Below are positions 1 through 64,000 of a stretch of 64,000 nt of DNA, piece by piece. Made by a program: the position numbers and the translations under genes. The notes under the pieces were generated by a model. The model searched no databases and had not been told where the DNA came from. It saw only the letters and a program-made list of their open reading frames with translations. Position 1 is the first letter of the stretch. Each line of letters starts with the position of its first letter. Source of the DNA: Basidiobolus meristosporus CBS 931.73 (Eukaryota > Basidiobolomycota > Basidiobolomycetes > Basidiobolales > Basidiobolaceae); the NCBI GenBank assembly GCA_002104905.1, contig MCFE01000383.1, positions 19,891 to 83,890 of the forward strand, read 5' to 3'.

Positions 1-215
1 GAGGAGCATTCTGTAACAGTATCAGGGTTAGTACATAGTGCTTGGTAAAAGTGTTAATTTGATACTCACTATAGAGGAATATTCATGGGAGCAGAGATGT
101 GAAGAAACTGACAAAGTTGGGATTGCAAATTAGTCCTACAGTGACTAAGACTAGCATAGAATTGCTAAGTAAACCTTGGCAGCAGAATGATACCAAACAG
201 TCCAATATTTGAACA
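1..215 (-). repeat. Copia 3' LTR, cut by the window edge
   Basis: On the minus strand this segment starts with TGTTCAAATATTGGAC directly after a purine tract (GGTTGAGGGGGAG) that ends the Copia pol reading frame, the normal place for a 3' LTR. A second copy of the same sequence, with scattered differences, lies at 3096-3310. The rest of the LTR lies outside the window. Confidence 0.8.
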
Positions 216-470
216 CTCCCCCTCAACCAAATAATTTCTTAATCCTAGTTCCTCTCTGGGATTCTCAAATTATGGTCTAGCTAGTGGTTTTGTCAATATA
301 TCTGCCACCATTCTGACAGATGGACAGTAAACTAGCTCTACTAAGTTATTTTCTGCATCTTCCCTCACAAAGTGATGTTGTATAACTAAGTACTTAGTTC
401 TGACATGATTTGTAGGATTTTTAGCTGATGAAATACAACTTAGATTATCTTTATAAATACATGTTGGTTC

Positions 471-820
471 TGTTGAAATAATTAGGAGTCCACCTAATTA
501 TTAATATATTATGAACTAGCACTTAGTGAAATGATATATTTCAGATTATCAACATGGAAACTAGTTTGTAAGATATTTACTAAGTATTAGGAATTAGAGA
601 AGTACAGAATTTTAGGAAAATCTGAAACTTGTCCAAATGAGCTGAAACTTGGCACATACACTCCTGAGACTCTCCTAATAATGACCAAATAGTCACATTT
701 ACGTAGTTCTGCAATAAGTATAAATACTGTGTTGCAACGCAATAAAACATCAATGTGAATATCATGTAAATCTTCTAATTCTCCAATTCACTTCCAATAT
801 ATCTCTCTAATATTTCAACA
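471..820 (+). repeat. Left LTR of the nested element
   Basis: TG...CA-bounded 350-bp repeat, nearly identical to 3800-4148. It contains ATAAGTATAAATACTG and AATAAAAC, candidate TATA box and polyadenylation signal. Confidence 0.85.
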
Positions 821-2941
821 GGCTTATGAGCCCCAAGCTTGCTTTATCTTGGTTGTCTACTTTGCTCTAGTGCTGTGTCTTTATTCTGGAGAAAGACCGC
901 CTGGTCTACCTGAAGTTACAAAAGACAGAAAAGTACTGCTGCTGCAAAGAGCTGCTAGATGGGATATATTGTTTTGGAGAGAGAGGCCTTTGCCCTTAAA
1001 GAAGACACCAAGCAAAGAAAAAGGTCATATGTCAAGGAGATCATGTTGGACAAATTCCAAAAGTTATGGAATATGCAGAAGGATGAAGCTTTGAGAAAAT
1101 AGGTAATCCCAGCAAGGAGTCAAGATCAATAAGGGGCATCTTACATGATATATGTATTAATGCAATGATCCTTATTATCACCACAAGATGGATCTATATT
1201 GAAGATCCACATATACCTGGGTCTGGATTAGACTATATCAGTTGATGAAGTGCCCACATTGCTGCAGTGAATTTACATTAGTCTGTAGTCACTTGAAATG
1301 AAATGATGCGCAAACACTTTGATGCCACCTGCTGCCCTGCTTTGGAGTTGAATTTGCCAACAGATATATGGATCAGCTTGCCCAAACTCTGAGGCTCAAA
1401 ATGATATATAATACCTATATATTTGGCTGAAGATCAGTGATCTCAGATATGCCAACTTAGGAGTGGTACGCATGATATATCAGTGGTACTATTTCCAATA
1501 CCAATGATCCTGAGGCTCTGTGAGACACTTATTAGATGAGCTACATATCTACATCAAGTATCAGATACAGTGGGAGGAGATACATCCATATATGTTGAAG
1601 CATGGAATTTCTACTGCCATCAAGAAAAGTGCTACCAGAGACCTTGACCAAAGTATATGCATACAGTCTCTATATACACTATAGAATATGCATGAAGTAC
1701 TATCAAGGAGTGTACTAGTTGCCCTACACTAGTACATATATCACATACATACAGTGATGAAGGATCATTTATATTAACGTGGATCAGATGTTAAACATGC
1801 TATTTTGATCAGATCAAGTTACTTACAGCTCCCAGCTATGGGCCAAACCGCAATGATGATATCTGCCTCCAAAAGTGCTGAGAGAAATGGCTTTTTAAGG
1901 AAGCTTACTTGATCAAATTTGATCAAGCCTGTGAAAAGTTATGCCAGATACAAATGGAAGACCAATTTGGTTGAAACATCTCAGAATAGATATGTTTTGA
2001 GGACAGGAGGTTCCTGAGCACTCTGGGAGATCTAACAAGCCGTGGATATGCTACCTGTATGGTCCAGATCTAGATCAATAAGGAAATTCCAGCAACCAGC
2101 ATCTTTAGGACCAGATATGGAACAAAAACCTACCGCCAATAAGTTGCCAGTTTCTAAATGGAGTTAGGTGATACCTAGGCCAGATTTGGACTATCTAGCA
2201 CACCAGATATGATCCAGTTATCCTACCACACAAGGATATTGAAGTATTGTTGCTAAGGAAAGTAGCAGAGCAGTCCAAGAGAACCTACGTACTCAGAGGC
2301 AACATCACTATTATGGTGAACAATGAAGTTAACTTACTTGCAGTGGAGGCTAGAGAAGTGGTACCAAGGGCCAACCTAAGGGTTATAATGGGTCCAGAAG
2401 ATCATGGACTTGTCTATTTGCACTGTCAACCAAGCTGTATGCTGAAAAGTTCTATCAGAAGTAACAGTGGCTCATCAGAGCCATTATGGTAGATTTATGC
2501 AATTGGAAAGTGCCAGATCAGGTTGTGCTGTTCAAGCGTAATAGTACATATGAGACCATATCTATCCTGTTTAGGATTAGGCCTCTATGAATAGCTGCCA
2601 ATCAAGCTGTGGTATGCTGTGATACCAAATCAAGCCTATCAAGATGCAAAGGGAAGATCTGAATACCATAACAGTGATATCAGTCCAAGAAAGTTATGCC
2701 TAGATCAGAAGGATATATATGATCTATCTCAGTCAGTTTTAGAAGGCAGGAAGCACCAGAAGACGTAGCTTCAGTGGGAGTACAATATCCCAGATTAGGA
2801 ATGAAGAAAAGATAGGATAGATACCATTGAAGGCACTAGTCCGGAAGAGGAAATACTTGGTCAAGCATCAAAGAATAAGGCAACTACAATGCTGACCAAT
2901 TGTTGGTCTCAGCAGATCATATATTGAGTATATGAGGAAAG

Positions 2942-3310
2942 TGTTGCAATTTAAGAAGTGATTTGGATATAAGGAACTAATCAAGAAATAGTGATAATAG
3001 TTGAACTGTTGTTTATTCGTAAAGAAGCTCAGTATTTATACCTTTGTAGAAGTAATACAGCTGCAACACTAAGTAGGGAGGGTTTCTCAATATTCAGGAG
3101 CATTCTGTAACAGTTTCAGGGTTAGTACATAATGTTTGGTAATAGTGCTAATTTGATCCTGACTATAGGGGAATAGTCATAAGATCATATATCTGGAGAA
3201 AGTGGCAAAGTTAAGGCAGTAAATGAGTCCTACAGTGACTAAGACTAGCCTAGAATTGTTAAGTAAATTTTTAGCTGCTGAATGATACCAAATAGTCCAA
3301 TATTTCAACA
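2942..3310 (-). repeat. Solo LTR inside the nested LTR element
   Basis: A 369-bp segment bounded by TGTTGCAATT and ATATTTCAACA. Its right part matches the Copia LTR at 1-215. It is flanked by a perfect 5-bp target duplication GAAAG (2937-2941 and 3311-3315). No internal region remains, so it is the product of LTR-LTR recombination after an insertion into the 471-4148 element. Confidence 0.85.
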
Positions 3311-3799
3311 GAAAGTTACTATCCAGATCCAGTTATGGATATATGGAGGATAGTCTAAGTGAATTAGACTATAGACCAGAACTGTGGATGATCCAGATCT
3401 ACTTGAGAGAAGACCACATCCTAACTTTGCCAATTATTGACCAATTTTACTCAAATGAGAAACAGCAGATAGCCTGTAAATTCAGCTCTCTGATGATACA
3501 AACTATGCTGGGATTCAATCAGTATCTAAGAAGTTTTACTCCAATCAAATTGATGATACTCATTCATAGATATTTGTGATGAGATCAGAGTTCAGACTCA
3601 AAGCAATTTGATCTGAAGTATGTAATTAACAGTATGAACTTATACTTAGTTATTACAGATTATATGCAATCCTTAACATATATTGGAGAATACATTAGTC
3701 CAATAAGTTAGATGGTTAATTGCAGGTTTAATTTCAACCGCAAGATACACAACACCACAGCAAGTTCATAAGTATATGAATATATTATGTGAGTGGGAG

Positions 3800-4148
3800 T
3801 GTTGAAATAATTAGGAGTCCACCTAATTACTAATATATTATGAACTAGCACTTAGTGAAATGATATATTTCAGATTATCAACATGGAAACTAGTTTGTAA
3901 GATATTTACCAAGTATTAGGAATTAGAGAAGTACAGAATTTTAGGAAAATCTGAAGCTTGTCCAAATGAGCTGAAACTTGGCACATGTACTCCTGATACT
4001 CTCCTAATAATGACCAAATAGTCACATTTACGTAGTTCTGCAATAAGTATAAATACTGTGTTACAACTCAATAAAACATCATGTGAATATCACGTAAATC
4101 TTCTAATTCTCCAATTCACTTCCAATATATCTCTCTAATATTTCAACA
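3800..4148 (+). repeat. Right LTR of the nested element
   Basis: A 349-bp copy of the left LTR, preceded by the purine tract at 3791-3799 and followed by GGCTC, the second half of the target duplication. Confidence 0.85.
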
Positions 4149-7100
4149 GGCTCATCTGAATGACAGCTCAGGTCTTTAAATATTTTCTTAAGCCATATAG
4201 CGTCCTTAGTTGCTTGGTAAGCAGCCATATATTCAGCTTCAGTTGTATCTAGGGCCATAGTTGGCTGTTCTGAGATATTCCAAGTGATAACTGCACCAGC
4301 ATAACAAAATGCATACCAAGTGGTGGAGCATCTGTCAATCAGATATCTGCCTTAATCTGAATCACTATAACAATCAAATTTCTGACTACTAGCTGCTCCA
4401 GAGTATTCCAGCACCATATTTATGTAACCTTGAAGATAATTGGAAATCTGCTTAACTGCTGTAATTTGATCTGATCCATAATTCTCCTCAAATCAACTCA
4501 CTTTTCAGCTGCCACTGGAATATCAGGACATGTAGACAACATCAAATACATCAGACTACTAATCATTGATTGATAGTGAAGGTTTTGTTCCATATTTGTG
4601 CTGTTTACACCTAAAACTGGCTGAGATTTGCTCTATTTTGAATATTTGTTCATAGGAGCAGTTGCAGGCTTGCAATTTTCCATTTTGCAACATCTAAGAA
4701 TGTCACTGATGTACTTAGACTGATGCTGCACAATAATCTGTGTAGATATGTAAAAATTCACCTCAATTCCATGAAAATAGCCTAAGTTCCAGGATCTTTC
4801 ATTTTGAAAATGCCAAAGAGATCTGATTTTGTCTGTTCAAGTGCCTCTTGGTCACTTATAGCTATTAGTAAGTTGTCCACCTAAAGAACTAGGATGATCA
4901 CACTGTTTTTGAGCTATGTCACATAAATACAGTGATATGTAGCGCTACAAATGAACCCAATCTCCTCAAGATATGTGTCAATCTTATTATACCTTGTTCT
5001 AGGTGCCAGCTTAAGCTCACACAACAATTTCCCAAGTCAGCACACCTAATGGCAGCCTTTTGGATTGGTAAAACATTCTGGTTGCTCCATTTTTACAGTT
5101 TCTTGCAAATCCGCATTTATAAAGGCTGTATTGACATCCATTTAATGTAAATCTAGACTGTGTACAGCTGCCAGGTCTAGAGCTATCCTAATGGAGTTAA
5201 ACTTGGCAACCAAAGCAAGTGTTTCCTCAAAGTCTAGTCCCTTGATATGGAAATAGCTTTTAGCCATCAATCTTGCCATATACTTATCACTGGTACCATT
5301 TGAGGTTATCTTAATCTTGTGGACCCATACACATCCTATTGGCTTTCTCACATTTGGTAGATCTAGCAGTTCCCACATTTATGCTGTGATCAGTGATTGG
5401 TATTCTTCCTGCATTTCATGTTGCCACATAGTTGCATCTGGACTATGCATTGCCTGTTCCAGATTCTGAGATTTGGCACATAAGGCAGGATAAGCTTCTT
5501 CATGATCATTGGATGTCTGCCACCAGGATCCAGGGGCATTTCTTATTCCAGTAGATCTCCTAACTGGGATAATCTGCTCTGATCTGGAACTGGCAGAGTT
5601 ATCTTCTGTTTCTGGCTGAATTTGGTATGTATCTTTTTTATTAGTCTTAATTGCATCATCAGGCAGCTGGCCAATGACTTCTGTGGCTTTTTGATCTGAG
5701 TTCTCCTTGAATACAATGTCCCTGCTCTTGATCTGCTTCTGAATTTCACCATCTTAGACTCTATACCCTGCAGCATCATCACAATACCCAAGGAAGATCC
5801 CTTTTCTACTCTTTGGTTACAGCTCTGAGCATTTTTTGTTGGGGATGCAATATAAATTACCACTGCCAAAGATCCTGAGGTGCTGGAGGTTTAGTTTTGC
5901 CTGTATAGGCTTCAATGGGTGAAGAATCACATATTGCTGTTGTTGGGCAGGTATTCTTGATGTATAATGCAGTAGAAGCAGATTTGGCCCAAATCCTGTA
6001 GTTCATTCCCTTATGATATAGCATTTGTCTTCCCATCTCTACTCTAGTTCTATTTGCATGTTCTGCTACTCCATTTTGTTGTGGAGTATGTGGAGCAGTG
6101 GTCTGTTGAGGTATACAGGTAGATGAGCAGTATTTTGCAAACTCCTTTGAGCCTATGTTGGCATATTCAGGTACAATGATGACACATTGTAACTTGTATA
6201 TATTGTGATCTCTGATTCCCAAAGCTAGTTTTTGTGCATTTTCACTCAATAATAAGTAGTTCAGCTTAGTAAAAACTAATTTTAGTCCCTGAGCAGTTGC
6301 TTTACTGACTGATAGTAAGTTTTAGCTATTTCACATACAAAAGTATGTCAGTCAGTATTGCTGCTGAAGCCCCTGAGATATCACTCATATTTAGTGGTAT
6401 AGAACCACCGGCAGTAGCTTCCAGTGCAGAGTTGTCTCTCAGATAAGTCCTTCTTACAGGAATAGTGTTTAAGTTGCTGAATCACTACTTTATAACACAA
6501 ATAAGCTGTGAAGCTCCAGAGTCAATCTACTACTCATTAGACTTGTTCCAACGTACTGTGCCAGGGTGCACAGCGCAATCCACGGTTATAAAGAACAATT
6601 GGGCGCAATATTATAGCTACCAGAAGGCAGGATTGTTCTTGGACAATTTTGCACTATGCGGGACAATCTTGCACACTTATGGCACAATCTGACACAATGA
6701 GGTTGGCACGGATGATTGCACCAACTCGTAATGTTTGCATCACGTGCGCAATTGGATACCGCTATTATGGCAGGTAAAATCCGGTATTTGGATATGTTTC
6801 TTTAATGTAAATAGAAATAAATGTGTATCACACTATAAACTACACTGATACTTACCATTTTGGTTACCCTCACCCCAATTGGATGGTATCTCAGTGGTTA
6901 ATTGGTCCAAAAGTATCCTGAAACTGGCAGCCCCCAATTGGCTCATTGACTACTGAAAGAGCTACCTGATTTGTCATCAAATATCCCATTTTGCCCATTA
7001 AGCAAGTAAATCCCTGATCCTAGTGATTGGACAAGGTGTCATAGCTAGCACTCAGGCGATTGTGTACGTGCAAAACAGATCCAATAGCTGCACTGGTATT

Positions 7101-7281
7101 ACAGATGACGTATATATATGCAGGGTGTTTATTTATAGGTGTTCTGTCTCAAATGTGAGACAACCTTGATATTACTTACATCAAAAATTTGATGATCACT
7201 GATTAGCAATGGCTTTATTTGGATTGCAAAAAAAAGGGTTGTTGGGATCATTACAAATGTGAGCAATTCAAAGCAATTGCA

Positions 7282-8544
7282 TCATCTTCTCCTGGGTTTT
7301 TTTCTCACAGGGATTACTACTGAAGCATTTGGTAGTGACTCACTTTGCACACCAATACTACTTCCTGGCTGACTATCATCTTGACTACTTGTGTATTTGT
7401 AGTCAGTATTTTGCCTCCTAGTTGATGAGTGCAATGCTGCAGCTTGGCCGTGCTGAATTGCTCCAACTGAACCAACTGAACCGGCCTGTAGTGCCACGCG
7501 CTGACGCGTTCTTTTACTTGCCAAGGGCTCCGGTGGTTGAGGCACTTCATGTTGGTCATCATCAGTCAGTTCACCAGAAGTAACTTGCTGATGGTCAGGC
7601 AAAATGGCATGCACAGGCACGCCTTGACGCGTTGAGATGGCCCTTGGCTGAGTTCAATGTGATGCTGCATGTTGACGCAACTTGGTCCGCTCCAATGGAC
7701 TTGTGTCTAAATGAGCCATTTGGCAAGTTCTTGTAGTTTTGCTCTGAAGCGCGCACGTTGACCCAACGCGCGTTGACTCAATGCGTATTGACTTGATGCA
7801 GGGCGTTCTGGTAAAGGGTGTTGGCATGGTCTGGACTGACGTGAGCCGGTGCGCTGTGGTTGCAAGACATGGTAGGGAATCCAGCAAGGCGTGCTGGTGC
7901 GATCTGGACAATGTTGCTCATGGTCTGTATTCTTCCTCCTGAAGCTCACCATCTGATTCATCAAGGTATTCACTTACCCTCTGTCTGATACTTTGGAGCT
8001 GTTGCCTGGATGAGTCCTGGGTATATTGCTCTCAGAAGCCACTTAGCTCTACTAATATATCACATAGTACATTAGTCATTTGAGGCAAAAACTCATTCAA
8101 GATCTCTTTGGTTCCCAAAGTTGAGGCACAAATGGATGCGTCCGGCCTGTACTGTGCAAATTGCGCGCAAAATTGTTCCTGTGCAGCTTCTTTGTCAAAT
8201 CCCCTCACTCTCAGCTCATTCTTGATTTCAATACTTGTCTTGTTGTATATCTTTTTACATACATTGGCTGGCATCTTGATGTAGAACTCATGCCACAGCT
8301 TTTTACTCAAATCCTTCCATTTTTGTCAACTCTCTGAGGTATCTAGTTCTGCTAGATTAATCAGTAGTGCCCAAATATCTGTATGAAGGCTCATCATAGA
8401 CACTTGGGCCATACTAAAATCATTTGGTGAGAACTCAAACAGATCCAACATCAACTTTTCCTGTCCAGACCGCACTTGTGAGCTGGGGGATGGGTTTTTT
8501 CTGGGTAGTACTAAAGATGAGTTGAGACTTGGTATGGGGACCAT
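7282..8544 (-). pseudogene. Harbinger accessory ORF relic (unrecognised protein)
   Basis: Minus-strand open segments (8326-8544, 8032-8310, 7654-7911, 7282-7620) line up one after another, broken by a few stops and frame changes. The central part is charged and helical-looking (KKLWHEFYIKMPANVCKKIY). The C-terminal part is rich in Gln, Ser and Thr and ends in basic residues (RKKPRRR), a possible nuclear signal. PIF/Harbinger elements usually pair the transposase with a Myb/SANT-like DNA-binding protein encoded separately. Position fits that role, but I cannot see the SANT tryptophan pattern, so the identity is inference from context. Confidence 0.4.
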
Positions 8545-10038
8545 AGTAATGGATTTGGATACTTATACAGCAGTATATTGGCATCAACCTGGTCTTATAT
8601 GAAATATATATGAAAACTAATGTGATTGTTGAATTTTCCATATATTATGCATGATGCATCTTGGATTGCATTGACACAAATCAGATCACATCAATTGCAG
8701 ATTTCCTATTTGCTTATAGACCTTTGAGTAAAGCATCAATAAAAGTACCAAGGCATTGTTTGCGGATGATTTTTGCAACATAATGATGGGATACATGGCA
8801 ATTGATGGAGATTTAATCATAATGCATTAAAAATCAGATAAATAACACAGATTGCGCCAAATCAATTCAAACCGCTGTAGTGGGGTGACAGTGTCACCCA
8901 CTGACAGATGTGCTCATTCCCTTATTTTCTACTTCCCTATATCTCTACTACACATATTTTAGTTTTATTCCACTTGTCTTACCTGATCAGTACTATCCCA
9001 TAAGCCAGTTGACTATCACACCTGCTTACCTTATTGCACAAGTTACCCCTCACTTTATGTACGATTACTAGCTATAAGTGCTTCCATATTAGGCAAGTAC
9101 CCATACCAGTACCTGTGACACATGGTGAACCCATGTCACCATCCCTACCATTTCCATACCATATATGGTATCCCTATGTTACACAGGTTTCAGAATACCA
9201 ATTCCTGATTGGTTGGAAGTGCTGTGCCTCTTAGAACCTTCTGGCACCTACTTAGAACATTTTTTAGGTCATTCTGATGTCATTAAGATTTCTATTGATA
9301 TCCGGAACCTTCTGGAATACCATGCTAAGTAATCACTTTGCCAGTGAGAAAAGTATATAAGGGAGGCTATCCCTCAACAATAAATCATCATCCCTTTTAT
9401 CAATATACCAACTTGTTGATTAGTGTGATCACTGCTACCTGCTGCTACTTGAACTTCCAGCCCCAGACCACAGGACACTCCCAGGAAACCGCGCTGACAG
9501 CCAACTGACCTTGGAGGCACTACTTGTGAGGAATACACAGAGTAGGTATCTTTATTATATTTGATTCTTACCCAAGTTTGTTCTTGTACAGGCAAAGATA
9601 CATTTCTGTCTTTGTAACTATTGATCACAGCTGCATTCTTATCAAGTCCCTGCTGGTGGAGTTTACAGTTGTTTTGACTTTGGAAGCTTTAGTACATTGT
9701 CATCTCAAAGGATGCTGAACCCAGCACATACTTTTGTTAAGACGCCAACTAAGTTGGGGATTGTAGCTCAATAGTTTTCCCTTGACAAGCTTGTGGCTTC
9801 ATTCCCCTTCACATTAGATTAGAGACAGAACCCAAGTATTCCTTGCAAGCTTTTACCAGAGGTTATTGCACCCAGTGAACACCCCACACACAAAACACTG
9901 GAGAAGTGTTGGACATATCTCTCCCTTGGACCTATACACCACCACACCACGCCATACAATCATCCACCAATTTTAATATGACTTACCCATCTGAACGGTC
10001 TTTTCTCATTAATCCCATCACTACCACTAGATTTCCTT

Positions 10039-10803
10039 TTGACACACCAGAGGAGATCTATTCCTAGTACTGTGGACCATCTACCCCAATCTGACTCAAG
10101 GAGATCCCTTGTTAAGCTTCTCTGCTACTACAAGAACTGTTGCCCTACAAGGTTTCATACCACCATCCATGGCAACAAAAGTCCTAGAAGCTTTCATTCC
10201 CAGCTGACAGCAATGGAGAACCACCTTGCAGAGTATATGAATGACTTAGAGCAAGCTTGGAATACTAGGTTCAGAAGCTCCAATAGACTTCCATATCCCA
10301 GAGTGTTCAGCAACAGGTTCCATATCAGGAGTATTTTGGATACCTTCCCAGTGAGGAATAATAGACCTTCTAGAGGGCAGAGGCACTTTTATTCTGGCAA
10401 GTACAAGGCACACTGTGTGAAGTTTCAAGCACTGACTGACATTGAGGGTAACATCATCTGGTTTAGTGGGCCATTTGCTGGAAGTAGGCATGACCAAGCA
10501 CTCTGGGTAGAGAATCATCCTGAATTCAGTTGAGGGGAGAAATGTATGGCAGACTTAGCCTATCTAGGAGAGGATTGTCACAGATTAGGATGTATTACAG
10601 CTTATAGGAAGCCAAAGAATGGTGTGCTTAGCAGGAAGCAGAAGCTCTACAATGAGATATTTAATCATTTCAGAGTGAGGGTAGAGCACACATTTGGATA
10701 TCTGAAGAGATTCAGCATATTGGCAGGTAAATACAGAGGAAAGTCATATATAGGTGAAAACATCACAATAGGTAAAATTGTTAAGATACTTATTAATGCA
10801 TAG
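10039..10803 (+). pseudogene. DDE_4 family transposase, broken
   Basis: The translation contains the three catalytic blocks of the DDE endonuclease family used by PIF/Harbinger elements: ILDTFPVRNNRPSR (first Asp) followed by HFYSGKYKAHCVKFQ; then GPFAGSRHDQALW (second Asp); then MADLAYLGEDC and RVRVEHTFGYLKRF (Glu). A TGA after NHPEFS (about 10531-10533) interrupts the frame, which resumes at 10546. The N-terminal helix-turn-helix region is not clearly open. The ancestral enzyme would have cut at the element's inverted repeats; this copy cannot be made intact. Confidence 0.8.
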
Positions 10804-11051
10804 TATACTCATACAAGAAGACATCCACTGAGAGAAATGTGTCTGAAGCATTATGAAGAGTAAATAAAGCAAGGAAAGCACTATTCTGAGCAACATAAGT
10901 AAGATTGAGTAAAATTACCAGTAACTGTATCATACCACTGGCATCATGGTAGAAGTTATAGTGCCAGATAGTGCTGTAAAGTGTCAGATCAATCTGGCAC
11001 TATAAACAGGCTGGCACTATGTGGCACTATCCAACTGAACAAGTCTAATCA

Positions 11052-12991
11052 CTTTTATTGATGATTATAGAAGATACATGTGGGTCTACTTCATGAAAAG
11101 AAAGGACAAAGCGTTGTCTAAGGTCAGGGGGTTTTAAGTTATAGTGTAGTGAGGGACTAGTGGAAAATTAGGAAAATATGCTCTGAAAATGTTGGAGAAT
11201 ATACCTCAAAACTCTTCATCTGCTTCAGCAAAACAAATGGGATAAAGCAAGAGACTCCTTTACTATACTCCCCACAGCAAAATGGAGTAGTAGAATGTGC
11301 AAATTGATCAATAATAGATACAGCAACAGATATGATCCATAATCAAAATTTATCTGATAATATATAGGCAGAATCAGTTGCCACATCTGTATATCTTGAA
11401 AACAGGAGTTGTAGCAGAATACTTTTTGATTTTACACCATTGAGATATGGTATAGATATAGATCAAGTGTAGGACATCTAAGAATATTTGGGTGTACAGC
11501 AAACACCAAGAAACATTCAGGGTATTAAGCAAAATATAAGCCAAAAAGTGTAAAAGGCATGTTTGTGGGCTACTGCAATGAGAGTGAGGCATAGAGACTC
11601 TACAATATAAAAGCAAAGAAGCTGATCAAGTCCAGGAATGTGCTGCTTGATGAAAATTAAATTTTCACATAAAATAACATCAGATGATGCCAAAAATTTA
11701 ATCTCAAGTCCAACAGTTGTCTGGACTGAATCAGAACAAAGCAATGAGTACTTTTTCATTCCATAGGACCCTAAAGCCATGGTTCAGCCTGATTCAGTGC
11801 CCAAGAATAGCCCAGAAGTGATTATTCCAGTGTCACAGTCCAGGAGATCTGACTTGACCAGTACTAGCACAAATTACAATATCAAAGAGGCTACAAACCT
11901 AGCCTTTGCCTATTTAGTACATATTGATGTGCCCTAGACTGTCAAAGAAGCCTAAAATAGTGCTCAGACAAAGTTGGTCAGCAGTCTGATGCATATCATG
12001 CCTGGAACATGTCCAGATATCTCATATTCCATGGGAATTGTCAGCCAGCATAATCAGAACCATGGATCTGATCATATTGCAGCAGTTAAGCAGATTGTTA
12101 GACACCTAAAAGAAGCTACTGATATGTGCTTAAAATTTAATTATAGGGATTTAGAACAGGATCTTGTGAGATACTCTGATGCTGATTGGGGACAAAACTT
12201 AGAAGACAGAAGATCCCCACAGGATACACCTTTCTTTACTGTCAAGGAGAAATCTATGGAACTCAAGAGAGCAACTAATTGTAGCATTTTCTACCACAGA
12301 AGCAGAGCATATGGCAGTCTTTGAAGCAACAACAGAAGCAATGTGGCTAACAAGGCATCTTACAAATTTAGGTCTATGTCAAAAAATACCCATTACTTTA
12401 TTTCAAGATAATCAAGGATGTAAGCTCTTGGGTAGATATCCAACTTTTCATGCTATAGCTAACTATATAGATATTAGACATCACTTTGTATGTGAAGCTA
12501 CTGAGAGTAACTTAGTTATTATAACCTACTGTCCTTCAGATGAAATGATTGCCAAAATATTTATCAAACTATCAGCTAAAACAAGTTTGAATATCCTAGG
12601 GCAAAATTAGGACTAGTCAGTTTGAATATTCAGTTCAGTGGGAGTGTTGTAGAGAATTGTAACTCCACCTAAATACCAACCTAGGTAGTCACCTAGATCA
12701 TTACCTTCATATTCCCTGGAATACTGACCGTATTCCTTGCTGGGGTTCACTGACATTATTTTCACCAAAACATCAGGTATTAAGAGCATAACATTCTTAA
12801 AGCTATCCAAACAGCCCCAAACCTTGCACACATGCTTTTGCAGCCTTCCTAAACCTATTCTATATGTTTGCCATACCAAGACCATGTAAAAGTATAAATA
12901 ATACTTTTACATTGAGAAGAGCATTTAGTGAAAACCAAATAGTCCACTTGTACTCTGAGTCACCTTCAATGTCTCCACAACTCTTACAACA
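11052..12991 (+). mobile_element. Copia remnant with 3' LTR, plus strand
   Basis: Starting right at the target duplication of the Harbinger element, integrase reads LITFIDDYRRYMWVYFMKRK (about 11045-11105), then PLLYSPQQNGVVECAN near 11260. RT is missing or unrecognisable. RNase H follows at 11974-12610 (CPDISYSMGIVSQ, RYSDADWGQ, TEAMWLTRHL, DNQGCKLLGRYPTFHA). Many stops are present. A purine tract CAGTGGGAG (12636-12644) precedes the LTR. The left part of the element is missing. Confidence 0.85.
12645..12991 (+). repeat. Copia 3' LTR with a TATA-bearing hairpin
   Basis: A 347-bp LTR beginning TGTTGTAGAG and ending CTTACAACA. It belongs to the same family as the LTRs at 39218, 40153, 55484 and 28778. 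An 11-bp inverted repeat (12885-12895 with 12901-12911) encloses the AT-rich TATAAATA promoter-like stretch. Confidence 0.85.
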
Positions 12992-15900
12992 ATTTCAAGT
13001 TAGATCAGCCCTCTGAGATACCAGAAAGATTTGAAAGAATGGGCAAGATATTTCCAAGTATTCATTACCTAAAGTATTTCTTACAAGTTCCATTCAGTAT
13101 TCATACTCTTATGCTACAATACAAATGCAAGAACTGAATGAACTGGATACATACTTATTCAAATAGCCTTCTGAAGCAATTTCTACTCAGAGTACACTGG
13201 AAACATTGAGAGTCATATGTGGACATTGTAAGAATATCTATCCCAAAATGGATCACTAATGCCAACTGGATACATCTACAGCTTTTATACCTGGAGCATG
13301 TGATGGCTTTGAGTATTTATACTCAAAGCATAAAGCTGAATGCATAGATCTTTGCTACTACTGCATCCATTCTCTACTCCATCTTGCTCATTGTTTGAAG
13401 AATATTGAGCCTTGCTTCATCTTTTGGGAGTTTCCTATGAGACAAGGTATGGGGAGATAGAAAGACAAATTGAGTGATAAGTACTGCCATTTCTCAATCT
13501 CATCATGAATATGACCTTCAAGTCCATCATCAATGTGGTGAGTTGGCACATGGAGCACAGCCAGGAAGAGCTGGAAAATACTGAGGAGAGATGTGCATAT
13601 GGAGACAACTATACCTTTTGCTTTAAGAAGCTAAACAGCCCCAATGCATGTGTAATCAGCTAACTGATGCAAAGTTGGGCTGGATGTAAGAAGCCACTGA
13701 TTTTTATTAGTACAACTTTACCTTAGTATGCTGAGTTTCTCCTGAGTACAAGCCAATTTCTACACCATTCAATACAGAATTCATACAAACAACAACCAGA
13801 GTGTACCTGTAAGGGGGACTAGAGTCCAGCAGGGAAAAGGAATATATTGGCCAAGTGCCTAAAGGTATTTTGCAGTTATTCAGAGGGATTCATGGCAAAA
13901 GTGGCAGCAACCAAGCATTTGTTGCAAGATGTATATGTTAACAGCAATACAAGGCACATGGCAACTTTTCAAGTATCACACTGAAAAGCTGCAAAGTTGA
14001 GGTGATAGAAGTGTATCAGTTCCAGCAGATGTGCATGTATGCTGAGGTTAGTATGCAGGAGGACAAGTTTTATTTGATTTAAACTATGTGTTGAATACCC
14101 ATGGTATTAGTGAGTAAGCAAATAAACTGGGGTGATTCTACAATGGTATATATGAATGGTGCAAGGGGAGGTAGCAAAAGAAAATACCATTTGGTAAATT
14201 GGTATGCTAACTTTATACAGTACTAGCTGTAGGCTGCCACACTGCAACTATAATGCCAAGAGATATCTGCATCAAAGCTGTTACAGTACTGTCAAGTTTT
14301 TTCCATAAATGGCAATTGGATGTACTGGCTGGTTGGCTCCACTCAAACAAGTGTAGGCCACTATAAAATTATAAGAATGCTATCATAATTCCATTAAAGG
14401 ACAGTTTTGATACAGTTAAGTTTATTAACCTATTGAGCAGTAAATTCAACAAAACACCATTACAATCCCATCATAAGATTGTAAGGAGGGTCAATAAATC
14501 CAAGCTGCTGGTATTATGATAGCCTCATTGCCATATCTTTACAGTTGATCTGGATTGGATCCACCCTTGGGACCAAATTATTGTCAAAGGGTGCAGGCTT
14601 AGTAACTAGGATCACCCACCACAAGCCTTAATATATCATGGCCAAATTCTTTATGGGGATCTATGAGAGTGCTTCTACCAAGCTGCCAAGTTCCCAAAAT
14701 ATAAGAAATCTCAAGGCTGTATCAAAGTCCCAGACCTCTGCAGGTACACTCTTAGGATCTTTATTGGTCCAACTTGCCAGCAATGATAGGTTTGGAGAAA
14801 TGACCAATTTGGGTTACTTATTGCAATATGATTAATAGCATAAGACAGTATGGTGTATATGGCTTGCTCAATCACCAACCTTGACATAGAAATACATACT
14901 ATGAGGTCAATGCATGAATGTACTGTTAGAAAATAATAACAAAAGGTGGACAGATTCACTTCATAACATCAACTGATATTCAAGTATCTCAAAGCTTGAA
15001 ACTCCTGATATCTTTGGTTCAAGCTATCTTGCAGACAGGCACGCACGTTTCCTACAATAATATTAGGCTAAATAGTTTACATGGCAAATTTGGTAATCAG
15101 CTAACCAATACACTCACAAAGACTTGCAGCTAAAAAATTACAAGAAAAACACCAGCAGAATGCCAGCAAAAATTCCTTTAGGTAGTGATCAGATCAGTTA
15201 ACTTGGACAGTTCACACTTTCTGTAAAATGCAGCTGGAAGATGAAAGTTGATACAGTGCCAGTTTGGAGATAATCTAAATAGCATACACCAGATCTGCTG
15301 TAGCCAAAAACCTGTCGAGACTATGCACTGTACATCTCTCCTACTGGTGTGGCTTATCATCAGCTTTGTTTCACTATTCTACATCGGCAATGTTTGCACT
15401 TTCACCAATAAAGAGAGTAAAAAGTTCCATGGGTAGGAGACGGAATGGCAGCTATGGTCCCATGATCTATTCATTACTATTCCTACCTGGTACGTAGGTC
15501 TACAACCGTGGGGATATTCAAGAATTCGTAGAGCCTAACGTATGGAGAGTTTCTATTGAGGTACAATGGGAACTTATATGTAGCATGTAAGACGAATGAA
15601 AATAATATCCATCTGGATGCGTCTTTGGTCAAGATGCGGCAGATATAGACCATTGTTGGTATAGTGGTACACAAGCTAGTGACGAGCCCCATTGACAAGA
15701 TCGAAACCATTTTGAATGTGAAGAAGGAAATCCTCTACAGTTCTGACAATCAAGCAACTGCAGATCACATCTAAGACTGTAAACTAGCCAGGGACAGGTT
15801 GACCATTGCATTCACTACGGACTGGCATGTTGTGCATGATTTTGCTCGAGAATATTATGAGGCTTGCCATTTGAGGGAACTTACAGGTTGAGCTCAAATG

Positions 15901-16108
15901 GCCAGAATTCGGGCGGGTTACACACTTCATGGACCATTGTATGATGGCAAATGCGGCCTCAGATAGAAGGATTCCTTATGTTAAATTTAAGCTTAGCCCG
16001 GTCGGTAGATAACAATTGATTGGGCGAATGGGCAACTGGAATGGTAGGGCAGATCGATTTCTGATCAGAAATTCACCAATGTGACGGGTACGTCCATCGA
16101 CTGAAGCC
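12992..16108. other. AT-rich intergenic DNA, no gene recognised
   Basis: No open frame with recognisable motifs or coherent exons. One clean palindrome, CTTTGAGTATTTATACTCAAAG, lies at 13307-13328. The right end (about 15850-16100) is the upstream region of subtilase copy 1 and resembles the segments before copies 2 and 3. Confidence 0.6.
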
Positions 16109-16116
16109 TATAAAAG
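16109..16116 (+). promoter_or_regulatory. TATA box of subtilase copy 1
   Basis: TATAAAAG lies 56 nt before the ATG at 16165. Copies 2 and 3 have CATAAAA and AATAAAAG at nearly the same distance. Confidence 0.6.
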
Positions 16117-16164
16117 GCCCCACCAATGCACCTGAGTGCACCACATCTTTGATTCTTCATTTCC

Positions 16165-18690
16165 ATGCGAGCCATCTCCTTGCTAGTTCTTCTGCTTTCC
16201 CAGCTCGGAAACAATGAGGCGTCATACACGAAGCGAGGCGTCCTGAGACGAGGACTGCTCGATATCGAGCGTAATTCAAACGAGGAACTGGCCCCATACA
16301 TCGTTGAGTTTGAGGGATTCAGTGAGGACCCGAACGACCACCATCTTACCCACTTGGACTTCTTGAGCAACCTGGATGCCGTAGGCATTCGTTACAGCGA
16401 ACGCGTTAGATTCACCACTGTCCTCAACGCCATGTCACTCAACATCCACTCGAAGCATCCTGAACCTACTCGATGCCCATCCTCAGGTGAAAAGAATCTG
16501 GCCTGTGACGCAACACAGGCTTCATGCTCCTGTGCCACCATCCCCTTCGAGAGGACTTCCATCCGACTTGATCTCGAACATATACCTCTCTACGGCAGTG
16601 GACAGAGTGCATCAGCAACTGAACAACACGGGGGCAGGATATCAAGGTGGGGATTGTTGACTCTGGTGTTGATTACAATCACCCATCGCTGGGCGGATGC
16701 TTCGGGCCAGGATGCAAGGTCGGCTATGGCTTCGATTTTGTAGGAGATAGGGTATTGAATGACAAGCCAGATGAGCGTCCTATGGATTGCAATGGTCATG
16801 GCACCCATGTAGCGGGTATAGTGGCCGCAAGGGATGCCAACTTCGTGGGAGTTGCTCCAGATGTGATCCTTGGAGCCTATCGTGCGTTGGGCTGTGATGG
16901 TACCGGAGAGACCGACACGATTATTCAAGCCATCGAGAAGGCAGTCGATGACCATATGGACATTATCAACCTATCGTTAGGCAGTGAAACTCCATTCCCC
17001 GATATATTGGAGACTGCTATTGTTGAACGGGCCTCCAGTCGAGGAAGTCTGGTCATCGCAGCCGCGGGTAATTCTGGTGCTCAAGGACAATGGACCAGTC
17101 GGTGAGCCTTCAACTGCAAGAACAGCAATTGGAGTGGCCTCATTTGAAAGTCCTTCATATCCTGGACAGAAAGCAGTGCTGGACCAGTATCCCGAGCACC
17201 CAATCATATTTGGCTACGGAGACGGGAGGCCGATCTCTATTTCACATGCGAAAGTTACGGTCGTCACGTACGATGATTGCATGTCCATTCCCGCAAAACT
17301 GGGTGGGTCCGTTGCCGTATTGAACTCAAACGTATCGTCAGATGATTGTGACATGATCACTCAATATACAAAGGTTAAGGAAGCCGGAGCAGTTGCCATC
17401 ATTGATGGATCTACATCTGATGAACCCAACATCCCAGAAATACCCTTCGGTGTGAATCTACCCATTCTGGGCGCAGCAAAGAGGGACTTTGATTTTCTCA
17501 TTAAATCTCTCAGGAACACAACCATCACCCTGACCACTTTGGGGAAGGTCCAACTCCATCCAAATCCATATGCAGATAAGCCATCCTCCTTCAGCTCATG
17601 GGGACCTGATTTCGAGCTGAACCTGAAACCTGAGGTTGGCGCCCAGGTGGGAAGATCTACTCAACCTACCCACTTAGCCTTGGGAGGCTATGCCATATTG
17701 AGTGGAACCTCCATGGCTTCACCTTTCCTGGCGGGTGCTGGTGCACTTCTACTCCACGCACGCAGAACAGCCGGTCTTCCTACTGATGTCGACACAATGC
17801 GCAGTATACTGATCTCATCGGGAGCCCCAGCATTGGCCAATGTGACTACGGATCGATACGTTCCAGTGGGGAAACAGGGAACAGGTCTGATCAATGTCTG
17901 GAATGCCATCCATAAGACCACCTTGGTGAGCCCACTGAAAATATCCTTGAACGACACGGTCCATGCCAACCTAAGCCATGTCCTTACCATCACCAATACC
18001 AACACGATACCCATCACCTACAACATCACTCATCGACCAGCGCTGTCAGTCAACGGCTATGACCCCCAGGGCTACCTAGTGGATTCGACCAACCTTGTGT
18101 TCTCCGAAGCCTCAGCTGAGGTACAGTTTGATACTGCCCAGGTTACCATTGAACCTGGGAAATCGGCTCAATTCTCAGCCCAATTTGCACCACCAATCAT
18201 GAATAGCCAGCCATGGATATACAGTGGCTACATATTTGTGACTGGCTCAGATGGGAGTTCTCCGGCGGCAGTGCCTTACTTGGGTCTTGCAGGAGATATG
18301 AGTGAGCTTAGAGCGATCGACACCACCGGCCCCCATGCCCCCACTCTAGTGCATTCCAAATCCAAAAAGCCGGAAAAGGTTTATAACTTCAGCAGAAATG
18401 AAACCGCCATTGTTATTATCCCGTTGCTTCATCCCACCAAGCTTATCGTAATCTACGTCACTGACAAGTCACAAGAGCCCATTGGCTATCTAACAGCCAG
18501 TGAGAATATGGGCCTGCCAGCCGATAGAATACTCACTCTGAAATTCAACGGAACCGTTCTGGGTAACGACGGGTCTGAGCAGGTGTTGAGCAACGGTCAA
18601 TATCAGGTGGCGGTTAGATCAGCAGTTCCATTTTCCAGTCAAGAATCCGATGTCTGGATTTCATCCCCGATCCAGATCATCACCACGTGA
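16165..18690 (+). pseudogene. Secreted subtilase, copy 1, several frameshifts
   Basis: Nearly identical to copy 2 (21333-23856) but broken by single-base indels relative to it: an extra base near 16456, near 16641 and near 17094. A lost C near 17643 is compensated by an extra T near 17681. The two compensating indels scramble about a dozen residues just before the catalytic Ser. The ancestral protein had a signal peptide, an I9 propeptide, an S8 peptidase domain with the Asp (DSGVDYNHP), His (GHGTHVAG) and Ser (SGTSMASP) blocks, a PA insert and a C-terminal Fn3-like region; all are still readable when frames are switched. Each frameshift introduces early stops, so no full enzyme is expected. 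If the indels are assembly errors, this would be a third working gene. Confidence 0.85.
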
Positions 18691-19379
18691 TATATGTGAT
18701 TGATCGAAGCATTCCATCATGATTTAGTTCCACCTGCCAAAACCACACCAAATTGAATAAACCCCCACGGCAATTCAGTAGGAAGCAAGAGAATCATGCT
18801 ACCCAAAAGCTACTTCCAATTATATGCAAGATTCAGTTTCCACTTGCTTCAAGCCAATCCCAGGCCCCAGTTCTACTTGTTTTATGGTCTAGGTTGGACC
18901 AAGCATTGAAGTTAAAGCTCAAGACTATTCCCATATGACTGGAAACTTCGTTTCTGGCAATATTGTAGACATGTAAATGCAAGAATCGGAGTATGTGAGC
19001 AGGCTATAGCATCCACTCTCAACGTACTTCTAAAAATGAATGTTGAGTGGTTGTATTACGTGCTAATGTGATCTCCTAGAGTTCAATATGATCGTTTGTG
19101 AGTCGATCATCACAGAATAGTTTTACCTACATCGTGTTGCACCGCAAAGTCCTTTTTATGTACGAAGAAGAATGGCATGAATTTTTCATATTCAATAACA
19201 ATCGGGATCTCGGGTTGTTAATCCAGCACTACTGTCTGTCAACGATATAATATACACCTATAATTTGAAAGTGTCAATGATATCTACCTAGATACCAGTC
19301 TCAGTGTTGCTTAAATGGGGCTCTTACGGTGTCTACAAGAAATTCCCACCAGAGTATAGCTATATTATTCGGCATCTAT
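18691..19379. other. Intergenic, no gene recognised
   Basis: Follows subtilase copy 1. AT-rich, with short open frames only and no recognisable domain or repeat. Confidence 0.5.
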
Positions 19380-19590
19380 AAATTTATGCTATTGCCAAGC
19401 AGGATTACTTCTGTTAGGCAAAGGCGCCCCCATGGGAAAATCCCTCCCTGTGAGTCGCACCGTCTTAGATAAGGAATTCTTGGGAGAGTTGACGTACCGC
19501 AGATACTGCTCAGTGAGAGAAGCGGCTATTCTGTTTGAGTCGAAGCTGGGATGCCTGCACCTTTCACATACACCCAATCAAGATTGTTAA
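19380..19590 (+). pseudogene. Eroded subtilase C-terminus
   Basis: Translation of about 19430-19580 keeps the spacing of the subtilase C-terminal tail: a GELTYRRY-type segment where the intact gene has RELRDGRY, then AAILFESK where it has TAIPFLRQES. The DNA CACCCAATCAAGATTGTTAAC aligns with CCCCCAATCGAGATCATCAA at the intact gene's end. I infer a remnant of another family member. Similarity is low and could be tested by pairwise alignment. Confidence 0.45.
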
Positions 19591-21276
19591 CTTCCAATTT
19601 AAAACATTGGTTGTGGGTCAATTTTGTCGTTTTATTATACATATGTGCATAGCCTCCGTAGCCACATTAGATGGACCCCAGTGCTCGCATAACCAGTGTA
19701 AATCCTTGCTCTACTGAGCACTTTCTGTGATCTTTTTATGATGACGTGCCAATGGCATTTTAGAAATATTTGGTATTACCCTAAGGCTCCCATCATTGAC
19801 TTCAACTCTTGGTAGACCGTTATGAAGTAGTTCCAGTAGTACCTAGCGTTTTGTTTGCCTTAGCATATCAATGTCTGAGAACCTCAGTTGCCATTATGTC
19901 ATTTTTGGAAAATCAAGCTATTGATATCAAAGTCGACCTTTAGAAGCCAGCACTTGGAGAAAAAAGAAAGCCAAAATAGTTACCTGATGACTTGGAGTGC
20001 TTCTTGATAGATAACAGGTAGTAACCACTGGTTCTTTACTGGATGGTAGAGCTACTAAAATCAGGCCTATCAAGAAATGATACTCACTTGATTATAAGTT
20101 ACTCTGTGTCTAGGTAGAAGACTACTCCCATTATGCATGCTGACTGCCAACCATACAAACTCTTTAGCTTAGTGAATATATAACCTATTAGATCTGCTAG
20201 GTGCGTTATGGCAAAAATCACTGATGAAGAAACTCATTGGAGCCTTGCAAATACATCATTTTAAATGAACAAACATTGCTTAGTCACTGAAATAGCAGTT
20301 ATATGTGTTGTAAACTGTATGTTGATACACCTAAACCTGTACCTTGATTATAAAGTGTATATATTAGCTATACATGCCAGGTTCTGTTAGTTTTGTTTGT
20401 GGAGGTGTGCTTTCTGTATTCAAAAGTACACTCGTTACTATAATTTGCCATATGATCCACTTTGCACTGCTATGAGACCATGTACCTGGAATGGCATTTC
20501 TGTGGCAAATCGATTAGAGTTTGCATTTTGGTTAGTTAATAAGTTTCAGATTGGATTGGTATATCAATAGTATGTGGCATGTTGGATGCGACAGTACAGC
20601 AGTTATAGTTGTATGTATTTTAAAACCATGTGGTCCTTTGGGTGTAGGAAGATTAATCCATAGAGACATTTCCAGAAAGTATTCCAATCCCTGCAGAGAA
20701 TTTGATCAGGAAATAATAAGGCTCATACATTACCATCAAAGTGTCGAAATCGATATAGATATTCCGATGCAAATATGAAGTTTAAAACAGGTAAGACAAG
20801 AAATGTTTTCAAGGTTGAGAGTTTAATGAGTTCCCTGCCGCAATATTACGAGAGAGAGTGTATAGAGCATGTAGGGCAACTGGAGTGAATATCCAGAAGG
20901 ATGAACCTTTCACTGATGCGATGCGAGGCGAATGGGGAACAGGGTTGGCGTGGTGGCACTCAAGCTGGCGACACGACAAAAATCGAAGTATCTCGCGTAC
21001 GCACAATTTCGACGAAAATATTCATGTCACCGATAATATTGGTTGTGATCATGAGGCTTACCTTTTGGGGGAACACGCAGGTTTGGCCGACTGGTCAGTA
21101 ATGCGGCGTGTCGCACGCTTGATAGACCATTGTGCTATGGTGAATGCGGTTTCAGATTGAAGGATGCCTTACATTGAACTTGAGTTCAGCCTAGCTGGTA
21201 AGTAGCAGCAGGTTGGGTGAATCCATTTCCAACGAGAAATTCATGATTGGAACGAGTATGTTCATCGACTGGGGCC
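19591..21276. other. Intergenic; right end is a duplicated subtilase promoter
   Basis: No convincing gene. The last ~300 bases (from about 21045) share blocks with the region before copy 1 (ATGAGGCTT..., GACCATTGT.CTATGGTGAATGCGG, GGATGCCTTACATTGAA). The upstream regulatory region was therefore duplicated together with the gene. Confidence 0.55.
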
Positions 21277-21332
21277 CATAAAACCCATCACCTGTGTACT
21301 GGAGAGCTCCACGCCTTTGATCCCTCACTTAC

Positions 21333-23856
21333 ATGCGAGTCATCTCCTTGCTAGTTCTTCTGCTTTCCCAGCCCGGAAACAATGAGGCGTCATACACAAA
21401 GCGGGGCGTCCTGAGACGAGGACTGCTCGATATCGAGCGTAATTCAAACGAGGAGCTGGCCCCATACATCGTTGAGTTTGAGGGATTCAGTGAGGACCCG
21501 AACGACCACCATCTTACCCACTTGGACTTCTTGAGCAACCTGGATGCCGTAGGCATTCGTTACAGCGAACGCGTTAGATTCACCACTGTCCTCAACGCCA
21601 TGTCACTCAACATCCACTCGAAGCACCTGGACCTACTCGATGCCCATCCTCAGGTGAAAAGAATCTGGCCTGTGACGCAACACAGGCTTCATGCTCCAGT
21701 GCCACCATCCCCTTCGAGAGGACTTCCATCCGACTTGATCTCGAACATATACCTCTCTACGGCAGTGGACAGAGTGCATCAGCAACTGAACAACACGGGG
21801 GCAGGTATCAAGGTGGGGATTGTTGACTCTGGTGTTGATTACAATCACCCATCGCTGGGCGGATGCTTCGGGCCAGGATGCAAGGTCGGCTACGGCTTCG
21901 ATTTTGTAGGAGATAGGGTATTGAATGGCAAGCCAGATGAGCGTCCTATGGATTGCAATGGTCATGGCACCCATGTAGCGGGTATAGTGGCCGCAAGGGA
22001 TGCCAACTTCGTGGGAGTTGCTCCAGATGTGATCCTTGGAGCCTATCGTGCAATGGACTGCAATGGGAACGGAGAGACGGATATCATTATTCAGGCCATC
22101 GAAAAGGCTATCTGTGACGGAATGGACATTATCAACCTATCGTTAGGCAGTGAAACTCCATTCCCTGACACTTTAGAGACTGCTATTGTTGAACGGGCCT
22201 CCAGTCGAGGAAGTCTGGTCATCGCAGCCGCGGGTAATTCTGGTGCTCAAGGACAATGGACCGTCGGTGAACCATCAACCGCGCGAACAGCCATTAGTGT
22301 TGCCTCATTTGAAAGTCCTTCATATCCTGGACAGAAAGCAGTGCTGGACCAGTATCCCGAGCACCCAATCATATTCGGCTACGGAGACGGGAGGCCGATC
22401 TCTATTTCACATGCGAAAGTTACGGTCGTCACGTACGATGATTGCAAGTCCATTCCCGCAAAACTGGGTGGGTCCGTTGCCGTATTGAACTCGAACGTAT
22501 CGTCAGATGATTGTGACATGACCACTCAATATACAAAGGTTAAGGAAGCCGGAGCAGTTGCCATCATTGATGGATCTACATCTGATGAACCCAACATCCC
22601 AGAAATACCCTTCGGTGTGAATCTACCCATTCTGGGCGCAGCAAAGAGGGACTTTGATTTTCTCATTAGATCTCTCAGGAACACAACCATCACCCTGACC
22701 ACTTTGGGGAAGGTCCAACTCCATCCAAATCCATATGCAGATAAGCCATCCTCCTTCAGCTCATGGGGACCTGATTTCGAGCTGAACCTGAAACCTGAGG
22801 TTGGTGCCCCAGGTGGGAAGATCTACTCAACCTACCCACTAGCCTTGGGAGGCTATGCCACATTGAGTGGAACCTCTATGGCTTCACCTTTCCTGGCGGG
22901 TGCTGGTGCACTTCTACTCCACGCACGCAGAGCAGCCGGTCTTCCTACTGATGTCGACACAATGCGCAGTATACTGATCTCATCAGGAGCCCCAGCATTG
23001 GCCAATGTGACTACGGATCGATACGTTCCAGTGGGGAAACAGGGAACAGGTCTGATCAATGTCTGGAATGCCATCCATAAGACCACCTTGGTGAGCCCAC
23101 TGAAAATATCCTTGAACGACACGGTTCGTGCCAACCTAAGCCATGTCCTTACCATCACCAATACCAACACGATACCCATCACCTACAACATCACTCATCG
23201 ACCAGCGCTGTCAGTCAACGGCTATGACCAGAATGGTTACGTGGCGGATTCGGCCTAACCTTGTGTTCTCCGAAGCCTCAGCTGAGGTACAGTTTGATAC
23301 TGCCCAGGTTACCATTGAACCTGGGAAATCGGCTCAATTCTCAGCCCAATTTGCACCACCAATCATGAATAGCCAGCCATGGATATACAGTGGCTACATA
23401 TTTGTGACTGGCTCAGATGGGAGTTCTCCAGCGGCAGTGCCTTACTTGGGTCTTGCAGGAGATATGAGTGAGCTTAGAGCGATCGACACCACCGGCCCCC
23501 ATGCCCCCACTCTAGTGCATTCCAAATCCAAAAAGCCGGAAGAGGTTTACAACTTCAGCAGAAATGAAACTGCCATTGTTATTATCCCGTTGCTTCATCC
23601 CACCAAGCTTATCGTAATCTACGTCACTGACAAGTCGCAAGAGCCCATTGGCTATCTAACAGCCAGTGAGAATATGGGCCTGCCAGCCGATAGAATGCTC
23701 ACTCTGAAATTCAACGGAACCGTTCTGGGTAACGACGGGTCTGAGCAGGTGTTGAGCAACGGTCAATATCAGGTGGCGGTTAGATCAGCAGTTCCATTTT
23801 CCAGTCAAGAATCCGATGTCTGGATTTCATCCCCGATCCAGATCATCACTACCTGA
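21333..23856 (+). pseudogene. Secreted subtilase, copy 2, one frameshift
   Basis: The frame is open from ATG 21333 to 23258 (641 residues). It covers signal peptide, I9 propeptide, the whole S8 domain with Asp (DSGVDYNHP), His (GHGTHVAG), oxyanion Asn (AAAGNSG) and Ser (SGTSMASP), and the PA insert. One extra C at about 23255 (GATTCGGCCTAACC against GATTCGGCTAACC in copy 3) then shifts the frame into a stop. The rest of the C-terminal Fn3-like domain continues in another frame to a TGA at 23854-23856. Because the protease domain is complete, a C-terminally truncated enzyme is conceivable. The TATA equivalent is CATAAAA at 21278. An assembly error is possible. Confidence 0.85.
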
Positions 23857-24814
23857 TCGATGTAATTGATTGTAGCCTCCCATCATAGTTTGGTTGTATC
23901 TGCTAAACCACACCAAGTTGAATTGTCTTGCAATGCAGTAATGGATGTGTAACCCATCGCACCTAGAAGCATCATTCATCCTTATTAATCTCCAACAAAT
24001 TGCTTGTGTAAAATCGAAATATATGCATAATCAGAAGCAATACTAATTATTGGTAACAAATCAGATATGTCGAATGCATGGCCAATCCTCGAAAAAGCAA
24101 ACGGAGGGCTGAATCTTTGTTGGGAAGAACATATGGTTGATATTTCATCAGATATGGCACTGATTCATCATAATACACCCAGTTATAGGCTTGATACTTG
24201 GGCTACTTCTGTGTTGTTTACTGCATCGCTTGAAAGCTATATCCAAATATGGGGATATACAGACTTGGTAGACCCTACTTTAAGATAGTTGATTATTCTC
24301 TAGCCATACCATCTTGTATGATTGTGAACAGAATCACCACTAGCAGCGGTGTGCGTTAACATAGAGATATGATTTCCTACCAGTGACAGAAATATCCATG
24401 ATGGACATTGTGGTAGAACTTCTTTTATTGGAGTGCGCTACGAGGCAAGCGCGACGTGACAAACATAGAAATGGATTCAATGCACCAGCCTATTCAGTAA
24501 TTATCGTATCATTGCGACTCTGGCGTGACGGCATCTGATGTAGCCAACCATCCACAAAGCCATCTGCTTGAATGAATTTCCAGAAACCATCTGGAGCGTC
24601 GCTGCAATCAACATAAAGAGGTGAGACAGCCATTTTCATAAACCGGATCAGTTAAGGAGCTTTGTGCTACGCCAAATGAGGTCTCAGCATGAACCTCAAA
24701 TATAGCCCAGTTGGCAGGCAACAAAAGATTGGGCAAATCAGAAGGCTGGGCGAATCAATAATCGATACATAGTTGGCGAATGCGATGACCTCGCCCACCG
24801 GATTCGATGAAGTC
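23857..24814. other. Intergenic, promoter region of subtilase copy 3
   Basis: No gene supported; the open frame at 24067-24288 has no recognisable features. The right end shows the same upstream blocks as copies 1 and 2 (GAACCTCAAATATAGCCCAGTTGGCAGG) and ends with AATAAAAG about 48 nt before the ATG. Confidence 0.5.
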
Positions 24815-24862
24815 AATAAAAGCATCCGCCATATCACTGCAGTGCTCCACTTTTTCATCTTG

Positions 24863-27382
24863 ATGCGAGTCAGCTGTTTGGTTGCTCTACTGATTTCCCG
24901 GATCGGAAGCAACGACGCATCCCATGCGAAGCGAGAAATCTTTAAGCGTGGTTTGGTCGATATCGAGCGTAGCGCGAACGAAGTATTGGCCCCTTATATC
25001 ATCGAATTCGAGGGATTCAGCGAGGACGCAAACGCCAATCATCAAACTCATCTAGGCTTTCTAAGCGACCTGAATGCCGCAGGTATCCGCTACACTGAAC
25101 GGGCTAGATTCGCCACGGTCCTCAATGCTCTGTCAATTAGCGTCCATTCGAAGCATTTGGACCGACTGCACAATCATCCCCAAGTAAAACGGATCTGGCC
25201 TGTGGTAAACCACCGACATTTTGCTCCTATTCCCGCATCTTCTTCTCATGGGCTACCATCGGATTTGATCACAAACACATATCTCTCTACGGCAGTGGAC
25301 AGAGTGCATCGGCAACTAAACAACACCGGGGCAGGAATCAAGGTGGGGATCATTGACACTGGCATAGACTACAACCACCCATCCCTGGGTGGCTGCTTTG
25401 GGTCAGGATGTCGAGTCCGCTATGGCTGGGATTTCGTGGGAGATAAGAAATCGAATGCTAATGGCCCAATGGATTGTCATGGGCATGGCACCCATGTAGC
25501 AGGCATAGTGGCCGCAAAGGATGCCAACTTTGTTGGAGTGGCTCCTGATGTGATCCTTGGAGCCTATCGAGTTCTTGGCTGTGATAGTAGAGGAGAGACT
25601 GACGTCATTATCCAGGCCATCGAAATGGCAGTCCGTGACCAAATGGACATTATCAACCTGTCGTTAGGTGAAAACAATCCATTCCCGGACACGCTAATGG
25701 CTACCATTGTTGACCGAGCGACTAGTCGTGGTGTTCTGGCCATTGCAGCCGCAGGCAACTCGGGGATCAGTGGACAGTGGACCGTTGGAGAACCGTCCAC
25801 CGCACTCACCTCAGTAGCAGTGGCCTCATTCGAAAGCCCTTCATTTCCTGGGCAAAAGGTGGTGCTGGATCAATACCCCGAGAATCCGATGGTTTTTGGA
25901 TATGGAAAGGCTGAACCCTTCTCTTTTGAGCACACAAAGGTTTTGGCCGTGATGTACGATGGCTGTAAACCTATTCCCGTGAGACTTGACGGAGCAATCG
26001 TCCTCTTTCACTCCAAGAGACTTACCGTAGCATGCAATACGGCCACTCAATATTCCAACGTCGAGAAAGCAGGAGCAGTTGGAATCATTGAAGGCTCCAT
26101 TTTCGATGAGCCGCACGTTGCACTCACACCATTGGGTGTGAATATACCTGTTATGGGCGCTACAAAGGGGGATTTTGATTCTCTCCTGGCTAAGCTTATC
26201 AACGACACGCCCATCACCCTGACCACTTTGGGGAAGGTTCAGCTATATGCCAGCCCGTATGCTGATAGGCCATCCTCGTTCAGCTCATGGGGACCTGATT
26301 TCGAGTTGAATCTGAAACCTGAGGTTGGCGCTCCAGGTGGGAATATCTACTCAACCTACCCACTAGCCTTGGGAGGCTATGCCATATTGAGTGGAACCTC
26401 CATGGCTTCACCTTTCCTGGCGGGTGCTGGTGCACTTCTACTCCACGCACGCAGAGCAGCCGGTCTTCCTACTGATGTCGACACAATGCGCAGTATACTG
26501 ATCTCATCAGGAGCCCCAGCATTGGCCAATGTGACTACGGATCGATACGTTCCAGTCGGGAAACAGGGAACAGGTCTGATCAATGTCTGGCATGCCATCC
26601 ATAAGACCACCTTGGTGAGCCCACTGAAAATATCCTTGAATGACACGGTTCGTGCCGACCTAAGCCATGTCCTTACCATCACCAATACCAACACGATACC
26701 CATCACCTACAACATCACTCATCGACCAGCGCTGTCAGTCAACGGCTATGACCAGAATGGTTACGTGGCGGATTCGGCTAACCTTGTGTTCTCCGAAGCC
26801 TCAGCTGAGGTACAGTTTGATACTGCCCAGGTTACCATTGAACCTGGGAAATCGGCTCAATTTTCAGCCCAATTTGTACCACCAACCATGAATAGCCAGC
26901 CATGGATATACAGTGGCTACATATTTGTGTCTGGCTCAGATGGGAGTTCTCCAGTGGTAGTACCTTACATAGGCACCGCAGGAGATATGAGTAAGCTCAG
27001 AGCAATAGATGTCACCGGGCCACGCTCCCCCGCTCTGGTGCATTCCATTTCGCAAAGGCCGGGATTCTTCTATAACTTCAGCAGGAATGAAACCGCCATT
27101 ATTACAGTCCCATTGCTTCATCCCACCAAGAATCTTGGAATCCATGTGATTGATGAGCAGAAGAACCACATCGGCTACCTCATGGCGAGGAAAGACGTGG
27201 GACGTTCGCTGGGAACGCCGCTCACTCTGAATTTCAGAGGAAGCGTCGTAATCGACAACAAAGGCTCCAGACGGGAGCTGAGGGATGGCCGATATCATGT
27301 AGTAGTTGAAACGGCGATTCCATTCTTGAGACAAGAGTCGGATATCTGGATCTCACCCCCAATCGAGATCATCAATACCTAA
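24863..27382 (+). CDS. Secreted subtilisin-like serine protease (S8, Vpr-type), intact
   Basis: Encodes 839 residues without introns. The start MRVSCLVALL matches the starts of copies 1 and 2; an upstream TTG extension is unlikely. Residues 1-19 look like a signal peptide. An I9-type propeptide (about 43-118) precedes the S8 domain with Asp165 (VGIIDTGIDYNHP), His208 (CHGHGTHVAG), Asn299 (AAAGNSG) and Ser513 (LSGTSMASP). A PA-like insert lies between about 355 and 460, and a C-terminal Fn3-like region spans about 600-740. This order is typical of large secreted endoproteases of the Vpr/C5a-peptidase type, which degrade extracellular protein. Several NxS/T sites fit secretion. DNA from about 26275 to 26950 is almost identical to copies 1 and 2 whereas the rest has diverged, suggesting gene conversion. 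It is the only intact member here. Confidence 0.93.
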   Translation: MRVSCLVALLISRIGSNDASHAKREIFKRGLVDIERSANEVLAPYIIEFEGFSEDANANHQTHLGFLSDLNAAGIRYTERARFATVLNALSISVHSKHLDRLHNHPQVKRIWPVVNHRHFAPIPASSSHGLPSDLITNTYLSTAVDRVHRQLNNTGAGIKVGIIDTGIDYNHPSLGGCFGSGCRVRYGWDFVGDKKSNANGPMDCHGHGTHVAGIVAAKDANFVGVAPDVILGAYRVLGCDSRGETDVIIQAIEMAVRDQMDIINLSLGENNPFPDTLMATIVDRATSRGVLAIAAAGNSGISGQWTVGEPSTALTSVAVASFESPSFPGQKVVLDQYPENPMVFGYGKAEPFSFEHTKVLAVMYDGCKPIPVRLDGAIVLFHSKRLTVACNTATQYSNVEKAGAVGIIEGSIFDEPHVALTPLGVNIPVMGATKGDFDSLLAKLINDTPITLTTLGKVQLYASPYADRPSSFSSWGPDFELNLKPEVGAPGGNIYSTYPLALGGYAILSGTSMASPFLAGAGALLLHARRAAGLPTDVDTMRSILISSGAPALANVTTDRYVPVGKQGTGLINVWHAIHKTTLVSPLKISLNDTVRADLSHVLTITNTNTIPITYNITHRPALSVNGYDQNGYVADSANLVFSEASAEVQFDTAQVTIEPGKSAQFSAQFVPPTMNSQPWIYSGYIFVSGSDGSSPVVVPYIGTAGDMSKLRAIDVTGPRSPALVHSISQRPGFFYNFSRNETAIITVPLLHPTKNLGIHVIDEQKNHIGYLMARKDVGRSLGTPLTLNFRGSVVIDNKGSRRELRDGRYHVVVETAIPFLRQESDIWISPPIEIINT

Positions 27383-27578
27383 CGAATGAAGCATTTAACC
27401 AATTTTGTCATATTATCATATATTCTGGCTCAACCCAACAATTAAATAATTTCCCACAAAACCTAGCTAAATAAATCCATGATGGCAAGATTAATGAGTA
27501 GCATACGCAGATTTGGTGAACGTAACCTTATGAAGCCCATCATTAGGGATTTAGGTGGGTGCCATCTCTCTACACCAG

Positions 27579-28275
27579 TGGATAGACTATCTTTGGATAT
27601 GGAAATGGAGAACCCTTCTCTTTTTACAAGAAGATTTGAGTCGTCGAATATAATGGCTGTATACCTGGTCGGTGAAACTAGACAGGAAAGTTGTCATACC
27701 GAAGTATATTAGGTGAGTTGTATATTGTCCACTTGATACTCCAATGTTGCAAGAACAGCTGACCTTCCAACTCGTATCGACATACTGCGGTATACTGATT
27801 ACCTTGGGGACCCCGACATTAGCCGATGTGGTTCCGAACTGATACATTCCAGCCTGAAAGCAGGATGCTTGTCAGATCCATATTTGGGATGCTGTCCACA
27901 AGTCCGCCTTAGTGAGCCCACAGAAATTAACCTTGAACAATAAGGTCGGCACTAACCTAAATCACGCCCCTACCAGCATGGCCCCCGCGACCCACTCGTC
28001 CGCCTGCATTGTCAATCAATTGATATAATCATGCTCAGGTTAGGATTAAGATAAGGCGATTAGCGCATGTCTCATATGTTGTTGATAAGTAGGACTGTTT
28101 ACCTAAGAGGAGGATGCCTGCTGAGAAATCCCCCCCCATGAATTTCATCTTCTTGGGCACGGAATGTGCTGACAAAAGGCCGATATAGTTCTGAGTGAAA
28201 TGGCTATACCATTTTGAGTTAAAAGTCGGATGTCTAGATCTCACCCCCCCCCATCGCGATAGTCAATGCCTGATG
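27579..28275 (+). pseudogene. Heavily eroded subtilase relic
   Basis: Several stretches align in order with the intact gene just upstream: TTTGGATATGGAAATGGAGAACCCTTCTC (compare 25895-25925), a segment at 27755-27990 matching the region after the catalytic Ser (GACATACTGCGGTATACTGATTACC..., GTGAGCCCACAGAAA), and 28190-28272 matching the last codons (GGATGTCTAGATCTCACCC). The catalytic core is deleted and no frame is open. A clear dead paralogue. Confidence 0.8.
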
Positions 28276-28777
28276 ACTGGAATCTGGTACAGCGAGTTGA
28301 TCTTGACACTTTATCTTACATATTAGTCTAATACACTCAGCTATATTGTGCTCACTATTTGTGTGAGTAGCATATCTGTGCAAGTAACACCTATGGATTT
28401 CACGATTTTATTCCACCGTATTTTTGCCCAAATATTTTGTGTTGCGCATAACTGGTCAAAAAGTTGGTGACTGGGCTTCATACTTGGTACTGGCAAAGGG
28501 CAGACAAGGGACCTCATATTTCACAAATTGGAATGGGAAGATGTAATCTCTGATTCTGATTTCCTGATGAGATTATGGTGGATTCCATCAGAAATTTCTT
28601 CAAGATGTGCCCACTAGAAGTTTCCAACTTGGCTTATCTAACTGGCAGCTCACTTTACCTACTGTCAGATCTTTGGTTCTGCTCATCACCTGTGAGAAGG
28701 CCAGCAGTTGGATTTTGGATCTTGCATGTTTTCTAAACAAAGCCAATCCACATAAATAACTGAGATTTGTTGGATTT
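28276..28777. other. Intergenic, no gene recognised
   Basis: AT-rich DNA between a subtilase relic and a degenerate LTR. No motif or open frame of note. Confidence 0.5.
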
Positions 28778-29030
28778 TGTTGTAAGTCCTGAAGACATTA
28801 GAAGTAACTCTGGCAACAAGTAGGTTATTTGAATGTAAAAGTGCCATGTAAACTTTTGTAAGGACTTGGATAGGCAAAAACGTAGAATAAGCTTAGGAAG
28901 GTCCCAAGAGCATGTATGTAAAGTTTGGGGTCGTTTGAGAAACTAATCAAACTCTATGTTTTGGTTAGATAATATTTTTGCAAAAACATTCCAATTTTCA
29001 ACAAAAAATTGGCCAGGAAATAGTAATGCC
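28778..29030 (-). repeat. Degenerate Copia LTR fragment
   Basis: Starts TGTTGTAAGTCC. The segment GTAGAATAAGCTTAGGAAGGTCCCAAGAGCATGTATGTAAAGTTTGGGG matches the minus-oriented LTR at 55484-55833 with substitutions. The far end is not resolved and there are no pol sequences beside it, so it is a solo or truncated LTR. Confidence 0.6.
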
Positions 29031-29299
29031 CATAAGCTATGATCTAAGTGACGAAATCAATGGGAGTATTTAGATGTAATATGATGTAACACGGAGCAGA
29101 GAAGGTTGAGATGGCTTTGGTAGGTGGCTTAGCTGTGTTGGTTTGCCATGGCATCTTATTCAACATGGTATACAGATTAACACTTATCTCAAAACTAGTG
29201 GGTTTGAGCACGTTGCATGGTTCATAAGACATTGGCGTTCAGCCCCATCTAGCTATGGTCATGAAAGATGTGATTATGGACATACCCATGGCAACTATC

Positions 29300-29495
29300 A
29301 CTCGCATAAACTGTACATTCTAGACGAAGACCTGTAAATGCTCATTAGTGGTTATAGGTTTTGGGTAGATATTGTACAAGATACGGTATGTCCTAGGCGA
29401 TCGATCCAACCTGACCCATATCACGTGATCGATGAATCGGCTACTCGAATGAAAAATTGGGTGCCTGGATTTCGTCCTCCAATCAACAGTTGACA
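29300..29495 (+). pseudogene. Possible subtilase C-terminal relic
   Basis: The short translation around 29425-29490 (VIDESATRMKNWVPGFRPPIN) resembles the subtilase end (QESDVWISSPIQI). GGATTTCGTCCTCCAATCAAC resembles GGATTTCATCCCCGATCCAG. Weak; it is listed because other relics of the family lie on both sides of the intact gene. Confidence 0.3.
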
Positions 29496-29873
29496 AATTG
29501 AGCATAATGCATTAGATCTGTCTAGCCATTTCATCATTTCGCTTATGCACAACGCCCCATGACCCTATTCGATAAATCCCACCATTTGTATGGGTTATGA
29601 ACCGATGCCACGTGACCTGAGGCCGCATTTTGCCTTCGAAGGATTGAGCAGCTATCTGAATAGGAAAGTCACATCCTCGCCCAGATTAGTATATCTATGG
29701 ATATCTTACCATACATTGTTGTCCACAATTAATATGAGAAACCAATTCATATATGGACATCAATTCGGAAGTATGGATATCCCTTTGTCACTAAACAAAA
29801 ATCGGGTTAGAAGAGCCAGCGTTAACCCTTTTAGCAGTTGAGCAAATAGACCAGTGTAAATAACGTAGTATAT
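29496..29873. other. Upstream region of the lipase gene
   Basis: No gene recognised. It directly precedes the lipase ATG and must include its promoter; no clear TATA box at the usual distance. Confidence 0.4.
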
Positions 29874-32818
29874 ATGCCCGCAAGTAACGCCAAACCGCCA
29901 CAACATAGCGGACCACCGGAAGACGGGCCCCCATACGAGTATAGGTTAGAAGAACAAATAGGTATGAAGCTTGCATCCAACGCTTCAGAGAGCCATAAAT
30001 TCCCAAACTCCAACACCCCGTCCACTTCGCCAAAACATTCCACTGTCCCCGATAGTAGTTCTTGGAGTGTTCCGGATGGAAAACTGCAAGTAAGACCTCG
30101 GAAGCACCTCCTTCAGTGGTCCCACCGATTCACTCGACGTTTTCCTCGTAGGTCCGGGTGATCAAAGTGTCGGTCAACAAACCAGCTCGACGGATGTATG
30201 TTCGGCTTACCTTAGGAGGTGAAGTACGTTTACTTTAGCTACGGTGCCAGCAGAACCTTTCGCTCTGACCCCTCTAACCCCACCAACAGACCAGATCTTC
30301 CGAACCTCCATATCGGAAGACGCCGAAGGCTATTGGAACGAAAGCTTTGACTTCGACGTCACCTACCATTCCCAGCTATTTGGCATCTGTCAGGTAAATT
30401 CCTCACGGTAGTGTCGCTTCGAGCTCCGAATCCCCTGCTGATGGGTCGTTTCTGCAGTTGGATCTGTTTGAAGCGAACGTTCTCTTCTCCGACACGCACA
30501 TAGGAAGAGCCGAGATCCCTCTCTCTCAACTGGAAGGGATGCCAGAGCATTTTCATAGGTATTTTCCCTTGGGGTTTCTTGGTTTCCTCGGCTTGATGAA
30601 CTGATTGCCGTTTTTTCAGTTGTTATGAGCTGTGGGATAAACGTGTGTCGCCCAGTAATATCACCTCCCTGGACGCCTGGGATATGGGGTTGGTCAACCA
30701 TGGGGCGATTCAGGTTAGAATCAATTACCGGTACCAAGGGCTGGTCAGTAAAGTGCGTCAGACGAACATGAAAGCGGAAAGCCAAGAGCTGGACCGAAAG
30801 GTAGGGAGCATCTTCCGGAGTCGGTTGGAATCGGCGCTGGAAGAAAAAGGGCCGACCACCGGGTTTCGTAAGATCGAGGAGCAGGAAAGCAGGGATGCTC
30901 TGGCGGAGAAGGAGGAGTATCTGTTCAGTCTGGGGGAATCGGAAGAGATCAAGTCCACCGAATCCTCATCAGCCATCACTGGATTCAGTAGATACCTGTT
31001 CTCCGATCAAACGTTGCAGGTGCTGCAGGGGATCAGCAAACTGTCGGCAGCATTCGTAAGAAGTTTAGTCACTTCAGAAATGGAACTAGTGCTGAGTGAT
31101 GCATCTGTCAACTTCTTAGGGACAAGGCCTGGTCGCGTCAAACGTCGAGATCCTGGCAGGGCTGGTGATACTAGAGAAATTCTATCTAACGGTGGCTGAG
31201 TATGTTGTATATTCACTTGGTCACGGAAGCAGGAGAACTCACGTTTATTAGCGTCAAGACCAGGAAGTACATACAGGATTTGAATGACATTGAATACCCC
31301 GCTCATTTTTATAAATATGCCATGGCCGCTTATGTATGGAACGGACTAGTATTCCTTGTAATGGAGAAAAGGGTACTAATTCTCGATGTGCTATAGGGTT
31401 GGCGGGGACTGCATTTCTTTGGAAAACAGAAGAGCCTTATGGCAGGTAATGGTCTATATCAAGCAGACATCCTCCCCCAAGTCTAATCCGGATCGCTTCT
31501 ACCCCTGCTAGGTGCTATTGGTAAGGAATCAGACGCTACGAGTATTCGAGAGTTCCTGGTTCTACCTCGGGAAGATCTTCTCGGGTTCGAGTTTCGCAAC
31601 GGACAGGTTTTTCAGCCAAGTTATTTCATCGCATTGGACAGAAGTACCAACTCGATTGTACTGAGTATCCGAGGAACAATGGTAAGGAACCATTTTGCCG
31701 GCTAGAACCATCACTACAAAATCACCAACCTAGACCCCTAGAGCGCCCAAGACACCCTCACCGACCTGGTATGTGAGTACCAGCCTTGGAATGGGGGAGT
31801 GATCCATGCAGGAATGAAATCTTCCGCACAGTTCTTCATGACCGAGATCATCCCGCAGCTACTGGCGCATATAGCAGAGCATAAGGTGGATACCTTGAAT
31901 ATTGTCGGGCATTCGCTAGGAGGAAGCACGGCCAGTATTCTGACCATGATGATCATAGAGCATCAGGACGAAATCAGGCAGGCCAGCGGATGCGACTTCA
32001 AGATTCAATGTTACGCTTACGGGCCCGGCCCGTCAGTCTCGCTGGATCTGGCAAAGAAGTACGAAGGAGTCATCCATTCGTATGTAAACGAGAGTGACAT
32101 TGTGTGTCGACTCAGCTATGGAAGTATGATGGACTTCAAAAGCATGATTCTATGCGCGGTGGAGTGCTCTAGTAATCACCTGCAAGAACTGCTAGGTTTT
32201 GGGGTACTTTCAATTCTAACCTCATTTAGGAAAATCAAGCACTAACCACGGCCACGCGCATGCTTCAACAGGGGGTTTCCGGACTTTCTGGGAATAGTAA
32301 TTCTTCGGAGAAATGGAAGAAACGATTCAACTTCCTTATGGAACATCGGCAAAAAATCATCGGAAAGAAGCTGGCCAAGCCTAAGGTCGGTTGCATAGTG
32401 TTTGTTTACTCGCATGGCATCAGGGCAATGTTTCCTAATATACCGTTACCCACCCCCATCTTCCTAGCTGTATATCGCGGGAACGGTGTTTCACTTGTAC
32501 TCGGAGCCTACCTTGGCCGAACCTAATCGGACACTGATGGAACAAGCTGATGCGGAAGACTTTTCGGAGATGTTGATACGTAGCAGTATCATCATGGATC
32601 ATCTACCCAGCAAGTACGAGAGCGCCTTTCACAAGGCCCGTGAAACGCTGATGAGAGGAAAGGTAGAGATTCCAACTTCGCCGAACGAGGAGCCAAGCTC
32701 GTGCATACGCACAGAGCTCGCTGAACAGTTTGCCCGAGAGATCGAGAACCCTAGCCTGACCCAGTTACCTCTGGACATAGGCGTTCTCGGGCTAAGCCAG
32801 CAAGTAGATTCAACGTAA
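29874..32818 (+). CDS. C2-domain class 3 lipase, diacylglycerol lipase-like, 12 exons
   Basis: I assemble exons 29874-30089, 30152-30227, 30290-30393, 30458-30558, 30620-31055, 31120-31199, 31252-31333, 31397-31445, 31512-31681, 31742-~32158, 32230-32385 and 32468-32818, about 745 residues. After a Pro/Ser-rich start, a C2-like domain (about 70-190) shows YVRLTLGG, EGYWNESFDFDV and GRAEIPLSQLEG. The lipase-3 domain has IALDRSTNSIVLSIRGTM, the nucleophile elbow VGHSLGG (Ser about 496) and a likely acidic residue in NESDIVCRLSYGS. This layout is that of sn-1-specific diacylglycerol lipases, which release a fatty acid from diacylglycerol at membranes. No transmembrane helices are evident, so the C2 domain probably mediates membrane binding. 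The exon 2 donor (GTTTAC) is weak and the exon 10 donor is uncertain; the intron after exon 6 has a textbook GTATGT...TTAG. Introns are 51-74 nt. Confidence 0.85.
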
Positions 32819-33860
32819 CAGCCGCGGTGAGACCACCAAAGTCAACCTTATTTGGGACATCATTGAATGAAGTGATTGGGAACACCTCGAGGGTCTTCGC
32901 TCCAATAGACTCCAGAATGTCAGGATGTTACCGTCGGCCGGCTACTGTAACACCCTTGTAAGCATCATCAAACGACACAACGATGTACAATACGCGACAT
33001 TACCGAATAAAATCCTTTTAGGACCATGTAGCACCAATTAGATATGTTTATCTATAGCATCGAGTGATTGAATGAAATCTCTAGCCGAATGTTGCGTTTT
33101 ATTGGTAGAGCTTGGCCGTTCGGCGCAGTCGCATCAACCGAAACACTTCAGTTCCTGGAATCCCAGAATTGGATGGCCAGAAAATGGTCACCCTCGGCAA
33201 CATCAAAGGTTGGGGAATCTTCCGCGAGAAAAGGGGGGTTTGTGCAAAGCTAACAAGCCCCAGCCAATGGTCATGAAAGCAACACGATCCGATATGGCAA
33301 TCATTTCCTCGTTCAGAACTCGAATGGCAAGTACCATCGTCTTTATGAGTGACAATCCTCCACAATAATGATAGCTCAGCGTTGACATCATGTATCACCA
33401 TATCTAGATGGCCTAGTCAACCATCAGATCGTGTCACACACAGTAGCTTATTCCACCCCCTACAATCGATCCAATAAGTACAGGACGCAGCACCTCCAGC
33501 ATCGTACTCATTGCCAATAAATGTTGATTTAGCTAGCTTTATAGAAGCATCCTTAGTGCGAGGATTACCAATAGGTAAATTTGGAGGCCGCTATGGGTAC
33601 CAATAAGCAAGGTGCCTCGAGGTACCGAGAATTAGTTCGACTTGCCAAGCATAGCTAGATTCCATTTAATTCAACCAGGCCTAAAACATCCTTATATGAC
33701 GAAATGGCTCGAATTTGGCCTGTCATCCCACTTGAATATATATATATACAGACCGCTTTCGATTGAAGCCTTCCCTTCCCCAGATATTATCGATCCCTGC
33801 CTATCAACTTTCCTCAACTCATCCAACCTCTTTACTTCTCCACCATCTGCTTTCCCAACC
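32819..33860. other. Intergenic, no gene recognised
   Basis: Holds only short overlapping open frames in several frames (for example 33068-33401) without a codon-quality or motif argument. A TA-rich run at 33738-33750 and a pyrimidine-rich leader precede the next ATG. Confidence 0.5.
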
Positions 33861-34757
33861 ATGCCGCCCCATCGATACAAGCTTACCGACGAGCAGCGTA
33901 GGAAGTTGGTCTACGCGGTGATCAACGAAGGAAAATCCATCAAAGAGACGGCGGACGAGTTTCAAGTGCCCTACGTAACGGTGTACGCGGTCATTCACAC
34001 CTTTCGAAAAACCGGAAGGATCAACGCTCTCAAGAAGGGTGGTGACCGTCGAAGCAAGTTGAATCAATCGCAGCACGATTGGATCACTCAACGAGTCGAC
34101 GACCAACCGGATATTTCGATCAGACAGCTCACTATGGAGCTGTGCGAGGAGTTCGATCTCCAGGTGTCGGCCTCAACCATCTCACGGGTCCTCTCAAAAC
34201 GAGGCTTCGCCGTACGTCGGATCCTCCCGTCAGCGCAGGAGGCCGAAATATCGAAGGAAGACAATGTGGGACAGGCTCTCGTCGAGTTTGCCGGTCAGGT
34301 TGTGTATATTGGTGAGGCAAGGTATCGAATCTTTATCAAGCGCACACACGACGATGAGGAGCCACCCAGGTCAGCAAATCAGACCGCCACTATCTACCTT
34401 GCTTTGAAGAAAAACAAGCCACTGTTCTCAGATATCCAGCTAGACCCATTTCAATTGACTACGTTCTCTTCGTTCATGGATGAAGTGCTAAAACTGATAG
34501 GCAACACGAAGCATTGCATTGTTTATAGCGTATTTGACGTAGACCATGAAGCGAAGCTGAAAGAACTCCTTCAGAACTCCCCTCACAAGCTTCTCGCTCT
34601 CCCCTCGAACGAAACCGTTGCCAATCCTCTAGAGCGCGGATTCAGCCTTATCAAGAACTTCCTCCGAAGGGATCTGCTTTCACCTCAAGATACCCTTCTT
34701 GCTAGATTCCAGGAGGCTTTAGATAGGACGATACGAGAAGTATGGGTTGATACGTGA
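33861..34757 (+). CDS. Tc1/mariner-derived HTH protein, possibly domesticated
   Basis: A single open frame of 298 residues from an ATG after a CT-rich leader. Residues 1-65 (LTDEQRRKLVYAVINEG, TADEFQVPYVTVYAVIHTF) form a homeodomain-like helix-turn-helix. Residues 66-115 (RSKLNQSQHDWI, ISIRQLTMELCEEF, STISRVLSKRGF) form the second HTH typical of Tc1 transposases. The remainder follows the DDE_3 layout, but the first catalytic block reads VVYIGEARYRIF where an Asp is expected, the second is VYSVFDVDHEAK, and only the last (NPLERGFSLIKNFLRR) keeps its Glu. With an intact frame but a degraded active site and no terminal inverted repeats noticed, DNA binding without transposition is the plausible remaining role. 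It could also simply be a young fossil. Confidence 0.7.
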   Translation: MPPHRYKLTDEQRRKLVYAVINEGKSIKETADEFQVPYVTVYAVIHTFRKTGRINALKKGGDRRSKLNQSQHDWITQRVDDQPDISIRQLTMELCEEFDLQVSASTISRVLSKRGFAVRRILPSAQEAEISKEDNVGQALVEFAGQVVYIGEARYRIFIKRTHDDEEPPRSANQTATIYLALKKNKPLFSDIQLDPFQLTTFSSFMDEVLKLIGNTKHCIVYSVFDVDHEAKLKELLQNSPHKLLALPSNETVANPLERGFSLIKNFLRRDLLSPQDTLLARFQEALDRTIREVWVDT

Positions 34758-36612
34758 CACGGCGTCAATAATACGTACTGAGAATGATCCCATCGACCCC
34801 CAGCCGTAATCATGCACTAAGACAGACGTGAGCGTTGAACCATACGCGCGGAGGACCCTCGACAGGAATAGAAATAGTATACTTCGTACAATTCGAGCAA
34901 CCTATACCTTCTCTCGAATAATCGTAATAGTCATAATAAAGCATACACTTTGCCATCGCGCCTGATCCACATTAATCACATCCTTGTTCATCGTGATGTC
35001 ATCAAATACCCAGGGAAAGGCGTATATTTGGAGGCACTACCATGTTGTGATGGAGCTCAGATCGCCACGCATGCATATCCGAACCTTTTGTATTACGCCA
35101 CAGTGACTGGATGACTCTGACCTGACTTCATTCATATTGAGAGATGGCGTTTTGAAACCTTCTTACAACACGCACATTCCATATCCGAATTTGAAAAAGA
35201 CACGAGGGGATTGTTTGGACTGATGGACTTGTTGAACGGATGGAGATCTCTCCATGCTGTCCAATATCCCCCAAATGTGGTGTCCATGTTACGAGGACCT
35301 TCTATCATCAACTCTCATGGTTAAGTTTGCTAGCTTCAGTTGGAAAGTTTACCATCTAAACTCTACTCAACTACTCAACCTCAGTAATTCACCCTTTCTT
35401 TGGAGCCATCATTCTCACAGTCATTTCACATATCACCTGGGTTTGTCAAAAGGGATCACGAGAAGACTCCATATGAACCCAACAGGGTTGCTATATCCAC
35501 CATAGATTTGTGGGGCATCACATTAGGAGGATCCTTGGGACTGATGGAAGTACTAAATATTCGCAGCCTATCAAAACACTGCATTTTATGTTACAGGCAT
35601 TAGGTACAGCCCTGGCAAAGTACCATGTGTCTGTTTACCTCATCTTCAAATAGCCGTATGAAGCCATACCAATATAGCCATCATTTCTGTCAACCAGAAT
35701 GCTCATCAAGCCAAGTAAGGGAGGATTAAGTGTAGAAATAGGCTACTGCTAGGAGTGGATCACGTGGCCCGGTGGGTATTTTACGACCGGATTGTATGGT
35801 TAGAGTATCCCAAGTGTCTGGGGAGTTTCAAATCAAATTCCGGATCAAAATGCGAGCCAGATTTATGCTATCGACATCCACTGCCAAGTCGGTGTTCATT
35901 TTGGGAGGTGAGCCGATCCTTCGAACCATTTATATCGATGGCCACTTCATTCCTATTAGGGTCATCCCAACCAGATTGAGGAACCGCGGGACTCGGATAA
36001 AAAGTATCCCCTTCAAAGCTTAAAACATCGACCCCTCTGGTTCGGGGGAGGGGAGCTCACCCAGGTCGAAAATATCGACCGCGCTGGTTGGCGAGTTGAT
36101 ATTTGGCATCTGCTTGGAGGAGTAGTCGGCGCTGATCGAACATACTGAGTCAAGGCATCCCGAAACCATCTCGTTGGTGATGTGGTTTCAAGGGATTCAA
36201 CGGAACGGTCTGGAGATGTGACTCGTCGAGGTAACCAAGTGCGGACCCATTCCTCAGTGTTGATATGACATGTTTAAGGCTACGTAGCCGGATAATGTAA
36301 TTTGCCAGTGGGTCGGGTGAAGGTGGGAGGGGAGTGAAACCTCGTTTACCCCAAGTTGGCGAGTATATTTGGAAGCAAGGCTGGATTGATGTATATGAAA
36401 TGGGCAAGGTGGTAGATTTGTTGGAGAGAAAGAGAAAATAAGTTTCGTGAGCCAATACAGTTTATGGTGACACAATGTGACCTCCTATTGATCAAAGTGG
36501 TATGCCTCAGAGCATGTGTATTATGGGGGATGAATACCCAGCAGAAGCCATTCGATTCGCTTGTGGTATGGACATCAATATTGAAGACCGTCGACAACGA
36601 GTGGATATTGAT
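34758..36612. other. Intergenic with coding-like relics, not recognised
   Basis: Several short open stretches (35370-35510, 35760-36025, 36080-36240) look faintly protein-like (RARFMLSTSTAKSVF; HPETISLVMWFQGIQRN) but do not join into a gene and match no family I recognise. Probably decayed coding DNA. Confidence 0.35.
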
Positions 36613-36620
36613 TATATAAG
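36613..36620 (+). promoter_or_regulatory. TATA box of the MFS transporter
   Basis: TATATAAG, 70 nt before the ATG at 36683. Confidence 0.5.
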
Positions 36621-36682
36621 GCGACGACCTTCCCTCACCTTCCTCATCTTCCGTAATATTTCTATTCGATTGAACTTGCCAA

Positions 36683-38472
36683 ATGTCCAACGAAGCCGAT
36701 TCGGTGGTGAGTACAGTTGTACAGTCAAGCGGTGATTATGGCTACAGAACCGGTGCAGAGGAGAGGTCAGCCCCTGCCGAGAGCAAGGAAGTGAGGGCCC
36801 ACTATCAAGTGAGAAAAGGTTCATCCAAAGAACCATCCGAAGAGCAAAAGCTGACCCAGCTGATGTGTGAGATACCAGAGTTTTCCAGACGGAAGAAGGC
36901 GTCGATTGTGGTGGTAGTTGCATTAGCCGGGATGGTAGGCCCCATTTCGACCAATATGTTCGTGCGTATGAATGGTTTCTTTAATTCACTGGGCGTGTGC
37001 CATCAGCCAACTTACTAGAGCCTCTAGGTTCCCTCGCTTGCGAAAATGCGTGAGGAGTTTGGAATGAGCGAATCAGTAGGGAATTTGACCGTCACCGTAT
37101 TCATGATATTTTTGGCCATTGCGGTAAATGGGTTGGATTTTCGGAGGAATCGAATGGTCTACTAATCCACATCATCATCAGCCATTGCTTTGGGGACCTG
37201 CATCGGACAAAGTTGGAAGAAGGGCTATTTACTTGATCTCCATCTCGATCTTCATTGTCGCTAGCGTAATATGCGGTTTCTCGATCAACAGTGCTATGAT
37301 GATTAGCATGCGTGGAGTACAAGCCATTGGTTCATCGGCGGTCCTAGCGATTGGTAAGTTTTGATCCGTGATTGACGGCCTCCTACTTAGCTGACGTTCT
37401 GTAGGTGCTGGTACTATCAGTGACATATTTGAGCCATCTGAGCGCGGGACGGCCTTTGGCCTGTATTATTTGGGGCCCCTGCTCGGGCCCGTGTTGGGTA
37501 CCTACTGATAGTAGCACCATGCAACATCTCACCACTGACCAACCATCATCACCATCACTAGGGCCGGTCATTGGCGGAATATTAGGGGACAGGGCAGGCT
37601 GGCGAGTGATCTTTTTCATGCTTGCTGGACTGGGGCTTCTTGTGCTAGTGTTGATTATCCTAGCTCTACCAGAAACCATGCCAGAGATCCGTGCCCGGAA
37701 CTACGCCCGCCAGAACAACCTGACACCTCCAACTGTGACGAAGAAAGTGAGCATCATACAGCCTCTACTCATGCTGCAGTACCCGTCTGCGGTCATGGTC
37801 ATTCTGTATGCGTGCTCCATTCTTGCGTCTGTGTATAGCTACACTACGTCGGTGCCGATCACATTTCGTTCACAGTACGGCCTAGATACATCCCAAGTAG
37901 GCCTTCTGTACTTGAGCTCTGGTGTTGGCAACATCATCGGGGCGTTGTTGGGTGGGAGGCTATCTGATTACTCGCTGAGAAAACTCCGGGTGAAGTATCA
38001 AGGCACAAGGATCCCCCCGGAAGCACGATTCAATTTGGTTTGGTTCGGCTCGATCTTCTTCCCGGTGAGTTTGTTGTGCTACGGGTGGCTGGTACGATTC
38101 AATGTTAATATTGTGGGGCCTCTGGTGACGATGTTTCTGAGTGAGTGATAAATTTCCGCCCAAGAAACTGATAGGATTCTTCTCTAAGCTTGTGTTTTGC
38201 TTTCAGTTGGCTTCAACTCCACCTATGTCTTTTCCAACACATCAACATACATTGTGGATATCTTTCCCGGATATGGGGCCAGTGCCACTGCCACGAGTAA
38301 TTGCTTGCGGTATTTGAGTGGAGCAATCGCGTCAGGAATTGTCAGCCCCTTACTTGATCTAATGGGCCCAGGTTGGCTATTTACTGGGCTGGCTCTTCTT
38401 ACTATTCTCATGGATGGTGTGCTGTATATTGTGTACAAACATGGTGAGCGATGGAGACCGAACCTAAGCTAA
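36683..38472 (+). CDS. MFS drug:H+ antiporter-like transporter (DHA1), six exons
   Basis: Exons 36683-36961, 37028-37123, 37182-37353, 37405-37497, 37562-38140 and 38207-38472 join without frame change into 494 residues; all introns are GT-AG and 51-66 nt. A hydrophilic N-terminus of ~75 residues is followed by membrane helices. NLTVTVFMIFLAIAP leads into the MFS signature loop GPASDKVGRR (about 130-139). GPVLGPVIGG (helix 5) is the antiporter motif C typical of drug:proton exporters. A second half with GALLGGRLSDYSLRK, FNLVWFGSIFFPVSLL and a final helix completes twelve helices. Closest in character to the fungal DHA1/Qdr-type exporters of the plasma membrane. The substrate cannot be read from sequence. 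The neighbours do not suggest a metabolic cluster. Confidence 0.88.
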
Positions 38473-39217
38473 GCCTCGTTGGATAGAATGGCTCCTCCCT
38501 TACCATTGCTTCATATTTGACCATACTACTACTCGATACCTATCATTACTGATCTCCTGCGCTCCCGTCTTTACCGGTCAGCGGTATTACCCGATTTCTT
38601 GTACTCTCACCATTGAATGACTGATTCAGAGTCAAGCTTCAACATTTGACGAATAAATATGATGCCATTTTAATCTGGCTGCCGGCATTTGCTCGGATGC
38701 GATCATCAATTCACGATACAACTATTCTTCCGAGAATACAAATATTTAGATTAAACCATAATCTATTTTTATCGATAGTTGGTGTCAGCGGAGAATATGT
38801 TCTAAATCAAACAAATTAAGCTAGCTTTCATCCTCCAATTACTGAGCATCGTCATGGGTACCAATGCCCCATCAGACGTCTGCAAACAGCCTTTCCCAAC
38901 TGGTTTGATCAATCACTCCAAACTAGCTACTATCCATGTTTACTAGCATCATTATTGATGGAATGATGCACTTTGCTTTACCTAAAATTTACTGAAGATA
39001 AACTATAATCACTATGTTGTGTAAAGGCTAAGCTTGTATATTCTCCATGTCTAATTGTGTAATACATGACATACATACTAGACAGAGTAGATGAAGTAAC
39101 AAATACATATTTGACTTTTTGGACATTTGCTATTCTTACTACACTACCATAATATATACTGTGTTGTGCTCCATCCTACTCATAGCCTATAGCTTATGTC
39201 TTACACTAGATGGGATC
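38473..39217. other. Intergenic, no gene recognised
   Basis: AT-rich DNA between the transporter and a Copia remnant; nothing further seen. Confidence 0.5.
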
Positions 39218-40491
39218 TGTTGTAAAGATTTGTAATTCCACCTAAATATTCACATAACTTAGTCACGTAGATCATTACCTACAAATCTTAGAGAATTCTG
39301 CGCAAGTTCCTTGTTGGGATTTACTTGGAATATTTTCACCAAAACATCAGGTACCCAGAGCATGAAAATCAGATAAGTTGTCCAAACAGCCAAACTTTGT
39401 ACACATATTCTTGCAACCTTCCTAAACATAATTTACTTGTTCTCCCAGTCACTTCCAATATTTCCAAAACTCTTATAATATGAAACTAGGAGTGATACAT
39501 AGGAACAATAAGATATAAGCATCCTTATAGGGCTAATCCATTTAAAAGCTGACCATCTTTATACCTTGAAAATGTAATTTTAGCTTTGGTTATCTTGGAT
39601 AAGAATGAATCCTGAGCAACTTTGAGCACTAGCTTCAAGGGTTAGTAATGTGCTCACAAACTGATTTTAAACAATGATTTGCAAGTTCTGAAATATACAT
39701 GTATGAGATTCCAGTTATTTCATAAAGCTGGTCAGGGGGCTATATGAGAAATCTCAAAGTTGGAATTCATTGGATTCTTAGCTGGTATTCAGCAGGTATT
39801 CTGATGGTATTTTGCAGATATTCAGTTGGTGTTTCTGCTTCAAACTTTCAGTTGCAATTCTTGGTGAAAGTAATAAGCAGTGGATTACCAGATTTGGTAT
39901 GAATACTAGTTGGCCTAGCCTCCCTCTAGAAAGGATGTCTGCTTGCCTACTGTGACACTGGTATGTGAGTTACTGAGAGTTGTTACTTTTGGGAAAGTTG
40001 GAATTCAGCTGATATTATCATAGTATTCTGCTGTCCTTTTCTTAATTTTTTCTTAAGGGGAAGTAATTGAGCTCACAGACTAGGCAATGAAATAATTAGA
40101 CAGATATCAAAGCCTTTCACAGATTGCTTGTGAATATTTTATTGAGTGGGAGTGTTGTAATTGTCAAGTTGTCACCTAAATATTCATGCTAACTTAGTCA
40201 CATAGATCTTATTCTGTGAATAGCATTCTGTTCTGACCAAATCACTTGTTGGGATTTACTTAGAATATTTTCACCATATTATCAGGTACCCAGATTATAA
40301 TCTTTTTCAAAGTTGTCCTAACTTTGCACACATATTCTTAGGACCTTTCTTAACAAACTTCACACATTTGCTTGCTCTACTTTATCAAAAGTATGAATAC
40401 CATACTTTTGATTAATAATTATACAAGTGAATAACATGTAAATCCTCTAGTTCTCCACATCACTTCCAATACTCCTCAGAATATTGCAACA
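39218..40491 (+). mobile_element. Short Copia-family remnant with two LTRs
   Basis: The left LTR (39218-39480, shortened) starts TGTTGTAAAGATTTG. The right LTR (40153-40491, 339 bp) starts TGTTGTAATTGTC and ends TATTGCAACA. The right one is preceded by the purine tract GAGTGGGAG. The 0.67-kb interior has no coding sequence. The right LTR contains a 12-bp inverted repeat (40384-40395 with 40401-40412) round GAATAC, in the same place as the hairpin of the LTR at 12645. Confidence 0.75.
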
Positions 40492-42278
40492 GTTTGTGCT
40501 TTTCTGATAGAGAACAGCTAAGCCTCATAATTTGCCTGGGAGTAGTGAACGTAAAGTATACATAGTAGGATGCTAAGGCATGATTCCTGGTTCTCATTTC
40601 TGGGAAGTTGTAAATTAGACTCCAAGTAGATTTCTGAAGAATTTTCATTTGGTATCTGATGCTGTCTGTCAAAAGTTTCTGCTAGGATTAAAGTGAATTG
40701 CAAATTGTACACTATAGCGTAGTGGTGCCCACCTACGACCATATTCAGAGTTTTTCAGCATAGCAAATAGTAGCAAATCAAATTAGCGTTCTCTTGCTTA
40801 ATATCGACTTACATCAAACAATATTTTTAGCAGTACCACAGTCGCAAACCACATGTGCATAATCTGTCTCATCAAAAACCCCCAACACGATATACATGAT
40901 CAACGTTTTCCGATATCCTCAGGAATTGGATGTTTCGGCAGCCAGAGATTCAATCACTTGGCGTGGATTTCTTTCAACTAAAATGGCAGATTGTTTCAAA
41001 ATACTCAGAGCACTAGATACTCCGAAGCGAAGACCAAATACTGCGCTATCAGAGTGTCAAGTTCCAGTGCGCATAGTCTGGCGACCACATTTGCGATACC
41101 CAAAGAAGAACGGGCTTCCAGAACAAGTTGAATACTAATAGAACCGGGCAAATGCTATCTACGTGCGGACAATCCAAACGCTTTAGCAATGTTTTGATAT
41201 CTTCAGGAGCCCAAAAGAAGCAACATTTACGAAGCACATGCCTCACCAATCCCAATCCGAAATTGAGTGTTTACAACCAATGATCCATCATGAGATACAG
41301 ATCCCAGCAAACGATGCCCAGGCCAATTGGAGCAGCCGAGGAGATCCCCAATGTTGAGCACACCGAGACTTGATTCATAACTAGATTTCCTCCCCTTCAA
41401 CGTCCCACCACATCCACAGGATTCGGTGGCACGACCCGATTTGAACAAAGCCAGATCCACTGGCGTTAGATTTGTCATTGATACAAGAACGTTGAAGAAA
41501 TCCATGCGGCCAGTCGAAAGAGTTCCTCTAATTGGGTCAAACCACCCAGTTACGAGCAGCGTTTACAGGGGAGGGGTCTCCATTGAGTACACAGCATGCT
41601 GGCCAGTTTGAGCCACCAGCGTTTCCTTGTGTTGAGCCATTAATGGCGGTTGTCAAACTCGATATGAAACCTGTTACCACCAAGGAGTTACACGAGACAT
41701 ATAATTTCTGATGCGACAACCCTCGGTCCAACCTATGGATCACCATGATTGCCGGGGTGATTGGGGGGGGCTGATTGTTCACCAACTTACCCACACAGAT
41801 TCCGCCGGGGATTGGTACCTGTCTTGCGGACAATCCGTACGAATTGGGCTAAATCCGTGTTCTACCGAAGACGAGGTTTGTTTGCAGCAGAGGGGGAACA
41901 CCACGCAATATAGAAGGAAAGGAAGATTCCCTTGTACCCCTGGTTGCAAATCACTCATAGTCCACTGCAGCATACGGGCCGTCCGGCCAACCCTCTCTAT
42001 CTAGCCAGTTATACTGTTGAGCCTCTTACCTAGCGAAGCATGCCGCCAACAATGCTGATCCCACTGTTAATTGGGGAGAAACCTGAGGTCATCATGCCCG
42101 ATATGGGGCATCTGGTATCGGGTATTGGGTATCAAGATAACCTATTGTTTATTTGTCATGCTCTATTCTAGTAAGGAAGAAGGTGGTGGATCATGATTGA
42201 TCTATACGTGAACCAGCATTCCGAATAGGAATCATCAGCTGGACTGCCATTGGTGTCACCATGAAAAGCAATGTTGCA
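40492..42278. other. Region with unrecognised open frames
   Basis: Open frames exist on both strands (40896-41138 plus; 41227-41505 and 41537-41833 minus). The two minus-strand frames are adjacent and could be exons of one gene (Cys/Gly-rich segments such as GGSNWPACCVLNGDPSPV and ATESCGCGG suggest an extracellular protein). I cannot link them by convincing splice sites and recognise no family. Confidence 0.3.
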
Positions 42279-43425
42279 TCACATCCCAGCCAAACTGGAC
42301 TCGGTGTCTTTCAGCGGATACGAATCGGCACACCTCTGTTTGTCGCTACTGGTGTAGCCATCCAGTGCACTCTTATGTGTTCCTGATGCACCGAAGCTTT
42401 GCTCCCTCAGTTTGGCCATTCGATTCAGCACCAGCAGGTCATTTGCCAGACGTAGTTGCAGTATGACATCAATATGGATCAGTATCTCTGTGTTGCGCCC
42501 CAGCACACCAATGAACACGCAAACGTTGATGATGAACCTGGAAAAATCAATTCTTAGCCGATCGCTCCGCGTGGGCCAATGGGGGATGTACGTACGATAT
42601 GGTGAGCATTGGTACCGCCTCGTACAGAAACTCTTTGAACAACGAATGGAGCAGTTGATTGTTGTGGGCATGGCGGCGCATAGCCCTCGCATGCTCGAAC
42701 ACCTAGAGAGGTGGTCAGTGAGTACGGAGTCGATCACTTCGGGCAGAAATACTTGCCTTCACCATGAACAAACCGGTCAGCACAATGTCGGTCACCACAT
42801 CAAACGCTATGGTGATCTGCGTGGAACACTTGGTCAGGGTAGTGGTACAGAAAGGGACAAAAAGAAGTGACAAGGTCAGGGGTAAGGGTAAGGGAAAAGG
42901 GTGGTAGTGGAAAGGGTGCAGTACTTGCCTGGGTCGAGATGGGCTCCAGCACGGAGATGCACACCGCCTGGTTTCCTTCGCTCACATCGTTGGAAAGGAG
43001 TGCGCAGTGGGTGTTGGTGGAGATCAACCTGATGACTATCACTACGGCGAAGAGGTAGCGGATACTCTTTCGATGCAGAGTCACGGCCTCGCATCTCCAA
43101 AACAAAATCACTTGGTTCAGCACCTTTGCCAGTTGGATGGCCGCACATGTTGTTCGTAGTCGAGTCTGACAGTCCCCATAGAAAGAATTCAGGACAACGT
43201 CCACGATGTTGGTTAAAGTCGCCCCTGCCACAAATGGTTAGCTACGCAGGTGAGGGGGATTTCCAGGGCTAGCTTACCTATCACCAAAAGATTGGATAGG
43301 ACATGCAAGAAACCTGCCCTGGTACACACTATCCTGATGTTGGTAAGTACGACACGAAGGTTGATCAAGGCCGAGGTGAGCGAAGCCACAAGGACGCCAG
43401 AGTAAAGACGATCATAGGAAATCAT
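42279..43425 (-). CDS. Polytopic membrane protein, five exons, two GC-AG introns
   Basis: Minus-strand exons 43425-43278, 43224-42929, 42816-42757, 42702-42596 and 42537-42279 join in frame to 289 residues. By eye there are about six or seven hydrophobic helices: LYSGVLVASLTSALINL, LLVIGATLTNIVDVVL, the stretch round AKVLNQVILFW, IRYLFAVVIVIRLIS, IAFDVVTDIVLTGLFM, and FIINVCVFIGVLG followed by an amphipathic ILIHIDVILQLRLANDLLVL. The last ~60 residues are hydrophilic and probably cytosolic. The topology resembles the many fungal seven-helix orphan membrane proteins (GPCR-like), but no diagnostic motif is present. Introns 2 (42817-42928) and 3 (42703-42756) begin with GCAAGT rather than GT; introns 1 and 4 are normal GT-AG. 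Read-through of either GC intron gives a stop. The gene lies downstream of, and on the same strand as, the lactone oxidase. Confidence 0.75.
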
Positions 43426-43805
43426 CTTCGATTGAGGTGGTGGAAACAGCCATTTGCTACACTCCGACCCATTTTAATGCTAAGGGTCCGACCTCAGAAA
43501 TTTTTCTGAAGCTGTAGTGTGCTACGTATGGTGCATTCGACAAACCAAGTCACAAGCCACAGAATTGGTTCAGCGAGGTCAGAGTCGGCTCGGGGCGCTG
43601 ATTGGCCCCTCGTATAAAGTTGGTTTGAGTTAAGCATAACTGCTGGGGTGATGTCACAATGGTACCACCCAAGATTATTAAATCCAATCTATTTCTCAAC
43701 AGAACCGGTGTACCCCCCGGTAACAAGATGGATGTCGAGTTCGTTGTTTCTCTAATTAAATTACTTTATTTCAAACCAATAGCATTCAACGTCCAATATT
43801 ATCTA
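43426..43805. other. Intergenic between two minus-strand genes
   Basis: 380 bases with no open frame of interest. It should hold the 3' UTR of the lactone oxidase and the promoter of the membrane protein gene. Confidence 0.5.
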
Positions 43806-45428
43806 TCAGTTGGGGAAGGTACAGAATCTGAAGCCATCTTCCTTAGCGCACACCTGGCCATTGGCACAATCATTGTCACTGGAGCAGAGGCAGGAGTCTT
43901 CCAACGCGCAGTGCTTGATGGCTGGGTTCAGCTTGGATGGGATGTCGTTGAAGATGCGATTGGTGAAGTCGTTGCTGAACACTCCGCGGGGATCGTAGCG
44001 GCGAACAAGTCTGGCGAAATCCTTGAGCTTGGGGTGAGCGGCGGCACGAACCTCGTGGGAGAAGTAGTACTGGCCATTCTTGCCCCAATGTGGACGAGCG
44101 TCATACTTGTTGATCAAGGTTTGGCCAATGAGCTGGGTGGCCTCGAGTCCGAGTCTGGGATCGTTGATGTTGTCAATTCTGGATGGGGTGATGAACTCGA
44201 TGTGGACCGTTTTACGACCATAAGAAAGGGACATCCAGCCGTTGGTGGGAGGGCTGAATCGGAACCAGATTCCGTTGAAGGGGAAGTAGGCGGGGTATCT
44301 CTTGAGAATCTCCTGGATGTCACGGACGACATCCTTCAGGTGCTCCATGGGGAAGCCCATGGAGATGTCTCTGATGTCGAAGGGAACCTTGTTGACAGTT
44401 GGGTCCCAGAAGCATGGGTTGCATGTTTGGGTCATCATATCATGAGGGAATCCCACAGCTGGGTTGCTGAGGCCACCGCTTGGGTTGGCATAGATAGGGA
44501 GTTTGGTAGCGGTGGTGGTCCAGAAGGATCTTTCCCCGTCAGCCTCCATGAGGCGAAGCTCAGTGAGGTTGCGAGTGGCCTGCACTTGCTCGAAGGAGTT
44601 CACCAAACCTGTGACATCCTTGGGATCCATGCTGCTGATGAAGTTCCATCTGTCTTCACCCTTCTGAGTGACTGGAACGTAAGTTCCGTTGGAGGCAACG
44701 ACGGTACTGGTACCTGGGAACCACCAAGCCTGGAACAAGTCGTATTCCTCAGCCATGGCCTCGAGAGTACCATCCAGCAACTGGCTTTCAGGCACCGGGT
44801 AATTTTGCACATGGACCTTGTATGCAGGAATCACTTTGAAAGTCACATCGTAAACGAGACCCACAGCACCGATGTGGACACGGAAGGCGTCCAATAAACT
44901 GCCAGTAATGGTCTTGAGCTCGCCAGTACCGGTCACAACTCTCATGGAGACAACCATATCACTCATGGCCGTGACATGCTTGAGGGAAGAGCCGTGAGCG
45001 CCAGTGCCGAGAGCGCCTGCCACGGTGACTTCACCGAAGTTGGGCATGTTGACAATGCCGAGACCGTTAGCATTTAGGTGCTTGAGAAGATCAACCACTC
45101 TAACGCCAGCCTGGGCGGTAACTGTCTCACGATTGCGGCTGATCTTGATGTCTCTCAAACAGTCGGTGTTGACAACAACACCATCAGTACAAATGATGTC
45201 GGAAGCGGAGTGCAAGTGGCCGATACCCTTGACGTGCTGTCTGTTGCTATAGGCATTTCGGACGATACGTTGCATCTCGAAAACACTGCTGGGCTGAACC
45301 ATCTTTTGGCTGTTGCAAGAGATGTATCTGTTGAAGGAGGTGTACTTGCTGGAGAGCTCCTCACCCATGGAGGAACCGAGTAGGGCGCAAGCACCCAGAA
45401 GCGCAAGGAACTGAGCTCTCTTGGTCAT
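43806..45428 (-). CDS. Secreted FAD-dependent aldonolactone oxidase (ALO/GLO family)
   Basis: 540 residues, no introns, start MTKRAQFLALLG chosen because it gives a clean signal peptide (about 1-21) and follows a TATA box at 55 nt. Residues 40-210 form the PCMH-type FAD domain with VKGIGHLHSASDI (family consensus GxGHS) and GTGAHGSSLKHVT. The ALO domain runs to about 495 and contains the family HWxK-type motif (RPHWGKN, residues 447-450). Family members oxidise D-arabinono-, L-galactono- or L-gulono-1,4-lactone to ascorbate-type products, usually in mitochondria, microsomes or periplasm. Here a secretory signal replaces a targeting sequence, and the last ~35 residues add a Cys-rich tail (CALEDSCLCSSDNDC...CAKEDGFRFC) absent from ordinary family members. 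I infer an extracellular oxidase that may generate H2O2. The substrate is unknown. Confidence 0.87.
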   Translation of the reverse strand: MTKRAQFLALLGACALLGSSMGEELSSKYTSFNRYISCNSQKMVQPSSVFEMQRIVRNAYSNRQHVKGIGHLHSASDIICTDGVVVNTDCLRDIKISRNRETVTAQAGVRVVDLLKHLNANGLGIVNMPNFGEVTVAGALGTGAHGSSLKHVTAMSDMVVSMRVVTGTGELKTITGSLLDAFRVHIGAVGLVYDVTFKVIPAYKVHVQNYPVPESQLLDGTLEAMAEEYDLFQAWWFPGTSTVVASNGTYVPVTQKGEDRWNFISSMDPKDVTGLVNSFEQVQATRNLTELRLMEADGERSFWTTTATKLPIYANPSGGLSNPAVGFPHDMMTQTCNPCFWDPTVNKVPFDIRDISMGFPMEHLKDVVRDIQEILKRYPAYFPFNGIWFRFSPPTNGWMSLSYGRKTVHIEFITPSRIDNINDPRLGLEATQLIGQTLINKYDARPHWGKNGQYYFSHEVRAAAHPKLKDFARLVRRYDPRGVFSNDFTNRIFNDIPSKLNPAIKHCALEDSCLCSSDNDCANGQVCAKEDGFRFCTFPN

Positions 45429-46042
45429 ATTGAGAAGTGTGGAGTGTATGGAGGTGTACACTGGAGGTATGTTGATTATGGTTTATTTATAGCCATGGTG
45501 TGTAGGGATCGTACCCGATTAGAGTGTTGAATTCAAATCGCATTCGAAGCCTCGAATTCAATCTCAAATAGTATCGGGGTACATGTGGCACCTGAAAAGC
45601 CGATATGAACAATCATGTTTTTTTTGCTCTACTCGTGTTTGGCCCTGCCACAATCGTAACATCTGTGTGAATCTAGGGGATTACAGTGAAGGGAAAAGCC
45701 GGAATCTGGACCTCGTAGATTACACCGAAAAAATGCTGGATCGGAGTTAGAATTGATCTTCTGAGTGTATGATATTCGAGAATATTCTATTCCGCTATGG
45801 GCCATTCACTCTTTAGCGTTATTTCTTCTGCATAGAGGAAAACTAAAAGTGGCTTCTTTGGTAATGTTGTAGGAGCCTTCTAGAACGCTATCCTCATTAT
45901 GCGAATATATGATATGCTACAGGGCATGATTGGTCGCATGAGAGACAGAAACATGTCATTGTTATTTGCTGATGTCATGCTACAGGCATATTAAAAGAAT
46001 TGCTGCTGGCTGTTTATCATAGATTTCCCAAATATTCTCCAA
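45429..46042. promoter_or_regulatory. Divergent promoter region: lactone oxidase / dehydrogenase
   Basis: The two genes are divergently transcribed over 614 bp. The minus-strand gene has TATAAATAA at 45491-45483; the plus-strand gene has TATTAAAA at 45989-45996, about 50 nt before its ATG. Shared regulation is possible, and no operator-like repeat was seen. Confidence 0.5.
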
Positions 46043-47056
46043 ATGAAAGTTATCCTGCAAAAAAAAGGTGGAGACGTGTCTGTCTTCGAAGAAGGAACCC
46101 TGCCAAAACCCACACCAACCGGGGGGGACTTGTTGATCCGTAACCTTGCTGTTTCCGTGAATCCAGTGGACTACAAAGTCCGTTCTGGTGGGTTTGTTAA
46201 CACTTATCCCTTAGTGTTGGGCTGGGACGGTGCCGGTGTGGTCGAAGAGGTTGGCGAGAATGTCAAAAACTACCGAGTAGGTGACGAGGTCATGTACTCT
46301 GGCTCATTAGTACGGCCTGGCTCAAATGCTCAGTACACTCTGGTTGATGAGCGCATCGTTGGTAAAAAACCGAAATCCCTTTCCTATTCTGAAGCAGCAG
46401 GATTGCCTCTTACAGCCCTGACCGCTTGGGAAGCTCTGGTGGAGCAGCTCACTATTCCCCTTCCAGAAGCAAAAACTGCCAAGAATCCCAAAACCCTTTT
46501 GATTATTAATGGAGCAGGTGGGGTCGGCTCGCTTGCCACACAGATCGCGTCCAAAGTTTTGAATCTTACCAACGTGATCACTACCGCCTCCCGTCCGGAA
46601 ACCATTGAGTGGTGTAAAAAAATGGGTGCCACTCATGTCCTCAATCACCACCACGATCTCAAGCAGCAGCTAACCGAGTTGAACTTGAGTGTGGACTATA
46701 TATTTATCTGCTACTCCACCGAGAAGTATCTCCCCATAGCACAGGATATCATCAAGCCATTCGGTAGAATTGTTACGATTGTTGAAGTCGAAAAGCCACT
46801 ACCATTCAGTGACATGACCAAGTCGCTTAGTTTCTCGTGGGAATTCATGTTTGCAAAGAGCATGTATAATCACGATATGTTATCCCAGTCTGTTATCTTA
46901 AATCGGATTGCCGATCTGGTTGATGCGGGGATCTTGCAGACTACAGTAACGGAGACTCTAGAATTTTCAGTGGATGGTCTTGCTGCAGCTCACCGAAAGG
47001 TGGAGAATGGCAAGGTAATTGGAAAAATCACTTTAGATATGGCTCACTGGGCATAA
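46043..47056 (+). CDS. MDR-superfamily dehydrogenase, quinone oxidoreductase type
   Basis: 337 residues, no introns. The N-terminal GroES-like domain shows SVNPVDYKVRSG and VLGWDGAGVVEEVGE. The Rossmann domain (about 115-260) has the dinucleotide-binding motif INGAGGVGSLATQIA and SRPETIEWCKKMGATHVLNH, and the protein ends with the usual AHRKVENGKVIGKITL. The Cys/His ligands of zinc alcohol dehydrogenases are missing, so it belongs to the zinc-free quinone oxidoreductase/zeta-crystallin-like branch, NADPH-dependent reductases of quinones or enones in the cytosol. Length and wording closely follow bacterial members of this family, and the absence of introns contrasts with the intron-rich lipase and transporter. 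That makes horizontal acquisition possible but unproven. Confidence 0.9.
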   Translation: MKVILQKKGGDVSVFEEGTLPKPTPTGGDLLIRNLAVSVNPVDYKVRSGGFVNTYPLVLGWDGAGVVEEVGENVKNYRVGDEVMYSGSLVRPGSNAQYTLVDERIVGKKPKSLSYSEAAGLPLTALTAWEALVEQLTIPLPEAKTAKNPKTLLIINGAGGVGSLATQIASKVLNLTNVITTASRPETIEWCKKMGATHVLNHHHDLKQQLTELNLSVDYIFICYSTEKYLPIAQDIIKPFGRIVTIVEVEKPLPFSDMTKSLSFSWEFMFAKSMYNHDMLSQSVILNRIADLVDAGILQTTVTETLEFSVDGLAAAHRKVENGKVIGKITLDMAHWA

Positions 47057-49717
47057 ACCTGCTGATATGCATTAAATCTGGTATTCTGCTTCGATCCTCC
47101 CCTTCTGGTCGAAGTAGTCAAATGTCTCGCAAATTTAAATTAGTGAAATTGCTTGATATACTTGGGTCAATTGCGAAATCAATACACTTATTAAATATTG
47201 GTGGTGAAACTTTTCAAAATGATAATCTTGGAATTATAGTAAAACCAGATTTCTCCAGGGTAACCAAAAATCTCACTACGCCTTTTACATATCCCTACCA
47301 ATATCAATTAAAAGTAATGACCCCTCAACAGTACCAAAATGAATGCCGAAATATCCTGCCCCTTTACCAATTCCTAGTAGCATATTAGCCATATCAAAGT
47401 AGTTAGAGTTGGTGCATGAGTGCTATGTTACCAATGTATGGGCATGACCAAATGTAACTCCGGTACATAGGCCCAAGCGTTGCAAAGAAATACAGAGCTA
47501 ACCAGAAAGTAGGTCTGGAATTTTGCATTTGAGTCAATATTTTGGATTTTAGTCATAGCGAAACCTTCACTATTGTTGACCTGAGAAGCAAAACATCAAA
47601 ATCAGATTGGTTAATACAGTGGCAGCTAGTATGCTGTACATATATTTTTTCAATAACATAGATGTACTCTTGAACAATGAGTTGATGATTATTTGCCAAT
47701 AACTCTGTTGGGCAGCACTGATCAGTAAATGAAAGTATTGAGGCACTAGAAATTATCATAATATCTATGTATATATATATATATATATATCCAAAACTCT
47801 CATCAGCTCATGAATTGAACAGTACAAACTCTTGTGCAGCTTTTCTGGCACTTGCACTCATTTCCAATACTCTACTGAACCCTATCAAGCATTTTGGGAT
47901 TGGGGCTGGAGATCAAATGTATTGGCAAGAGAGCAACCAAGTGGGGATATATTGAGATCATATAGGTTTCTACATCTGCCAATCTGATACAACTATGCTG
48001 GAATAGCAATATTAACAAATAGATACAACTGATGTTGCTCACTAGTAGGCAGTATCACAGATGCCAAACCTAGGACTTGCAGATTAGACACTAGCTTGAT
48101 TGTAATATAGTGAACATTACAGCATTGGTTTCTAAGCAAAAACCTCTCCATTTCATTACAAGGAGCAGTTTGATAGAGTGGCATCTACTTGTAGTTAAAG
48201 CTTGAGTCAAGCTTAGGTAATGTGTCCCTTTTAGTGATCTCTATTCATGCTGATGATGTTGCTATTAGGATCTTAATATATATATATTAACATCCTAGGC
48301 TATTGTGCAATATCAAGTATATCAGACTTGAGGAGCTAATAAGTACTAAAAGGGTAATAAAGCCAAGAGTACTGGAGTATTCTGAGCTAGGAAAATGCAA
48401 GTGACTGCCTGTCAGTAGCTGTTGTAATATTGATTATCACCAGCTGACTGTTGAACAATCATTACCAATGGTGTGGGACTACTTATGGTGAGGACATCAA
48501 GCAATCATAAGGCTACTATAGTAAGCAATCAAGTAGCTTAGTGGTCTAGGAGCATAAAACCCCATTTGGAACCAAAGACTTTGGGGAGATAATTACATAA
48601 AAATAACATAGTGGTCAAGAGATTCTATAGCAGCACACTAAATTCTGGGCCTACAAAGATGCCTCAGCTCATAACTCAATATATACAAGAGTTGCAAAGA
48701 AGCTGGAATTGATTAGAGCAACAAGTAGAGCATATGCTTTCACTTGGCAATTTATTTAATGTCAATATGGTACTTTTACAGGTCCATGGCCAGACCAAAG
48801 TACACTGCATATTCAGGAAGACTTTAAAGTATATGTACAAAGATTAATGCATTTGGTTAACTTAGAGAATTTTTATACTCTGAGTACTTAACATCATAAT
48901 GAAAATATTCTAAGCAAACCTCATCAAAGAGTATTATTCATAAGCCATTATCTAAGTGAATAAACTAATAGAGTATCTGGGTAGGAATCATAATATACAA
49001 CAGTACTTGGCGATTGGATTGCTGTCATTTTATGAAACGTCGATAAATGCTTGATTATTATAACTTGTGTTATTGTCAGGAGTGAATGATGACAGTGCCC
49101 AACTCCAAAGGGTTCGCTCAGTAGTATTCAAGTGATTGGAAATGAGCAATTGTGGTGTAAATTGGAACCTGCTATGGACTTCGGGGGTACGTAATAAAAG
49201 AATATAGATGTAGGATAGTTGCGTAATCGCCTAGGGGGGAGGGGACTTAAATAAGAAGACGGACATTCATTTAGAGTGTAATGAATGGAGGAAATAGTCG
49301 AGTCCGTCAGTGACGGGATGATATTTTTCCTTCTAGCTCAAGATCTATATCCAAACCAACTACCGACTCATAGAAATAGAGGTAGGTATATGTATGACCA
49401 TGGTATGTTGTGTGGACCAATTAGATTTTCCTATTTAGGACTTTGCTCAGCCTTTCCTTCTTTTACGTTAGGTCGTATTTAACTATGTAACTATCCCGAG
49501 TGTTACGAGAGGGTTTATTGCACAAATAGGTATGTGTACAATCAATGTCAGGGATAGGGTCGAGAGTCTTTTAGAAACAGTCAGGAGGGTCGAGAAAAAG
49601 GTCTGCCGTCTGTGTTTCTGTGAGAGGGTTTCAATATGATCGGCTGGCTTAAGCCTATTCTAGATAACGTGATGATCTTAGCCCAAGGTGGCCGAGTATT
49701 ATTAGACCGAGCAGATG
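47057..49717. other. AT-rich region with microsatellite, no gene recognised
   Basis: Contains an (AT)10 tract at 47771-47790 and a shorter TA run near 48277. The block 48350-48430 (GTAATAAAGCCAAGAGTACTGGAG...) recurs, diverged, at 53305-53385, so some old repeat is present. The ATG-initiated frames at 47122-47388 and 49285-49482 have no supporting features. Confidence 0.5.
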
Positions 49718-49799
49718 GGTGAGATGGCCGAGTGGTCTAAGGCGCTGCGTTCAGGTCGCAGTCTCTCCGGAGGCGTGGGTTCGAACCCCACTCTCATCA
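49718..49799 (+). tRNA. tRNA-Leu (anticodon CAG)
   Basis: An 82-nt class II tRNA. The acceptor stem is GGTGAGA/TCTCATC with discriminator A, box A is TGGCCGAGTGG and box B is GGTTCGAACCC. The anticodon stem CTGCG/CGCAG encloses TTCAGGT, giving CAG, which decodes CUG. The long variable arm (TCTCTCCGGAGGC) is typical of tRNA-Leu. There is no intron, and a TTTT terminator follows within ten bases. Its presence indicates that CUG is read as leucine in this organism. Confidence 0.95.
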
Positions 49800-51010
49800 T
49801 ACGAAACTTTTAGTTGCGTTATACATCCGAGTAACACAAACTACTTTGGCTTTTATGAACCGCCATTTTACTCTGGCACTTGATGCTAGTTTCTGTTCCA
49901 GTAGTTGGCAACGCTGAAAGCTGTAAGAGCTTCTTCATGCAATTGCTCAGATATGGCATTTTACCATATCAAGATCCTCTAGGCTTATTTCACTCCCCGA
50001 GATTAGCTCGATCCTATGTAACGTAGTTTATCTCTTTGCAAATATGGACTTCAAAGTTGGCTCTCAGAACTTCAATATACAAGTAAATCAGCTATTGCTA
50101 ACGATACAGATGTTTTGTAACATACACAATAGAGCATCTTGTTTCGATCCTCATCTTGTATATATTTACTGGAGAAACTATTGGGACTTGTCAACTAGAG
50201 TGTTTGTATATTCTACATAATCTTCCTTTACCCATACAGGACTCGGAGATGTACTCGATATGTGAGTTGACGATTGGCGGCGGATATACAACACAAACCA
50301 CCCATTGAAGCAAACAACGGTAATCCTCTTACCTCGCTAGTCTAGGCAAGGATCCAACGACTTCGGTTATATTACTGTAGCAATGTAGTAAATCTCACTG
50401 ATTCTATTCCGCGGCACGAAAGACACTCTAGCCTGGGGTTTCATTAGTACTGATATGCTACCATAAATGGCCCGGATATTGGTAGTCATAACGGACTATA
50501 GATAAATTCATTTGCTGAATTGCATATGGTGTTACCAAAGAGTTAGCATGACAATCGCCCAACCAGATTAGGTAGCATCGATCTCCATCTATAGAAATCC
50601 CACTAGGATCTTGTGATAGGTGTGTAAGTGTGCAACACTGAGTCAGATCATTTGGGCAAAGTGATGATGTCTATATTTATCTTCTGGCTTTCGAGATCTC
50701 CACTGCAAAGCTACCCTCCTCCACAGACGAGACTATACTCTCCATAGGAATACTCTAAATTTCGGGATTTTAGCCTAATAGGTACTGCATACATCAATCA
50801 GCCACCAGTTTCACATCATTATATGTATATATCTCCGCTCAAGTCACCCATATCATCGATTATAGGCAAACAGTGCTATCTGGTGACCGTCCAGAAAAAA
50901 ATGCATGGGAGCGCTGAACCATTGAGGAAGGAAATGATTTCTTGGCAATCTGAATGAAAGCCTATAAATATTTCACGAAGATGATCGTATCTGACACCAT
51001 TCAACGAAAA
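49800..51010. other. Intergenic, upstream of the first small secreted protein
   Basis: No gene seen. TATAAATA at 50963-50970 lies 48 nt before the next ATG and is its likely TATA box. Confidence 0.5.
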
Positions 51011-51289
51011 ATGAAGTTCGCAATAACTATTTCCGCTGGCTTGATTCTTGCCACTACCGCACTAGCCACACCATTTGAAAACTTTCCACAGTATTGCAAG
51101 GAGAACCTAGATACTTCGCTTCATTGCATCTATGAGTATCACTCTGGGTTAATGTTCAAGTGTTCGGGTGGACGGGTGCTTGATTACTCATGCCCTGACG
51201 ACCAAGTATGTGTGATGCTTACCGTTGGGTCATCTACTACCGCAGCATGTACTGAAAGATCTCCAGCACCGGTGAGTTCCAACAACTAA
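51011..51289 (+). CDS. Small secreted Cys-rich protein, CBM19-like
   Basis: 92 residues starting MKFAITISAGLILATTALA, a clear signal peptide; an upstream in-frame ATG would bury it and is rejected. The mature part has six Cys with spacing QYC...LHC...FKC...YSCPDDQVCV...AACTE. The block FKCSGGRVLDYSCPDDQVCV resembles the core of family 19 carbohydrate-binding modules (chitin binding), where an aromatic-x-Cys strand is followed by a Cys-Pro-x-x-x-x-Cys-Val turn. I infer a cell-wall or chitin-associated secreted protein, but cannot exclude an unrelated effector-like fold. A closely similar gene lies 1.1 kb downstream. Confidence 0.75.
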   Translation: MKFAITISAGLILATTALATPFENFPQYCKENLDTSLHCIYEYHSGLMFKCSGGRVLDYSCPDDQVCVMLTVGSSTTAACTERSPAPVSSNN

Positions 51290-52083
51290 TACATTGCCAT
51301 ATCAAATACTTCGATGGTCAGCAATGGCCAAAACCTGTACATATATAACTATTACTTGCCGGAGTGAGAATATTCTCCCTTCATTCATAAGTATATACAA
51401 TAAATCCCATATCGCCATTGATGCTGTGGTTTCTGCGCCCCATAAACTAGAACATGCGGATATCTCGTTGCTTAATGTACTCAACAGTCACCATATTCAC
51501 ACACCCCACCAATATATGAATAGAACTCAACAAGCAATGAAGTGCGCGACGTCGATTTCCTCTACTCCGGCCTCAAGCTTTGTTACAAAATAATAATAAA
51601 ACGATTTCGGAGATTATTGCCGTTAATAATCCGCGGTAATACCTTCGTTTTCCATTCATGTGCATATTGGAATGGACTGCCCGGTAAGGATTGAAATAAT
51701 GAATCCAATCCCATTTTGGTGACCATAAATATCTATTATCCGCGTTGCCATTCTGAGTCCTAGATTTTAAGGAAGATTCGCCCCTATTTCCCCTAAGGAA
51801 GCACATTCGCCTGCAAAGATTCTCTACAGGAGAGGCTTTATTAATCGCCTATGATAGAGAATGCATACCACAGAGCCAATATGGAGGATATGTTGGTTGG
51901 TTTTTCTCATATTCACCTTTGGAAATACCGCATACATTCAACCTCCTCTCAATCACCACACAAACCAACCAGGCTGAAAAGAGCAAATTCGCGTGGATCG
52001 AATTTAATCGGTGGTGATCTCGATGTGGCATGGAAGGCGTGTGGATTATGGTGGAGCATTTATGATTCCAATCCACTATGGTC
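51290..52083. other. Intergenic between the secreted-protein pair
   Basis: No gene supported. An open frame at 51851-52321 runs through the 42-bp repeats and the promoter of the next gene and has no recognisable feature. Confidence 0.45.
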
Positions 52084-52167
52084 GAGATACCGCTATCAAT
52101 ATCAACCTACTTCCCAAAACGAGGTGAGATACCGCTATCAATATCAAGCTACTTCCAAAAACGAGGT
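52084..52167 (+). repeat. 42-bp tandem duplication upstream of the second secreted-protein gene
   Basis: GAGATACCGCTATCAATATC... occurs twice back to back (52084-52125, 52126-52167) with two differences. It ends about 230 nt before the ATG, within the probable promoter; the sister gene lacks it. Confidence 0.8.
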
Positions 52168-52328
52168 GATGATGCCAATTTTGGTGGACGTGTTCGCGTA
52201 TGCAGTACCTGACACGTCAAATCGCCATTTCTACCGGGTAACATGGACATGCTCCAGATTTGCCAAGATTGGAAGTTGCTGCCATGGAGAGCATTGGCCC
52301 ACTGGTGAAGGAGTGGCGTGAATTAAGG

Positions 52329-52336
52329 TATAAATA
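52329..52336 (+). promoter_or_regulatory. TATA box of the second small secreted protein
   Basis: TATAAATA 67 nt before the ATG at 52396. Confidence 0.55.
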
Positions 52337-52395
52337 TCAGGGAGCACTTCCAACAAGACTCAATAAGCTACCAGTAGCATACCAATCACACTACA

Positions 52396-52674
52396 ATGAA
52401 GTTTAGAACATCCATTTCCGCTTGCTTGATTCTTGCCACTACCGTCCTGGCCTTACCATTCGAAAACTTTCCCCAGTATTGCAAGGAGAACCTTGATACT
52501 GCTCTTCAATGCTTTTATGAACATCACTCTGGTGTAATGTTCAAGTGTTCGGGTGGACGGGTGCTTGATTACTCATGCCCTGACGACCAAGTATGTGTGA
52601 TGCTTACCGTTGGGTCATCTACTACCGCAGCATGTACCGAAAGATCCCCAGCACCAGCGAACGCTGACCTTTAG
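52396..52674 (+). CDS. Small secreted Cys-rich protein, CBM19-like (paralogue)
   Basis: 92 residues, a tandem paralogue of 51011-51289. The signal peptide is MKFRTSISACLILATTVLA and the mature chain has the same six Cys. The C-terminal two thirds are almost identical at DNA level, while changes cluster before the third Cys (TALQCFYEHHSGVM against TSLHCIYEYHSGLM). The identical second half suggests recent duplication or conversion. A role in binding chitin or shielding the wall is inference from the Cys pattern. Confidence 0.78.
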   Translation: MKFRTSISACLILATTVLALPFENFPQYCKENLDTALQCFYEHHSGVMFKCSGGRVLDYSCPDDQVCVMLTVGSSTTAACTERSPAPANADL

Positions 52675-54080
52675 CTAATCACTAGCAAGAGTTCCTCGAT
52701 AACCAAGCATTGTAAATACCCCTATAATATGCTGAAATTGTAGCCATTACTCCATTTTTGTTGGAATTATATTAGTCGTCGTTGACAATACAGATGTCAA
52801 AAGTCGTACGCAATAAATGAATACTTTGAGAATTTGACTTGAATGAAATGTTGTCTTGGAGATCTAAAAGCCATGAATAGTTTGGTGCATTAGAATTACT
52901 TACAGTTTGAGTTTATTACGCGTATGTTTAACTGCTGAATTATATAATTCCATAAGATTGACAAGGATTGAAGGTGGCAGTGATATACACACAACAGCCA
53001 AGAAACTAATGGTCCACCATCTACATAAGAGCAGCGGTGCTGTGCTTCAAGAAATAGCCGTGTCTAACCGCAAATAATAATATGCTATTACAACCTGACC
53101 ATGTTGCCAAATTGCGTGATATTTTAGTAAACAAAGTTAGGATACATATGTCTTGGTTACATACATACAAAAATCAAGTTGTCATACCATGTTACACTAG
53201 ATCTCTATGCACCAGTAGAGAATATAGCTATGATCATTAGCAATATTATTGCGAGAACTTAAGGCTGTTAAAGATTTGGGGAAATCGTTAAGTTAGCAAC
53301 GGAGTAATAAAAACCAAGAGTACTAGAGCATTCAGAGGTTGGCAAGCCTGAGTGGAGAGTCATCAGTAGCCGCTATGATAAAGTTCGACTTGAAATTAAG
53401 AAGTCATAGATTTTGATTGATATTGTCAGAAAACTGTGATCGTAATCAACCACGAATGTCATTTTGCAATCAATACTTGTGATTCTTGGCTGTTTCTCGA
53501 GATATTTAGTATTTGTTGGAAAACAAAGACTGAGAGTGTACTATATACGTAGCCCTGTACAGTTGTAACGTACTAAACCACAGATGCACCATATTTATAG
53601 GAAAATAACGGTTGTTTGGCACATGGCTCATTGGCTTAGGCTACCTCGGAGTCACCGAGTGAGGTAGCGGAAATTGCTTGCAAAGAAGCGATGGCGGAAG
53701 CTAGTACGAGGGGGAAAGCTGCGTGACTGGCTTGTGGAGTTTCATTTGAAATTCCATTTTATATCAGCTTCTCAATGCCGTTCAATTAGGCATCGCTCAT
53801 AGCACTATCTTTATGCGAGCTACATTGATTTAATCTGGGTGCCCAATAGTTTACTACTTTGCCTCTTCGCACCAAGGCTACACAGTGTAGGATTCACATG
53901 TGATAATTAACAACTTGTTAATGTAAATTTATGATCACGATTTGGTCAATAGTACCCTTAATATCGTTCAAAATTCTCAATTTTTGCAGCAACTGTTCAT
54001 ACTAGTAAGCTAATCCAAAGCAGTTTAGCTAGGGCTTTGCTAACTGTTTACTAATGGAAAGTAGTCCCTGAGCTTACAAA
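52675..54080. other. Intergenic, no gene recognised
   Basis: AT-rich. Contains the diverged partner (53305-53385) of the repeat block at 48350-48430. No coding signal. Confidence 0.5.
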
Positions 54081-54416
54081 TCACTGTCGATAGACTCCGA
54101 TGCCACTACGGTTGATTTCAATGGGTCGTGACTCTCTATTCGTATCAGTGTGGCTTGCTTGGATGATACTTTGGCCACACGAATTAACATTTCTTGTGAG
54201 CTTAACATGCACGCCTTTCGGTATCTTTGTTCCATTGTCAAGCCGAGTGTATCTTACGGCAGTCCTATAATTGCTTGGAAGGTGCGATCTTTGAGAAATA
54301 CAGGCCATCGATGGCGTTGGTAATTCAAGTTTATTACGCTTGCTTGCTAGACACCTGCTCTTATATATTGCTGACTTTGACAGCCGGAGAACAGCGTCTG
54401 ATTCAAGCTCAGCCAC
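54081..54416 (-). CDS. Unrecognised protein, copy A of a duplicated gene
   Basis: The minus-strand frame ends ...TKIPKGVHVKLTRNVNS and then ASHTDTNRESRPIEINRSG before TGA. The same pattern ends copy B at 54607-54740 (KIPGGSHIKLTEDANS, AGYTDKNGKSDSGEFN). Conservation at protein level in the same frame in both copies supports real coding. The 5' part is uncertain: the open frame continues to 54416 but may include an intron near 54285 (...GTAAG/ATACACTCGG). No family is recognised and no signal peptide is visible. Confidence 0.4.
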   Translation of the reverse strand: MAELESDAVLRLSKSAIYKSRCLASKRNKLELPTPSMACISQRSHLPSNYRTAVRYTRLDNGTKIPKGVHVKLTRNVNSCGQSIIQASHTDTNRESRPIEINRSGIGVYRQ

Positions 54417-54606
54417 CCACTACCACAGTCATGCCTCAGGACGGATATATTAAATTAACCTGTTATTACATGAACTTTGTTGTTGCTACGCATGAGTTTT
54501 CAATTGGTTATCTGTTGAGAAACAAGTCAAATGTGGTTGTTCACTTTATTCATGTTGCGCGATAGCTATGCTACTACAATCAGTAGCTTAGATGTTTGCG
54601 GATATG

Positions 54607-55054
54607 TCATGACCTGTGGACCCCGAGGTTCCTATGGTTGAATTCTCCTGAGTCTGATTTTCCGTTTTTATCAGTGTAGCCTGCCTGAATGAAGGAATTG
54701 GCATCTTCGGTGAGCTTGATATGTGAACCTCCTGGAATTTTGAGTGCAAGCAGTATCTAGTGAAAATTTCGGGTACTGAGTCAAAGTTTCCGAGCTCGTC
54801 TAGAGCTTGCTGGCGTTCGTTACTTGGGAAATTATCAATAATTTTATCCCGTACTCTTTTGATGTCCTTCAATAACTTATCCTTAGCCGGTTACGTCTTT
54901 TATTCAACAAATAATAGACTTTTCTGTAATCAATTTGCTGGTGAGACCTGTTTTGTTGAAATAGCTTTGGGAATAACCATGAGGCTATCTGTCTTAAGTC
55001 ATCAATCTTTGTCAGTGGCCTTCGCTTAAATCCATTTTTCAAGAGGAATACCAC
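54607..55054 (-). CDS. Unrecognised protein, copy B of a duplicated gene
   Basis: The last exon, read in the frame KIPGGSHIKLTEDANSFIQ to NLGVHRS-stop (54607-54745), is homologous to copy A. Upstream, RVRDKIIDNFPSNERQQ and ALDELGNFDSV (about 54780-54870) and RRPLTKIDDLRQIASWLFPKLF (about 54960-55030) look like further exons in other frames. Splice sites could not be fixed, so the boundaries are those of the probable coding area. Function unknown. Confidence 0.35.
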
Positions 55055-55306
55055 GCATTATTGCATAAATCCCGTTTTAATGGATGTCAATTTTTTGGCA
55101 TATAAATAAAACTACCAAGAACTGGGAGCTACGCAAAACATACCACTGCGCATTATTTATCTGTACCAAATGGGCGCGTTTCTGGCTGAAACTGTTCTCT
55201 TTTTTTTTAAAAAAACAATGTATGCAATCTAGATATAGGGAAACTAATATGAGAAATATGGCTTAGGCAAGACAGTCATTAATGGGCTAAATCTTTGTTC
55301 CGTTTG

Positions 55307-55483
55307 TAAATTTTGTAATTACACCCAAATGTTCCATTAACTTGGTTACTAAGTGCATAGCCTGCAAATCACCAGGGTATCTAATATAGTGGCAAAATAT
55401 TCCATGTAAACCCAAACATGAAACTTAGCCAAAGTACTCTAAGCTGTCCAAAAGTCCCCCAAACTTTGTCTACATGTACTTGG
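55307..55483 (+). repeat. Truncated Copia LTR (plus)
   Basis: GTAATTACACCCAAATGTTCCATTAACTTGG... matches the start of the LTR at 39218 in the same orientation. It is cut at 55483 by the oppositely oriented LTR that follows. Confidence 0.6.
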
Positions 55484-55833
55484 TGTTGTAGGAGTGTTGG
55501 AGATACTGGAAGTGATTGGGAGAACAAGTAGATTATGTTGTTTTCACTCATAGATTTAATAAAGGTAAAAGTAGTTTTTCTATTACTACATGGCCTTGGA
55601 AGAACAAACTTGTAGAATAGGCTTAGCAAGGTCCCAAAGAGTATGTGTGCAAAGTTTGGGGCTGTTTAAACAACTTCAAGAAATCTCATGTTCTGGATAC
55701 CTGATGTGTTAGTGAAAATGCTGTGAGTAAATCTTAACAAGGAACTTAGGCAGCATCCTCTAAGATTTGTAGGTAATGATATAAGTGACTAAGCCTGGTA
55801 GATTGTTAGGTGCAAGTACAAGCTTTTACAACA
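55484..55833 (-). repeat. Copia 3' LTR (minus)
   Basis: A 350-bp LTR whose minus-strand reading starts TGTTGTAAAAGC and ends CTCCTACAACA. It is preceded on that strand by the purine tract AGTGGGAG and by Copia RNase H, so it is the 3' LTR of the relic at 55834-56149. The inserted element interrupted an older LTR. Confidence 0.8.
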
Positions 55834-56149
55834 CTCCCACTTAGCAAAATATTCATATGCAATAGCCTTAACTGAGGTATAAGATATTCAAGTTTATCTC
55901 TAGTTAATAGTTTAGTAAGTATGTCTGCAGTCATTTCATCTATAGGACAGTAAACTAATATAACTAAGCTATACTCCACAGCTTGCCATATGATATGATG
56001 TCTAATTTCTGTATGCTTAGTTCTAGCATGAAAAGTTGGATTTCTACATAGTTGTGTACATCCTTGATTATCTCAAAATAATGTAGTGGGCTTATTATAT
56101 AAGCCACATTCATGGAAAGATTTCTTAACCACAGGGCTTCTTTTGTAAG
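55834..56149 (-). pseudogene. Copia RNase H relic, abruptly truncated
   Basis: The minus strand encodes ALTKEALWLRNLS, then (after a frame change) DNQGC and NPTFHARTKHTEIRHH, then VYCPIDEMTADILTKLLTRDKLEYL, the end of a Copia polyprotein. The 5' portion (integrase, RT) should lie to the right but is completely absent: at about 56150 the sequence changes to the 3' end of a retroelement of the terminal array. Confidence 0.85.
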
Positions 56150-56640
56150 GGCAGGAAAGTCACCAAGGGAGGTAAAATCTTTGTTGGTATTCAGTTATGT
56201 CAAATAACAAATAAACACACCAGCTGGGAATATAATTTTCCCACAGCAAACACTAAGCTGAAAAAAAATAAATCTAAGCTCAAGTTAAGGCAGTATTGCA
56301 GAGTACAATGGAGCTCAGGTTAACAGGAGAGTAAAGTAGATAAACCTAAATATATAATACTCCTTCAGGATGTAGGTCACAGCAGGTGAAGGGGTATTTC
56401 TGATAAGTGAAGTAAGTCTTGAAGGTAAAGATACATCCAACAAGCAGGGCTTGTAAACTGGAGAATCAGGAAACTCTTTAAAGGCATGTTCAATAATCTC
56501 CCAGTAAACTGGTCAAAAACATTTTGATGGAGCTGCTTGGCGATAATCTTGTCAAGTAATATCTCCATCATGTGATTGTTGATAAATCTCATGTTAACAA
56601 TCATGGAAAGGTTGCAATCCTGTTGCTTGAGATACTTGGA
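56150..56640 (-). mobile_element. ORF1-only retroelement copy 1 (innermost unit of the terminal array)
   Basis: The left end GCAGGAAAGTCACCAAGGGAGG..AAAATCTTTG is the shared 3' end of the terminal retroelements. A 3' UTR is followed by an ORF1-like minus-strand frame (56377-56604 and neighbouring frames), homologous to the frame at 62499-63150: VNMRFINNHMMEILLDKIIAKQ against VNMRFINHHTLEVVLDKSIAKQ. Frameshifted and 5'-truncated. It is followed on the right by AAGGGTTAGGGG. Confidence 0.75.
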
Positions 56641-56654
56641 GTAAGGGTTAGGGG
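56641..56654 (+). repeat. Interstitial telomere-type repeat
   Basis: GTAAGGGTTAGGGG sits exactly between two 5'-truncated retroelements, like the other TTAGGG junctions further right. Confidence 0.7.
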
Positions 56655-59308
56655 TTTATATTCTTATACAGAAATGAATAAAGCTTTGTGGTACCAAATT
56701 CAGCTTGCTTTAAGTCAAATTGCACAAATAGTGCAAATTGTACAAAGAACTATGTCTATAGTAAAGTGAAAATAAAAATACTGCTAAAAATGTGTAGAGT
56801 TGATTAGGAACTTGTCAACAAATTATGATAGAAAATAAAACAGAGCTAGTAGTTGTAAGAAAGAAAGGCACCAAGAGAAGGTGTCAAGGTATACTGCTGC
56901 TTCCTGGGAGCCAGTGACCTTGCAAGAAGGCAGAAGCTCTGGTCTGATTGTAGATATGATAGCACAAAGCCTCTGGATGAGCTCCATTCATTTGAGGAAT
57001 TAGAGAAAACATTGCATATCCTTGAACTCAAAGCAGCTCTCAACATGAGAGTAGTGAAAGTGCTTCCTACTGTTGGGGAATTTGGAGCCCAAGCAAAGTG
57101 CTTTTATTTGCCACCTTATGGCCTGGAAGACAAAGAAGGACCTCCTGATGTAAAGGGATATGTGTCCTTCACTAAGTTAGTGTCTACTCTCATAGGGGAT
57201 AAGTCCAACTCTGTCATTTAGGTAGTGACTCTTGAGATATACTCCAGATGCCTTTTGTGCATTGCTACAGAGAGAAGTATTTGCTCTCTAGGTGGCTTGG
57301 TGCTATTGGAGACCAAATAAGATCTAAACCCATCAGAAAGTGCATCCTCTTTGTCCCCTAGACTTTGAGGTAGTTTTGACCAAATTATTAGCAATCTTAA
57401 TGATTCATATCTACAAAGGACTATTGGGCAATGCTTTTACATTGTGCTGCCCAACCCCAATACCTAATGTCTCAGATCTGAATAGTGCAGCAACTATACC
57501 AATCTGACTACACATATGCCTTGGATATTACCTAAAATGGCAGTCAGAAGCATCAACCTCCCAGCTAATATCTTCTTGTTACAGAGCTTGTAAACAGGTA
57601 GTAAGGTCAGGATCAGTAGCCAAGCATATCATAGCAGCAGTATACTCCCAACATAGACACATAAGGGCCCTGAATAGCTGTAACTTAATCACAGAATATC
57701 TTCTAGCCCCTTTGAGCTGTAGAAATTTCAAAGTGGCAGAAGCCCTTTGAATACATTTTTCAGTGTAAGCTGCTCAAGAAATCTCACTTTGATAAGTTGA
57801 GGGTCCAGTGTAGTTGTAGAAGAAAGGTTGAGGCAAAGGTAAGTTATAGAAGGAAATATTTCACACCAGCCTTGATCCAATGTATGCTAATTTAGCAGTA
57901 CTTACTTCCATACCATTGGCAGTATAAGATAGTCTGCTTTACTCAGAAAACAATAAGCTTCAGCAATTGAATATCATCAGCAAATAGCAGTGCAGTAGGC
58001 ACAGAAGCTCATAAGTCATTTATACAGAGAATATCTGCCAGATCATCAATGTAGACATTGAGCAGAACTGGTGAAAGAAACAATCCCTAGCCCCCTCAGC
58101 CTGCAGAATGAAGACAAGATTAAACCATAGACACTGATAGTGGAATAACAAGCTAAGAAAGATGAGTGTGCAATCTCAAGAAACTGATTGGATGCATGCT
58201 TGTTCTTACGCTTCTTTGGGATTTTGAGGATCACCACCATATCAGTACCTGTTTCAGGTCAACAAAGAGTCTGCGTTTTCCTGCTTCATGACCTGATATG
58301 TAAAATACCACATTATATACTACTCAATGTGCTACAGTAGAGTAGCCTCCCTGAAGCCAGCTAGTGCAGGATGAAACTGGGCTAAGGGAGAATTACTAAT
58401 GCAGTGTAATAAGGGAGGCTTCAACTATTCTTTGCACATTGGTGACAAGGCAATAGGCCTGTGGTTATCAATGAATGAAGAATTGGACTTCTTTGGCAAA
58501 GGATGAATGTGACAATAATACCAGTTTCAAGGAGTAAATGCAAGCCTGAGGTGATTACAAAAGAAAGTTTTTAAATCATCTATGATAGCTTCATTTCTAG
58601 CAAAAGCCTTGAGAATATATACATGGAGAGGGCCCAGATCAGATGATTTGGGGGAGGGATACTTGCTGATTATCAGAAGAGGAGACCTGATAGCAAACCA
58701 CTCACTATTAGGGAGGGTATTATGCATAAAGGACCCAAATGCTAAAACCCAGCCAACTCAATGGTAGTGAGGAGGTGGGTATGAATATACTTCTTGAAAG
58801 TGCTTAGGTGCATCATCCACAGCAAGGATACTAAGATGTTTAGAGCTGATTACTACTTTGACCTGGGCTACCCTCTGAGCTTGCTTGAATATCACAGCAG
58901 CCTACTAGACAGCTGAGGCAGAGTGTAGTCTTCAAAGGGGGTCATGTCTTCTAGGACCAGGTTTGGTGGGATGAGCTTAGAGAGTTTCCAAGTAAACTTT
59001 GCATTTGATCAATACCCCAGAGTGAAAAGTAGTATAGGCAGGGCCAATGGCAGCACAGATAGCTCCTATAGGAGAGTTGGATGTAGGAACTTCCTTATGT
59101 CTCTAGGAAGTTTGCTGCTGTGTTACCCCAAAGAGCACTGGCTGCCGATGACCTACAGAACATTTGGCTTCTTAAGTGACTGAAGTTGCAGCTTGAGTGA
59201 GGCAGAAACAGAAATATTCTGCATGCTAGAAAAAGAATAGGCCATTGACACCATACCAGCAATGAATATAGAGTCTGACTAACTACACATTATATAAAAC
59301 TCAAGGTG
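56655..59308 (-). mobile_element. Second LINE family, degenerate, RT recognisable
   Basis: The minus strand carries a decayed non-LTR reverse transcriptase. Region 58300-58730 gives LPKKSNSSFIDNHRPIAL and FHPALAGFREATLL (RT blocks 0-2), then around 57970-58090 the frames AQCLHXXLADIL-like and ALLFADDIQLL, the FADD active site. Numerous stops interrupt it. Its 3' end abuts TTAGGGG at 56648-56654, but its last bases (AATATAAACCCCTAA on the minus strand) do not carry the hairpin shared by the other units, so it is a separate family. It is cut at its 5' end at 59308 by the next unit. Confidence 0.75.
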
Positions 59309-59835
59309 TTAGGGGGAGGAAAGTCACCAAGTGGTGAAATCTTTATTTACTTATGACAAGTATCTAAAGAAGCCAAGTTAATCTGAAGTAATTCCTAGAA
59401 AGCTAGGTCTGAGAGATATCTTCCTGGTAAGCCAGGTCTGAGAGTTGAGAAGCTGAGTGGTACTATATTTCCTAGTTAGCTAGGTCTGAGAGAGGTTTCC
59501 TGGAAAGCCAGGCCTGAGAAGTGAGAATCTGAGTATATCTGAGGTGAGTTGTACTGATTTGCGGTAGCTTGTTTGTGGCCAGAATGGCCAGTAGACTGGG
59601 GGAACTGAGGGGTATTTCTGGGCGATCACTGGCCAAATTTACTAGGCAAATTTGACCAATTAGCATTTCAAGGATTTCAGCCAATCAGAGCCTTTACTTG
59701 GCCCGATGGTTGATCAAGCCATCTCCCAATGAGCACACATCAATTTATTGATCAAATTTTGTTGGATCCAGGATTTGAACCCACAACCATGGGTATGGAA
59801 GGGTTAGGGATAACCACAAGGCTAAGTGTTCTTGG
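59309..59835 (-). mobile_element. Telomeric SINE, copy 1
   Basis: A 527-bp unit. Read on the minus strand it starts with a tRNA-like head holding a Pol III box A (TAGCCTTGTGG, 59824-59814) and box B (GGTTCAAATCC, 59781-59771). A body follows with four 5-bp-stem tetraloop hairpins (59499-59512, 59471-59484, 59423-59436, 59393-59406). It ends with AAATAAAGATTTCACCACTTGGTGACTTTCC and CCCCCTAA. The last ~40 bases match the 3' ends of the ORF1-only and RT elements, as expected of a SINE using a LINE's reverse transcriptase. No coding capacity. Confidence 0.8.
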
Positions 59836-60363
59836 TTAGGGGGGAGGAAATTCACCAAGTGGTGAAATCTTTATTTACTTATGACAAGTATCTAAAGAAG
59901 CCAAGTTAATCTGAAGTAATTCCTAGAAAGCTAGGTCTGAGAGATATCTTCCTGGTAAGCCAGGTCTGAGAGTTGAGAAGCTGAGTGGTACTATATTTCC
60001 TAGTTAGCTAGGTCTGAGAGAGGTTTCCTGGAAAGCCAGGCCTGAGAAGTGAGAATCTGAATATATCTGAGCTAAGTTATACTGGTTTGCGGTAGCTGAA
60101 TTGTGGCTGGAATGGCCAGTAGACTGGGGGAACTGAGATGAATTTCTGGGCAATCACTGGCCAAATTTACTAGGCAAATCTGGCCAATTAGCATTTCAAG
60201 GATTTCAGCCAATCAGAGCCTTTACTTTGCCCGATGGTTGATCAAGCCATCTCCCAATGAGCACACATCAATTTATTAATCAAATTTTGTTGGATCCAGG
60301 ATTTGAACCCACAACCATAAGTATGGAAGGGTTAGGGATAACCACAAGGCTAAGTGTTCTTGG
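59836..60363 (-). mobile_element. Telomeric SINE, copy 2
   Basis: A 528-bp copy of the preceding unit with scattered substitutions (for example TGGCTGGAATGGCC for TGGCCAGAATGGCC), joined to it head to tail through TTAGGGGGG (59836-59844). Full length, including boxes A and B. Confidence 0.8.
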
Positions 60364-62369
60364 TTAGGGGGGAGACAGTCACCGACAGGTGAAATCTTTA
60401 TTTCAGTTGAAACAAAGAAGCCAGCGCTACTGTTGTAGCTTTGATACAAGAGTGTGTAGCTGAGGGGAATTTGTAGGTAAGTTAATAAGAAGTGATGATA
60501 GTTCTTCAGTGCTCAAGACACTGTTCAGTGGGAAGGGGGGTAGCAAGAGAGGTAAGAATGACTTGTGAACAACATTAATGAGGGGAATATGATATGGATT
60601 GATATTCATCATAAAGGGAGTGTGCTGCTGCAGATATTGCTGCCAAAGGTCTGTCAAGTACTTCAGGTAGGCCAGCTTGGGTTCTTCTGACTGCAGAATA
60701 TAGTGAGCAAACTTCTTGACTTCAGGATCTCCAAGTATAGTTCTCCAGCAGGAGCCAGGTGTTGTGTGGTGTGTTCTCTTCCAGGCCTTAATCAGTGGGT
60801 TGTTGCAGTTGTGAAGTCTGAGGTATAATCTGGTTCTAAGGTAGAGAAGTCTGATCTTATAGGGCATAAACCCAAAAGCACCAAGAATAGCATGTCTGTA
60901 GGGGCATTCAGGCAAATGAGGCACCAAGGAGGTAATGCACCATACTGCAAACTTGTCAAGCTTAGTGCAGTCTCTAGAAGTAAGAGAGAGAAGTGGTAAG
61001 CCAAATTCCAGGACAGGGAAGACAAACTGCTTGAGTAGAAGGAGGCAGCTGGGAGCTGAAGTTGTAGGAGGAGTAACAGCCAGTAGCTTGTGGAGTGCCT
61101 GTCTTGCCAGGATAATTCTCTTCTTCAGGTGTGCTCCAGAGTCTAGTCCAGTAGGAAGGAAAGGAAAGCCAAGATATGTAGCAGAAACCTGCGCAGGTAG
61201 AGTGGAGTTCTCCAAGTTGATGGGAGAGCCCAAAGGTACTGTCTTTGCAATGGAAAGCTGGAGATTATTCTTCTGCAGATACTGGTGGATGGTCTGGGAG
61301 TCTTGTTGCACATTGGAGGAGGATATTCTGATGTCATCAGCAAAGAGAGTAACCAGGCAGTCAGCTGAGAGTCTTGGGAAATCATTCAAGAAGATGGCAA
61401 ACAGTATAGGACCAAGCACAGAGCCTTGAACCACTCCATTAGGAACTGAGAACACAGCTGATTGGTCACTTGGGTGCAGAATTCTTGCTTGTGGATCCAG
61501 AAACAGAGACCTGACAAGGAGGGTGAGAGAGGTACTGGAGAAGCATTGCAACTTGGACCAAAGCAGATTTCTGTCAACTGAATCAAAGGCCTTAGTGATA
61601 TCAAACAGAACAGAGGGATACTTGCACTGGAGAGAGTGATCTTGGCTAAGTATGACTGCATATTCCAAGGAGAGGCCAGGAACAAAGCCAAACTGTGCAG
61701 GATGAAACTTGAGAGAGTCAGAGTAGAGCTCCTGAGCAAGCAGAAGCTCAAACACCTTTCTGCAGGTGGGCAGCAGAGATATTGGCCTGTAGGAGCTAGG
61801 ATCCAGGTGCTTTCCTTTACCCTTGTACAGTGGCAGAACATTTGCAAAGGACCATTCCTCAGGAGTAGAAAGCTGGGCTGAGCATTACTGAAACAGTGGA
61901 AGCAGAAGTGCAGACATGGCCTTGGTACTAGTCTTCAGAAGCTCATAGGAGATTGTGTCCACACCTGGAGCAGTAAAGTTGGGAAGCCTCTTGAGCACAT
62001 TATGGATTCTCCTTTGATCAAGTGCAAGTGGGATGGGCAGAGTCTGGAAGTCAGGATGAAAGCCAGGAGTTGAGTACTGCTTTGTAGAGAAGAAGATGTT
62101 AGCCAGCTGTTCTGTTGAAGGTAACTTCCTGGAAGAGGGCCTCATTGCCCTGTAGAGTCTTGATACTGTTCTTGTTATAGAGTTGGAAGATTGCAGAGGC
62201 AAAGAACTCATAATATGAACCCAGAGCTGAGTATGCAGAGTGTGGTGAATTGCCTTGGAGTGGTGTATTGCTGTCAGGAGGAGTTTCTCTGTTTTTGGGT
62301 TAGGGAAACTCAGGTAGCTTTGTTGCAGGGCTGAAACAATGGATTCCCATTTTCATGAGGTAACAGGGG
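60364..62369 (-). mobile_element. RT-bearing LINE, 5'-truncated
   Basis: A 2.0-kb unit beginning at the left with TTAGGGGGG and the shared 3' hairpin (minus strand TTCACCTGTCGGTGAC), then a 3' UTR of only ~60 bases and the reverse transcriptase. It is cut at the 5' end before any endonuclease or ORF1, directly at the TTAGGGG of the next unit. Confidence 0.85.
60427..62340 (-). pseudogene. LINE reverse transcriptase, one in-frame stop
   Basis: The minus-strand frame runs from the truncation point (about 62340) to 60427. The linker contains TAPGVDTISYELLK, then after a TAA at about 61885-61887 (LLPLFQ-stop-CSAQL) SYRPISLLPTCRKVFE, FDITKAFDSVDRNLLW, GVVQGSVLGPILFAIFLND and the catalytic LFADDIRISS. 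The thumb and C-terminal part run to KLQQ-stop. These are the standard non-LTR RT blocks with an FADD active site. Apart from the single stop the frame is clean, so the source element was active recently. Endonuclease type and ORF1 cannot be seen because of truncation. Confidence 0.88.
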
Positions 62370-63152
62370 TTAGGGGAGGGAAAGTCACCAAAGTAGGTGA
62401 AATCTTTATTTGATTTCAGACAAGTCTAACTACAAATAAAGAAGACAGCTGGGAATAGAAGATTCCCAAAGTAAACACTAAGATGAATATGAATAAATCT
62501 AAGCTAAAGTTAAGGCAGTATCCCAGAGTACACTGGAGTTCAGGTTCATGGGGGAGTGAAGTAGATAAGCTTGAGAGATATAATAATCTTTTAAGAAGTG
62601 GGTAACAGCAGGTGAAGGGGAGTTTTTGATAAGTGAAGTGAATCTTGAGATCAGAGATTCCTCTAATGAGAAGGTCTTGTAAACTGGAGAATCAGGAAAC
62701 TCTTTAAAGGCATGGTCAGTAGGTTCCCAGTAAAACTGGTCAGAGACATTTTGAGAGAATTGTTTAGCAATACTTTTGTCAAGTACTACCTCCAGAGTGT
62801 GATGGTTGATAAATCTCATGTTGACAATCTTGGATAAGTTGTAACCTTGTTGCTTGAGATACATCCTATGCTCAGATATAGGAATAAACTCCACATTGGC
62901 AAAGTAGCAGACAGCCCAGTCAGTAGCAGGAGGCAAATCAGAAGTGGCAGGAAACTTTCTTTTGGTCTTGGGAGGAGCAGCAGGATATCTTGAGGAAGCA
63001 GGAACAGACTTTTTGACAACTTCAGAGTAGGAAGAGTGAGCAGGAGCAGATGATTCTTGGGGAGTCTTGTTGGCAGGAAGAGTTGGCTCAGGGACAATAG
63101 ATTCTTGCAGATCAGAGAAGGCAGAAAAGAGCTTTTGAACTTGTTTCTTGAG
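62370..63152 (-). mobile_element. ORF1-only retroelement copy 2
   Basis: A 783-bp unit starting with TTAGGGG and the shared 3' hairpin (minus strand TTTCACCTACTTTGGTGAC). A ~130-bp 3' UTR lies directly after an ORF1 stop at 62499. There is no RT between ORF1 and the 3' end, the same arrangement as in the copy at 56150-56640. 5'-truncated at the next TTAGGGGGG (63153). Confidence 0.8.
62499..63150 (-). CDS. ORF1 (gag-like) protein, 5'-truncated
   Basis: The minus-strand frame is open over ~217 codons from the truncation point, so no start codon is visible. The N-terminal third is Ser/Pro/Lys-rich and low-complexity (EPTLPANKTPQESSAPAHSS; PPKTKRKFPATSD), followed by a compact domain: DWAVCYFANVEFIPISEH, MRFINHHTLEVVLDKSIA, SDQFYWEPTDHAFKEFPD, SLISRFTSLIKNSPSP. 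It resembles the nucleic-acid-binding ORF1 proteins of LINEs in general character, but I see no zinc knuckle, so the assignment rests on position, composition and the shared 3' end. An RNA-packaging, telomere-targeting role is inferred. Confidence 0.6.
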
Positions 63153-63680
63153 TTAGGGGGGAGGAAAGTCACCAAGTGGTGAAATCTTTATTTACTTATG
63201 ACAAGTATCTAAAGAAGCCAAGTTAATCTGAAGTTATTCCTAGAAAGCTAGGTCTGAGAGATATCTTCCTGGTAAGCCAGGTCTGAGAGTTGAGAAGCTG
63301 AGTGGTACTATATTTCCTAGTTAGCTAGGTCTGAGAGAGGTTTCCTGGAAAGCCAGGCCTGAGAAGTGAGAATCTGAATATATATGAGCTAAGTTATACT
63401 GGTTTGCGGTAGCTGAATTGTGGCCGGAATGGCCAGTAGACTGGGGGAACTGAGATGAATTTCTGGGCGATCACTGGCCAAATTTACTAGGCAAATCTGG
63501 CCAAGTAGCATTTCAAGGATTTCAGCCAATCAGAGCCTTTACTTTGCCCGATGGTTGATCAAGCCATCTCCCAATGAGCACACATCAATTTATTAATCAA
63601 ATTTTGCTGGATCCAGGATTTGAACCCACAACCATGGGTATGGAAGGGTTAGGGATAACCACAAGGCTAAGTGTTCTTGG
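63153..63680 (-). mobile_element. Telomeric SINE, copy 3
   Basis: Full-length third copy (528 bp) with the same hairpin series and box A/box B head, joined to the preceding ORF1 element by TTAGGGGGG and followed by four telomere repeats. Confidence 0.8.
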
Positions 63681-63705
63681 TTAGGGTTAGGGGTTAGGGT
63701 TAGGG
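63681..63705 (+). repeat. Short interstitial telomere array
   Basis: TTAGGG, TTAGGGG, TTAGGG, TTAGGG in a row between two SINE copies: a former chromosome terminus. Confidence 0.85.
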
Positions 63706-63799
63706 GGATGAAAGTCACCAAGTGGTGAAATCTTTATTTACTTATGACAAGTATCTAAAGAAGCCAAGTTAATCTGAAGTTATTCCTAGAAAGCTAGGG
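63700..63799 (-). mobile_element. Telomeric SINE, copy 4, truncated and capped by the telomere
   Basis: Only the last ~90 bases of the SINE (3' hairpin to the first internal hairpin) are present. At AAAGCTAGG the sequence passes straight into TTAGGG repeats, where full copies read CTAGGTCTGAG. Confidence 0.85.
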
Positions 63800-64000
63800 T
63801 TAGGGTTAGGGTTAGGGTTAGGGTTAGGGTTAGGGTTAGGGTTAGGGTTAGGGTTAGGGTTAGGGTTAGGGTTAGGGTTAGGGTTAGGGTTAGGGTTAGG
63901 GTTAGGGTTAGGGTTAGGGTTAGGGTTAGGGTTAGGGTTAGGGTTAGGGTTAGGGTTAGGGTTAGGGTTAGGGTTAGGGTTAGGGTTAGGGTTAGGGTTA
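63800..64000 (+). repeat. Telomere (TTAGGG)n
   Basis: About 33 perfect TTAGGG units to the end of the window. The G-rich strand runs 5' to 3' toward the right edge, as it does at a chromosome end. Confidence 0.98.

What the first reader, a model, noticed from the sequence alone, without database searches (positions are those of the whole stretch)
56150..64000. Head-to-tail LINE/SINE stack joined through TTAGGG at a TTAGGG-capped chromosome end
Eight 5'-truncated or full retroelement units lie in one orientation, 3' ends toward the centromere. Nearly every junction is TTAGGG(G). This is the geometry expected if element RNAs ending in CCCUAA prime on the telomeric 3' G-overhang and are copied onto the chromosome end. 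It matches Drosophila HeT-A/TART logic and recalls telomere-associated elements such as Magnaporthe MoTeRs, but here RT-type, gag-type and tRNA-SINE units are mixed while (TTAGGG)33 still caps the end. Orientation and junctions are read directly; the end-extension mechanism is inference.
Basis: partly seen in the sequence, partly recalled or inferred. Interest (0 to 1): 0.95.

Follow-up and report, generated by a model that had tools for sequence, protein, structure and literature searches.

The report
Telomere-only LINE, gag-unit and SINE stacks
The chromosome ends of this TTAGGG-capped genome carry stacks of three kinds of mobile element (a self-copying LINE, a gag-only unit and a short SINE) that share one RNA tail, sit almost only at chromosome ends, and look as if they were copied one after another onto nearly bare ends that were then re-capped with TTAGGG.

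Summary
Eight same-orientation units (56155-63798) lead to (TTAGGG)33; seven of eight 3' ends follow exact TTAGGG. The shared 3' end has 1,536 exact copies; 1,221 have TTAGGG within 12 nt before it and none CCCTAA. Of 88 scored reverse-transcriptase copies, 86 lie within 20 kb of a contig end, facing outward. Gag-only and SINE copies behave alike.

The units: a two-ORF LINE (weak endonuclease-like domain plus RT); a gag-only unit homologous to the LINE's ORF1, as in HeT-A/TART; and a SINE. All share a 3' tail. A telomerase (TERT) domain was found.

One amendment: tracts between units are 1-2 repeats (two or more in 279 of 1,536; four or more in 23), not the roughly 33 of a telomere, so priming on a normal telomere is unlikely. 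I favour addition to nearly bare ends, then telomerase re-capping. Full-length SINE copies end in ...GGTT, in register with TTAGGG.

New variant of a known kind (MoTeR, FoTeR, Drosophila HTT, Athena); a telomere-restricted SINE with a gag-only partner beside telomerase was not found in my literature searches. The mechanism is inferred.

The parts
56155..56636 (-). old, 5'-truncated gag-type unit, 3' end at left; junction degenerate (TAAGGG)
   Evidence: 80.4% identical to the gag unit over 484 bp; sequence read
56654..59308 (-). unassigned unit between two TTAGGG junctions; no shared hairpin at its 3' end; strand by analogy
   Evidence: no tblastn match to the LINE ORF2 at 1e-3
59315..59834 (-). 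full-length SINE
   Evidence: 96.0% identical to 59842-60362 over 521 bp
59842..60362 (-). full-length SINE; B-box-like GGTTCAAATCC and A-box-like TAGCCTTGTGG on the minus strand
   Evidence: boxes read by eye against recalled consensus
60370..62366 (-). 5'-truncated LINE (ORF2 residues 276-922, RVT_1); this copy carries an in-frame stop
   Evidence: RVT_1 1.3e-25; 99.2% to the C3 copy over 1,997 bp
62375..63153 (-). gag-only unit, 5'-truncated; ORF 62499-63152 lies directly upstream of its own 3' tail with no RT between
   Evidence: homologous to LINE ORF1 (34% over 133 aa, E 3e-15)
63159..63679 (-). full-length SINE
   Evidence: 98.3% to 59842-60362
63706..63798 (-). 94-bp SINE stub abutting the telomere with 4-nt overlap (TAGG)
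63795..64000 (+). terminal telomere, 33 exact TTAGGG units, contig end
60362..60410 (-). example of the shared 3' tail: AAUAAAGAUU-UCACC(loop)GGUGA-CU..-C-run-CCUAA
   Evidence: alignment of seven tails in the window, 23 invariant positions; three tails folded, z -2.25, -2.07, -1.31; the five-pair hairpin is in the centroid of all three but in the minimum-energy fold of only two
63680..63705 (+). longest inter-unit telomeric tract in the window, GTTAGGGTTAGGGGTTAGGGTTAGGG

Best explanation
This is a telomere-dedicated retroelement consortium: an autonomous LINE (ORF1, then ORF2 with an endonuclease-like domain and RT), a gag-only unit and a SINE, all bearing the same 3' tail so that one RT can copy all three. 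Most likely mechanism: when a chromosome end has lost all but a few bases of TTAGGG, its 3' strand anneals over a few bases to the CCCUAA / C-run 3' end of an element RNA. The LINE RT copies the RNA onto the end from its 3' end, often stopping early (5' truncation). The new end is then lengthened again, either by another element RNA or by telomerase, which restores the roughly 200-bp cap. Shown: concentration at contig ends, outward orientation, shared tail, TTAGGG at junctions, short tracts, excess microhomology, gag homology, presence of a TERT domain. Inferred: terminal priming, use of the LINE RT by the other two units, and telomerase re-capping.
For: Location and direction: 3' end 1410 forward / 126 reverse, reversed-pattern control 0, following the telomere strand bias 7428/81. 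Within 20 kb of the outward contig end: RT 86/88 (63/65 on contigs of 60 kb or more, 11.8 expected), gag 149/150 (96/97, 15.4 expected), SINE heads 99/100 listed of 243 (66/67, 9.0 expected). TTAGGG before the 3' end in 1221/1536, CCCTAA in 0. Short tracts: at least 2 repeats 279; with shortened patterns at least 3 repeats 63 and at least 4 repeats 23, against terminal arrays of about 160-245 bp in the seven telomeric ends read. In 48 junctions read, tract 4-15 nt, starting in every phase, 42 of 48 at least 6 nt. Overlap between truncated unit and tract: mean 1.78 nt in 23 junctions against 0.74 expected, P 4e-5. Full-length SINE ends: of 100 listed of 144, 97 read CTTGGTT; 73 have one in-register repeat, 5 two or more, 19 another phase or filler, 3 no TAGGG (backward control 1). 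TERT RNA-binding domain, E 1.6e-8, over cut-off, 0 of 14 control genomes.
Against: An endonuclease-like domain is still recognisable (PF14529 E 2.9e-4, 21.1 bits, under its 27.4 cut-off), so cutting inside telomeric repeats cannot be excluded (though TART keeps one too; PMC5537684, passages). Microhomology at 5' ends is also usual for ordinary LINE insertion (recalled). In MoTeR arrays tracts of 3 or more TTAGGG break (PMC7367193, passages), so short tracts could be survivors and not the state at insertion. 315 of 1,536 3' ends lack an exact TTAGGG within 12 nt; of the six junctions read with a tract under 6 nt, five look like one-base variants and one (C22:14790) does not. One internal reverse-oriented stack (C558, about 95-98.7 kb of 218 kb) and one inverted copy (C726:57767) exist. 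The SINE's tRNA head is not called by ARAGORN or Rfam.
Confidence: 0.6

Rival explanations
1. Endonuclease-driven insertion into intact telomeric repeats (TRAS/SART or MoTeR logic), with the internalised tracts later shortened by slippage or by breakage and healing.
For: EN-like domain; MoTeRs have the same head-to-tail geometry with tracts from half a repeat to more than 20, and tracts of 3 or more are fragile (PMC7367193 passages); 23 tracts of at least 4 repeats exist here.
Against: Tract lengths fall about three- to four-fold per repeat (1221, 279, 63, 23; the last two with shortened patterns), with no sign of a telomere-length class; the N-terminal part of the EN domain is not covered by the Pfam match (residues 88-202) and a PDB search of it found nothing.
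Confidence: 0.25
2. The stacks grow mainly by recombination (break-induced replication, unequal exchange between ends), with transposition rare.
For: RT copies 99-100% identical across ends (88 scored); gag truncation point shared by the C22 and C25 ends; consecutive near-identical short LINE stubs at C2:260.0-260.2 kb.
Against: The 18 resolved of 21 truncated-unit junctions are truncated at different places, a few only bases apart; recombination does not create new unit-TTAGGG joints; 19 of 100 SINE joints differ in phase or filler.
Confidence: 0.1
3. Neutral accumulation: the elements insert widely but survive only in gene-free ends.
For: Ends are CpG-depleted, 0.05 observed/expected against 0.65-0.79 in the 16-56 kb bins.
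Against: The young 99-100% RT copies are already end-restricted (86/88), as are 98/100 listed 3' ends; TTAGGG at joints and fixed orientation are not explained.
Confidence: 0.02
4. Assembly artefact that joins repeats to telomeres.
For: Fragmented assembly (1311 contigs); telomeres almost only at right ends, probably clipped at left (inference).
Against: Distinct units with class-specific joints, 1,221 exact joints, backward-pattern control 0.
Confidence: 0.02

Closest known systems
Drosophila HeT-A / TART / TAHRE
   Same: Tandem units at the end, a gag-only member beside an RT-bearing member, addition to the 3' OH of the end (PMC4700185 and PMC5537684, passages); 3' ends toward the centromere and 5' truncation (recalled)
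   Different: Here a TERT domain and a TTAGGG cap are present, telomeric repeats lie in the joints, and a SINE takes part
MoTeR1/MoTeR2 of Magnaporthe (PMC7367193, passages)
   Same: 5' end nearest the chromosome end, head-to-tail, TTAGGG tracts between, non-autonomous partner sharing termini
   Different: MoTeR1 has a putative REL endonuclease and TTTGGG runs at its 5' end; MoTeR2 holds an unrelated sequence in place of the RT, not a gag homologue; no SINE in the passages seen; tracts reach more than 20 repeats
FoTeRs of Fusarium oxysporum (PMC12857005, abstract and sections 18-19)
   Same: Fungal non-LTR elements at ends with telomeric motifs at both junctions
   Different: Clade with MoTeR1, Cnl1 and CRE, REL domain; typically 3-7 repeats at the 3' junction; no SINE or gag-only unit in the parts read
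Endonuclease-deficient Penelope-like elements (Athena; via PMC5537684 passages, original not held)
   Same: Short telomeric stretch at the 3' end, read there as addition to uncapped ends; 5' truncation
   Different: A LINE-type RVT_1 RT with an EN-like domain here
TRAS/SART of Bombyx (PMC4700185, PMC5537684, passages)
   Same: Telomere-restricted LINEs with telomerase present, 3' UTR recognition proposed
   Different: They insert inside repeat arrays by their endonuclease, and only full-length copies are reported there; here mostly truncated units on short tracts

Membership tests
Telomere-specific non-LTR retrotransposons (general kind) | Copies confined to chromosome ends | tested here: met
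   86/88 scored RT, 149/150 listed gag, 99/100 listed SINE heads within 20 kb of the outward contig end; true telomere array at 7 of the 8 right ends read; exceptions C558, C726
Telomere-specific non-LTR retrotransposons (general kind) | Reverse transcriptase of LINE type | tested here: met
   RVT_1 1.3e-25; best solved relative LINE-1 ORF2p, E 4e-7
Drosophila HTT-type | gag-only member related to the RT-bearing member | tested here: met
   E 3e-15 for one comparison, 34% over 133 aa; 150 listed copies, many with 271-aa open frames
Drosophila HTT-type | Telomerase absent, elements form the terminus | tested here: not met
   TERT domain present; TTAGGG cap
MoTeR/FoTeR (CRE clade, REL endonuclease) | REL endonuclease | tested here: inconclusive
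   Pfam on all 922 aa of ORF2 of one copy shows only RVT_1 and weak APE-type EN; no dedicated REL search was made
MoTeR/FoTeR (CRE clade, REL endonuclease) | RT phylogenetic placement in the CRE clade | not tested
   Protein database switched off; no reference sequences at hand
TRAS/SART | APE-type endonuclease cutting telomeric repeats | tested here: inconclusive
   PF14529 below cut-off; no PDB match; activity not testable
TRAS/SART | Insertion within long telomeric arrays | tested here: not met
   At least 4 repeats before only 23 3' ends, against 1,536 in all; later shortening not excluded
tRNA-derived SINE sharing a LINE 3' tail | 3' tail shared with an autonomous LINE | tested here: met
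   23 invariant positions over seven tails in the window
tRNA-derived SINE sharing a LINE 3' tail | tRNA-derived 5' head | tested here: inconclusive
   A/B-box-like motifs 44 nt apart by eye; ARAGORN and Rfam negative

The most novel reading that the evidence does not exclude
The SINE carries its own telomere mimic. Its RNA starts AACC, so a finished copy ends ...GGTT, the register of TTAGGG, and the RT (or telomerase) steps straight from that end onto the CCCUAA tail of the next element RNA. Stacks would then be built by template-to-template relay on bare chromosome ends, a retroelement-based emergency elongation working beside telomerase. The SINE also holds an internal CCCTAACCC.
Probability: 0.25. 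Interest if true: 0.88.

Novelty: new variant of a known kind. Interest (0 to 1): 0.77.

Why it matters
It gives a natural case in which telomerase and a HeT-A/TART-like set (RT element, gag-only partner, and also a SINE) share the same ends, with about 1,500 readable joints. That makes testable how retroelement telomeres could take over from telomerase, whether elements choose short or uncapped ends, and whether a SINE can be a telomere-elongation template.

Tried and rejected
Rejected: chance TTAGGG (CCCTAA control 0); general dispersed LINE; Rfam hits in the stack (FMR1-AS1_1, ceN28) are far below gathering scores and taken as chance. Led nowhere: protein homology search (off); PDB search of the EN part; NCBIfam hits of the RT to group II and Drt3a models, far under cut-off; assigning the 56654-59308 unit; naming the species (size and contig number recall a Basidiobolus assembly; recall only, untested). 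Dropped rows: of the 48 junctions, 18 had no known unit before them, 9 were SINE 5' ends and 3 of the remaining 21 were unresolved, leaving 18; two one-base gaps were scored 0. Five long-tract joints were added: chromosome-end joints of C2, C22, C25, C628 and one internal tract at C23:18904; C25 was scored by eye (without it P 2e-5, n 22). The end joints of C1 and C23 were unassigned and that of C21 is a SINE head. A first version of this test (17 joints) was replaced. Distances use 72 exact contig lengths and interpolation by scaffold rank for the rest; on short contigs the 20-kb criterion is trivial, hence the separate counts for contigs of 60 kb or more. The RT search scored 88 of 1,540 candidates and gag 150 of 551, best first, so young copies are favoured. 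Literature searches.
Full report
Observation. The last 8 kb of the window hold eight units in one orientation, 3' ends to the left, ending in 33 exact TTAGGG at the end of contig C628. TTAGGG precedes seven of eight 3' ends exactly and the oldest in decayed form (TAAGGG). In 56-64 kb there are 48 TTAGGG and no CCCTAA.

What the units are. The 60370 unit is a LINE piece with RVT_1, 99.2% identical over 1,997 bp to a copy on contig C3. That copy shows part of ORF1 and a 922-aa ORF2 with a weak endonuclease-like match (PF14529, 21.1 bits, under the cut-off) and RVT_1. By eye, its EN part keeps LNCN, GDLN and SDH but has IDVQ where a catalytic Glu is expected; these motifs are recalled, so the state of the endonuclease is open. 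The 62375 unit has a gag-like ORF directly before its own 3' tail and no RT between. It is homologous to the LINE's ORF1 (34% over 133 aa, E 3e-15) and has 150 listed relatives in the genome, many with 271-aa open frames. This is the HeT-A/TART arrangement. The 59315, 59842 and 63159 units are a 521-bp SINE, 96-98% identical to each other. Its head has A- and B-box-like motifs 44 nt apart, read by eye; ARAGORN and Rfam do not call a tRNA. All three kinds share a tail: AAUAAAGAUU, a UCACC/GGUGA hairpin with a variable loop, a C-run, then CCUAA (the oldest unit at 56155 has decayed from it). The G-run at the joint is class-specific in the 48 junctions read (mode 6 for LINE, 6 then 5 for SINE, 4-5 for gag), so part of it belongs to each element.

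Genome-wide test. The genome has 89.0 Mb in 1,311 contigs. The (TTAGGG)4 pattern lies 7,428 forward, 81 reverse, probably because assembly clipped left ends (inference). The 3' end pattern occurs 1,410 forward and 126 reverse, control 0; with TTAGGG 0-12 nt before it, 1,131 and 90; with CCCTAA there, 0. Contig numbers fit an alphabetical scaffold order, and 72 exact lengths fall monotonically with that rank (interpolated total 89.3 Mb), so other lengths were interpolated. RT copies: 86 of 88 scored lie within 20 kb of the contig end they face away from; on contigs of 60 kb or more, 63 of 65 against 11.8 expected. Gag: 149 of 150, 96 of 97 against 15.4. SINE heads: 243 exact (233 forward, 10 reverse), 99 of the first 100 within 20 kb, 66 of 67 against 9.0. 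3' ends: 98 of the first 100, 35 of 37 against 3.6. Of the 20 reverse RT and gag copies 17 lie within 11 kb of a left contig end. A terminal TTAGGG array was seen in 7 of 8 right ends read; C3 ends inside an element.

Exceptions. C558 holds an internal, reverse-oriented stack near 95-98.7 kb of 218 kb; in the 2 kb read there is no telomeric array on its outward side, only two lone CCCTAA near 94.55 kb. C726 has one inverted copy. A former chromosome end carried inward by rearrangement would explain C558; this is inference. Three further copies miss the 20-kb line by under 2.2 kb (C424, C1 twice).

Joints. Of 1,536 3' ends, 1,221 have at least one TTAGGG, 279 at least two, and with shortened patterns (so slight over-counts) 63 at least three and 23 at least four. 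In 48 joints read, the tract is 4-15 nt and starts in every phase. Terminal arrays are about 160-245 bp. So units were not left standing on telomere-length arrays. Truncated units overlap the tract by 1.78 nt on average over 23 joints against 0.74 by chance, P 4e-5. Full-length SINE ends are the clearest case: among 100 listed of 144 joints 97 read CTTGGTT; 73 continue with one in-register repeat, 5 with two or more, 19 with another phase or filler, 3 without TAGGG, one of them an unrelated sequence. Where a fixed end is followed by telomeric DNA in another phase or after filler, the telomeric letters were joined to the SINE's end and not copied with it. The in-register majority is what GGTT annealing to CCCUAACC would give, but a SINE RNA that begins CCCUAACC would give it too.

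Mechanism. The G-rich strand supplies the primer wherever the joint is readable, since the element 3' end follows TTAGGG and never CCCTAA. Short tracts, variable phase and overlap favour joining to nearly bare ends. The same inference was drawn for Athena elements (PMC5537684, passages). A TERT domain is present (PF12009, E 1.6e-8, over cut-off, in two pieces, the second with one TAG), so re-capping by telomerase is the natural source of the terminal array. Three sources of the short tract remain open: a telomerase seed, the CCCUAA tail of the next RNA, or an RT jump between RNAs. The MoTeR finding that tracts of three or more TTAGGG are fragile (PMC7367193, passages) is the strongest point for the rival of insertion into intact telomeres followed by shortening.

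Novelty. Telomere-specific LINEs are known in several lineages (PMC10088271, PMC5537684, PMC4700185, PMC7367193: passages; PMC12857005: abstract and sections 18-19). A 2023 paper that lists such elements does not mention SINE in its main text (PMC10088271, 0 occurrences). Phrase searches for telomeric or subtelomeric SINEs showed none among the 25 listed of 138 papers, and no title listed (1 paper; 15 listed of 33) concerns them; most subscription papers are not in the library. The one paper found for Basidiobolus with telomere and retrotransposon is about adenine methylation in Mucorales (listing), but the species is not established. I therefore file it as a new variant: a three-part consortium with a gag-only member and a SINE beside telomerase.

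Noticed in passing
window 63646-63654 and equivalents at about 59801-59809 and 60329-60337: Each full-length SINE carries an internal CCCTAACCC on its own strand (position 33 of a 528-nt stretch), a 1.5-repeat motif like a telomerase template, inside its tRNA-like head.
   Followed up: partly
window 56000-64000: CpG observed/expected is 0.05 in the stack and 0.12-0.20 in 1-16 kb, against 0.65-0.79 in the 16-56 kb bins, suggesting heavy cytosine methylation of repeats.
   Followed up: no
window 55806-56072 (-): Frame resembling a Ty1/copia RNase H C-terminus (HARTKH...ILTKLL, recalled motif; no Pfam hit) at the centromere side of the stack; 55484-56090 has an inverted 73.6% copy at 12991-12389.
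   Followed up: partly
window 16981-27382: Three neighbouring subtilase-family frames (Peptidase_S8, two with fn3_5).
   Followed up: no
G000:C558:94500-98700: Internal, reverse-oriented stack of the same elements, a possible buried chromosome end.
   Followed up: partly
whole assembly: Telomere arrays almost only at right contig ends (7428 against 81), and contigs appear sorted by length in alphabetical scaffold order; left ends are probably clipped by the assembler.
   Followed up: partly
G000:C880:173109-173423: Telomerase RNA-binding domain in two pieces.
   Followed up: no
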